A program made the position numbers and the translations under genes. Of a DNA stretch of 43,493 bases, positions 1 to 43,493 are shown piece by piece (the first letter of the stretch is position 1; the number at the start of each line of letters is the position of its first letter). Under the pieces are notes generated by a model. That model was not told where the DNA came from. It made no database searches and saw nothing but the letters and a program-made list of their open reading frames with translations. Source of the stretch: Fidelibacterota bacterium TCS56 (lineage in GTDB: Bacteria; Fidelibacterota; Marinisomatia; Marinisomatales; TCS56); the NCBI GenBank assembly GCA_001577055.1, contig LSCG01000005.1:1-43493 (forward strand), written 5' to 3'.

Positions 1-434
1 AACGCGGAGCATTGAAACCAGTGCAGGAGTGATCTGTCCGGTGCGTTCTTCTTACTTCATAAATCGTTAATCCATGTTGGACATTCAATTTATTCGACCC
101 CTTCAGGGTCGCTGTTTCTTCCTATCTTTAATCCGGTGGTTGCACCACCGGTTATTCACGTTCAATCCCTGCGGGATTGTCCAATAAGGCATGGGGAACG
201 TAATTTAAAATAATTTTGATTTTCGTAAGGACACTGCGTGCCGTGTCCTTAATGAGTTTTCGGACAGAACACTGTTCTGTCCCTACCCATCAGAATATGA
301 TCTGCGTTTACTCTGATTGAGTTTTAACGCGGAGCATTGAAACCAGTGCAGGAGTGATTTGTCCGGCGCGTTCTTCTTACTTCATAAATCGTTAATCTGT
401 GTTGGATATTCAATTTATTCGACCCCTGCAGGTC
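1..434. repeat. 105-bp imperfect direct repeat pair (1-105 and 326-430)
   Basis: Bases 1-105 recur at 326-430 with six differences (positions 34, 42, 73, 74, 82 and 103 of the first copy), five of them transitions. Both copies start with AACGCGGAGCATTGAAACCA and run into a GACCC hairpin that is intact in copy 1 and shortened in copy 2. The 220 bases between the copies hold further hairpins. No open reading frame with protein-like character lies in this region. The first copy starts at the window edge, so the repeat may extend further left. It looks like a dispersed non-coding repeat rather than a gene remnant. Confidence 0.85.
95..282. repeat. Cluster of five intergenic palindromes (REP-like)
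   Basis: Five hairpins follow one another. They are CGACCC/GGGTCG with loop CTTCA (95-111), CCGGTGGT/ACCACCGG with loop TGC (133-151), CAATCCC/GGGATTG with loop TGC (163-179), TAAGGACAC/GTGTCCTTA with an 8-base loop (226-251), and GGACAGAACA/TGTTCTGTCC around a single C (262-282). All stems are perfect. Dense intergenic palindromes of this sort are typical of REP-type elements mobilised by RAYT tyrosine transposases, but no such transposase is in the window. The assignment to that class is inference; the palindromes are directly visible. Confidence 0.7.
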
Positions 435-475
435 TTTACCGACAAAATTGCAGCAAGGTTCGTGATAATTCCCTA

Positions 476-504
476 TTGAGACTCAATTCAGAGCGGTATA
501 TATT
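476..504 (+). promoter_or_regulatory. Putative sigma-70-like promoter of the pnt operon
   Basis: TTGAGA (476-481) and TATATT (499-504) are separated by exactly 17 bases, a good match to a housekeeping sigma-70 promoter. The -35 box lies in a small palindrome, ATTGAG-A-CTCAAT (475-487), which could be an operator. It would give a leader of about 100 bases before pntAA. Promoter consensus in FCB bacteria can differ from the E. coli one, so this remains a prediction. Confidence 0.4.
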
Positions 505-608
505 CACATGCAGATCGCTTCATGTTAAATGAGATTCAATAACAAAAGTTGTAACTAATTTATGCCAAAGCCATCTAAATTGCAGGTTCAATCAAGGAGA
601 AAAATTCG

Positions 609-1775
609 ATGTTAACTATTGCTGTTCTTAAAGATACGGCTCCCGGAGAACGCCGAATCGCACTGGTCCCCGAAAGCGTCAAACGCCTTACAAGGCTGGG
701 TGCCCGTATCCTGATCCAGGAAGGGGCCGGGGCCGAGGCCGGATTTACCCGGGAGGAGTTTGAAAAGAACGGGGCCACTTTTATTGCTGACTACGACCAG
801 TTATTACAGGAAGGGAATGTTTTTCTGAAAGCCCAACTGGTCTGCCTTACCGATGAAGAAACCCTGAAAATGATCGATCCCCTGCCCAAGGGATCGGCCA
901 TCATCGGCTTCATGAATCCCTTTAAATACATCCACAACGTGGAGAAACTGGCGGAGAAGGGTGTCACCAGTTTAGCCATGGAACTGGTGCCGCGCATCAG
1001 CCGGGCCCAGCGCATGGACGCCCTCAGCGCCATGAGTTCAGCCGCCGGCTATAAAGCGGTAGTCATGGCCGCGGCCTCGTTAAACAAATTTTTCCCGTTG
1101 ATGATGACCGCCGCCGGCACGATCTCACCGGCTAAAGTGCTGGTCATTGGCGCCGGAGTGGCCGGTTTGCAGGCCATCGCCACCGCCAAGCGACTGGGAG
1201 CTAAAGTCTTTGCCTTCGATACCCGACCCGTGGTGAAGGAACAGGTTGAAAGTCTGGGCGCCAGTTTTGTATCCCTGGAAACCACCGAGGAAGCTGAGAC
1301 CACCGGTGGTTATGCCACCGAACAGTCAGAGGATTTTTACCGCCACGAACAGGCGATTGTGGCCGAGCATCTACAGAATACCGATGTGGTGATCACCACC
1401 GCCCAGATTTTCGGGAAACGGGCGCCGTTGCTGATTACCGAAGAAATGGTTGAATCCATGCGCTCCGGGTCGGTAATCGTTGACCTGGCGGCGGAAGCCG
1501 GTGGCAACTGCGAACTGACTGTAAGCGGTAAATCGGTGGAACGGTACGGTGTCAGCATCCATGGTGAAACCGATCTGCCGGGATCGCTCAGTTATCATGC
1601 CAGTGAAATGTACAGCCGCAATGTTACCGCCCTGCTGCAGGAGATGATTGTAGATGGTGAGCTGGCCATCGACCCCGAAGACGATGTGGTGGGCGGTACG
1701 CTGTTAACCCATGCTGGTAAAATTATGAATAAACATGTCCGGGACTTACTGGACCGGGACAAGGAGGAGAAATGA
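609..1775 (+). CDS. pntAA: NAD(P) transhydrogenase subunit alpha part 1 (PntAA, NAD-binding domain I)
   Basis: This is the soluble NAD(H)-binding subunit of the proton-translocating transhydrogenase, which transfers hydride from NADH to NADP+ using the proton-motive force. The 388 residues match the usual length of the split PntAA form. Visible family signatures are the N-terminal ETxPGERRxALVPE-like segment, RAQRMDALSAMSSAAGYKAV in the middle, and the Rossmann segment VIGAGVAGLQAIATAKRLGA followed by the acidic strand end FAFDTRP. The start is supported by AAGGAG nine bases upstream. Its TGA overlaps the next gene's ATG, so the three pnt genes form one translationally coupled operon. Confidence 0.96.
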   Translation: MLTIAVLKDTAPGERRIALVPESVKRLTRLGARILIQEGAGAEAGFTREEFEKNGATFIADYDQLLQEGNVFLKAQLVCLTDEETLKMIDPLPKGSAIIGFMNPFKYIHNVEKLAEKGVTSLAMELVPRISRAQRMDALSAMSSAAGYKAVVMAAASLNKFFPLMMTAAGTISPAKVLVIGAGVAGLQAIATAKRLGAKVFAFDTRPVVKEQVESLGASFVSLETTEEAETTGGYATEQSEDFYRHEQAIVAEHLQNTDVVITTAQIFGKRAPLLITEEMVESMRSGSVIVDLAAEAGGNCELTVSGKSVERYGVSIHGETDLPGSLSYHASEMYSRNVTALLQEMIVDGELAIDPEDDVVGGTLLTHAGKIMNKHVRDLLDRDKEEK

Positions 1776-2080
1776 ACTCGGACCTGTTAATCCAGATTTA
1801 TGTCTTTGTGCTGGCGGTTTTCGTTGGCTTTGAAGTTATCACCAAGGTCCCGCCGACCCTGCATACGCCGTTGATGTCCGGTTCCAATGCCATCTCCGGC
1901 ATCACCATTGTGGGGGCCTTGATGGCCGCCGGATTTACCGATCTGCGGCTGGAGACCTTGTGGGGTGATTTGAATATCACTGCGGTTCTCGGTTTCCTGG
2001 CCATCGTGTTTGCCACCATTAATGTGGTGGGAGGCTTTATGGTCACCGACCGTATGTTGAAAATGTTCAAGGGTAAGTGA
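1772..2080 (+). CDS. pntAB: NAD(P) transhydrogenase subunit alpha part 2 (PntAB, membrane segment)
   Basis: This is a 102-residue membrane subunit that contributes the first helices of the transhydrogenase proton channel. Three hydrophobic segments are visible (about residues 5-26, 38-56 and 67-90), and the sequence contains the family-typical TPLMSGSNAISGITIVGAL stretch. It is separate from PntAA, as in Rhodospirillum-type three-subunit enzymes; in E. coli the two are fused. The ATG overlaps the pntAA stop by four bases, with GGAGGAG just upstream. Size, order and overlap all agree with the assignment. Confidence 0.95.
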   Translation: MNSDLLIQIYVFVLAVFVGFEVITKVPPTLHTPLMSGSNAISGITIVGALMAAGFTDLRLETLWGDLNITAVLGFLAIVFATINVVGGFMVTDRMLKMFKGK

Positions 2081-2088
2081 GGGCGGCC

Positions 2089-3489
2089 ATGGAATTTTTA
2101 CAAGAAATTTTGATTCCGGTGGCTTATTTGCTGTCGGCGGTCCTGTTTATCATGGGACTGAAAAAATTATCCCATCCCAAAACCGCGCCGGCCGGCAATC
2201 GAACGGCGGCCATCGGTATGCTGATAGCGATTATCGCTACCCTGGTTTACCGCGATGTAATCGACTACACTCTGATTATCGCCGGTATCATCATTGGCGG
2301 CGCTATTGGCTCCTATGCCGCCAAAAAAGTGGAAATGACGTCCATGCCGCAGATGGTGGCGATTTTCAACGGCTTCGGTGGCGGCGCTTCCGTGCTGGTG
2401 GCCACGGCGGAATTTTACCGGCTGGTTAGCGGCGTGGGTCAGTTGCCGGCCTTCACCATGACCACGATCGGCCTCAGTATAATAATTGGTGGCATCACTT
2501 TCACCGGCAGTATCGTGGCCTTTGCCAAACTGCAGGGCATCATGCGTGGCGCCCCGATTCTGTTTAGGGGTCAGCAAGTATTAAACAGCCTGTTGTTGCT
2601 GGGAGTTTTGACCCTGATGGTGCTGGCGGTACTGGCCGGCGCCGAGGAAGGGATGTATATCCTCGGTATCATCACCGTCGCCCTGGTGCTGGGCTATATG
2701 TTCGTAATTCCCATCGGCGGCGCTGATATGCCGGTGGTCATTTCCCTGCTTAACTCCTTCTCCGGGATCGCCGCCGCCGCCACGGGATTTGTCCTGTCGA
2801 ACAACGCCTTGATCATCAGCGGATCGCTGGTTGGCGCCAGCGGCATCATTCTCACGGACATAATGTGCAAGGGGATGAACCGCACAATCTGGAATGTGCT
2901 GTTTGCCGGTTTCGGCGGTGAAGACCTGGCGCCCGGTGAGGGCGGCGCCGCTGCGGCAGCGAAGCCGGTCAAATCATACGAACCGGAAGATACGGTGGTG
3001 ATCTTCGAAAATGCCAGCCAGGTGATTGTCGTACCCGGTTACGGTATGGCCGTAGCCCAGGCCCAGCATGCGGTGCATGAGCTGGAAAAAGTGTTGGAAG
3101 CCAAAGGTGTAAAAGTTAAATACGCTGTCCATCCAGTGGCCGGTCGTATGCCGGGACATATGAATGTGTTGCTGGCGGAAGCCAATGTACCCTACGACAA
3201 CCTTTACGACCTGGATCAAATCAATCCTGAATTCGAGGAAACCCAGGTGGCCCTGGTGATCGGCGCCAATGATGTGGTCAATCCGGCCGCCCGCCACGAT
3301 AAATCCAGTCCGATTTACGGTATGCCGATTCTGGATGTGGATCGCGCTCAGACGGTGTTTGTGCTGAAGCGCAGCATGAACCCCGGATTTGCCGGCATTG
3401 AAAATGAGTTGTTTTTCAATGACAACACCATCATGTTGTTTGGTGATGCCAAGGATACGGTTTCGAAGCTGGTGGCGGAATTAAAATAG
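2089..3489 (+). CDS. pntB: NAD(P) transhydrogenase subunit beta (PntB)
   Basis: PntB forms the rest of the proton channel and carries the NADP(H)-binding domain III. The N-terminal two-thirds is a run of hydrophobic helices. The C-terminal third is a Rossmann-like domain with VPGYGMAVAQAQHAVHEL, the GRMPGHMNVLLAEA segment, IGANDVVNPAA and the KRSM motif that binds the NADP phosphate. I chose ATG 2089 (466 residues) because GAGGG lies five bases upstream; an in-frame GTG at 2077, inside the end of pntAB, would add four residues. A hairpin terminator follows about 30 bases after the stop. Confidence 0.96.
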   Translation: MEFLQEILIPVAYLLSAVLFIMGLKKLSHPKTAPAGNRTAAIGMLIAIIATLVYRDVIDYTLIIAGIIIGGAIGSYAAKKVEMTSMPQMVAIFNGFGGGASVLVATAEFYRLVSGVGQLPAFTMTTIGLSIIIGGITFTGSIVAFAKLQGIMRGAPILFRGQQVLNSLLLLGVLTLMVLAVLAGAEEGMYILGIITVALVLGYMFVIPIGGADMPVVISLLNSFSGIAAAATGFVLSNNALIISGSLVGASGIILTDIMCKGMNRTIWNVLFAGFGGEDLAPGEGGAAAAAKPVKSYEPEDTVVIFENASQVIVVPGYGMAVAQAQHAVHELEKVLEAKGVKVKYAVHPVAGRMPGHMNVLLAEANVPYDNLYDLDQINPEFEETQVALVIGANDVVNPAARHDKSSPIYGMPILDVDRAQTVFVLKRSMNPGFAGIENELFFNDNTIMLFGDAKDTVSKLVAELK

Positions 3490-3515
3490 GTATTTTGCAT
3501 ATTCACCGGAAAAAT

Positions 3516-3543
3516 ATAAGGGGATTGGCGACAGTCCCCTTAT
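3516..3543 (+). terminator. Hairpin terminator after pntB
   Basis: ATAAGGGGA (3516-3524) pairs perfectly with TCCCCTTAT (3535-3543) across a 10-base loop, followed by an AT-rich TATATATTATTG tail. It sits 27 bases after the pntB stop and before the next gene. It is a Rho-independent-like structure, although the tail is not a clean T run. The rest of the 3490-3617 gap shows nothing else I can name. Confidence 0.65.
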
Positions 3544-3617
3544 TATATATTATTGCATTTCTTGACCAATTCATTGTACACTTTGATGAGTCATTTGTCA
3601 ACTAACATCAGAGTTAA

Positions 3618-4562
3618 ATGAACCAGTTATATCCTGCAATTGAGCCTTACGAAGAATTTTTCCTTTCCGTCAGCGATTTACACACGATTCGCGTTGAGCA
3701 GGCTGGTAATCCCCGGGGGCAGCCGGTAGTTTTTATCCATGGGGGACCCGGTGGTGGAATCGAACCGGTTTACCGCCAGTTTTTCAATCCTGAGAAATGG
3801 CGAATAATATTATTTGACCAAAGGGGTTGTGGCAAGAGTACGCCGTTTGCTGAACTGCGGGAAAATACGACTTGGGATCTGGTGGCGGACATGGAGAAGA
3901 TTCGGGAAAAACTGGGTATCGCCAAATGGGCCGTGTTCGGCGGTAGTTGGGGGAGTACGCTGGCGCTGGCCTATAGCGAGGCACATCCCCGACGTTGCAG
4001 CCACTTAATTTTACGGGGAATATTTTTACTTAGAAAATCAGAGCTGGACTGGTTCTATCAGGACGGGGCCAGCCATATTTTCCCCGACGCCTGGGAGAAA
4101 TATCTGGCGCCGATCCCGGAAGCCGAGCGCGATAATTTGCTGGCCGCCTATCATCGCCGATTGACCAGTGATGATGCCGATACCCGTTTGGAAGCGGCCA
4201 GAGCCTGGAGCATCTGGGAAGGCTCCACCAGTAAATTATACCAAAGTCCGGAGGCTTTGGAACGCTTTGGCGCCAGCCAGTTCGCTGAAGCATTTGCCCG
4301 TATCGAGTGTCATTATTTTATAAATAAAGGTTTCATGGACAGTGAAACCCAGTTGATTGATAATATCGACCGTATCCGCCATATTCAGGCTGTGATTGTA
4401 CAGGGTCGTTATGACGTGGTTTGTCCCATGAATACCGCCTGGGAATTACATCGGGCCTGGCCCGAAGCAGATTTCCATGTAATACCCGATGCGGGTCACT
4501 CAATGACCGAGCCCGGTATCCGTTCGAAATTGATTGATTACACCGATCAGTTTTCCGGTTAA
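3618..4562 (+). CDS. pip: Proline iminopeptidase-like alpha/beta hydrolase (peptidase family S33)
   Basis: This enzyme removes N-terminal proline from peptides and is probably cytoplasmic, since there is no signal peptide. The 314 residues match the family length. HGGPGGG (41-47) gives the oxyanion region, and DQRGCGKS (67-74) is the family hallmark. The nucleophile Ser110 lies in GGSWGSTLALAY, Asp266 is in GRYDVVCP and His294 in DAGHSM. The YHRRLTSDD segment in the cap domain also fits prolyl iminopeptidases. The gene stands alone between two hairpin-containing gaps, so it is probably monocistronic. No strong ribosome-binding site is visible before its ATG. Confidence 0.92.
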   Translation: MNQLYPAIEPYEEFFLSVSDLHTIRVEQAGNPRGQPVVFIHGGPGGGIEPVYRQFFNPEKWRIILFDQRGCGKSTPFAELRENTTWDLVADMEKIREKLGIAKWAVFGGSWGSTLALAYSEAHPRRCSHLILRGIFLLRKSELDWFYQDGASHIFPDAWEKYLAPIPEAERDNLLAAYHRRLTSDDADTRLEAARAWSIWEGSTSKLYQSPEALERFGASQFAEAFARIECHYFINKGFMDSETQLIDNIDRIRHIQAVIVQGRYDVVCPMNTAWELHRAWPEADFHVIPDAGHSMTEPGIRSKLIDYTDQFSG

Positions 4563-4595
4563 GGTCTGGCGATTATTGATAGCAACAAATCGTTG

Positions 4596-4665
4596 CCAAA
4601 CAGGATCAATTAATCCGGTTACTCAGTTTGACTTGAACTGCTGAGTAATTAAATTGTCTGTTTGG
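4596..4665. other. Nested hairpins between pip and the pilus operon
   Basis: An outer 8-bp stem CCAAACAG (4596-4603) with CTGTTTGG (4658-4665) encloses two inner hairpins. One is a short GGAT/ATCC helix (from 4603). The other is a stronger TTACTCAG (4619-4626) with CTGAGTAA (4641-4648). Together they could fold as a three-way junction. The 4619-4648 hairpin followed by TTAAATT may serve as the pip terminator. The structure is visible in the sequence; any role is inference. Confidence 0.4.
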
Positions 4666-4728
4666 AAAAACTATTTTACCAAAGAAGATTTGATTAAGAA
4701 TAGGTGTTGAAAATCTAAGGAGCAACCA

Positions 4729-5157
4729 ATGCTGAATATTAGCAAGAATCAGGAACGTAATGGTTTCACCATGGTGGAAATCATGGTGGTGGTGGTAATT
4801 GTGGCTATTTTAGCCGCTATTGCCGTGCCAACTTATTTGGATTACGTAGAAAGCGCCCGCGCCGCCGATGCCAAGAGTACGATTAGCGCCATCTATAAGA
4901 ATGCCAGGATCTATTATCAGGATAATGGTGAATTTCCCACCGATACTGATGATCTGCGGATCGGCGGTTATATGACAATCGAGCGTTCCACCCTGGCACA
5001 GTGGCAGTTTGACATACGTTTGTCAGCTACCGGCGGAGAAATTGTCGCTACCAGTACCGAGGAGATGACTGCCGGTGCCGGTAAACGGATTGTTTTTGAC
5101 GCCGAACGCGGCAAATTTACCGGTTATGGAACCTTTGGCAAGGATGCCCAGCAATAA
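4729..5157 (+). CDS. Type IV pilin-like protein (prepilin with class III signal)
   Basis: This 142-residue prepilin begins the pilus operon and is the best candidate in the window for a major pilin, though it could be a pseudopilin. Residues 1-16 form the short leader ending in G, with cleavage expected before FTMVEIMVVVVIVAILAAIA. The +5 Glu and a hydrophobic N-terminal helix are present. The helix continues amphipathically (YLDYVESARAADAKSTISAI), and the rest is a short globular domain without the C-terminal disulfide pair of classical pilins. AAGGAG sits about seven bases before ATG. PilD at 19360 would process it and PilB/PilC would assemble it. Confidence 0.88.
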   Translation: MLNISKNQERNGFTMVEIMVVVVIVAILAAIAVPTYLDYVESARAADAKSTISAIYKNARIYYQDNGEFPTDTDDLRIGGYMTIERSTLAQWQFDIRLSATGGEIVATSTEEMTAGAGKRIVFDAERGKFTGYGTFGKDAQQ

Positions 5158-5163
5158 ATACTG

Positions 5164-6216
5164 ATGAATCTTGACGAATTATTAGCTTATGCCCTGGAGA
5201 GCGGCGCCTCAGATCTCCACCTCAGTGTAGGTTCGATCCCCATGGTTAGAATCCATGGGACGATGAAGCCGCTGAATATGGATGTCCTGATGCAGGAACA
5301 GATGGAGTCGATCCTGCCCCAGGTAATGAATAAGGATCAAATACGGATTTTTGAAGAACGCAAAGAAATCGATTTCTCTGCCAAGCTGGATGGCAAGGGC
5401 CGTTTCAGGGTCAATTTTTTCTATCAGATCAAGGGACTGGCCGGTGTATTCCGCGCAATTCCCGAAATAGCCCTGACTGCCGACGAACTGGGTCTTCCTC
5501 CGGTAATTAATAAACTGGCCATGATTGACCGGGGACTGGTACTGCTTACCGGTCCCACCGGCTCGGGTAAAAGTACCACCCTGGCGGCCATGGTGGATCA
5601 TATTAATAATAATCGCCGCTGCCATATCATCACCGTTGAAGATCCGGTGGAGTATTTTCACAACTCCAATATGAGCCTGATCAACCAGCGTGAGCTTGGG
5701 GCCACGACCCTCAGTTTTGCCAACGCTCTTCGTTCGGCGCTGCGCGAAGATCCTGATGTAATTCTGGTTGGTGAAATGCGCGACCTGGAGACTATCTCGC
5801 TGGCACTGACGGCAGCGGAGACCGGTCATCTGGTCTTGTCCACCCTGCATACCTCCAGCGCCGTGAAAGCCATCGACCGGATCATCGATATCTTCCCCGC
5901 CAGCCAGAAGGGACAGATTCGTTCGATGATGTCCGAGAGTCTGGAAGCGGTGATCGCCCAGAAATTATTGGCCTCCAAGGATGGTAAAAGCCGGATACCG
6001 GCCTGTGAGGTAATGATTGCTTCCACCGCCATCCGCAACCTGATTCGCGAGGACCGGATTTACCAGGTACCTTCGGTGATTCAGTCCGGCGGTACTGATG
6101 GAATGCAAACTTTGGACCAGGATTTGCAACGACTGGTATCGCAGGGCATGATCGAGCGGTCAATGGCGGCCCAGATTGCCGATAATCCCAAATTGTTCAC
6201 TTCCAATATCATTTGA
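5164..6216 (+). CDS. pilT: Type IV pilus retraction ATPase PilT
   Basis: PilT is the cytoplasmic hexameric ATPase that depolymerises pili for twitching motility. At 350 residues it has the usual length. It begins with the PilT N-domain (LLAYALESGASDLHLSVGS). Walker A is GPTGSGKST (130-138), the Asp box is ITVEDPVEY (156-164), Walker B is in DPDVILVGEMRD (197-207), and the His box follows in LVLSTLHTSSA. The retraction-specific AIRNLIRE motif is present at 289-296 and separates PilT from PilB. It starts six bases after the pilin stop and its TGA overlaps the next start. Confidence 0.96.
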   Translation: MNLDELLAYALESGASDLHLSVGSIPMVRIHGTMKPLNMDVLMQEQMESILPQVMNKDQIRIFEERKEIDFSAKLDGKGRFRVNFFYQIKGLAGVFRAIPEIALTADELGLPPVINKLAMIDRGLVLLTGPTGSGKSTTLAAMVDHINNNRRCHIITVEDPVEYFHNSNMSLINQRELGATTLSFANALRSALREDPDVILVGEMRDLETISLALTAAETGHLVLSTLHTSSAVKAIDRIIDIFPASQKGQIRSMMSESLEAVIAQKLLASKDGKSRIPACEVMIASTAIRNLIREDRIYQVPSVIQSGGTDGMQTLDQDLQRLVSQGMIERSMAAQIADNPKLFTSNII

Positions 6217-6683
6217 AGCAAATCAGGAAATTAAAAAACCAGCGTGGATTCACTTTCGTTGAGGTGGTCATTAGCCTTATTGTGGTGAATATCGGGTTGG
6301 TCGGTCTGCTGACCGGCGCGGCCTACGCCCACAGTATCATCCGATCAACTGAAGTCAAAAATAGGGCCTTTGAGGAATTAAGAATCTATACTGAACACTT
6401 GATCGGCTTGGTTGCTCATGACAATCTTAGTACGGTTGAGCGCGCCGGTGACCCGCTGGGTGTGGATGTGCTACTGGTTGAAGCTTTTGCCGATAACCAA
6501 GATATTTACGGGACGATTAAGCGTGAAGCGATCAAGCTGGTACCGGTGCCACCGGCCGGCGATAGCGATGTGGAACAATTTCAGATTCATACCTGGATCG
6601 AGTGGCGTGATCATGCCGTCATCGGCAGCGAGATTGATAAATCGCTTGAGTTTAATGTAATCGCAACGGCTTTTCGATTATGA
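6213..6683 (+). CDS. Minor pilin/PilV-like prepilin
   Basis: This is a 156-residue protein with a prepilin peptidase site: a basic leader (KQIRKLKNQRG), then FTFVEVVISLIVVNIGLVGL with +5 Glu and a hydrophobic helix. The VVISLIVVNIGLVGLLTGA pattern resembles PilV/PulI-type minor pilins. The start is a TTG whose last two bases are shared with the pilT TGA. The 3-prime end overlaps the next ATG, so the three minor-pilin genes are probably translated in a coupled manner. The C-terminal domain is not recognisable beyond a beta-rich character. Confidence 0.85.
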   Translation: MKQIRKLKNQRGFTFVEVVISLIVVNIGLVGLLTGAAYAHSIIRSTEVKNRAFEELRIYTEHLIGLVAHDNLSTVERAGDPLGVDVLLVEAFADNQDIYGTIKREAIKLVPVPPAGDSDVEQFQIHTWIEWRDHAVIGSEIDKSLEFNVIATAFRL

Positions 6684-7297
6684 ACCGGCTAATTCATCGT
6701 AAATCCGCTGGTACCACCTTGGTGGAGTTAACGGCCACTATCGTGATATCCTCGCTGATGGTTATTGGACTGGTAGTTTCATTTCAGAGCCTGCATTATC
6801 ATTTTTATAATGAAGCAGCCGTACTGGATACCCAGGAATATGGCCGTCTGGCTATGAAAATTATTGACCGGGAAATAGCCGCTGCCCACCGCGTGGAAGA
6901 CGCCGGTGTGTATAACGGCTTTGCCAGAATTAATCTGGTAACCAAGAAAAATGGGTACGATGAGAACAAAATATTAACCTTTACGGCGGATGGCGGCTTA
7001 ACCATCAACGGTAAATTTCCACTGGAAGGATCATTTAAGCTTCCCCGGCACGGTCAGCTCTCCAGCGGGCAGGAACGGTCCATCGAGGTGGCTTCATTTA
7101 CGATTTCTTCGGATTCGCCGGACCGGCCGGACCGCGCCAAATTAGCCAACGCCTTCTGGAATATGGAGTTGATAATCAAGGTTACTACTGAAGTTCTTTC
7201 AGACAATACCATTGATGTTAAGTATTATAATTATGAGAAAAAGGTCTTCGCCCCCAATAAATTTATCAATGACGTACTGGGACCGACACTGATATGA
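6680..7297 (+). CDS. Minor pilin/PilW (PulJ)-like prepilin
   Basis: This 205-residue prepilin has a short leader (MNRLIHRKSAG) followed by TTLVELTATIVISSLMVIGLV, with +5 Glu and a long hydrophobic helix. The position between a PilV-like and a PilX-like gene matches the usual PilV-PilW-PilX order of pilus-priming minor pilins. Its ATG overlaps the preceding TGA, and its own TGA overlaps the following ATG. The C-terminal domain contains strings of beta-strand-like sequence without cysteine pairs. The minor-pilin class is reliable; the specific PilW label is by order and size. Confidence 0.82.
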   Translation: MNRLIHRKSAGTTLVELTATIVISSLMVIGLVVSFQSLHYHFYNEAAVLDTQEYGRLAMKIIDREIAAAHRVEDAGVYNGFARINLVTKKNGYDENKILTFTADGGLTINGKFPLEGSFKLPRHGQLSSGQERSIEVASFTISSDSPDRPDRAKLANAFWNMELIIKVTTEVLSDNTIDVKYYNYEKKVFAPNKFINDVLGPTLI

Positions 7298-9414
7298 GAC
7301 CTAAAGTCTTAAAAGGACATATTCTGCCGTTGACCACGGCCCTGACCATGTCAGGTCTTATCATCGCTCTCAGTTTCCTGAAATATTCTTCCAGCGCTTC
7401 ACGCACGTTGGAATTCAGGATAGCTTCGGAAAAGGCCTATCTGGCGGCCCAATCCGGATTGAATCATGAGGTCATTCCATATTTACCATTTTATACCAGT
7501 GATACCACGCTGATCCACGAGGAGTACACCTACAAAGACGGCAGCCATGAAATCGGCAGTTACAAAGCTGTTGGTATGGGCTCATATTTTGATATGAGGG
7601 GACGGGAAGTTTATCGTGGATACGCAACCGGTATTTCCAAACTTCGCAGTTTTACCGGCGAGATGATCAGTGTGGAGCGCCAGGCCTATGCCGATTTCCG
7701 TGGCAAACCATTTTCTTACTACATGTATTTCACCCATGCGGAAGAACCAGGTGGCGGGCCGGGGCTGGGCGCTTATGTTTCATTCGGTGACAAGGACACT
7801 TTGGAAGGAGCAGTCCATACTAATGGGAATATGACCATGAGTAATTATGGCTGTCCCAAGTTTTATAACGAAACCAGCAAAGTTACGGTTGGTGGTACCA
7901 TCGCCTTTAATAACTGTAATCCCGATAGTATCTTTGACGGTACCTGGGAAGACTCAGTCCTTGTACTCGATTATCCGCCGGAGGTATCCCTGGCCAGTAT
8001 AAAAAATAATGCCAACTATACTTTTACAGCCGACAATTTTATCGGGCGGGGACCTTCTGTAAAAGATACGTTGATTATGACCAAATTGGTGTTCGAGGAT
8101 GGTGGTTTCGTCGTTTCTCAGTGGCCCTACCTGATTCCGCCGGTTGTGTCCAGTGGACCGGAACCGATTGAATATCTGTGGAGTACGGATACCTTGGCCT
8201 CAACGGTCGATAATGGTAAACTGGGTATTGAACACTCTTTCCAGCTTCCGGGCGGTTATGTTACCAGTGATACCCTGATTATGAGCATGGAGGACATGCA
8301 CGCTGTTAATGTAGCGGATGAGATAACCGGGTATTCCATCAATGATACGATGATAATCGCTTCGATGGCGCCGGACTCGTTTAAAACCATGATGGTTAAA
8401 GTGGTGTCAATACCGTCGCTCATTAGTGGCAACTACGTAATCAAGATGAATATCGTCAGTCAGTTTTTCCCCAATAATCGCGGATTTGCCGCCGACGAGC
8501 CGGTTTTGCTTTCCTATAAAGCTCCGCCGGATGATTCATTTCCCCATAACAGTTTCGCTAAATATCATAGTCATGGTCCCAGTGATATTTGCCGGACGGC
8601 GGGCCTGCATCATTACGATTTTCCGCCGGAACAGCTCTCACACGAGACACCCAAACAACCGGTTTGGATAACACCCCCGACTAAATATAATGTCACCATG
8701 GAGGTGGTGATTTATGTAAAACGCGGACAGGTCCTGGTCGAAGGTGAAATTGACGGACAGTACACGGTCATTACCGATGAGTTTACCGAGTATCGCCGCC
8801 ATGATGATCCCTTCAAATGGGATCGGGTTTATAATAATATCTGGTTTGTCGATGACCTGGTTTTTAATGATTCCAACCCAATTAATGGCGCTGTTCCGCA
8901 ACCGGATCCCTTAACCGGCGCCCAGGGGACTACTAATCGCATGGGTTTAATTTCCGGGGCTAATGTTATTATCGCCAATACGGCCGCCAATGGCTGGCGT
9001 AACCGCGCCGAAGGAGTTGATGTAAAAATCAACGCGGCCATTATGGCGGTTAACGAATCGTTTTCCTGCCATTATTGGCAGAACAGCACCACTGATTACC
9101 ATGACCCTGAGTACGGTAATCCCGCTGCCAGCCTGGCCGATGGCAGAGGGCATCTGGTCACCGGATTGCCGTCCACCACCGGTGTGGCGGATATGCGCGG
9201 TACCGTGTACTTCTGGGGGTCACTGGTACAATTAAAACGTGGTTATATGCGCAGAAATTTGCCCGGTCCTTACCCGATAGCACCAGGAATCGGTTATTAC
9301 AAGAATTACCATTTCGATTTTAATCTGTGGATCTCATCACCGCCACGGTATCCAACGACGGAAAAATCAAACGGTGGTCGTGACTTGTTGATGGTTGGTT
9401 ATGGTGAATTATAA
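7294..9414 (+). CDS. Large PilX-like pilus-associated protein (706 aa)
   Basis: The N-terminus (MRPKVLKG, then HILPLTTALTMSGLIIALSF) resembles PilX/GspK leaders, which carry a prepilin-type helix but lack the +5 Glu, as here. At 706 residues it is several times longer than PilX. The region around residues 140-230 (YYMYFTHAEEPGGG, then GDKDTLEGAVHTNGNMTMSN and FYNETSKVTVGG) recalls the large uncharacterised PilX-associated ectodomains such as DUF4900, from memory. The rest is beta-rich, with several Cys residues and a W/Y-rich C-terminus. As the last minor-pilin gene it may form the pilus tip complex or an adhesin; that role is inferred. Confidence 0.75.
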   Translation: MRPKVLKGHILPLTTALTMSGLIIALSFLKYSSSASRTLEFRIASEKAYLAAQSGLNHEVIPYLPFYTSDTTLIHEEYTYKDGSHEIGSYKAVGMGSYFDMRGREVYRGYATGISKLRSFTGEMISVERQAYADFRGKPFSYYMYFTHAEEPGGGPGLGAYVSFGDKDTLEGAVHTNGNMTMSNYGCPKFYNETSKVTVGGTIAFNNCNPDSIFDGTWEDSVLVLDYPPEVSLASIKNNANYTFTADNFIGRGPSVKDTLIMTKLVFEDGGFVVSQWPYLIPPVVSSGPEPIEYLWSTDTLASTVDNGKLGIEHSFQLPGGYVTSDTLIMSMEDMHAVNVADEITGYSINDTMIIASMAPDSFKTMMVKVVSIPSLISGNYVIKMNIVSQFFPNNRGFAADEPVLLSYKAPPDDSFPHNSFAKYHSHGPSDICRTAGLHHYDFPPEQLSHETPKQPVWITPPTKYNVTMEVVIYVKRGQVLVEGEIDGQYTVITDEFTEYRRHDDPFKWDRVYNNIWFVDDLVFNDSNPINGAVPQPDPLTGAQGTTNRMGLISGANVIIANTAANGWRNRAEGVDVKINAAIMAVNESFSCHYWQNSTTDYHDPEYGNPAASLADGRGHLVTGLPSTTGVADMRGTVYFWGSLVQLKRGYMRRNLPGPYPIAPGIGYYKNYHFDFNLWISSPPRYPTTEKSNGGRDLLMVGYGEL

Positions 9415-9469
9415 ATAGTGCAAGGTAGCAGTAGAACAAATAACAACCTAAGAAAAGAGGCACCATACA

Positions 9470-10519
9470 GTGTTGGTAGGATTAGATATAGGACGCCAGT
9501 TTGTCAAAGCCGTATTACTGGAAAAATCAAAAGCCGGGTACAAAATCCTGGAAACCGCCATTCGACCGGTATCAGACCCGAATAAGGCCTACGATCCGGA
9601 GCAGATTAAAAAGCCTTTGTGGGTAATGGCGATTCGTGAGTTGTTTCGGGATCTTAAATTAAAACCGGCGCGTGTCCGCGGTGTTACCTCAGGGATCAAC
9701 TCCGGCAATGTGAGTATTAAGCAGATCAGTACGATGGAAATGCCCACCGATGAACTGTACAGTGCCATGACGTTCGAAGCCCGGAAACACATACCCATGG
9801 ATGGCACCGAAGCGGTGATCGATTTCCAGATCATGGGCGCCAACGATAAAGAAGTGGATAAAATCGATGTGGCGCTGGTGGCCTGTACCAAGAAAACCCT
9901 GAGCCAGCATATTGACATTCTTAAAGAATCCGGCCTGCGCCCGGGCAAGGTAGATGCGGATCCGGTCGCTCTTTCCAATGCCTTTTTTGTGACCCGGGAT
10001 TTGCCGGAAGAAGGGGCCATAGTGATCCTGGATATCGGAACTCTGGGAACAACTTTAATCGTCCGCGGTGGAAGCGACCCCTTTTTCACTCGCGATATTC
10101 CCATCGGCTCACACCATTTCATTCGTGAAATAGCGGACAAACAATCGGTCAATTATTTAACCGCCCAGGATAAATTATACCAGTCCGGGGTAGAGGCGGT
10201 GCGGGTCAAGGAAAATGAGGGCGGAAATATTTCCGTGGCTGAACGAACGGTTTTCGACAACCTGGTGGAAGATATTCGCCGTTCGCTGCGTTATTATGCC
10301 AAGACCAACAACCAGAGCTTTTTCCTGAAAATATTTTTGAGCGGTGGCGGGGCCGCCACCGGTGGATTGGCGGAATACATACAGGAAAAATTAAATGTGG
10401 AGGTTGCGGTGTTTAATCCGCTGGAAAGCTTCCCCGGCTATGAAGCCGATACCATGCTTAACCCTAACCAGTACGCCGTGGCCACCGGCCTGGCATTGCG
10501 AGGAGGGCTGGAAGCATGA
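9470..10519 (+). CDS. pilM: Type IV pilus assembly protein PilM
   Basis: PilM is a cytoplasmic actin-like ATP-binding protein that recruits PilN to the inner-membrane alignment complex. The 349 residues show the FtsA/actin-type phosphate motifs: VGLDIGRQFVKAVLLEK at the N-terminus, VILDIGTLGTTLIVRGG near residue 185, and the adenosine motif IFLSGGGAATGGLAEYI near residue 285. Translation starts at GTG 9470, supported by AAGAGG about nine bases upstream. Its end overlaps pilN by four bases. The 55-base gap before it is the longest inside the pilus operon. Confidence 0.94.
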   Translation: MLVGLDIGRQFVKAVLLEKSKAGYKILETAIRPVSDPNKAYDPEQIKKPLWVMAIRELFRDLKLKPARVRGVTSGINSGNVSIKQISTMEMPTDELYSAMTFEARKHIPMDGTEAVIDFQIMGANDKEVDKIDVALVACTKKTLSQHIDILKESGLRPGKVDADPVALSNAFFVTRDLPEEGAIVILDIGTLGTTLIVRGGSDPFFTRDIPIGSHHFIREIADKQSVNYLTAQDKLYQSGVEAVRVKENEGGNISVAERTVFDNLVEDIRRSLRYYAKTNNQSFFLKIFLSGGGAATGGLAEYIQEKLNVEVAVFNPLESFPGYEADTMLNPNQYAVATGLALRGGLEA

Positions 10520-11124
10520 AGAAATTTATTGTTATCAATCTGAATCAGGATGAGAGCCGTGAATCAAAACTGGAACGCTGGCGCGAACGCAGTCGCTGGA
10601 TGATCGTGGGAAGCTACGGACTGGTCCTGGCTTTTTTCTGTGTATTTGCCTTGATCATCAATACCAGCTACAACAGCATGATTGACGATAAAGAGCAGCA
10701 GATTGAGGATGTTCAAAAGGAAATTGAACGTTTAAGGCATGTGGGGAAGAATCTGTCCAAGGATGACATCCTGGGTTTGGCCGAATTGGAGAACCAGCGC
10801 ATCCTGTGGGCCTACAATCTCCAGTTACTGGGGGAAATGACCCCCGATGACATGGCGATCACCGGGTTGAAATATGTGAATAATAAATTGATTATCGATG
10901 CTATTGCGGTTATTTACGAGGACCAGAAGGAATTTGATATCGTTAACACTTTCGTGTCCCGTTTAAGGGAAAATGACAATTTCGCCGATTCTTTCAAACG
11001 AATCCGGTTCAGTAATTTTGTTCGCCAGGATTTCAGGGGGCAGGATATCGTACAGTTCCAGGTGGAAGCCAGTCTGAAAATGATAAAAAAGTCGGCTAAG
11101 AAACTGGCTGGCAGGGATTATTAA
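10516..11124 (+). CDS. pilN: Type IV pilus assembly protein PilN
   Basis: This 202-residue bitopic inner-membrane protein has an N-terminal cytoplasmic segment starting KKFIVINLNQDESRESKLERWRERSR, close to the PilM-binding INLxP-type motif. One membrane helix follows (about 31-51), then a coiled coil (DDKEQQIEDVQKEIERLRH) and a C-terminal alpha/beta domain. It pairs with PilO in the periplasm. Length and position between pilM and pilO are typical. The start codon overlaps the pilM stop (ATGA). Confidence 0.9.
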   Translation: MKKFIVINLNQDESRESKLERWRERSRWMIVGSYGLVLAFFCVFALIINTSYNSMIDDKEQQIEDVQKEIERLRHVGKNLSKDDILGLAELENQRILWAYNLQLLGEMTPDDMAITGLKYVNNKLIIDAIAVIYEDQKEFDIVNTFVSRLRENDNFADSFKRIRFSNFVRQDFRGQDIVQFQVEASLKMIKKSAKKLAGRDY

Positions 11125-11128
11125 TATC

Positions 11129-11701
11129 ATGAAGAGAAACAGTTATTTTTTAATAATCCTGGTATTCTTCACTTTACTGTTCTGGGTTGAACTGCAAGCG
11201 CTGCTGAAAGGCAAGCATGAAGAATTACGGGCTTTAATCGACGAACAATCAGACCTGAATGAACAATTGATCAGTGCCCAGATTCTGGCCAGCAAACTGG
11301 ATCGGGTTTACACGTTATTCGAGCGCAATCTGGCCTTATCACAGCGCGACTCGCTGGCTGAGGATGCCTCGATGCCGTTCATGAATGACATTACCAAAAT
11401 GCTGGATGATTTAGGTATTAAACTGATCAGTATTAAACCCGAGCAGCGGATAGAAAATATAAGTCACATCCGTTCACCCTACCGAATAATAATCGAAGGT
11501 ACCTTCGAACAATTGGGGCAATTCATCACTGAGGTGGAGCGATCACCAAGATTGGTATCCATCGAGAAGTTTACCATAAAGAATGGTCTGGAAAAAATAA
11601 AAGGTAATATCAAAGAGGAAGAACTGGATACTCAAGTAGTTGAAATCGACTTGGCGACCCTCACGCTGGTGAAAAAACGGAATCGAGGTTATGATGAATA
11701 G
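11129..11701 (+). CDS. pilO: Type IV pilus assembly protein PilO
   Basis: This 190-residue protein has an N-terminal membrane helix (SYFLIILVFFTLLFWVELQAL). A predicted coiled coil (about 25-60) and a ferredoxin-like periplasmic domain follow, ending in the YRIIIEGTFEQLGQFITEVERSPRLVSIEKF stretch (within residues 118-150), which is characteristic of PilO. It would dimerise with PilN and link to PilP. It starts four bases after pilN and overlaps the next gene. No clear Shine-Dalgarno is seen, which fits coupled translation. Confidence 0.9.
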   Translation: MKRNSYFLIILVFFTLLFWVELQALLKGKHEELRALIDEQSDLNEQLISAQILASKLDRVYTLFERNLALSQRDSLAEDASMPFMNDITKMLDDLGIKLISIKPEQRIENISHIRSPYRIIIEGTFEQLGQFITEVERSPRLVSIEKFTIKNGLEKIKGNIKEEELDTQVVEIDLATLTLVKKRNRGYDE

Positions 11702-12227
11702 TCGCACCCGCACTATTTGGCTGCTGTTAAATTTTTTCACCACATTTTCGATTATCGTGGCCGGGATCGCCTTATACCCGGTTTATCGAAAATGGGACAT
11801 AACCCGTGACAAAATCAAAGTCGAACAATTCGGTACTGACAAGGAATTGGAACAGGAGATAGAATTCCTAGAACAACGGCTTGAAACCCGTAACCAATAT
11901 CAGTTTGAGTTGGAGAGCGAGCCACTGCGTCTGACTAATGTAGTTTATCTGATGGACGCTTTCGGCCGCCCCAAACGTTATCGCCAGAAAGAGAAAGTAC
12001 GGGTCACCGCCATCATCGATGGTAACCAGCAACAGGCCGTGATCAATTTCGATAATAAAAATTTCACCGTTACCGTGGGTGATTCAGTTGCTGGTGGAGA
12101 AGTTGTCTGGATCGATGCCGAGGAAGTTGTAATCATCAACGGCGATAAGGAAATGCATTACCAGATAACCAGCCTTATGAATCCGACCAAAAATTCAGCC
12201 GAAAATTCGAAAAGGAGCAAGAATTAA
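11694..12227 (+). CDS. pilP: PilP/GspC-like pilus alignment protein
   Basis: This is a bitopic protein of about 177 residues. It has a membrane helix (about 8-30) in place of the usual PilP lipobox, a helical region (KELEQEIEFLEQRLETRNQY), then a small beta domain (about 105-160: VTAIIDGNQQQAVINFDNKN, FTVTVGDSVAGGEVVWIDAE, EVVIINGDKEMHYQI) that matches the PilP/GspC HR-domain pattern. It should bridge PilN/PilO to the PilQ secretin. ATG 11694 has GAGG five bases upstream; ATG 11691 is also possible. Having a membrane anchor instead of a lipid anchor makes it more GspC-like than classical PilP. Confidence 0.78.
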   Translation: MNSRTRTIWLLLNFFTTFSIIVAGIALYPVYRKWDITRDKIKVEQFGTDKELEQEIEFLEQRLETRNQYQFELESEPLRLTNVVYLMDAFGRPKRYRQKEKVRVTAIIDGNQQQAVINFDNKNFTVTVGDSVAGGEVVWIDAEEVVIINGDKEMHYQITSLMNPTKNSAENSKRSKN

Positions 12228-12229
12228 TC

Positions 12230-13699
12230 ATGAAGCGCCATATTTCATACTTGGCAGTTCTCATTCTAGCCACTTGCAGTGTCGCCCTTTATTCTCAGGA
12301 TGTGGGCACGATATCAGCCCGGGAGCAATTAAATCCAACCCATGTTACGGTGCATGCCGAAGACGCTTACCTGCCCAGTATATTGGCAATCCTGGCTGAC
12401 GAAAGCGGTTATAATATCGTCACCGATCCCAACGTGAATAAGCAGGATCAGATTTCCATCCATTTGGACGAAGTTCCAATCGAACAGGCTATCAATCTGG
12501 TGGTGCGCGCCGTCGGTCTCAGTTATGAAGTAGTAGGCAATTCGTTTTTGGTGGCCGATCCCAAGAAACTGGCCAAGGAGGTCGGGGTTACTTCGCGGGT
12601 AATCGAACTCAAATATGCCGAGGCTGCCGAAGTCAAGGAATTGCTCAGCGATCTAACCAGTCAGATTCAGGTCGATATAGCCGGAAATAAAATCCTGGTC
12701 AACGCCAGTCCCAAAAAGATCGCCGAGATTGAAGAAGTGGTCCGGCAGATTGATATCCCGGCCCTGCAAATCCAACTGGAAACAAGATTGATTGAAATCG
12801 GAATGGATGATGATGAGGATCTGGGAATCGACTGGTCCAAGTTGGCTAAATATACCAATATATTCGCTGAGAACGGCGTACCTCCGGCCGGTATTCCCAA
12901 TGCCGGCAGCGCCGTGCCTTTCCTTGATCAGAAGCAGGGCTACGAGGATTATTCCGCCAGTGATTTTCAGGAACTGCCGGATAAAATGATTTTCAATCGG
13001 CTGTACTGGGATGAACTGGGTGATCAAAATCTGCTGCCCAATCAGTTCAGCCGCCAGATGACGGCCTTTGATTTTACCGTCAATATGCTGTTGAAGGAGA
13101 ATAAGGCTGAGATTCTAGCCAATACCAATTTAGTCACACTGAACGGCCGACCGGCTTATATCAAGATGATTGACATCGTTCCCTACATTCTCAGCTCCGG
13201 CGGTGTCGGTGGACAGGTCCAGGTCCAGCGTGAAGAAGTCGGAGTTAAGATGGCTATTTTACCCACCGTCAATCAGGACGGTTACATTACGGTGAAAGTG
13301 GAACCGGAAGTATCCACAATTTTTGATTTCATCGGGCCCGATAAGAATATTCCACGGGTCAAGAGCAGGATTTCGTCCACCACGATTCGGGTGAAAGACA
13401 ATGAGACATTTGTCATTGGCGGCCTGATCAGCCGTGACCGCAAGGAAACCGAATACAAATTTCCCGGGTTACATAAATTACCATGGCTCGGTGAAAAAGT
13501 ATTTTCCAGCAAAAATGTAGTGGACCGCAAGACTGATTTAATCATTCAAATTACTCCCAAGATCGTAGTCGATAATTACTCTGATATCTTGAAAACCGAT
13601 AACGTACTGGATTTCGAACGGTCAACCGAAGATGCTTTCTATAATTCAGAAACCGAGGAATCGGGGGACACCTCTCAGGAGGAAGTAGAAAATGAATAA
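12230..13699 (+). CDS. pilQ: Type IV pilus secretin PilQ
   Basis: PilQ forms the outer-membrane gated ring through which the pilus exits. The 489 residues contain a signal peptide (to about residue 22), an STN/N0 domain (about 37-110), one N1 repeat (about 113-175: VIELKYAEAAEVKELLSDLT) and the secretin domain (about 180-450) with VGVKMAILPTVNQDGYITVKVEPEVS, split here as the beta-lip region, and TIRVKDNETFVIGGLISRDR. The C-terminus ends in LIIQITPKIV plus an acidic tail. It lacks the N-terminal AMIN domains that bind peptidoglycan in proteobacterial PilQ. AGGAG lies upstream of ATG. Confidence 0.93.
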   Translation: MKRHISYLAVLILATCSVALYSQDVGTISAREQLNPTHVTVHAEDAYLPSILAILADESGYNIVTDPNVNKQDQISIHLDEVPIEQAINLVVRAVGLSYEVVGNSFLVADPKKLAKEVGVTSRVIELKYAEAAEVKELLSDLTSQIQVDIAGNKILVNASPKKIAEIEEVVRQIDIPALQIQLETRLIEIGMDDDEDLGIDWSKLAKYTNIFAENGVPPAGIPNAGSAVPFLDQKQGYEDYSASDFQELPDKMIFNRLYWDELGDQNLLPNQFSRQMTAFDFTVNMLLKENKAEILANTNLVTLNGRPAYIKMIDIVPYILSSGGVGGQVQVQREEVGVKMAILPTVNQDGYITVKVEPEVSTIFDFIGPDKNIPRVKSRISSTTIRVKDNETFVIGGLISRDRKETEYKFPGLHKLPWLGEKVFSSKNVVDRKTDLIIQITPKIVVDNYSDILKTDNVLDFERSTEDAFYNSETEESGDTSQEEVENE

Positions 13700-16367
13700 A
13701 ATGGATGCTGCATCAAAAAAATCTATCGCAATTATTACTTTACTGGCTTTATCGCTGATCTGGTTCAGTTGCGATGAACGAACACCAACCGACTCTTCTG
13801 ACAGTGGTGTTGTCAACAATTATTCCGTGGTAGTAACTCATCAGCACATGGCTAAAGATAATAATGATTTAGACGTTGTTGTTGGTGAAGATATTGCCGG
13901 TACCGGTAGCAATACCCGCTTAACGGCCACGCTGAAAAATGCCTCGGGCAATCCGGTCGCCGGGGCCGAATTGGATTTTTCCGCTATAGCAGCCGGGTTA
14001 AGCGCAGGCAGCATCGTAGTAGTGGGTGAGAGTACTACTGATGAAAATGGGATTGTACAGGTTGATTACCTCGATGAGGGCGCGGCCATGGATAATCTCA
14101 GCACCGCCACCTTCGATGGTGTTACTGTTACCGCCAGTTACCGGCGGGACGGTGTTCCGGCCAACCCTGATACAGTGGTAATTGACAAAGGAACCACCAG
14201 CTTCAATGTAATTGATACTGCAGCAGTTACCGTTTGGCCCTACCGCATGATCATGTCCCGTGATAATGATGTCATCTACGTTGACCAGGGTGCAACCAAG
14301 TCAACCATTACGGTACATCTGCTTAATTATCAGAATCAACCGATTGAAGGCATATTAATCGGTTTTGCCACCTCGCCAGATACGCTAGGCTTGCTGAGTC
14401 CCACGTTTATCATCACTGATTCGAATGGGGAAGGTTCAGTGGAATTCACCGATATCGGTGACCCGGAAAACGTGGGTGAGGCTACGATAACGGCCAGTTT
14501 CACCCATCCGGTATTTTCTACCCTGGCTCAATCGAAGTCCGTTGTTATTCAGGAAGAACAAAGTTCCACCGGTATTAATATTGCACTTACGGTCCAGCCG
14601 GTGGTAGGAACGACCGATGCGCCTATCATCGTTGGAGAAGACGTTAACGATAATGCCCCGGGCAGTAGTCAGCGGGTGCGCACAAAAGTCACCGCCGAAG
14701 TCACGGACCAGGCCGGGAATCCGCTGAATGGCAAAATGGTGGATTTCTTCGCCATTTTTGGAAATGATACTTCATATGACCACTTTGACCTGGATTTCAC
14801 CCTCACTAATTCGGAGGGTTATGCCGTCTCAAATTTCTATGATGCAGGGACGTTTGCCGTGGATAATATTTCCACGCCGGAATATGAAGGGGTCACGGTG
14901 GTGGCCAAGGTGGGCGATCTTTACGCCAACGGTCGCTTCAACGTTTATGAATCTGTCAGCGATGTTTGGGAATACCGACTCAACCTGTATCGCGATCCTG
15001 ATCATATCTATCTTGATAACGGACAGACCAAGTCCAGCGTGACGGCGATTCTTTCAAACAAATTGAATAAACCGCTGAAAAATGTGGAAATTACTTTCAG
15101 CGCTACCAAAGGCTATATCGAGGAATCGGCCATTACCGATTCAACCGGTACTGCCGTGGTAGAATTTACCGATTTGGGCGACCAGGACGATGTGGGCATT
15201 TCCGAGATTCAGGCTACCTATAACCATCCGGCATTTGGTAATATTGATGACCAGGTCCAGGTCACAGTGCTGGATCCGTATTCCACCGGTATCCCCGATT
15301 ACATAACCATTCCCGCCTCCCACCCAGGTGATATCATGGTCACCGGCGGCGGCGGACTTGAATCCACCGAAATCTGTGCGCGGGTATTTGACCATAACGG
15401 CGTGTTAGTGGATTCACCGGTGAATGTCAAGTTTACCTTAGGGCCTTCAACTCCCGATGGCGTTCATTTCAGTGGTGGAGGACAGATTGATTCCGCTTCA
15501 ACCTCTAACGGTGAAGCCTGCGTGACGGTAATTGCCGGAACGAGACCTGGTCCTATCTATGTTACGGCTGCAATTGGTGATACAATCTCTGCCACCGCAA
15601 TCCCGGTGATTGTCGTAACCGGACCGGCGCATAATATTTTCCCGGATCTGGACATCAATTCCATTGCTCCGATCGGCGGTGGATTTTATCAAATGGAAGT
15701 AGCGGCGCTGGTCAATGATCTGCACGGCAATCCGGTGGCTGACAGCACCTATGTTTATTGGAACATCGCGGTAGCACCCTCGGACGCGGACAGTATTATT
15801 GATGCCGAAATCATCGGCGTCAGCTTCACCAATAACACCAGTCTGTCCAATGACAATTTCCCCGGTCTGGCCTATTCATACCTGATCTACCCCAGCCGCG
15901 GTATTTTTGATGTGGGAAGAATCCAGGCCTATACCTACGGAGTCGGCGGTGAAGTTATCATCGATTCAGTGGAGAATGATGCCCTGTTGCCGTATTATGG
16001 CGATAATTTGATACTGGTTGCAACGCCTACCTTCCATGACTTTACCACGGGTGGTTCCCCGGTAAATATTCAACTCCAGGCCATTTTAACCGATTATTAT
16101 TCCAACCCGGTCGAAAACGCGAATATTTTGTTTATTGCACCTGGCGGCGGCTTTCTTACCGCCAATCCCACGGTCACAAACGGTGATGGTATTGCTTTGG
16201 CTATAGTGCAATATGTCCAGGATATTTGTCCGCCGATTCCCAACACCGATCCACAGTTGTATGAGGATTTTACTTCTTCGTGCACGGCGATCTTATTAGA
16301 TCCCATGGGTGCCACGGCAGATCCGACTGATATCGTCCTGGTGCGCAGTTATCAGGGAACACGCTAG
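13692..16367 (+). CDS. Ig-like (invasin/Big_1-type) repeat lipoprotein within the pilus operon
   Basis: This is an 891-residue surface or periplasmic protein with a lipoprotein-type signal (IAIITLLALSLIWFSC, Cys27 as lipidation site; the lipobox is loose). It is made of bacterial Ig-like domains with G-x-P-x-x-x-x-x-V/L-x-F strands and the TD-x-x-G-x-A/V-x-V turn of Big_1 folds. A two-domain unit is duplicated: A 64-175 and B 180-288 resemble A' 314-418 and B' 425-527 (for example VWPYRMIMSRDNDVIYVDQG against VWEYRLNLYRDPDHIYLDNG). More Ig domains follow. It overlaps pilQ by eight bases with GGAGG upstream and precedes pilB, so it is co-expressed with the pilus. A role as secretin partner or adhesin is inferred. 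Confidence 0.8.
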   Translation: MNKMDAASKKSIAIITLLALSLIWFSCDERTPTDSSDSGVVNNYSVVVTHQHMAKDNNDLDVVVGEDIAGTGSNTRLTATLKNASGNPVAGAELDFSAIAAGLSAGSIVVVGESTTDENGIVQVDYLDEGAAMDNLSTATFDGVTVTASYRRDGVPANPDTVVIDKGTTSFNVIDTAAVTVWPYRMIMSRDNDVIYVDQGATKSTITVHLLNYQNQPIEGILIGFATSPDTLGLLSPTFIITDSNGEGSVEFTDIGDPENVGEATITASFTHPVFSTLAQSKSVVIQEEQSSTGINIALTVQPVVGTTDAPIIVGEDVNDNAPGSSQRVRTKVTAEVTDQAGNPLNGKMVDFFAIFGNDTSYDHFDLDFTLTNSEGYAVSNFYDAGTFAVDNISTPEYEGVTVVAKVGDLYANGRFNVYESVSDVWEYRLNLYRDPDHIYLDNGQTKSSVTAILSNKLNKPLKNVEITFSATKGYIEESAITDSTGTAVVEFTDLGDQDDVGISEIQATYNHPAFGNIDDQVQVTVLDPYSTGIPDYITIPASHPGDIMVTGGGGLESTEICARVFDHNGVLVDSPVNVKFTLGPSTPDGVHFSGGGQIDSASTSNGEACVTVIAGTRPGPIYVTAAIGDTISATAIPVIVVTGPAHNIFPDLDINSIAPIGGGFYQMEVAALVNDLHGNPVADSTYVYWNIAVAPSDADSIIDAEIIGVSFTNNTSLSNDNFPGLAYSYLIYPSRGIFDVGRIQAYTYGVGGEVIIDSVENDALLPYYGDNLILVATPTFHDFTTGGSPVNIQLQAILTDYYSNPVENANILFIAPGGGFLTANPTVTNGDGIALAIVQYVQDICPPIPNTDPQLYEDFTSSCTAILLDPMGATADPTDIVLVRSYQGTR

Positions 16368-16393
16368 TAAAGTAATTAGAGGTACAGACTAAG

Positions 16394-18112
16394 ATGGAAT
16401 TCAATCCGCAGTTTCAGCGAATAGGCGAAATACTCGTCCACGAAGGTATCGTGGACCAATCCCAGTTGGACCGCTGTCTGGATGAGCAAAAAACGTCGAA
16501 ACAAAAACTGGGTGAAGTGCTGATTAAGAATGGCTTCATCAGTGAAGATGATCTGGTGCGGGTGTATTCCATGCAGTTGGGCTATTCGCAGGTTGATGAA
16601 GACGAGTTATTTCAGGCCGAACCGGAAGCGGTAAAACTGGTGCCGGAGGATTTTGCCCGCCAGAATATGGTGATGGTGATTAAGAAGACCGACAGTTCGA
16701 TTAAAGTCGCCATGGAAGATCCCGAAGATTTGGCCGGGATCGACGCCCTGAAGCGGCTCACCAATCTCACACCGGAAGTTTTCGTCGCCGGCAATAACGC
16801 CCTGAAACGGGCCATGGATGAACTGTACGGCAAGATCAAACAAAGCGGGGAGGTCCAGGAGGTTTTCGAAGGGATTACCGTAATCACCGGTGACGAGGAT
16901 AACCAGGAGGAGGTGGACCTTTCTCCGGACAAAGTTTCTTCGGAAGATGCGCCGATAGTACGCCTTGTGAATATGATTCTGCAGGAAGCCATCAAAGAAC
17001 GGGCTACCGACGTTCATATTGAACCACAGCAGAAACAGGTGATGATCCGCATTCGAATTGATGGTGTCTTGCAGATCATAATGACACCACCGATCAGTTC
17101 CTTAAGCGGATTGGTTACCCGTGTTAAAATTCTGTCCAAGCTGAATATCGCCGAACGCCGACTGCCCCAGGATGGCCGTTTTTCGATTAAAACCGCCAGC
17201 CGCGATATTGACGTGCGTGTTTCCATTTTGCCGACGGTATTCGGTGAAAAAATCGTCATGCGTTTGCTGGATAAATCGGGCTTCGAGTTTACGCTGGGTA
17301 CACTGGGGTTTGATGATGACATGTACTCAATTTTCCGGCGGGTCATCAAGCAGCCTTATGGCATGGTTGTGGTTTCCGGTCCCACCGGTTCGGGTAAATC
17401 GACATCCCTGTACGCCTCGCTCAAAGACATTAAAAACGTTGGTAGTAATATCACCACCGTGGAAGATCCGGTGGAGTATCAGTTAGGTGGGATCAACCAG
17501 ATCCAGGTGCACGAGGCCATCGGACTGACTTTTGGCGCCAGCCTGCGTTCGATCCTGCGCCAGGATCCGGACATTCTGCTGATCGGAGAAATTCGCGATG
17601 AGGAAACGGCCGATATTTCGGTGAAATTTTCGCTGACAGGTCACCTGGTTTTCTCGACCGTCCATGCCAATGATGCCGCCTCTACCGTCACACGATTGCT
17701 GGATATCGGTATCAAACCGTTCCTGGTTGGTTCCTGTCTGAACCTGGTAATGGCCCAGCGCCTGGTACGGAGAATCTGTCCCCATTGCAAAGAAGAGTTT
17801 GAACCAACCGACGAACAACTCGAAAGAATCGGGCTGGATCGTGACCGGGTGAAGGAAAATAAACTCTACCGTGGTCGCGGCTGTACCAAATGCCGCAAAA
17901 CCGGTTATCACGGTCGTACCGGTATTTTTGAAATAATCTTGATGACGCGCAAAATCCGCGCCCTGGTATTCGATAATGCCAATGAAGACACCATACGCCA
18001 ACAGGCTTTGGAAGATGGCATGGTAACCCTGCGGGAAAGTGGTTTGCGTAAAGTCGTCGCCGGGATTACCACCATCGAAGAAGTCACCCGTTCCACCGTC
18101 GAGGAATTCTAA
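16394..18112 (+). CDS. pilB: Type IV pilus extension ATPase PilB (GspE family)
   Basis: PilB powers pilin polymerisation. The 572 residues contain an N-terminal MshEN domain (about 8-145), the N1 linker SSEDAPIVRLVNMILQEAI, Walker A GPTGSGKST (329-337), the Asp box TTVEDPVEYQ (354-363), Walker B in DPDILLIGEIRDEE (391-404), and a His box STVHANDAAST. A tetracysteine zinc motif is intact: C462-x2-C465 and C497-x2-C500. RATDVHIEPQ is the GspE-family signature. The start follows AGAGG by about ten bases. Its stop overlaps the pilC start in TAATG. Confidence 0.96.
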   Translation: MEFNPQFQRIGEILVHEGIVDQSQLDRCLDEQKTSKQKLGEVLIKNGFISEDDLVRVYSMQLGYSQVDEDELFQAEPEAVKLVPEDFARQNMVMVIKKTDSSIKVAMEDPEDLAGIDALKRLTNLTPEVFVAGNNALKRAMDELYGKIKQSGEVQEVFEGITVITGDEDNQEEVDLSPDKVSSEDAPIVRLVNMILQEAIKERATDVHIEPQQKQVMIRIRIDGVLQIIMTPPISSLSGLVTRVKILSKLNIAERRLPQDGRFSIKTASRDIDVRVSILPTVFGEKIVMRLLDKSGFEFTLGTLGFDDDMYSIFRRVIKQPYGMVVVSGPTGSGKSTSLYASLKDIKNVGSNITTVEDPVEYQLGGINQIQVHEAIGLTFGASLRSILRQDPDILLIGEIRDEETADISVKFSLTGHLVFSTVHANDAASTVTRLLDIGIKPFLVGSCLNLVMAQRLVRRICPHCKEEFEPTDEQLERIGLDRDRVKENKLYRGRGCTKCRKTGYHGRTGIFEIILMTRKIRALVFDNANEDTIRQQALEDGMVTLRESGLRKVVAGITTIEEVTRSTVEEF

Positions 18113-19359
18113 TGCCCACCTTTACCTATCTGACCAAGGATTCACAGGGGCAGCGGAACGAAGGTGAAATCCGTGCCGATAATGTGGATGCCGCCGCCAA
18201 GAAGCTGACGGCCGAGGAACAGATTATTATTCAGATTAAGGAGGTAGACACCTCCTGGGATTTCATTGGCCCGTTTCTGGATGAAATCTCCCTGTCGATT
18301 GAGCGTATTAAAAATCGGATTCCCCTGAGCAACCTGGTTTTTTTCACGCGCCAGTTAGCCACTATGTTTTCCGCCGGATTAACTCTGGAACGCTCGATTC
18401 AGGGACTGTCATCCGAGGAAAAACATCCCAAGCTGAAAAAGGTACTGACCCAGGTGGCGGAAAATATCCGCAAAGGTCTGAACCTGTCCGAGGCGCTGCA
18501 GCGCCACCCCGGTGTGTTTAACAGTTTATACGTTGCTCTGGCCCGGGCCGGTGAGGTCAGTGGTAACTTGCAGGAGATTCTGGACGAACTGGCCACCTAT
18601 CTTGAGAACCTGGATGATACGCGCCGCAAGGTGAAGTCTGCCATGACCTATCCGGTCCTGATGGTGTTCTTCCTGATTCTGATGATTTTGGGCATGTTGA
18701 TGTTTATCATCCCCATGTTTTCTGATATTTACGCCCAATTGGGTGCCGACCTGCCGGCAGCAACATTAATGTTGGTTTCGGGCAGTAAATTGATGACGGC
18801 CAATTTCCAGCCGATTCTTCTTTTTACGACCATTTTTGCAGCGGTTTTTTGGTTATTCAGCAAGACTAAGCGTGGCGGATATTTGTTTGACAGTATAAAA
18901 TTGAATACACCCGTTTTCGGTGACCTGCTCAATCAGTCGATTATGAATAAATTCGCCAAAACCCTGGGAATTTTGCTGGGAGCCGGTGTACCGGTGCTGG
19001 AATCAATGGCGCTGATGAAACGGATTGTGGATAATCGGGTTTATGAGCAAGCAGTGGAGTTGGCCTCCGAATATATTCGCGATGGATTTGACATCAGTAC
19101 GGCCCTGCGCCGGACGGAGGTTTTTCCATCAATCATGCTGCAGTTGGCTTCCACCGGCGAAGAAACCGGGGAGCTGAGCAGTCTGCTGGATCGGGCCGCC
19201 GATTATTATTATAAACAGGTAACCGCCCTGGTAGATCGGATGACAACGCTGATCGAACCTTTGCTGATTGTAATGGTGGGTGGTGTGATCGCTTTAATGG
19301 TAGTGATTACCTATCTGCCGGTATTCCAGATGGGTATGGCGTTACAATCGGGCTTATAG
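18112..19359 (+). CDS. pilC: Type IV pilus inner-membrane platform protein PilC (GspF family)
   Basis: PilC is the polytopic platform that couples PilB and PilT to pilin insertion. The 415 residues have two homologous T2SSF domains (about 80-205 and 280-405). Each has the FTRQLATMFSAGLTLERSIQ-like pattern and ends in membrane helices (about 175-200, 225-250 and 380-405). LARAGEVSGNLQEIL and ASTGEETGELSSLLDRAADYY are family hallmarks. It follows pilB with an overlapping start and is directly followed by pilD. Confidence 0.95.
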   Translation: MPTFTYLTKDSQGQRNEGEIRADNVDAAAKKLTAEEQIIIQIKEVDTSWDFIGPFLDEISLSIERIKNRIPLSNLVFFTRQLATMFSAGLTLERSIQGLSSEEKHPKLKKVLTQVAENIRKGLNLSEALQRHPGVFNSLYVALARAGEVSGNLQEILDELATYLENLDDTRRKVKSAMTYPVLMVFFLILMILGMLMFIIPMFSDIYAQLGADLPAATLMLVSGSKLMTANFQPILLFTTIFAAVFWLFSKTKRGGYLFDSIKLNTPVFGDLLNQSIMNKFAKTLGILLGAGVPVLESMALMKRIVDNRVYEQAVELASEYIRDGFDISTALRRTEVFPSIMLQLASTGEETGELSSLLDRAADYYYKQVTALVDRMTTLIEPLLIVMVGGVIALMVVITYLPVFQMGMALQSGL

Positions 19360-20127
19360 GTGGAACCACTGGTTTTTGTACCGTTTTTCATTTTAGGAAC
19401 GATTTTCGGCAGTTTCCTGAACGTAGTCATTTACCGCCTGCCGCGGGGCGAATCACTGGTAAAACCACGCTCGCATTGCCCCGAGTGTAAAAATAAGATT
19501 CCCTTTTATCGGAATATCCCCCTAATCAGTTTTGCGGTACAGGGCGGCCGCTGTAACCAGTGCGGACAAAAAATCGCCTGGCGCTATCCACTGGTAGAAA
19601 TAATTAGCGGACTGATTTGGGGGTTTTGTTTCACAAATTTGGTATTACCGGAGGCGCTTATTGCCGTTTCGATGTGGGGGCTCTTACTGGTGGTGGCCTG
19701 GCTTGACCAATCGCATCAAAAAATACCAGTGATTTTATTATTACTGACGATGTTTACCGCTTTAACCTCAGTGATATTGGGTGCGAGCTATTGGCGTTTG
19801 GCCGTTATGGGTGCGATCATCGGTGGCGTTATTCCGGGCCTGGCGGCCGGTATAATGTTTTTAATTAGCAAAACCGCCGGATTGGGCGCTGGTGATCTGT
19901 TGTTGGGATTGTCACTGGGAATTTGGCTGGGACCTTATAATATTCTGCTGGCCCTGATCCTGGCTTGCGGATTAACACTAGTGATTTGGGGCGTGAATTT
20001 CCTGCGTAGAAAATCCACCGGGGACCAGGCAATTGCCTTCGCACCGTATTTGATTATTGCCACGGCAATTGTGTACATTACAAGTTATTATCGCAATGAT
20101 TTAATCGAAGGATTGTTCTTCAATTGA
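19360..20127 (+). CDS. pilD: Prepilin peptidase/N-methyltransferase PilD
   Basis: PilD is an inner-membrane aspartyl protease that removes prepilin leaders and methylates the new N-terminus. The 255 residues begin with the FGSFLNVVIYRLPRG signature. The cytoplasmic zinc loop is intact, with C40-x2-C43 and C65-x2-C68. The two catalytic aspartates are probably Asp116 (WLDQSHQKIP) and Asp179 in GAGD of the GxGD motif; the lysine commonly following that motif is Leu here. Seven or eight hydrophobic helices are visible. Translation starts at GTG directly after the pilC stop. It should process the prepilins of this operon. Confidence 0.93.
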   Translation: MEPLVFVPFFILGTIFGSFLNVVIYRLPRGESLVKPRSHCPECKNKIPFYRNIPLISFAVQGGRCNQCGQKIAWRYPLVEIISGLIWGFCFTNLVLPEALIAVSMWGLLLVVAWLDQSHQKIPVILLLLTMFTALTSVILGASYWRLAVMGAIIGGVIPGLAAGIMFLISKTAGLGAGDLLLGLSLGIWLGPYNILLALILACGLTLVIWGVNFLRRKSTGDQAIAFAPYLIIATAIVYITSYYRNDLIEGLFFN

Positions 20128-20140
20128 CATTGGATTCCAC

Positions 20141-23100
20141 ATGGAAAACACGGTTATGATTACTGCACTGCTTCTATTGCTGGTTGCAACGGGGGGCGCC
20201 GCTACCCAGCAAGCTCAGACGCAATCTGCCGCTAACGGTTTCGCGATGAAATCTGCTTACACCAGCGGAAATATTATCAATTTTCGATTGCCTCAGTATG
20301 AATTGAATCAGGTGGAGGAATTCGGCAACCAGTTTGTCAAACTGGAAATCAGCGACGCCGGGACCGTGGTCCAACCCGGAGAACCGTATTTGCCAAGTCT
20401 TAGTACGCTGTATGTTGTTGATCCCGGTAAATCGTATGACGTAACCATCAGGGTGATCGAAACTGAGCTGGTCAGGGATGTGAACCTGTTGCCTCATCAA
20501 ACCTGGGATCAGGTTGATGGTGGAATCCAGGCTTTGAATCGCGATCAATCTGTCTATCTTTCTGAGCAGTTTCCCGCCACCAATATAATGGTATCCGAAC
20601 CGTTGGTAATGCGTGATCTGAATCTGGTGCAGGTCACCGTAACTCCTTTTAATTATTCACCATTATCCCGCAATCTGGAAATTATTACCAGGGCGGAAAT
20701 TGAATTACACGAATCTGAGGCCAGCCTGGAGCGATTTGTCCCGGCAAAACGTTCGGCAGCCTTCGAAACCCTCTATCGTTCCCTGGCCGTCAATTACGAT
20801 CAATTTATGGCAAATATCCCCTATCAGAAGCCTTCGATTCTGTATGTCCTGCCTGCTAACTCTTCTTCGATTCAGGCCACGGTGAATCTATTGCTGGACT
20901 GGCGAAAAAAATGTGGGTATGAGGTCCATCAGGTTGACCTGTCAACTACCGGCAGCACAGCGCAAAATGTCAAAGATTTTATCCAGAATGCTTACACTAC
21001 CTGGAGCAACCCACCTGAACACGTGACTTTTGTGGGTGATGCCGAGGGTAGTTATAATATTCCTACCTGGCCCGATGTTTGGTCGTATTATAATGGCGAT
21101 GGCGACCACCCCTACGCTTGTCTGGTAGGTGGTGATAACCTGCCGGAAATTTTCCTGGGGAGAATATCATTTTCTTCCACCAGTGAGCTGTCTACGATTA
21201 TTGCGAAAACCGTTAATTATGAATCTAATCCCTACCTGGGGGAAAACTGGTTCAAACGGGCTATTCTGGTCAGTGATGCCTCATCGTCCGGTATATCTAC
21301 TGTTATAACCAATGAGTTTGTGCAGATGCTGATGGAAAACGATGGTTATTTTGACGTGCGGACACTGTACAGTGTCGGCAGTTCCCATCCCAACGCCAGC
21401 CAGATGGTAACCCAACTGAATGACGGCGGCACATTCTTCAATTATCGTGGATATTTAGGTGTCTCCGGGTTTGGCAGCGATGATGTGAACCTGTTGAACA
21501 ACGGCTACCGTTTGCCGGTGGCCACCATCTTGACCTGCGGTTCCGGATCGTTCGGCTCTGGAACTTCACTCAGTGAAACCATCGTCAGAGCCGGCACCCT
21601 GAGTGTGCCCAAGGGAGCTGTCGCCTGTATCGGTACGGCCACCTTAGGTACGCACACCATGTTTAACAACTGTGTGGCTATGGGTTTTTACTCCGGCATC
21701 TTTCTGGATGGAATCGAGACCGCCGGAGCGGCCCTGATGCGCGGCAAACTGCAGCTCTATCTGACCTACCCAACCAATCCCAATAATTATGTTTACATCT
21801 TTTCGCATTGGAACAGTCTGATTGGTGATTCGGCTTTGCGCATGTGGACCGCCATGCCGGTCCGTGTGACCGTCACAACGCCTCCCTCGGTGCCCATCGG
21901 TACCAATACGCTGGAGGTCAATGTAACTCACCTGGTAGGTGGTCTGCCGGTTGAAAATGCCCTGGTAACACTGCTGAAGGGCAATGATGAAATTAACGAA
22001 TCGATTCTGACCGATGCTGACGGTATCGCCAGCCTTCCCATCAACTCGTATTTAACCGGAGCAATGGACCTTACGGTCACCAGAAAAAACTATAAGCCGG
22101 AAACGATGACCGTTGTTCTCACCTCCCCCGGTGAAAACATCAATATTTCCCAGTTGCCGACGATAATCAGCGATGATAATACCGGTCAATCGGCAGGTAA
22201 TTCCAATGGTGATATAAATCCCGGTGAAACCATTGAATATACCACTTTGCTGAAAAATTTTGGTAATCAGGACATTAATGATGTATCGGCCAAACTCGTC
22301 AGCCGCACGAACGGCGTTAATATGCTGGTTGACAGTCTGTACTTTGGCACGATTACCGCTGGTACCAGTGATGCCGGCGCTGGTGATTTTGTCTTTTCGG
22401 TTAGCGAGGGCCTTTCCGATGAAGTGCAACTGGAATTCGACCTGGTGATCACTTCCGGCAGCGGTGGGATCTGGACCAGTGCGCTTGATCTGGAGCTGGC
22501 GGGCAGCCAGTTGGCGGTGGATGGCGTAGTGGTTTCCGCGGTTGGGGGGATCCTCGATCCTGGTGAAACCTCGGATATGATGTTTGCGGTGGAAAATCTG
22601 GGTCAGATTAATGCTACCGGCATCACCGGTATAATTTCTACCCCGGCCAGCGGAATTGAGATTCTCGATGATGAAGGCAGTTGGGATTTAATACCGGTAG
22701 GCACGACCATCACCAATACTACCGATGTGTTTTCTCTGAGTGCGGCCGAAAGCATCATTCCCGGGACCGCGGTGGACATTTATCTGAATATCGCCACTGC
22801 TGAGGGTTATAGTGCCAATATTCCCGTCTCCATCAGAATCGGAACCGCCGATGTTACCGATCCTACCGGACCCGATGAGCATGGTTATTATATTTATGAT
22901 TCCGGTGACATTTTTTACTCGAACGCGCCCTTTTTCAACTGGATTGAAATCAGTGCGGATCAAGGTGGCCCCGGTTCCAATACCTATCTCAGCGATGACG
23001 GGAACAATGATGATGATGTTACCACTCTGACCCTGCCATTCAATTTCAGGATGTACGGTATCAATTATCGTGATATCTCCATCTGCAGTAACGGCTGGAT

Positions 23101-23749
23101 TGGAATGGGTGATACTCCCATGCGCTCTTTCCGCAATTATCATTTACCCGGCGCCGCCGGTCCTTCACCGATGATTGCGGCTTTTTGGGACGATCTGAAA
23201 ACGACTTACGGCGGGGACGTCTGGCACTGGTATGACACCGATCACCATCAGTACATCATCCAATGGTCCGAGTTGCGTACCTACTATAATGATGATGTGG
23301 AAACCTTCCAGGTGATTCTGCGAGATCCCCAGTACTATTTTACGCCCACCGGCGACGGCGAAATATTGATTCAGTATCTGGAATTCAATAATACCTCCCA
23401 GACTACCAGCAGCGCCACCAATCACGGCAATTATTCCACGATCGGGATCGAGGATCACACCGCCCAGGTTGGTATCGAATACACCTTTGGCAATGTGTAC
23501 GCTCCCACGGCCATGGCCCTGCAGGATTGTACCGCCATTTTAATTACCACCAAGGGCAGCACTATCCGCTTACGTGGTGATCTGAATGATGATAATATCC
23601 TGGATATTTTTGATGTCCTGGGAATGATCGATTATATCCTGGCCGGGAATCCCGGTTCCCTGAATCCCTATCTGGCGGATGTGAACGATGATGGCGTGGT
23701 CAATATCCTTGATATGATTCGCATTGTTCAGACAATAATGGAATATTAA
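20141..23749 (+). CDS. Gingipain-like C25-family protein with C-terminal dockerin
   Basis: This is a 1202-residue exported protein. A hydrophobic signal (about 5-22) is followed by a C25 propeptide-like region (about 45-200), then a C25 peptidase domain (about 230-560) with ILYVLPANSS, FVGDAEGSYNIPTW, FLGRISFSS and the nucleophile-position Cys466 in LTCGSGSFG. The GHG motif that carries the catalytic His in gingipains reads RGYLG here (Tyr438). An Ig-like domain, CARDB-like regions and a beta domain (about 915-1135, with SNGWIGMG and IAAFWDDL) follow. Residues 1143-1202 are a type I dockerin with two Ca-binding repeats (GDLNDDNILDIFD and ADVNDDGVVNILD). ATG 20156 is an alternative start. It lies 13 bases after pilD. 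Confidence 0.85.
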   Translation: MENTVMITALLLLLVATGGAATQQAQTQSAANGFAMKSAYTSGNIINFRLPQYELNQVEEFGNQFVKLEISDAGTVVQPGEPYLPSLSTLYVVDPGKSYDVTIRVIETELVRDVNLLPHQTWDQVDGGIQALNRDQSVYLSEQFPATNIMVSEPLVMRDLNLVQVTVTPFNYSPLSRNLEIITRAEIELHESEASLERFVPAKRSAAFETLYRSLAVNYDQFMANIPYQKPSILYVLPANSSSIQATVNLLLDWRKKCGYEVHQVDLSTTGSTAQNVKDFIQNAYTTWSNPPEHVTFVGDAEGSYNIPTWPDVWSYYNGDGDHPYACLVGGDNLPEIFLGRISFSSTSELSTIIAKTVNYESNPYLGENWFKRAILVSDASSSGISTVITNEFVQMLMENDGYFDVRTLYSVGSSHPNASQMVTQLNDGGTFFNYRGYLGVSGFGSDDVNLLNNGYRLPVATILTCGSGSFGSGTSLSETIVRAGTLSVPKGAVACIGTATLGTHTMFNNCVAMGFYSGIFLDGIETAGAALMRGKLQLYLTYPTNPNNYVYIFSHWNSLIGDSALRMWTAMPVRVTVTTPPSVPIGTNTLEVNVTHLVGGLPVENALVTLLKGNDEINESILTDADGIASLPINSYLTGAMDLTVTRKNYKPETMTVVLTSPGENINISQLPTIISDDNTGQSAGNSNGDINPGETIEYTTLLKNFGNQDINDVSAKLVSRTNGVNMLVDSLYFGTITAGTSDAGAGDFVFSVSEGLSDEVQLEFDLVITSGSGGIWTSALDLELAGSQLAVDGVVVSAVGGILDPGETSDMMFAVENLGQINATGITGIISTPASGIEILDDEGSWDLIPVGTTITNTTDVFSLSAAESIIPGTAVDIYLNIATAEGYSANIPVSIRIGTADVTDPTGPDEHGYYIYDSGDIFYSNAPFFNWIEISADQGGPGSNTYLSDDGNNDDDVTTLTLPFNFRMYGINYRDISICSNGWIGMGDTPMRSFRNYHLPGAAGPSPMIAAFWDDLKTTYGGDVWHWYDTDHHQYIIQWSELRTYYNDDVETFQVILRDPQYYFTPTGDGEILIQYLEFNNTSQTTSSATNHGNYSTIGIEDHTAQVGIEYTFGNVYAPTAMALQDCTAILITTKGSTIRLRGDLNDDNILDIFDVLGMIDYILAGNPGSLNPYLADVNDDGVVNILDMIRIVQTIMEY

Positions 23750-23786
23750 TTGCCAGTGCAATCGCTGATGCTTATCGGATTCTGAG

Positions 23787-25010
23787 ATGATCCCGACTAT
23801 ATTGCCAATTGTTGTTTTACTGGCAATAGTGGCGTCGCTGGTTGCTTACGGTCTGGTGGAATTCCACAATCACCAGCGAATCCTGGCCACTATCCCGCTG
23901 CGTATTCAAATTAATGGCACCCGCGGTAAATCCAGTGTCACCCGCCTGGTAGCTGCCGGATTGCGGGCCGGGAATATTCGCACTTTTGCCAAAACAACCG
24001 GGACCGCTCCACGGGTAATCGATGCCGAGGGGAAAGATCACATCATCCATCGTTTACGCAAGGCTTCGATCGGGGAACATATCCGCCTGATGAGATTCTT
24101 TGCCCGGGAAAAACCCCAGGCGGTAGTGATGGAATGTATGGCTGTTCAGCCGCAATACCAGTGGATTGCCGAGCAGCAAATGGTTAAATCACATATCGGG
24201 GTTATTACCAATGTGCGCCCGGACCACCTGGATAAAATGGGCGCCACCGAAGAAGATATCGCCCGCTCAATGGGCAATACGATTCCCGGTAATGGTCGCT
24301 TTGTCACCGCCGATGAGCGCTATCATCCACTCTATACCAAGCTTGCCGGCCGTCGTAATTCCACGTGTCATTTGTCCGATGAACAGCGGATCTCACGCGC
24401 CGATCTGAATCGTTTTGCCTACCTGGAGCATCCCCAGAATGTGGCCCTGGCGCTGGATGTCTGCGAAATGGCCGGCGTGAAGCGCCAGACAGCCCTGGAT
24501 GGCATGGTTAAAGTCCATCCGGACCTGGGAGCCCTGATTGTCTGGCGATTGAAATTCGGTCCCACCCGTCTATCATTTATCAACAGCATGGCCGCCAATG
24601 ATCCGGTCTCCACCCTGAATATCTGGCGGATGCTAATCGACCGTTATCCCGTGGAAGGTGATATCTGTGTATTTCTTAATACGCGCGAAGATCGCCTCTA
24701 TCGTACCAAACAATTACTGCAGTTGACAATGGAGGAAATCAAACCCCAGCGCTTGATTGTAAGAGGGAATAATGTGTCCACCACAATCAGGCATTTAAGG
24801 CACTATTCACCACTGACCAAAGTGGATAAATTCGGTCTGGATGCGGACCACGATGCGGTAATTGCCGCCATGCAACAATTACCGGAAGATTCTTTAATTT
24901 TCGCGATAGGCAACCAGGTAGGGGCCGGACAGGAGATTGTTGACCGGCTGCGGGATTATCGAACAAAACACACCAGGCAAACTTCATCGGGGGATAGTAC
25001 CAATGACTGA
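23787..25010 (+). CDS. pgsB: Poly-gamma-glutamate synthase subunit PgsB/CapB (Mur-ligase-like amide ligase)
   Basis: PgsB is the ATP-dependent amide ligase that polymerises glutamate at the inner membrane. The 407 residues have an N-terminal membrane anchor (about 3-24), the P-loop INGTRGKSSVTRLVAAGLRA (GTRGKSS at 44-50), FAKTTGTAPRVI, the VMECMAVQPQYQW segment and GVITNVRPDHLDKMG, which are diagnostic of CapB/PgsB within the Mur-ligase superfamily. The substrate amino acid cannot be read from sequence. It starts 37 bases after the dockerin protein and overlaps pgsC by eight bases, heading a five-gene coupled operon. Confidence 0.94.
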   Translation: MIPTILPIVVLLAIVASLVAYGLVEFHNHQRILATIPLRIQINGTRGKSSVTRLVAAGLRAGNIRTFAKTTGTAPRVIDAEGKDHIIHRLRKASIGEHIRLMRFFAREKPQAVVMECMAVQPQYQWIAEQQMVKSHIGVITNVRPDHLDKMGATEEDIARSMGNTIPGNGRFVTADERYHPLYTKLAGRRNSTCHLSDEQRISRADLNRFAYLEHPQNVALALDVCEMAGVKRQTALDGMVKVHPDLGALIVWRLKFGPTRLSFINSMAANDPVSTLNIWRMLIDRYPVEGDICVFLNTREDRLYRTKQLLQLTMEEIKPQRLIVRGNNVSTTIRHLRHYSPLTKVDKFGLDADHDAVIAAMQQLPEDSLIFAIGNQVGAGQEIVDRLRDYRTKHTRQTSSGDSTND

Positions 25011-25446
25011 AATCACCATCGGACTGGGAATCGCCATGAGCCTGATTCTGTCTGAGACCCTGGGAGTCACGGCCGGCGGAATCATCGTTCCCGGTTACAT
25101 CGCCCTGTATTTGCATCAGCCGCTGCAGATCATAATTACGCTGGCGGTGGCCCTGATTGTCCTGGTGATTATCAAGGTGCTGAGCAATTTCATGTTTATC
25201 TATGGCAAACGACGCATGGTATTGGCGTTGATTCTGGGCTTTCTGGGGGGATATATCAGCCGTAAATATATTTTTTCGCCGATCAATGATTTATCACTGG
25301 CAGTGATTGGAAATATCATCCCTGGTTTAATCGCCAGTTGGATGGATCGGCAGGGGGTTACCCGTACAATTTCGGTTATCATGGTAACGGCGGTTATTGT
25401 CAAACTGGCCATCATGCTGATTGCGGGAGGCTCAACCAATGTCTGA
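25003..25446 (+). CDS. pgsC: Poly-gamma-glutamate synthase membrane subunit PgsC/CapC
   Basis: This 147-residue integral membrane partner of PgsB has about five hydrophobic segments. The hallmark N-terminus MTEITIGLGIAMSLILSETLG, written here as two overlapping signatures (TEITIGLGI and SLILSETLGVTAGGIIVPGY), is that of CapC. I chose ATG 25003 because GGGGGAT precedes it and the protein then begins with the family's own N-terminus; longer in-frame starts would add a polar stretch. It overlaps pgsB and pgsW at its two ends. Confidence 0.93.
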   Translation: MTEITIGLGIAMSLILSETLGVTAGGIIVPGYIALYLHQPLQIIITLAVALIVLVIIKVLSNFMFIYGKRRMVLALILGFLGGYISRKYIFSPINDLSLAVIGNIIPGLIASWMDRQGVTRTISVIMVTAVIVKLAIMLIAGGSTNV

Positions 25447-26593
25447 TAACCACAAAGACCAAATGTTTCTGCCTACGATTCAGAAGACCTCAACCCTGGT
25501 TATCCTGGCGCTGATCTGTATAATAGCCTATTCCGTGGCAGTTGTCTCGAAAGTGGAAATCATTTCTGACACTCACGACACCAAGATTCGCGCAGCCCGC
25601 CAGATGGCCGCTGCTATGACCGAACTGAAATCCCAAAGGATGGAAGCCGGGGTATTTATGGATCTGGAAAATGATCCCAACGAAACCGGCCTGGTCGGGA
25701 CGCAATTCAGTCTGATTACCACAGATGAAGGTGACCTGGACGCCAAGCTGACGACCCTGGATCCCAATTTTGCCGCCGCCATAGTGGAATTATTCAGTCG
25801 CGCCGGATTGCAGGCCGGGGATACGGTGGCTGTCGCCGTTACCGGTTCCATGCCCGGCGCCAATATGGCGGTATTAATCGCCTGTGCCGTGCAGAATATT
25901 CACCCGGTAATGATTACTTCACTTGTAGCCTCCCAGTGGGGCGCCAACCTGCCTGATTTCACCTGGCTGGATATGGAAGCTAAATTGTATGCCGGCGATT
26001 ACATCACCGTTCGTTCGCTGGCAGCCTCGATTGGTGGACGCAATGACGTGGGGCGGTTACTGAGTCCCCGAGGCAGAGAAATTATTACCGACAAAATAAC
26101 CGAACATCAGATTGAGCTGATTCGTGAAAGCGGGTTGGCGGCCAGCGTTGCCCGGCGTAAAGCCACATATGAAAAAGTTGTGCCACTGGAAAACTATGAC
26201 GCCTTTATCAATATCGGCGGCGGGGTTGCCAGTTTAGGAACCAGCTTCAAACATAAATTGTTACCGCCTGGAATTGTCCTGCGCCGGCAGGTGGAATCGA
26301 TTTCCCGTTCCGGCGGTATCGAAGGCGCCCTGGTGGAATTCAGCCGCCGGGATGTGCCGGTGCTGCACATCCTGAATATCAGCGCCCTGACCAGACAGGT
26401 AGGCATGCCTTTTGCGCAGATCCCGATTCCTGAGATTGGTGTGGGGGAATTGTATGCTGAGATTCGCTATAATATCTGGGTCACAGCCATTAGTTTTATT
26501 ATCGTCGCAGGATCAGTAATTTTCGTGGGCTATCGCAGCCATCAGCAAATCAAAGCAAGAATGAGAGAGCATGAGCCGGACTCCGTTTTATAG
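25439..26593 (+). CDS. pgsW: Poly-gamma-glutamate system protein PgsW
   Basis: This 384-residue protein matches the PgsW-type family found next to pgsB and pgsC, mostly in Gram-negative bacteria. It has an N-terminal membrane helix (about 13-33), a large extracytoplasmic domain with the VAVAVTGSMPGANMAVLIAC segment and WLDMEAKLY, an IGGGVASLG glycine loop, and a C-terminal membrane helix (about 347-367) with a basic tail. Its biochemical role is not established to my knowledge. ATG 25439 has GGGAGG eight bases upstream and overlaps pgsC. Its stop overlaps the next gene by 23 bases. Confidence 0.85.
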   Translation: MSDNHKDQMFLPTIQKTSTLVILALICIIAYSVAVVSKVEIISDTHDTKIRAARQMAAAMTELKSQRMEAGVFMDLENDPNETGLVGTQFSLITTDEGDLDAKLTTLDPNFAAAIVELFSRAGLQAGDTVAVAVTGSMPGANMAVLIACAVQNIHPVMITSLVASQWGANLPDFTWLDMEAKLYAGDYITVRSLAASIGGRNDVGRLLSPRGREIITDKITEHQIELIRESGLAASVARRKATYEKVVPLENYDAFINIGGGVASLGTSFKHKLLPPGIVLRRQVESISRSGGIEGALVEFSRRDVPVLHILNISALTRQVGMPFAQIPIPEIGVGELYAEIRYNIWVTAISFIIVAGSVIFVGYRSHQQIKARMREHEPDSVL

Positions 26594-27455
26594 AATCCTT
26601 GCATATATTGGAATCATTTTAATGTGTTCCGATTTTGCCTATAGTGAATTAATGCGACCTTCCACCGGGGGGGAGAATAAAGAAATCCTGATTATCAACT
26701 CCAAACAACGATTGTACTACAACGTACATGACAATGGCCTGACCTACTCCATTAATGGTCCCCGACGGATGGAGCTTATCGGTCGCTATCCCTCCAAATC
26801 ACGACGGCGAAAAGCACGCCCGTTTGGCTATACGATCGTAATCGACAACCAGGATACGATTTACGTCAACCACAGCTACCAGGTTAATCGGCGACTGCGT
26901 TCGGTGCAGCGTCCCAATCTGTATTTTACCTACTCGGGTAATTATTTTTTCAACCTGTCGTCAGGGAGGCACGACATACAAATTCTTCCCGGGGAGGAAC
27001 AGAAGCTGAATACCCTGATCAGGGTATTGGGGAAGGAATTCAATGGCAGCAGTGATCAGAGACGGAACCTGATGCCGGCCATTTCCCATGCACCGAAGCA
27101 TATCAACTCGGGCAATCGCGAAATCGATTATTATGAATTGACCCATGCCAATCCCCTGCAGGTAATGGCTGAAGGCCCCGGTACCCTGAAGATCACCAGT
27201 CGACTGGCTTTCGAAACCTGGATGGGCAGCAGAGCAATCTACCGAATCTCGGTCAAGGAAGGGATAAAGGTGATCGGCACCTATTATTTTACCGCCGAAC
27301 CCTCCGCCGTCTCGACCATTGTTGAAAAACCGGAATGGATACCGGGTAAATGGCGCACCTGTGAAATCCCCATACCGGATGGACGGCATATTTTCGATAT
27401 CAACCTGTTGGAGAACGACCGGACCGTATTCCTGCGTTTTACCGAGTATCGATGA
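26571..27455 (+). CDS. Secreted protein of unknown family in the pgs operon
   Basis: I do not recognise this 294-residue protein. It has a signal peptide-like N-terminus (about 6-25: FYRILAYIGIILMCSDFAYS) and no further membrane helix, so it is probably periplasmic or secreted. It is rich in beta-strand patterns and basic residues (KSRRRKARP near 75-83; RRLRSVQR near 106-113). The first half (about 38-150) and second half (about 185-290) both look like beta-sandwich modules; TYSINGPRRMELIGRYPS and VMAEGPGTLKITSRLAF contain a similar GP-x-x-hydrophobic pattern, suggesting a duplicated fold. It overlaps pgsW by 23 bases and the following barrel gene by four, so it is almost certainly part of the polymer system. 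A basic periplasmic guide for an anionic polymer is a guess. Confidence 0.75.
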   Translation: MSRTPFYRILAYIGIILMCSDFAYSELMRPSTGGENKEILIINSKQRLYYNVHDNGLTYSINGPRRMELIGRYPSKSRRRKARPFGYTIVIDNQDTIYVNHSYQVNRRLRSVQRPNLYFTYSGNYFFNLSSGRHDIQILPGEEQKLNTLIRVLGKEFNGSSDQRRNLMPAISHAPKHINSGNREIDYYELTHANPLQVMAEGPGTLKITSRLAFETWMGSRAIYRISVKEGIKVIGTYYFTAEPSAVSTIVEKPEWIPGKWRTCEIPIPDGRHIFDINLLENDRTVFLRFTEYR

Positions 27456-28486
27456 AAAGATATTTCCTGATCTTAGTTTTGATATCCTGGGTTTCGGCCC
27501 AGGATTTTACCGCCCACCTGATTCCAACGCTTAGCTGGGATATAAAGCTTCGTTCGGGCTATGACAGTAACAGCTTGCGCTTATCCTCTGACGAGCAGGA
27601 CGAAGCCGGTCTTGAACCCACCATTCTAGGATCGGTTAACACATTCGATTCCTACTATCAGCGCATTGCCGCCCGCCTTACCGGCCGCTACCGCCTGTCG
27701 GGTAATAAACAGGAACTGGAAATACGCCTGGAACCGTCTCTGACCGGCTATATGCAGGTAAGCCAAAAACGGTACAGTGGGGTCACGCTGTCGGTGGATT
27801 ATACCTGGGGCGCCTACCGCCATCTTGTCGGACAGATACGGCGCTTGAATCAATATTATTTACGGGATTATCGTGACCGGGATCGCAGCACGGAAAATTA
27901 CGCCGGCTGCTATTTTTCGGACGCCGATCACAGTCTTGAATTATCACTGCCGCTGGCCTACCGGGTCTGGCTGGCGGCGGAAGGCGGCTATCTGCAACGG
28001 TATTATGAAAAGCCATTTACCGAATTTGATCTGGATATATATTATGGCTCCCTGCGTTTTAACTCTTCGCGCTGGCGTCCGTTCACCGTTGGACTACGCT
28101 ATAAATACGGTTATGCCGCCAATATTACTCTGCATGCTACCGCCCGCGCCAGTACTCTGGATCGATCATACCGCTTCGTGGAGATATACTTGCCACTACG
28201 ATATCGAATGGCCGGTACGATGTTATCGTCAGTGGGTATCAATCTGAAGACGGAAATGCGTCAGTACGCTGTTGAGGACTATGATGATCCCCTGCACAGC
28301 GGCCGTTTTCACCGGGATGTGAAACTCGATTTCTGGGTCAGGCGGCCCGTAAGTCGTGATATTAATCTGGAATTGACCCTGCGCCATCGTACCCGCACCA
28401 CTGATTCGGCCTTCGAGTGGGTGGAAGACCTGAAAAGTTTTAGGCAAATCCAGTGCCGGCTGGATCTGACCTGGAAACTCTATTAA
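27452..28486 (+). CDS. Outer-membrane beta-barrel protein in the pgs operon
   Basis: This 344-residue protein has a short signal peptide (MKRYFLILVLISWVSAQ). Alternating polar/aromatic strands cover its whole length (for example RIAARLTGRYRLSG, RPFTVGLRYKYGY, EIYLPLRYRMAG, INLELTLRHRTR). The C-terminus ends in a strand finishing with Tyr (LDLTWKLY), the usual signature for outer-membrane barrel insertion. Roughly 14 to 16 strands can be picked out by eye. Coupled by ATGA overlap to the unknown secreted gene, it is a natural candidate for an outer-membrane exit channel or anchor of the polymer. Its stop overlaps the convergent downstream gene by four bases. Confidence 0.8.
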   Translation: MKRYFLILVLISWVSAQDFTAHLIPTLSWDIKLRSGYDSNSLRLSSDEQDEAGLEPTILGSVNTFDSYYQRIAARLTGRYRLSGNKQELEIRLEPSLTGYMQVSQKRYSGVTLSVDYTWGAYRHLVGQIRRLNQYYLRDYRDRDRSTENYAGCYFSDADHSLELSLPLAYRVWLAAEGGYLQRYYEKPFTEFDLDIYYGSLRFNSSRWRPFTVGLRYKYGYAANITLHATARASTLDRSYRFVEIYLPLRYRMAGTMLSSVGINLKTEMRQYAVEDYDDPLHSGRFHRDVKLDFWVRRPVSRDINLELTLRHRTRTTDSAFEWVEDLKSFRQIQCRLDLTWKLY

Positions 28487-29724
28487 AATTTAAAATAGAC
28501 GGCGAAAATATAGGGCTGGAAGTGGATGCCGAAACGCAGCCAGTCCTTGAATGAGTAGATGAAGCCCAGATCGAAATGATAGGGGCTGACTTTGGGTTTA
28601 TCCGGTTTGTCCATGGTTAATTCTCCTCCGCGATCGAATAATCCTTCTGATCGATGCCACCATTCCACGTACCACGGATCCCAGAATAGCTCGTAATTCA
28701 TAATCAGATTTTTACGGATATCTATCGCACCGCCATAATAAACCCGCGTCAGCAATTCACCCACCAGTGGATGTTGTCCTACCACTGCACCCAGGGTATG
28801 GCTGATCCGGCCACTGGTTTTGGCTCGGGAAGTGGAATAGGTGTAAGCGATGAATAACTCGTAATATTCCATTGGATCGGGGCGGTCGTAGTCGATCCAG
28901 CCCGAGTCAAACCCTTCCCATTCGGTATTATATCTTCGTTCCGTATTATCCAGATTGATCTCACTGCCGATTGTCTGATAGCCGCCGTAAAAAACAGTGG
29001 TATCGCCTTGCGGAATCCAAACATAATTATTCTGATCATCGTAATCAAAAAATCCGGTATTGAAATCCAGTTCGCCTTCCATCCACTCATATTTATCCGG
29101 TACCATCCGAGTATGATAATGGGCGCCGACAGCCAGGGAGTGTTCCCTATCCACGTTACCGGACTTGAAAATTTGCAGTTTGGGGCGCAGATTAAAATTG
29201 CCGTTGAAATAACCGGCCCAGCGTGAGGTTATCTGAAAGTTGCCGGTTACACCGAAACCCCATGACAGACCGCTCACATACAGGACGCCCGGTTCCAGCG
29301 TGTAACCGGTTGGATCATAAAAAATATCAATCTGTCGTTCATCACCAAGGGTGAATTTTTGCGGTTTTTCAGTCCGGCCGGCCGCTTTCATTGTGCCATA
29401 CTCAATATTGCTGATCAGGTTCTTCTCAACCGTCAGCAGTCCGAGTGACGATTGTAAACGCAGTTCTGTTTCATTTTCTGTGATCAACAGTCCCTGTAGC
29501 AGGTTTCCATCCTTCAGATGCACAATGACCATTTCCTGCTTGAGCTGATTGCGATCGATTTTTACCACCCCGAAGGAGGTCTTCACCGAAATGGTGTTAT
29601 CCAGACTATCTTGATCAACGACAGTACCTGTGATTATATCACCGTTTTTCAACTTGTAAACCTGTTGATCCTGACCGGCTGCCAGGCTACCGATCAATAA
29701 TACGCAAATCATTACCCTGTTCAT
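28483..29724 (-). CDS. Outer-membrane protein: two N-terminal SH3-like beta repeats plus barrel
   Basis: This is a 413-residue exported protein on the minus strand with a signal peptide (MNRVMICVLLIGSLAAGQ). Residues about 22-60 (VYKLKNGDIITGTVVDQDS) and 66-108 (VIVHLKDGNLLQGLLITENE) are two copies of a small beta module with a K-N/D-G-x-x-x-x-G core. The remainder (about 125-413) is rich in amphipathic strands (WAGYFNGNFNLRPKLQIF, YELFIAYTYSTSRAKTSG) and ends with Phe (FAVYFKF), fitting a DUF481-like outer-membrane barrel. AGGAT precedes the ATG by eight bases. It is monocistronic and converges with the pgs operon. Function unknown. Confidence 0.75.
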   Translation of the reverse strand: MNRVMICVLLIGSLAAGQDQQVYKLKNGDIITGTVVDQDSLDNTISVKTSFGVVKIDRNQLKQEMVIVHLKDGNLLQGLLITENETELRLQSSLGLLTVEKNLISNIEYGTMKAAGRTEKPQKFTLGDERQIDIFYDPTGYTLEPGVLYVSGLSWGFGVTGNFQITSRWAGYFNGNFNLRPKLQIFKSGNVDREHSLAVGAHYHTRMVPDKYEWMEGELDFNTGFFDYDDQNNYVWIPQGDTTVFYGGYQTIGSEINLDNTERRYNTEWEGFDSGWIDYDRPDPMEYYELFIAYTYSTSRAKTSGRISHTLGAVVGQHPLVGELLTRVYYGGAIDIRKNLIMNYELFWDPWYVEWWHRSEGLFDRGGELTMDKPDKPKVSPYHFDLGFIYSFKDWLRFGIHFQPYIFAVYFKF

Positions 29725-30017
29725 ATTACAATCCTGTTTGTTAAGGATTTAACCCGGGACTGCCAGGTTTTGCACATGAGTCATTTTACATGCAGGCGTG
29801 GCAATTAACAAGCGCAAAATGAGCCTGCTGATTATTCCCTTAATCGACCAACGCCCCAGGTTGACCGGACTCACAAATTACTTGTCTTGAACTGGCTAAA
29901 TTAATGCCAGCGGCCATAACCACTAGCAGGACTAGATTAAGTTTCAAATGAGTTAAAATCATCATAACTTTATTGGATGAATCAAACCCAAATGACCGCA
30001 ATAATAATTCGCTGCTA
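29725..30017. promoter_or_regulatory. Divergent intergenic region
   Basis: These 293 bases separate a minus-strand barrel gene from the plus-strand exported-protein cluster, so promoters for both directions should lie here. I see no convincing -35/-10 pair on either strand and no strong hairpin. A TTG at 29973 opens the lipoprotein frame, but it would place a polar extension before the signal peptide. Confidence 0.4.
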
Positions 30018-31064
30018 ATGAAGAAACAAATCCACTTAATGATTCCGGTGCTCGCCCTCTTAATCCTGAGTGGTTGTCTTGAGCCTGATACTGAAAATAT
30101 CTGGTCACTTGATCCGGCCTATACTATCGAAACAGGCGGGTATTGCCGCCATCTGGATATTGCCGGTGATCGCTTATTTATTGCCGCCGGACAGGGTGGG
30201 CTTCAGGTTTGGGATATCACCGATTTTCTTGATGGGAGTGGTGACCCACAATTATTGAACCATCTGCGCATCAACAGCGAATTGCCGGTTCACAAAGACA
30301 TCCGGCAGGTGATTTATGCCAGCAATGCCCGGCAGATAATTGCCCTCGAAACTGGCGAGCGCCCCCTGCAAATCGATTATATCCGGCCGGCCAACCCGAT
30401 TTTTACCGGACAGTTGATGAGCGAGAAAACCGAGCAGATTCATGTAATTGATGACAGCCTGGATTTTCTGCTTTTTGCCGCCGATGAGGACGATGGCATA
30501 AAAATTTCCGAATTCAGCGGTTTTTTTATCAATGACACCACCATCATTTGGTCGCCCAATGCCAGTGATGATATCGAGTATAACGTAGTTGGCCTGCCCA
30601 CCGGATTGAGTTATCATGACTCACTGATTGTCCTTACTCGTGAACAATTGGGTGTGGCGTTGTATCGGTTCCGCGGTCTTGGGATCGCGCCCTTGCCGAT
30701 TAATGCCATCGATACGGAAGGCACGGCCGAAAGCGCCACATTTCACGGAGATAAAGGTGTTTTCGTAGCCAGTGGCGACGGTGGTTGTTATTATTTTTCC
30801 CTGTCCGGCGATTCTCTGACACTGGCGCATAATTCGGCCCATTTTGCCAAGGACCTGAGGGTAGAGCACTGTGCCTACGAAGATGAGGTATTAGCCCTGG
30901 CCCTGGGTTCGCGGGGGCTGGCGCTGTATGATATTTCTGAGCCGACTGATCCTCAATCGCGGGGCGTCCATGATATAGGTTATGTTTATACTACCACATT
31001 TCATAACGGTTTACTGTATGCCGCCACCCGCGAAGGGCTTCAGATTTTCCACATCGAAAAATAA
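30018..31064 (+). CDS. LVIVD-repeat beta-propeller lipoprotein
   Basis: This 348-residue protein has a clear lipoprotein signal (MKKQIHLMIPVLALLILSGC, lipobox LSGC). The mature part contains repeats of the LVIVD type: LDIAGDRLFIAAGQGGLQVWDITD near the N-terminus, and LALALGSRGLALYDISEPTD and GLLYAATREGLQIFHIEK at the C-terminus, with degenerate blades between. Such repeats build a beta-propeller at the cell surface. I chose ATG 30018, since upstream codons (from TTG 29973) add a polar Asn-rich stretch before the signal. It is the first gene of a cluster encoding exported proteins. Molecular target unknown. Confidence 0.82.
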   Translation: MKKQIHLMIPVLALLILSGCLEPDTENIWSLDPAYTIETGGYCRHLDIAGDRLFIAAGQGGLQVWDITDFLDGSGDPQLLNHLRINSELPVHKDIRQVIYASNARQIIALETGERPLQIDYIRPANPIFTGQLMSEKTEQIHVIDDSLDFLLFAADEDDGIKISEFSGFFINDTTIIWSPNASDDIEYNVVGLPTGLSYHDSLIVLTREQLGVALYRFRGLGIAPLPINAIDTEGTAESATFHGDKGVFVASGDGGCYYFSLSGDSLTLAHNSAHFAKDLRVEHCAYEDEVLALALGSRGLALYDISEPTDPQSRGVHDIGYVYTTTFHNGLLYAATREGLQIFHIEK

Positions 31065-31107
31065 TTGCATTCCGGCTGCCATCACTTTATTCTACTAAGG
31101 AATACCA

Positions 31108-34100
31108 ATGAGAAACCTGATTACCGTACTGCTGCTTAGTCTTACTCTTTCAGGCCAGTTTTACTGGCAGGAGAACGGTTTACCGCTGCGGCAGGGGATC
31201 AATATCGAATGGCAGCGCACCATCGCCCCGGCTGAAAATGGCAGCATCATTTTTGTCTGGTCCGATGTGCGTGATGGCCAACGCGATGTTTATGCTCAGA
31301 AAATCGATACAACCGGGACCCTTTTGTGGGGCATTGGTGGAATGGCGGTAACCAGTATTGCCGGGCGGCAGGAGGATCCGGTGGCCATTACCGACGGTAA
31401 TGGTGGCGCCTTCATCGCCTGGGTTGATTACCGCAATGGCGCCATGAGCGACATCTACCTTCAACACCTCGATGCTACCGGTTCTTTATTGCTGGATCCG
31501 GCCGGGATACCGATTTGTACCGCCGACAGTGTTCAGATTTCTATCTCGATGTGCACCGACAGCCTCGGTGGTGTATTTCTGGTATGGCAGGATAAGCGCA
31601 CCGGGGTTGATGACGATATTTATGGGACCCATGTGGGAGCCGATCATCAGGTAGTGGATCAGGGACTGGGCGTTCCCATCGCCATTGGTTCAGGTGCCCA
31701 GATTGAAAAAAGTCTGGAGTACGCTGGCAATAACACGGCTCAGGTTGTCTGGAAGGATGCCTATTCCGGGAATACCAATGTTTTCGGCCAGCGCCTGAAT
31801 ACCGATATGAGTTTCGTCTGGACCGAGAAACTGCCGGTTGCCGCCACCGCTGATCTGGAGAGCGTACCACGCACCACCTTCATCGGCGGAGACACAGCCC
31901 TGATTGCCTGGCAACAAACCGATTCAACAGACCGGGCCATGTACCAGTTGACGGATAGCAATGGATTGGTATTACCGGAAGCCCGGGCCGTCAGTAATAA
32001 CCCCGCTTCGCAGGTGGGTCCGCGGGTCAAACGGGATGGCAGCGGCAACGTGTTTATCATCTGGGCTGATTACCGGCATAATTCGCAGATTTGGAAATAC
32101 TATGCCCAGAAGGTAAGTCCTGCCGGGAATCTAGTCTGGGATAGCTCCGGTGTGGCGCTGGAACAGGATTTGACTAATGCCAATAATGCCCGTTTTACCA
32201 GTGACGGCAATGGCGGTATCTGGTGTGCCTGGGAACGGGGTTTATTTCCGGAAACAGAGATTCATGTACAACACATTCTCAATGATGGCAGCGCCGCATC
32301 CGGCGCCAACGGCTCACCGGCCATGACAATTGACGGTTATCAGTTTTCACCGATTTTATCCGGGGATGCCAATCATGGCGCCTGGGTGGTGGCCGCCAAC
32401 CAGGAAAGCGGCAATATTGATCTGGTAACCCAGAGAATTACATCTGCGGGCAACCTGGAAATGGGGGCTGCGGGACTCACCACCATGGCGGGCATGGATG
32501 GTGATGTGACTTACCCGGCCGGTTTCACTACAGACCAGAACTCGGTGGTTATGGTATGGGAAGACAGTCGTAATGGCAAAGAATTCTACGGGGTGACGTT
32601 TGATACCAGCGGACAAATATCAGCGATCGAGGACGGCTCTCAACTCACGGACCTGGATGGTTTCTCCGAACCAGGCAGAAACAATCCATACTACCTGTAT
32701 CACGAAGGTTATCTGTATATCGCCAGTTTTACCGGCGGGGAAGGTTCCAAATCCCTGCGCTTGAATAAAGTCGATTCCCAATTTCAGAGTCAATGGGACC
32801 TGGGCGGTATTACCGTGTACAATTCCTTACAGGACCAGCAGTATGTCAGGCTGGTTCCGGTCACCGGCGGTATCGGCGTTATCTGGTCTGAGAATCGTAA
32901 CGTGACGGCCTTTGATTTATTTTACCAGCGCTACGACGGGGATGGTAATCCCCAGTTGGCGGAAGGTGGTGTAAGTTTGAGCAGCCAACAGGTGGACGAG
33001 TATTCCGAAGCGGTTTTGCCGCTTGACAACGGTGATTTCATCCTGGTCTGGAAGGAGGATTTCTGGCAGAACCAGGATTTATATATCCAGCGCTTTAACG
33101 TCGATGGTTTACCCTCAAGTGAATGGTTCGTCGGCCGTTACGCCATGTGTAACGCCACTTTTAATCAATTTGAGGCCGTGGCGGTTAACGCCACCGACCG
33201 TGAAGAAATTTTTGTAATCTGGCAGGATATGCGCTCCGGTCCCATCGATTTATATGCTCAGGTAATCGATTATACCGGGATTATCCAATGGACCAACAAC
33301 GGCCAGCCGATTACCACCGCGCCGAATGATCAATCCAATCCATCGCTGGCCTATGATGCGGCTACCGGCCGGGTAATGACGGTTTGGGAAGACTTCCGCG
33401 ATGGTAATGATTATAATTTGTGGGGACGCCTTATCGATCTTAATGAGGCGGGACCCACCGATACCAATTTTGTGATTTGCGCCGAACCGACCTACCAGAC
33501 CAATCCGGTCGTTGCCAGCGTATATCCCGGGACATTCCTGTTCTCCTGGGACGATGAGCGTGGCATCGCCGGTGAAACCCCGGCGGTCTCCGGTGGTCTG
33601 GATATTTATGCCCAGGTGCTGCAAATCGGCGCCGGTGATTTCGGCTTCCCATCCGGTGGCATCGCCCTGGCGGAAGAATACCATAATCAAATGCAGCCCC
33701 AGATCGTAAAAATTAACGACGGGGCCGAACCTGTCGATGACCTTTGGCTGGTATTCTGGCGTGATTTGCGCAGCTCAGGAAAGGCGGATATCTACGGCTT
33801 ATACGGACAGGTAATTTCAGTAGCGGATGCCCTCGGCGCCGAAGATGATCATCATCTGCCAGAGAAATTTGCCGTTAATGCGGCTTATCCCAATCCGTTT
33901 AACGGCCTGGTAAAATTCGATGTGGCCATTCCCCGGCGGCAGCCGTTGCAATTGACAATCCATAATCTACTGGGTCAGGTAATTCACAATCGAACCGTTT
34001 ATCCCCTCCGGGCCGGGACAATCAGAATCAACTGGAACGGACGGGATAATTTCAATCGGCCCTTGCCCAGCGGTGTGTATTTCTATCAGCTCAGCGACGG

Positions 34101-34140
34101 TCATACCTACGCCACCGGTAAAATAACTTTCCTGAAATAA
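31108..34140 (+). CDS. Secreted beta-propeller-like repeat protein with T9SS sorting domain
   Basis: This 1010-residue exported protein has a signal peptide MRNLITVLLLSLTLSGQ. Residues about 35-920 consist of some 14 to 16 repeats of 50-70 residues with the core hhhhWxDxRxG...DIYAQ (for example FVWSDVRDGQRDVYAQKID and VIWQDMRSGPIDLYAQVID), suggesting two or more beta-propellers. The last 85 residues form a T9SS type A C-terminal domain (AAYPNPFNGLVKFDV, then LTIHNLLGQVI, and the final GVYFYQL...GKITFLK strand). AAGGAA precedes the ATG. It should cross the outer membrane through T9SS and be attached or released at the surface. Binding target unknown. Confidence 0.85.
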   Translation: MRNLITVLLLSLTLSGQFYWQENGLPLRQGINIEWQRTIAPAENGSIIFVWSDVRDGQRDVYAQKIDTTGTLLWGIGGMAVTSIAGRQEDPVAITDGNGGAFIAWVDYRNGAMSDIYLQHLDATGSLLLDPAGIPICTADSVQISISMCTDSLGGVFLVWQDKRTGVDDDIYGTHVGADHQVVDQGLGVPIAIGSGAQIEKSLEYAGNNTAQVVWKDAYSGNTNVFGQRLNTDMSFVWTEKLPVAATADLESVPRTTFIGGDTALIAWQQTDSTDRAMYQLTDSNGLVLPEARAVSNNPASQVGPRVKRDGSGNVFIIWADYRHNSQIWKYYAQKVSPAGNLVWDSSGVALEQDLTNANNARFTSDGNGGIWCAWERGLFPETEIHVQHILNDGSAASGANGSPAMTIDGYQFSPILSGDANHGAWVVAANQESGNIDLVTQRITSAGNLEMGAAGLTTMAGMDGDVTYPAGFTTDQNSVVMVWEDSRNGKEFYGVTFDTSGQISAIEDGSQLTDLDGFSEPGRNNPYYLYHEGYLYIASFTGGEGSKSLRLNKVDSQFQSQWDLGGITVYNSLQDQQYVRLVPVTGGIGVIWSENRNVTAFDLFYQRYDGDGNPQLAEGGVSLSSQQVDEYSEAVLPLDNGDFILVWKEDFWQNQDLYIQRFNVDGLPSSEWFVGRYAMCNATFNQFEAVAVNATDREEIFVIWQDMRSGPIDLYAQVIDYTGIIQWTNNGQPITTAPNDQSNPSLAYDAATGRVMTVWEDFRDGNDYNLWGRLIDLNEAGPTDTNFVICAEPTYQTNPVVASVYPGTFLFSWDDERGIAGETPAVSGGLDIYAQVLQIGAGDFGFPSGGIALAEEYHNQMQPQIVKINDGAEPVDDLWLVFWRDLRSSGKADIYGLYGQVISVADALGAEDDHHLPEKFAVNAAYPNPFNGLVKFDVAIPRRQPLQLTIHNLLGQVIHNRTVYPLRAGTIRINWNGRDNFNRPLPSGVYFYQLSDGHTYATGKITFLK

Positions 34141-34154
34141 TTGCCTTCGTCCAA

Positions 34155-36473
34155 ATGAAAATGACGCGCAAAATTATTTTCGGGATATTGACTATCCTGC
34201 TCGGTAGTCAAATGAATGGCCAAACGCTTGATGAGCGCTTCCACTCCTATGAGGAAATATTCACTTTCCTGGATTCACTACAGGCCATTCCCGGAAATTC
34301 CCAGTTGCTGATGGTCGATACTATCGGCTATTCGCAGCGCGAACACCTGCCGATTCCGGCGGTGAAGATATCTGATAATGTGGCGGTTAAAGAAGATGAA
34401 CCACGAGTGCTCTTTCTCGGGCAGGTCCACGCCGAGGAAATTCTGGGCGTGGAAGCGGTCCTGCGTCTGATAGAAAACCTGCTGGATCCGCCAACGTCCC
34501 AGGCTCTTCATACCAGTATTCTGCGCAATAACCTGGAAATCTGGATCGTCCCCACTTACAATCCGGAAGGCATGCAGGTGGTGTTCAGTGAGCTGGACGT
34601 CAGTTATCGCAAGAACAAGCATGATTTTTCACCGGATGGTCCCTGGCCCAACGGCATCTTCGATTTTGATCCCGGCGTGGGCAACGATATCGATGGTGTC
34701 GATCCCAACCGCAATTTTGATTTCAACTGGTTTTTTGGCGAATCATTCCTGGAGCAGGATCCCACACCCTATGGCGCCCATTATGATTATTTTAAAGGAC
34801 TGGCGCCTTTTTCCGAATCGGAAACCCGGGCGGTGCGTGATTTGGCGCTGGCCCAGGATTTTGTCCTGTCTATCGCCCTCCACAGTTCCCGCTCAGGGAA
34901 TCTGTCCGAAAAAGTTTTTTATCCATGGGACTGGGACGGCAAAACCACGCCCGATAATGCCGCCATTGCCAATATCGGCACGAATATCGCCAATTTAATT
35001 GAAACCGAGGCTGGAGGCACCCATTACCTGCTGGCCGCCGGCGGTTCGCGCAACGGCAAGGCTCACGACTGGTTCTATGTCGCCACCGGCTGTTTTCAGT
35101 ATCTGATCGAATGTGGTACCGCCAACCTGCAACCGGACAGCCTGATCATTGAAGATACGGTCCAACGTTTACAGCCGGCCCTGTTGTATCTGATGGACCG
35201 GGCTATCGGTTATTATACGGAAGCTTCTCAGCTCACCGGCATTGTCACTGATGAGTCGGGGAATGAACTGGAAGATGTGCAGGTTCAGGTGCTGGAATTA
35301 TCCGGCGACGTCCAGCAACCGCGGTTGACCGATGAATTTGGCCGTTATCGCCGCATTGTGCGTCCTGGTACTTTCAACCTGGTTTTCAGCAAAGCCGGAT
35401 TCAGCAGCGATACGGCAATCGTTACCGCCAACGCCAGTCTGGCCACCGATTACTCGCCGGTGCTCACCGCCCTGCCGACTCATACGGTGACCATCAATCT
35501 TGAATGGACCGGTTCACTTATGCCGGACTATATCGAGGCGGTTTTCCGCAACTCATCCCAGGTGGATACGGTAATGCTGGATGTGGGCGCTAATCAGGTT
35601 CCGCTGGCCGAAGGTCGCTGGGATTACCATATCAACCCGGCGGCTTTTCTGCCCTGGACCGGCACCTTGTTAAGCGCGGCCGGCGCCACCTATGATTTTC
35701 AATTACAGACCCCGGATTTGTACCAGGTTCTGACTCTGGATGATTCGATGTCCTGGGAATCAGTTGAAGGGGACTGGAGCTTCGGTGATACCCTGAAATC
35801 CCAATCGGGGTGGCTGTATCCCAATGCGGTAAACGACAGCGATTTAGTCCGGCTGACTTCACCGGTCATTGATGCCGGTAATATGAATTATCTTACTGCC
35901 GGGATTACTCATCGCCGGGAAACCGAGTGGGGCGTTGATTTTGTATCAATTAGGCTTACTGATACTGCCGGAAATAATTTGGCCGAATGGAGTGCCGCCG
36001 GTCATTCCTGGAATGAGTTTGGCAAGACCTGGCTGAGCGCCGGTGCCGACTCCGGGTTGGGCGCCGTTCGCCTTGTGCTGGAACTGGAATGTGACGGGAC
36101 GGTGAATTATCGTGGCTGGCAGATCACCGAGATTACTCTGGCCGCCGGCAGCAGCCCGGTGCTGGGGGTGGATCAGACGCGAGCCGTTATTTCCGGCGGA
36201 CTGCTGAAGGTTTCCAATCCTTATCCCAATCCCTCTACCGGAATGGTTAAAATCGATTTGCATGGCAGCGCGGGACCGGCGCGGATTACGATCTACAATC
36301 TGCTGGGTCAGCAGGTATTCCGCGAAGTAGTGCCGGCAGGCAGTCACCGGCCGGTCCATCGCGCTTATGATTTCACAAATCCGGAACTGATCGTTGGTTC
36401 GGGGATTTACTTCTTTAAAATCGAAACTCCGCAAAATACAGTAGTCAAAAAATGCATCATTCTGAAAAATTGA
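34155..36473 (+). CDS. Secreted zinc carboxypeptidase (M14) with T9SS sorting domain
   Basis: This 772-residue exported metallocarboxypeptidase trims C-terminal residues from peptides. It has a signal peptide (about 1-23) and an M14 catalytic domain (about 28-350). Zinc ligands are His92 and Glu95 in GQVHAEE and His243 in ALHSS, and Glu319 in LIECG is the catalytic base. DPNRNFDFNW (183-192) carries the substrate-binding Asn/Arg pair. A carboxypeptidase regulatory-like beta domain follows (about 359-435), then an extended beta region and a T9SS sorting domain (YPNPSTGMVKIDL to the C-terminus). It starts 14 bases after the propeller gene. All active-site residues I can place are present, so it should be active. 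Confidence 0.9.
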   Translation: MKMTRKIIFGILTILLGSQMNGQTLDERFHSYEEIFTFLDSLQAIPGNSQLLMVDTIGYSQREHLPIPAVKISDNVAVKEDEPRVLFLGQVHAEEILGVEAVLRLIENLLDPPTSQALHTSILRNNLEIWIVPTYNPEGMQVVFSELDVSYRKNKHDFSPDGPWPNGIFDFDPGVGNDIDGVDPNRNFDFNWFFGESFLEQDPTPYGAHYDYFKGLAPFSESETRAVRDLALAQDFVLSIALHSSRSGNLSEKVFYPWDWDGKTTPDNAAIANIGTNIANLIETEAGGTHYLLAAGGSRNGKAHDWFYVATGCFQYLIECGTANLQPDSLIIEDTVQRLQPALLYLMDRAIGYYTEASQLTGIVTDESGNELEDVQVQVLELSGDVQQPRLTDEFGRYRRIVRPGTFNLVFSKAGFSSDTAIVTANASLATDYSPVLTALPTHTVTINLEWTGSLMPDYIEAVFRNSSQVDTVMLDVGANQVPLAEGRWDYHINPAAFLPWTGTLLSAAGATYDFQLQTPDLYQVLTLDDSMSWESVEGDWSFGDTLKSQSGWLYPNAVNDSDLVRLTSPVIDAGNMNYLTAGITHRRETEWGVDFVSIRLTDTAGNNLAEWSAAGHSWNEFGKTWLSAGADSGLGAVRLVLELECDGTVNYRGWQITEITLAAGSSPVLGVDQTRAVISGGLLKVSNPYPNPSTGMVKIDLHGSAGPARITIYNLLGQQVFREVVPAGSHRPVHRAYDFTNPELIVGSGIYFFKIETPQNTVVKKCIILKN

Positions 36474-39400
36474 AATCCGGTTTATTAATATTCCTTACGC
36501 TGTCGACTCTAACGGCAGCGGATTTGTTTCGTGGCATGACCCGCGACCAGATTTTAACCCGCACGCTTCCACTCAGCTACGGCGCCCTGCTGGAGGAAGC
36601 TTACGGAATCCCCCGGACACAGATGAATCTGGAGCGGGGCACATATCTGATCATTGTTCCCGATAACCTGCAGAATTATTTGACCACCCCATATGATTTT
36701 GTGGCTTTTAAAAAATCCCAGGGTTTTAAAACCATTGTCAAAACTTTAACGGAATTTGGTTCCACAGCCGAAGATATTAAGGCCAATATTCTCCAGTATA
36801 TTAATGATGATCCCATGCTGGAATATATCCTGCTGATCGGTGATGTTGATGGTGTCAGCGCTATGCCCTCGTTTTATTACGGTCCGGAGAATGATGCTAC
36901 CGACCAGAAATACACTCATTTACTGGGGGACGATTCTATCCCCGATTGTTTCATCGGTCGTTTCTCGGTTGATTCCATTACCGAACTGGTGGTTATCATC
37001 AATAAAACTATCAATTATCACCGCGATCCTGTTAATAGCTCCGGTTGGCTGGATAACGCACTGATCGTAGCCGGCAATTACAGTAATACAATCCCAATCC
37101 CCATCACGCCCAAATGGACATCCTACTGGCTGCGGGATGAATTATTGGACTGGGGTTATGAATCGGTGGACACCGTTTTTTATCCACCGACCCAGCAGGG
37201 GGCGGCCATGATTCAATCGGCCATAAATGATGGTGTCGGTATCGTTAACTACCGTGGCTGGGGTGATGCCAACGGCTGGCATTATCCTGAGTTTCATGTT
37301 GCAGATGTGGCGGGACTGGCCAACGGAAATCTTACACCGGTATTTACTTCCTTTGTATGTAATTCCGCCGATTTTGCCAATAATGTGGATCCCTGCCTGG
37401 GTGAGGCCCTGGTGCGGGCCGGCAGTCCCACCGTTGCCAGTGGCGCCGTGGCGGTAGTGGGACCTTCTGATTTGCATACCAGCACCAAATTCAATAATGT
37501 CATCAATACTTACATGTACGATGCCATGCTGGATCACGGCGTTCGGGAGCTGGCGCCGGCCATGCTGGCGGGGCAACTGGGATTGCAAACCGAGTTCCCC
37601 CAACTGGACGGACCGGGTGAAGGACAGGAATTTTATCTGCATGTTTACAATATTTTAGGAGATCCGTCGTTAAATATGCACTTACTGACCCCGGCTGAGT
37701 TTACCTTGACCGTTGCTCCCATATCCGCCGCCGATGGGATGATTGATGTTATCGTGACCACCGGGAATGATGTGGCGGTTGCCGATGCAGTGGTGGCTGT
37801 TTTGCAGGATGGCATTCTGGTGGATCGCGGCATTACCGATCAAAACGGCCAGGTGATTATTCACGGCGCCGGTTTGGAAGGTACACTGGATTTGTACGTT
37901 AATAAATCCGGTTACGCCCAGGGATACGAAACCCTTACGGTGGAAGCCGCGACCCGACCAATGATTATCAGTGATTTTAACATCACCGATTTTAGCGATC
38001 AGGAATTAACCAGCCTGTTCCCCGGAAATCTCGTAAAAGTCCTGCCCAGATTAATGAATACCGGCACAACGGCCCTGCCGGCGGGAAGCGGCTCGATTAC
38101 CGCCGGAAATGGTCTGCAGGTGGTTCAGTCAGATTTTACCTATCCCGCTGTCAATCCTGGTGAGGTGGCCGACGCCACGCCGGTATCGGTACGGTTGCGC
38201 GCATTTGGTCCCGCCGCCAACTGGGTAATAAATCTCAGCGATAATGAGGGTGCGCTTGGGTCAATCGCCCTGACGGTCTCACGGCCGGTGTTCGCTGTGG
38301 AGCCACTGACTGCTGCCCTGGTTCCGGGAACCTCCTTCAGCGGATCGCTTAACCTCACTAATTTCTCCGCGGCGGAATATTCCGGATTGCAGGGTGAATT
38401 GACCAGCCTTACCGACTCACTTACCGTCACAAGCGGCCAGTCACCTCAATTCAGCCTTGCAGCCTGGGGCACAACTGCCAACGATGGCGCCTTCAGCGGC
38501 ATTACGGGTAATGTATCACCGGGCAGCGCCCTGACCGTCCGTTTGCACATATTCCAGGATACGGTCAAAATTTATAGCACGGATCTGGCCCTGGCGGCCG
38601 TACCGGCCACGGCTACTGATCCGGTGGCGCCGGATGATTATGGCTACTGGGCCTACGATAACGCCGATGCCGGTTTTACCCAGGCACCCACGTATGACTG
38701 GGTTGAGCTTTCTGACAACAGCCAGGCCAGTCTGCACCGGCTGGATGATGATGATCATGTGGATCTGGCCCTGCCTTTCAACTTCCGATATTACGGTCAG
38801 GATTATGATCAGGTAACCGTCAGTTCCAACGGCTGGATCAGCTTTGTTCCCTGCATGATCGATTATTTCTGGAATTTTTCAATCCCCATGGCCTTGGGAC
38901 CGGCTGCCCAAATCGCCGCTTTCTGGGATGACCTGGAGGTGGTGGGCACCGATTCGATCCGCGTTTATACCTGGCACGATGAAACAAACGGCCGTTTCAT
39001 TATTGAATGGGATCGGGCGCTGAACGGCTATAATGAAACCACTGAAGAAACCTTTGAAATAATTCTGTACGACCAGCAATCCATGCCCACGGCCAGTGGC
39101 GACGGCGTAATTGAGCTCCACTATCTGGCAATTGATGATGTGGATGCCACTAAAAATTATTCCACGGTAGGGATTGAATCCGCCGATCAAAACAGTGGCG
39201 TGCAATACGTGTTCAATAACCGCTATGCTCCGGGAGCCAGTGCGTTGAACGGTGGTCTGGCCATCCGCTTTACTACTGAAGCTCCCGCGCATTACGTGCC
39301 ATCGCTGGCGGTTGATGAAATAGTCCCGTCCGGTGAATTTCGACTGCTGCCGGCTTTTCCCAACCCCTTCAATCCCAGCACACGGATTCAATTTAACCTG

Positions 39401-39610
39401 CCTGCAACGGAGCGTATTTCGGTGGCGATTTACGATTTACGCGGGCGAGAGATAGTCAAGCTGGCCGATCGGCGATTCACCGGCGGTCGGCATATATTGA
39501 CCTGGCATGGTCTTGATCGTTATGATCGACCGGTGGCCTCAGGCACTTATTTCGCTGTGGTGAGCCACCGGGGTGGCCGGTCGGTAAGTAAGTTGCTCCT
39601 GCTTAAATAA
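36452..39610 (+). CDS. Gingipain-like C25-family protein with T9SS sorting domain
   Basis: This 1052-residue exported protein overlaps the M14 gene by 22 bases. A signal peptide (about 7-23) is followed almost directly by a C25 domain (about 62-415) with no propeptide of the usual size. Visible signatures are LLIGDVDGVSAMPS, CFIGRFSVDS and the nucleophile-position Cys303 in FVCNSADF. The catalytic-His GHG motif reads RGWGDANGW, with Trp270 exactly 33 residues before Cys303. An Ig-like domain (about 415-505) and a beta domain (about 725-945, with SSNGWISF and IAAFWDDLE) are shared with the 20141-23749 protein. Here the C-terminus is a T9SS sorting domain (FPNPFNPSTRIQFNL to LLLLK) instead of a dockerin. 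Confidence 0.87.
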   Translation: MHHSEKLKSGLLIFLTLSTLTAADLFRGMTRDQILTRTLPLSYGALLEEAYGIPRTQMNLERGTYLIIVPDNLQNYLTTPYDFVAFKKSQGFKTIVKTLTEFGSTAEDIKANILQYINDDPMLEYILLIGDVDGVSAMPSFYYGPENDATDQKYTHLLGDDSIPDCFIGRFSVDSITELVVIINKTINYHRDPVNSSGWLDNALIVAGNYSNTIPIPITPKWTSYWLRDELLDWGYESVDTVFYPPTQQGAAMIQSAINDGVGIVNYRGWGDANGWHYPEFHVADVAGLANGNLTPVFTSFVCNSADFANNVDPCLGEALVRAGSPTVASGAVAVVGPSDLHTSTKFNNVINTYMYDAMLDHGVRELAPAMLAGQLGLQTEFPQLDGPGEGQEFYLHVYNILGDPSLNMHLLTPAEFTLTVAPISAADGMIDVIVTTGNDVAVADAVVAVLQDGILVDRGITDQNGQVIIHGAGLEGTLDLYVNKSGYAQGYETLTVEAATRPMIISDFNITDFSDQELTSLFPGNLVKVLPRLMNTGTTALPAGSGSITAGNGLQVVQSDFTYPAVNPGEVADATPVSVRLRAFGPAANWVINLSDNEGALGSIALTVSRPVFAVEPLTAALVPGTSFSGSLNLTNFSAAEYSGLQGELTSLTDSLTVTSGQSPQFSLAAWGTTANDGAFSGITGNVSPGSALTVRLHIFQDTVKIYSTDLALAAVPATATDPVAPDDYGYWAYDNADAGFTQAPTYDWVELSDNSQASLHRLDDDDHVDLALPFNFRYYGQDYDQVTVSSNGWISFVPCMIDYFWNFSIPMALGPAAQIAAFWDDLEVVGTDSIRVYTWHDETNGRFIIEWDRALNGYNETTEETFEIILYDQQSMPTASGDGVIELHYLAIDDVDATKNYSTVGIESADQNSGVQYVFNNRYAPGASALNGGLAIRFTTEAPAHYVPSLAVDEIVPSGEFRLLPAFPNPFNPSTRIQFNLPATERISVAIYDLRGREIVKLADRRFTGGRHILTWHGLDRYDRPVASGTYFAVVSHRGGRSVSKLLLLK

Positions 39611-39613
39611 TCC

Positions 39614-40453
39614 TCAGTGGGTAATCAGGACGGGTACTGAACCGTCTTCGATAATCTTTTTGGCGGTAGAGCCATGAAAGATGCGTGAGATGCCCTTGTT
39701 TCCGTAGGCACCCAGCACAATCATGCTGGGCTCAAGCTTGTGGGCTTCCTCCAAAATAACTGCGCTGGGTTTGCCATCCCTGATAATTGAATCCGCGGTA
39801 AGGCCATGAATCCGTAAATAATTCATTGCGGCCTCATGTATCGTGGCCATTTTCTTCCGGTTGCCGGTTGATATCAAGTAAAACCGCATATTACTGAAGA
39901 TATCCTTATCCTCGTATAAATCTACGAATTCACGCAGACCGCGGGCCGAGGCTTTGGATCCATCCAGGGCAACTAAAACGTTGCGGGGAAATTCGATATC
40001 CTTGGGAATCGCCGCTACCGGGCAGGAGGCGTATTGCGAGATACGCAGGGCCGTTTCACCCGGTTTGGAATTGGTTCCGAAATGAAAAAAGGTCTGGTTG
40101 CCAATGTAGATCAGGTCGGCAAAATTGGCTTCGGCAATTATTTCTTCAAACGGCACGCCTTCATGCGAGCGAATTTCATATTCAATCTCATAAGATTTAC
40201 ACAACTCCTTGAATTCGGCGATGAATCCGGCCATTTTTTTCTTGGCGTCGGCAATCTTGGTCTGTTCAGCCTTATGGGCATAATAACTGGCGCCGGCGCC
40301 GGCGCCCATTTCCTGCCGGCTGATACCCGGCAAATCGATTACGCCAACTCCAACCACCACCACTCCCGTTTTGCTGGCACGGATACAGGCCAGCCGGATT
40401 GCGGTTTGTGAATACTCCGATCCGTCAATACCAACTACGACTCTTTTTACCAT
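39614..40453 (-). CDS. Tandem-domain universal stress protein (UspA family)
   Basis: This 279-residue cytoplasmic protein has two Usp domains (about 1-150 and 152-279). The first begins KRVVVGIDGSEYSQTAIRLA and the second NVLVALDGSKASARGL. The C-terminal domain keeps the nucleotide-binding motif G-x2-G-x9-G-S (Gly248, Gly251, Gly261, Ser262). The first domain has lost it, so only one half is likely to bind ATP. ATG 40453 follows AAAGGAG at good spacing; the frame stays open upstream, but that part is not Usp-like and overlaps the divergent glutaredoxin. The stop is three bases from the convergent C25 gene. Confidence 0.92.
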   Translation of the reverse strand: MVKRVVVGIDGSEYSQTAIRLACIRASKTGVVVVGVGVIDLPGISRQEMGAGAGASYYAHKAEQTKIADAKKKMAGFIAEFKELCKSYEIEYEIRSHEGVPFEEIIAEANFADLIYIGNQTFFHFGTNSKPGETALRISQYASCPVAAIPKDIEFPRNVLVALDGSKASARGLREFVDLYEDKDIFSNMRFYLISTGNRKKMATIHEAAMNYLRIHGLTADSIIRDGKPSAVILEEAHKLEPSMIVLGAYGNKGISRIFHGSTAKKIIEDGSVPVLITH

Positions 40454-40587
40454 TTTGTCTCCTTTACGACACAACCAGCTGAATACTGCTGGGTAAATTT
40501 TACGGACATTTTGATTAGAGTCCATTAAAAACTGTGGGAAATATCCATAAATTTCAACTGCAATAACCGTGTTCATAAGGAAATTTA

Positions 40588-40827
40588 ATGATACAGATTT
40601 ACAGCACGACATTTTGTCCCTATTGCCTGGCAGCTAAAAACCTGTTGAAAGAACGCCAACTGGAATTTTCGGAAATCAATATTGAATCAATAAATATGTC
40701 CCGCGAAGAACTGGAGCGGAAAACCGGGGGCCGGACTGTTCCCCAGATTGTGATTGACGGGAAGGTGATCGGCGGTTATGAGGATTTACTGGCCCTGGAT
40801 AACCAGGGAAAGCTGCCAACAGGCTAA
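40588..40827 (+). CDS. grxC: Glutaredoxin (dithiol, GrxC-like)
   Basis: This is a 79-residue cytoplasmic thiol-disulfide oxidoreductase that uses glutathione. The dithiol active site is Cys10-Pro-Tyr-Cys13, the cis-proline loop is TVP (50-52), and the glutathione-binding GGYED follows at 62-66. Length is typical for bacterial GrxC. AAGGAAA lies just before the ATG. It is transcribed divergently from the universal stress protein, with 134 bases between the two starts, and its stop shares bases with the stop of the convergent metalloprotease. Both neighbours fit a stress-linked pair, though co-regulation is only inferred. Confidence 0.93.
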   Translation: MIQIYSTTFCPYCLAAKNLLKERQLEFSEINIESINMSREELERKTGGRTVPQIVIDGKVIGGYEDLLALDNQGKLPTG

Positions 40828-42545
40828 CGAATCAGGATAAATTTATCGCTGGTAGTTTTTTTATCGCCAACGGCCATAATAAAATACACTCCGGCCGGAG
40901 CCAGGGTGTGAGCGGTTGATTTCCCATTCCAGTTGAGGGGATTTTTTCCAAAATTGAGAAAGCCATCCTGGATTGTGGCTATCCTCTGGCCCAAAACATT
41001 ATATATCACCACTTCCATCGCCTGGGACCGACTGCTGATTATTTCGATATTCAGTCTGCCATCAACCGCCGGTACATATGGATTCGGATAAATGGAATGG
41101 ATCGTGTAATCGGCTGGAATGTCATAATCACTGGTGTCACCATCCTGAAAAAACAGCCGGAAATCCCAGTCAGAGCCATTGGTATCCTGGCTCACTACCA
41201 CCAGATAAACCGGCTGGTTTTCGGCGGTGAAATTGAGCATCTTGCCTGTTTTTACTGTATATGCGCCGGCCGCTTCACTGACCATGCTCATCTGCAGGTC
41301 GTCATCATTACCGTCTTTAGCTTCCATGGTCACCAATACGGGCGTCAGTGTATTGACCTGATAATATTGGCTGGCAAAGCGGCTCAGGCGCGTATTGTTA
41401 AGTCCAATCGTGTCACCGGCTGTAAAATTAATATTTTCAGCCAGGGCCGGTCCGCTGACCGGAAATTCATTAGCCTCCGCGTAACTGTAAATCCCGGCAT
41501 CCGGCGATAAAATCAAATTGGCAACGGCCATATTATTCAGCGCCTCCTGAAATGATGCGCCCACTTCCTGCAGAGCCAGATCGATAACCTTGTGACTGTG
41601 ATCGGCGCCGTCACTGTTCCATTCGATACTATATTCGAAAATCCTTTTAATGGTGGCATTGCCACCCATATGTTCCTGGATATAGCTGAAAAAAATGTAC
41701 GATCCGTAGGCGTGGGAGGTATTTAAATCCAGGGCCCGTTCGGGATAGGCAAACCAGGAAGGCAGGTACTGGTAGCAGTCGTTGATTTCATCGTAAACGA
41801 TTTCTTCCATCAGGACTGCCGTGGCTTCCAGCAGCCAGATCGATTCCCAGGAATCATAGCCGAACTGGACGGCATGAAAAAACTCGTGGGCCGCTGTTAC
41901 TTTAAGGCTGGCTTCAGCGCCCAAGGGGAAGCCAAAATCGTAATTATTTCGCATCACGATATAGGTCTGCCAGGCATTGACTTCGGTGGCTGGTGAAAAT
42001 TCGTTGTCGCCGGATTCATTTCCGGGGTAGGTAATGGCATAATAATTCGATGGCAGATTTTTATAATACAGATCATAATGATTGGATCCGCCGGAACCGT
42101 TATCGCCCGGCGGACGCGTGAATCCCAGGGAATCGCACTCCACCGAATACACATTTTGAAATATCTCCGCCGCCATTTCGATATAATCGGGAATGCCGGG
42201 CTCACCGGCAGTATCGATGGTACTGACGGCGTTAATCCCCGAAGTATCATAATGCAGTCGAAAGATGCCGGCATCAAAATGGAAGGGCAGGTCGGGCCGG
42301 TCCATCGTCACCTTATCGCCGGTGAAATTGAATCCGATTGTGCGTAATTCCTGCTGAGTTTCGACTGGCAATTGATGCCCGAATTCGGCGATGGTTAGGA
42401 GGTCCGGCAAAGTGGGCGCGGATTGGGTCGAAAACGCCGATATTACCGCTTCGGCGCTGGCAGCAACGTTCCGGGACGGTTTGGCGGCCACCAGAGTTCC
42501 GACTACAATGATAAGCAGTAGCAGACTATTCTTGCGGATCGTCAT
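40824..42545 (-). CDS. Secreted HExxH metalloprotease (MXAN_6640-like) with T9SS sorting domain
   Basis: This 573-residue exported protein has a signal peptide (MTIRKNSLLLLIIVVGTLVAA). After a pro-region with a PDYIEMAAEIFQNVYSV segment, the zinc motif HEFFH lies at 220-224 in TAAHEFFHAVQFGY, followed by WLLEATAVLMEE, where Glu240 is a plausible third ligand. This arrangement matches the putative metalloproteases of the MXAN_6640 type, from memory. The C-terminal 85 residues are a T9SS sorting domain (SIYPNPYVPAVDG, VVIYNVLGQRI, final FILIR). ATG 42545 is preferred to a GTG at 42578 because it starts the signal peptide cleanly. It overlaps the upstream 49-residue gene by 20 bases. Confidence 0.85.
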   Translation of the reverse strand: MTIRKNSLLLLIIVVGTLVAAKPSRNVAASAEAVISAFSTQSAPTLPDLLTIAEFGHQLPVETQQELRTIGFNFTGDKVTMDRPDLPFHFDAGIFRLHYDTSGINAVSTIDTAGEPGIPDYIEMAAEIFQNVYSVECDSLGFTRPPGDNGSGGSNHYDLYYKNLPSNYYAITYPGNESGDNEFSPATEVNAWQTYIVMRNNYDFGFPLGAEASLKVTAAHEFFHAVQFGYDSWESIWLLEATAVLMEEIVYDEINDCYQYLPSWFAYPERALDLNTSHAYGSYIFFSYIQEHMGGNATIKRIFEYSIEWNSDGADHSHKVIDLALQEVGASFQEALNNMAVANLILSPDAGIYSYAEANEFPVSGPALAENINFTAGDTIGLNNTRLSRFASQYYQVNTLTPVLVTMEAKDGNDDDLQMSMVSEAAGAYTVKTGKMLNFTAENQPVYLVVVSQDTNGSDWDFRLFFQDGDTSDYDIPADYTIHSIYPNPYVPAVDGRLNIEIISSRSQAMEVVIYNVLGQRIATIQDGFLNFGKNPLNWNGKSTAHTLAPAGVYFIMAVGDKKTTSDKFILIR

Positions 42546-42675
42546 CCAGACCTGGAGCGTGCCGTTTTTCCAGGTCACGCATGCGCTTTTTGCGAAAATA
42601 AAAACGGATGAACAAGGCCATTAAAACCATGCCCAGGACATAATAGAAGGCGAAGTATAGTCCCGTATCAGTCAT
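42526..42675 (-). CDS. Small single-pass membrane protein (49 aa)
   Basis: This small open frame runs between the AMIN-like gene and the metalloprotease. It encodes a short polar start (MTDTGL), one hydrophobic helix (about 6-23: YFAFYYVLGMVLMALFI), a strongly basic juxtamembrane stretch (RFYFRKKRMRDLEKR) and an acidic tail (DDDPQE). The positive-inside pattern predicts an outside N-terminus and cytoplasmic tail. The layout recalls CcmD-type microproteins but no family is assigned. Its ATG overlaps the upstream TGA by eight bases, and its end overlaps the metalloprotease by 20 bases, which argues that it is real and translationally coupled. Confidence 0.6.
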   Translation of the reverse strand: MTDTGLYFAFYYVLGMVLMALFIRFYFRKKRMRDLEKRHAPGLDDDPQE

Positions 42676-43318
42676 TGAATAATGGTTTGATATACCGGTC
42701 GTACAGATAGGTTCCCAGAATAATCCCCGCGCCGGCGATCAGTTCCCAACTGTTGTCATCCCGGTTATCCTGGTCAATTATCCCCGCAACGGCCAGTGAT
42801 GTGCCGGTGAGGTAGAGGGCCGTGCGAACGCGGGTGTAAGTATTGGCGGCCGGTTTGGTGGCGGGGGTAACTGCAATTGGTTCCTGCGGTAGTTTTTCCC
42901 TGGCGGTCTGGAGGGTGGCGAAAACTTCCTTGATTGGAAAGCGCAGGGAAATCAACAACTCCGGCGGACCGGGGGACTGAAAAATATCAAATGATTCCAC
43001 CGGTTGTGACAATTCGAAGGCCAACTGGGTTGATTCGCCCAGATGAGTCAATTCCAGTGATTTCACCGGCTTGATCAGGGGGGTGGCCATGATGGCCGCC
43101 GAATCGGAGTGAGAATTCATGATCGTCAGGTAGTAAAAACGATCCTTGCGAATCCAGCCGCTCACATCCTGCAAATCGATGGCTTTATCACTGTGAATCC
43201 GCAGGAACACCCCGTTCTGCTTGCCCTCGATTGTCAGACCGGAAATCTGTACGATATTTTGACCCCAGACCAGATTAAGGCCTGCTGTCAGTACCAGTAT
43301 TTTTAATATTTTCGTCAT
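42668..43318 (-). CDS. Periplasmic AMIN-like domain protein
   Basis: This 216-residue protein has a signal peptide (MTKILKILVLTAGLNLVWGQ) and a beta-rich region (about 21-130). Part of that region (VKSLELTHLGESTQLAFELS, then VESFDIFQSPGPPELLISLRF) fits the AMIN pattern of proteins that localise to peptidoglycan, as in PilQ and AmiC N-termini. A Pro/Ala/Thr-rich linker (about 140-160) leads to a C-terminal part with two hydrophobic stretches (about 166-181 and 192-208), ending in YDRYIKPLFND. No catalytic domain is attached. It is the first gene of a minus-strand operon with the 49-residue protein and the metalloprotease. Confidence 0.6.
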   Translation of the reverse strand: MTKILKILVLTAGLNLVWGQNIVQISGLTIEGKQNGVFLRIHSDKAIDLQDVSGWIRKDRFYYLTIMNSHSDSAAIMATPLIKPVKSLELTHLGESTQLAFELSQPVESFDIFQSPGPPELLISLRFPIKEVFATLQTAREKLPQEPIAVTPATKPAANTYTRVRTALYLTGTSLAVAGIIDQDNRDDNSWELIAGAGIILGTYLYDRYIKPLFND

Positions 43319-43432
43319 ACGGCAGAAAAATCAACCGCCTAACTTAAAAGTCCGCTGTCAGCGAAGCACATAAAATATTGACTGGCTCAAAATCACTGGA
43401 CTGTGCTGGCGGAGATCGTTATGGGAAATTCC

Positions 43433-43493
43433 CTGGTTTCAATGCTCAGTGTTGCAACCAGAATTGAAGACAGCAATCCCGCAGGGATTGAAC
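43433..43493. repeat. Right-edge repeat elements, inverted copies of left-edge motifs
   Basis: CTGGTTTCAATGCTC (43433-43447) is the reverse complement of bases 7-21. CAATCCCGCAGGGATTGAAC (43474-43493) is the reverse complement of bases 160-179, including its CAATCCC/GGGATTG hairpin. Both matches are exact (15 and 20 bases). The element runs off the window. It looks like a truncated second location of the same dispersed repeat family, in opposite orientation. Confidence 0.75.

What the first reader, a model, noticed from the sequence alone, without database searches (positions are those of the whole stretch)
23787..28486. Five-gene pgsB-pgsC-pgsW operon with a dedicated secreted protein and outer-membrane barrel: candidate poly-amino-acid capsule export system
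The five genes overlap at every junction (8, 8, 23 and 4 bases), so they are very likely one transcription and translation unit. The first three are recognisable poly-gamma-glutamate-type synthesis proteins. The last two are an unrecognised signal-peptide protein and a beta-barrel ending in the C-terminal aromatic typical of outer-membrane proteins. In Gram-positive bacteria PgsB, PgsC and PgsA work at a single membrane; a double-membrane cell needs a way across the periplasm and outer membrane. There is no recognisable pgsA/capA in the window. I infer that the two extra genes take over periplasmic guidance and outer-membrane passage. The polymer itself (glutamate or another amino acid) is not known.
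Basis: partly seen in the sequence, partly recalled or inferred. Interest (0 to 1): 0.75.

Follow-up and report, generated by a model that had tools for sequence, protein, structure and literature searches.

The report
Polyglutamate-type operon with outer-membrane exit
Marine bacteria with two membranes carry a conserved gene block that joins the enzymes for a poly-glutamate-type polymer to a basic secreted protein and a 14-stranded outer-membrane barrel, a likely answer to the open question of how such bacteria get this polymer out of the cell.

Summary
Five genes at 23787-28486 overlap by 8, 8, 23 and 4 bases and encode PgsB, PgsC, PgsW, a signal-peptide protein (here ExpP) and a beta-barrel (here ExpB). 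The host is a Ca. Neomarinimicrobiota MAG. The association is not chance. One PgsW clade, found in four FCB phyla, has ExpB downstream in 131/131 testable loci and ExpP in 128/131. PgsW outside that clade has neither (0/18). Phylum-wide, ExpP occurs only beside pgsW, contig ends aside. AlphaFold gives ExpB as a 14-stranded open barrel (pLDDT 93) with an electropositive lumen and ExpP as two jelly-roll domains (pLDDT 94). Both are strongly basic (median pI 9.0 and 9.7), whereas other exported proteins of the same loci are acidic (pI about 4.2). That fits handling of a polyanion such as poly-gamma-glutamate. No PgsA/CapA was found in this genome. The unit is larger than reported: a beta-propeller lipoprotein follows in three phyla, and a gingipain-fold protein lacking the catalytic histidine usually precedes. 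Export, its direction and the polymer are inferred, not shown. I find it a new variant of a known kind: poly-amino-acid synthesis with its own trans-envelope route.

The parts
23787..25010 (+). pgsB (capB): Mur-ligase-type ATP-dependent amide ligase, the polymerase subunit
   Evidence: TIGR04012 398.6 bits (cut-off 222.7), PF08245; P-loop motif NGTRGKS visible in the sequence
25003..25446 (+). pgsC (capC): multi-pass inner-membrane partner of PgsB
   Evidence: TIGR04011 115.1 bits (cut-off 96.45), PF14102 1.8e-30
25439..26593 (+). pgsW: protein with N- and C-terminal TM segments and a periplasmic domain between them; stands where pgsA would be
   Evidence: TIGR04332 290.8 bits (cut-off 100); no Pfam family and no PDB homologue by sequence; type I clade in the tree
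26571..27455 (+). ExpP (working name; gene 4): secreted, strongly basic protein of two jelly-roll domains, proposed periplasmic polymer guide
   Evidence: AlphaFold pLDDT 93.5; Foldseek to tandem CBM modules, BcsB-BcsC at rank 20; pI 9.66, invariant R72 and R211; adjacent to pgsW in 128/131 type I loci
27452..28486 (+). ExpB (working name; gene 5): 14-stranded outer-membrane beta-barrel, proposed polymer exit
   Evidence: AlphaFold pLDDT 92.8, 14 strands; Foldseek to 14-stranded porins OmpG and CymA, and to PgaA; lumen net charge +8; 7/56 members hit EpsL TIGR03014 weakly; 131/131 type I loci
29973..31064 (+). Beta-propeller (LVIVD-like) lipoprotein, sixth member of the conserved unit; in this genome separated from gene 5 by an inserted opposite-strand gene
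   Evidence: lipobox LLILSGC; homologue downstream of gene 5 in 65/65 Neomarinimicrobiota, 14/16 Bacteroidota, 1/1 KSB1, 0/23 Electryonea-phylum loci with room
20141..23749 (+). Gingipain-fold (peptidase C25) secreted protein with C-terminal dockerin repeat, upstream partner; catalytic His replaced by Tyr
   Evidence: PF01364 2.6e-52; upstream in 49/61 Neomarinimicrobiota and 12/16 Bacteroidota loci with room; His to Tyr/Trp/Phe/Glu and other residues; not PorU (34 bits against 420)

Best explanation
The block is a dedicated synthesis-and-export machine for an anionic poly-amino acid, most likely poly-gamma-glutamate, built for a two-membrane cell. PgsB with PgsC polymerises the amino acid at the inner membrane and passes it across (established for this family, inferred here). 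PgsW replaces PgsA/CapA as the periplasmic co-factor (inferred). ExpP (26571-27455), a basic two-jelly-roll periplasmic protein, binds the polyanion and hands it to ExpB (27452-28486), a 14-stranded outer-membrane barrel with an electropositive lumen, through which the chain leaves the cell (inferred from structure, charge and linkage). In most lineages a beta-propeller lipoprotein and a catalytically altered gingipain-fold protein join in, perhaps at the cell surface. Shown here: identity of the synthesis genes, exclusive and deep linkage of genes 4 and 5 to one PgsW clade, folds and charge. Inferred: export, its direction, protein contacts, polymer chemistry.
For: (1) Gene order pgsB-C-W-4-5 is conserved in Neomarinimicrobiota, Bacteroidota, KSB1 and the Electryonea phylum. 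(2) In a PgsW tree one clade (SH-aLRT 99) holds every locus with gene 5 (131/131) and gene 4 (128/131); the other PgsW loci have neither (0/18). (3) Gene 4 is found in 95/245 genomes of the phylum and pgsW in 100/245: 94 have both, six have pgsW only and one has gene 4 only. That one is a contig-end case with a pgsW fragment beside gene 4. (4) PgsB above cut-off occurs in 98/245 genomes, essentially only at pgsW loci or on contigs that end there. (5) Confident models: 14-stranded barrel, two jelly rolls. (6) Gene 4 pI median 9.65 and gene 5 9.03, against 4.2 for other exported proteins of the same loci; lumen net charge +8 with inward Arg at 138, 270 and 315. (7) The barrel weakly matches EpsL, an exopolysaccharide outer-membrane protein, in 7/56 members. 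(8) No PgsA/CapA in this genome.
Against: No experiment exists. The polymer is assumed from PgsB/PgsC homology. Fourteen strands is fewer than the 16-18 of known polymer exporters (PMC9601211), so the bore may be narrow, and OmpG and CymA are uptake porins. The lumen and charge argument rests on strand parity, not on an electrostatic calculation. Jelly-roll domains are common and their ligands diverse. One genus lacks gene 4 but keeps gene 5. The genome also has a Wza-type exporter gene elsewhere. The extra partners (lipoprotein, C25-fold protein) are unexplained and are absent in the Electryonea phylum.
Confidence: 0.68

Rival explanations
1. The two genes belong to the system but work inward: ExpB is an uptake porin and ExpP a periplasmic receptor for poly-amino-acid fragments, with PgsBCW rebuilding or storing them.
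For: The Foldseek matches with the best TM scores are uptake or diffusion porins (OmpG, CymA). A peptidase-fold protein and an M14 carboxypeptidase lie near the operon. The second type of pgsBCW locus sits with gamma-glutamyltranspeptidase, an AstE/AspA amidohydrolase and a DctM-type permease, which looks catabolic.
Against: Type I loci lack an inner-membrane uptake permease among their conserved neighbours, and the second type, with the catabolic neighbours, lacks genes 4 and 5. PgsB/PgsC are synthesis enzymes that pass polymer outward in Bacillus. Tight overlap with synthesis genes is unusual for uptake.
Confidence: 0.12
2. The polymer is not a free capsule but a surface anchor or modifier: PgsBCW with genes 4 and 5 carries a poly-amino-acid chain to the surface, where the gingipain-fold protein and the propeller lipoprotein attach it to secreted proteins or hold it, by analogy with PorU attaching A-LPS or CapD attaching polyglutamate to peptidoglycan.
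For: C25-fold protein and propeller lipoprotein are conserved in three phyla. T9SS-tailed secreted proteins follow in the window.
Against: The C25 protein is not PorU (34 bits against a cut-off of 420) and lacks the catalytic His. Neither partner exists in the Electryonea-phylum loci.
Confidence: 0.13
3. Genes 4 and 5 are an unrelated outer-membrane pair carried along by chance next to an ordinary PGA synthase.
For: Neither gene has any characterised relative.
Against: Linkage in 131/131 (gene 5) and 128/131 (gene 4) type I loci over four phyla, down to about 20% identity; absence elsewhere; correlated divergence (r 0.79-0.89 with PgsB and PgsW). Type IV pilus neighbours, by contrast, are shared only within Neomarinimicrobiota.
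Confidence: 0.02

Closest known systems
PgsBCA / CapBCA poly-gamma-glutamate synthase of Bacillus
   Same: PgsB and PgsC meet the curated family cut-offs; same gene order B-C-third membrane protein
   Different: PgsW instead of PgsA/CapA; two added genes for periplasm and outer membrane; no capD/capE/pgsE recognised among the genes
PGA operons of diderms (Fusobacterium nucleatum, Candela 2009 as cited in PMC3815933; Ca. Cloacimonadota CapBCA, PMC13082233)
   Same: PGA-type synthesis in two-membrane or FCB bacteria
   Different: Described as Gram-positive-like capBCA operons; the passages read name no outer-membrane step; here two envelope genes are linked
Synthase-dependent polysaccharide exporters PgaA, BcsC, AlgE, and EpsX/WzpX of Myxococcus
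   Same: Outer-membrane beta-barrel encoded with the polymer synthase; jelly-roll periplasmic partner as in BcsB; Foldseek finds PgaA and BcsB-BcsC
   Different: 14 strands instead of 16-18; no TPR domain or OPX partner among the conserved genes; polymer is a poly-amino acid; no significant sequence relation
EpsL, PEP-CTERM-associated exopolysaccharide outer-membrane protein (TIGR03014)
   Same: Weak but recurrent sequence match (7/56 members, best 1.1e-5)
   Different: Far below the curated cut-off (17.8 against 275 bits in the window protein)

Membership tests
Poly-gamma-glutamate synthase (PgsBCA/CapBCA) | PgsB/CapB equivalog | tested here: met
   TIGR04012 398.6 bits against cut-off 222.7
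Poly-gamma-glutamate synthase (PgsBCA/CapBCA) | PgsC/CapC equivalog next to it | tested here: met
   TIGR04011 115.1 against 96.45; PF14102 1.8e-30
Poly-gamma-glutamate synthase (PgsBCA/CapBCA) | PgsA/CapA (PF09587) in the operon or genome | tested here: not met
   No match in the 88% complete genome; PgsW stands in its place
Poly-gamma-glutamate synthase (PgsBCA/CapBCA) | Product is gamma-linked glutamate | not testable with these tools
   Needs chemistry
PgsW family TIGR04332 | Match above curated cut-off with pgsB and pgsC adjacent | tested here: met
   290.8 against 100 bits; adjacency in the sequence
Outer-membrane polymer exporter barrel (PgaA/BcsC/AlgE/EpsX type) | 16-18 stranded barrel | tested here: not met
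   14 strands in a pLDDT 92.8 model
Outer-membrane polymer exporter barrel (PgaA/BcsC/AlgE/EpsX type) | Encoded with the polymer synthase | tested here: met
   131/131 type I loci
Outer-membrane polymer exporter barrel (PgaA/BcsC/AlgE/EpsX type) | Export of polymer lost on deletion | not testable with these tools
   Experiment needed
EpsL (TIGR03014) | Score above 275 bits | tested here: not met
   17.8 bits; 7/56 members weakly
PorU T9SS sortase (for the upstream C25 protein) | Score above 420 bits | tested here: not met
   34.3 bits
Gingipain peptidase C25 (for the upstream protein) | Catalytic His and Cys | tested here: not met
   Cys position kept, His position holds Tyr in the window and other residues in relatives

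The most novel reading that the evidence does not exclude
A dedicated trans-envelope secretion route for poly-amino acids in diderm bacteria, with a narrow 14-stranded anion-lined barrel fed by a basic jelly-roll protein and coupled to a surface complex of a propeller lipoprotein and a gingipain pseudo-enzyme. It would be distinct from the known polysaccharide export routes.
Probability: 0.45. Interest if true: 0.85.

Novelty: new variant of a known kind. Interest (0 to 1): 0.72.

Why it matters
[quoted passage not shown] This block names two candidates and gives a clean comparative control (pgsBCW loci with and without them). It lets anyone mine metagenomes for the full system, suggests that a deep-ocean phylum (SAR406 group) and its FCB relatives make a poly-amino-acid exopolymer relevant to marine organic nitrogen, and offers a testable alternative to PgsA.

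Tried and rejected
A family profile or PDB relative for genes 4, 5 and PgsW: none by sequence beyond TIGR04332 for PgsW and the weak EpsL match for gene 5. The upstream C25 protein as PorU sortase: rejected. The C25 protein as an active processing peptidase: doubtful, catalytic His absent. CapA elsewhere in the phylum as the missing PgsA: present in 87/245 genomes, many of them as very long proteins, never at the places of pgsW, and found in genomes with and without pgsW. Type IV pilus genes upstream as part of the system: shared only within Neomarinimicrobiota. Apparent exceptions (gene 4 without pgsW, or pgsW without gene 4): contig ends, the second PgsW type, or one genus. A genome-contig scan with the full PgsW alignment failed for lack of conserved stretches. 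Literature on pgsW: none found.
Full report
Observation. PgsB, PgsC and PgsW pass the curated cut-offs of TIGR04012, TIGR04011 and TIGR04332. Genes 4 and 5 (working names ExpP and ExpB) match nothing above cut-off in Pfam or NCBIfam. The window is the whole of contig C90 of a 1.94 Mb, 88% complete assembly. Named relatives place it in Ca. Neomarinimicrobiota.

Is the association real? I fetched about 80 pgsW loci from the phylum. 76 carry gene 4 and 75 carry gene 5, in the order B-C-W-4-5, mostly with the same small overlaps. A genome-contig scan then returned loci in Bacteroidales, a KSB1 bacterium and Ca. Electryonea. Gene 4 is found in every one of these, and gene 5 in all but two of the Bacteroidales loci, where the contig ends close downstream. 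Follow-up gave 14 pgsW genomes among 396 sampled Bacteroidota and 39 of 39 genomes in the Electryonea phylum. In total, leaving out loci cut by contig ends, one PgsW clade (SH-aLRT 99 on a quick tree) has gene 5 in 131/131 loci and gene 4 in 128/131. The three without gene 4 belong to one genus that keeps gene 5. PgsW proteins outside this clade have neither gene (0/18). Loci were de-duplicated by identical PgsW protein only, so a few genomes may be counted twice, and the root of the tree is arbitrary.

Reverse test. A gene 4 profile hits 95 of 245 genomes of the phylum, against 100 for pgsW. 94 have both; six have pgsW only (G021, G136, G173-G175, G235) and one has gene 4 only (G233), and there the contig ends inside pgsW. 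So gene 4 is not seen apart from pgsW except where contigs end. Pairwise identities of genes 4 and 5 track those of PgsB and PgsW (r 0.79-0.89); this also reflects common descent and is only supportive. Type IV pilus genes, which also flank the operon in the window, are neighbours only within Neomarinimicrobiota, which shows what mere synteny looks like.

A natural control. A second type of pgsBCW locus, present also in this genome (C81, L034), has no genes 4 and 5. It sits with gamma-glutamyltranspeptidase, an AstE/AspA-type amidohydrolase and, in relatives, DUF6305 and a DctM-like permease. In the Electryonea phylum a PgsW without pgsB/pgsC near it occurs in the same kind of company. PgsBCW therefore does not need genes 4 and 5 as such; one branch acquired or kept them.

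What genes 4 and 5 are. Gene 5 is predicted with high confidence (pLDDT 92.8) as a 14-stranded barrel without a large plug domain. Foldseek finds porins, among them the 14-stranded OmpG and CymA (TM 0.5-0.6) and, lower, PgaA. Seven of 56 members match EpsL weakly, best 1.1e-5. By strand parity the inward positions carry 20% Lys/Arg against 12% Asp/Glu, a median net charge of +8, with near-invariant inward Arg138, Arg270 and Arg315. Gene 4 is predicted as two beta-sandwich (jelly-roll-like) domains (pLDDT 93.5, pTM 0.65, so the relative placement of the domains is less sure). Its best Foldseek matches are tandem carbohydrate-binding modules, with the cellulose BcsB-BcsC fusion at rank 20; the TM scores for the whole chain are low. 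Invariant or near-invariant basic residues include K45, R72, R151 and R211.

Charge test. Median pI is 9.65 for gene 4 and 9.03 for gene 5. The other exported proteins of the same loci are acidic: propeller lipoprotein 4.24, C25-fold protein 4.16, BNR protein 4.20. The two proteins stand out as basic in an acidic secretome, as expected for proteins that handle a polyanion.

The unit is larger. Downstream of gene 5 comes an LVIVD-like beta-propeller lipoprotein in 65/65 Neomarinimicrobiota, 14/16 Bacteroidota and 1/1 KSB1 loci with room, but in 0/23 of the Electryonea phylum. In the window it is 29973-31064, displaced by an opposite-strand gene at 28483-29724. Upstream, a gingipain-fold C25 protein is found in 49/61 and 12/16 loci; in some lineages it lies downstream instead. 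Its catalytic His position, aligned with gingipain R, holds Tyr in the window, mostly aromatic residues in other Neomarinimicrobiota and Glu in most Bacteroidales. The Cys position is kept. It scores far below PorU.

PgsA. PF09587 has no match in this genome. It occurs in 87/245 genomes of the phylum, not at pgsW loci. PgsB above cut-off occurs in 98 genomes, essentially only at pgsW loci or on contigs that end there. Because PgsA is dispensable in B. subtilis (PMC6029982), its absence does not prove that PgsW replaces it.

Literature. Diderms need an extra protein for the outer membrane, but the PGA model of CapsuleFinder has none, although PGA systems were found in most phyla (PMC5542703). 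PGA operons of Cloacimonadota were described as CapB, CapC, CapA, like those of Gram-positives (PMC13082233). Known polymer-export barrels have 16-18 strands (PMC9601211). I found no paper on pgsW; the library holds open-licence papers only.

Mechanism and limits. The most likely reading is inner-membrane polymerisation by PgsBC, PgsW as periplasmic co-factor, ExpP as a basic chaperone or guide, and ExpB as the exit. Linkage, folds and charge are shown; transport, direction, contacts and the polymer are inferred. Import, or attachment of the polymer to surface proteins, remain possible.

Noticed in passing
L034 (G000:C81) 1983-8998; also L084, L103, L105, L200-L206: A second type of pgsBCW locus without genes 4 and 5, next to gamma-glutamyltranspeptidase, an AstE/AspA-type amidohydrolase, a 2,4-diaminopentanoate dehydrogenase-like protein (L034) and, in Bacteroidota, DUF6305 and a DctM-like permease.
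   Followed up: partly
L217, L221, L223, L225, L227, L229, L230, L232, L234, L237, L239, L240, L242, L244 (Electryonea phylum): PgsW homologues of about 300-360 aa without pgsB/pgsC nearby, several beside gamma-glutamyltranspeptidase, suggesting that PgsW has a role apart from polymer synthesis.
   Followed up: partly
window 20141-23749 and homologues in L036-L261: Gingipain-fold (C25) proteins linked to the operon have lost the catalytic His (now Tyr, Trp, Phe, Ile, Glu or others) but keep the Cys: a conserved pseudo-peptidase.
   Followed up: partly
window 36452-39610: A second C25-fold protein, with a T9SS sorting tail, also lacks the gingipain His (NYRGWG).
   Followed up: partly
L252, L253, L254 (G173-G175): One genus has a longer PgsW (461 aa) directly followed by gene 5, with no gene 4.
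   Followed up: no
phylum search: Many Neomarinimicrobiota genomes encode very long proteins (about 1590 aa) with a PGA_cap/CapA domain.
   Followed up: no
window 5164-20127: Type IV pilus / type II secretion-type genes (PilM, secretin, PilB, PilC, PilD) run directly into the C25 gene and the pgs operon with short gaps.
   Followed up: partly
window 28483-29724: Opposite-strand protein with weak similarity to Leptospira LA_3334 and LA_0442/LA_0875-type families, inserted between gene 5 and the propeller lipoprotein; no homologue found at this place in the other loci.
   Followed up: no
window 31108-34140, 34155-36473: BNR/propeller protein and M14 carboxypeptidase, both with T9SS tails, follow the operon in many Neomarinimicrobiota.
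   Followed up: partly
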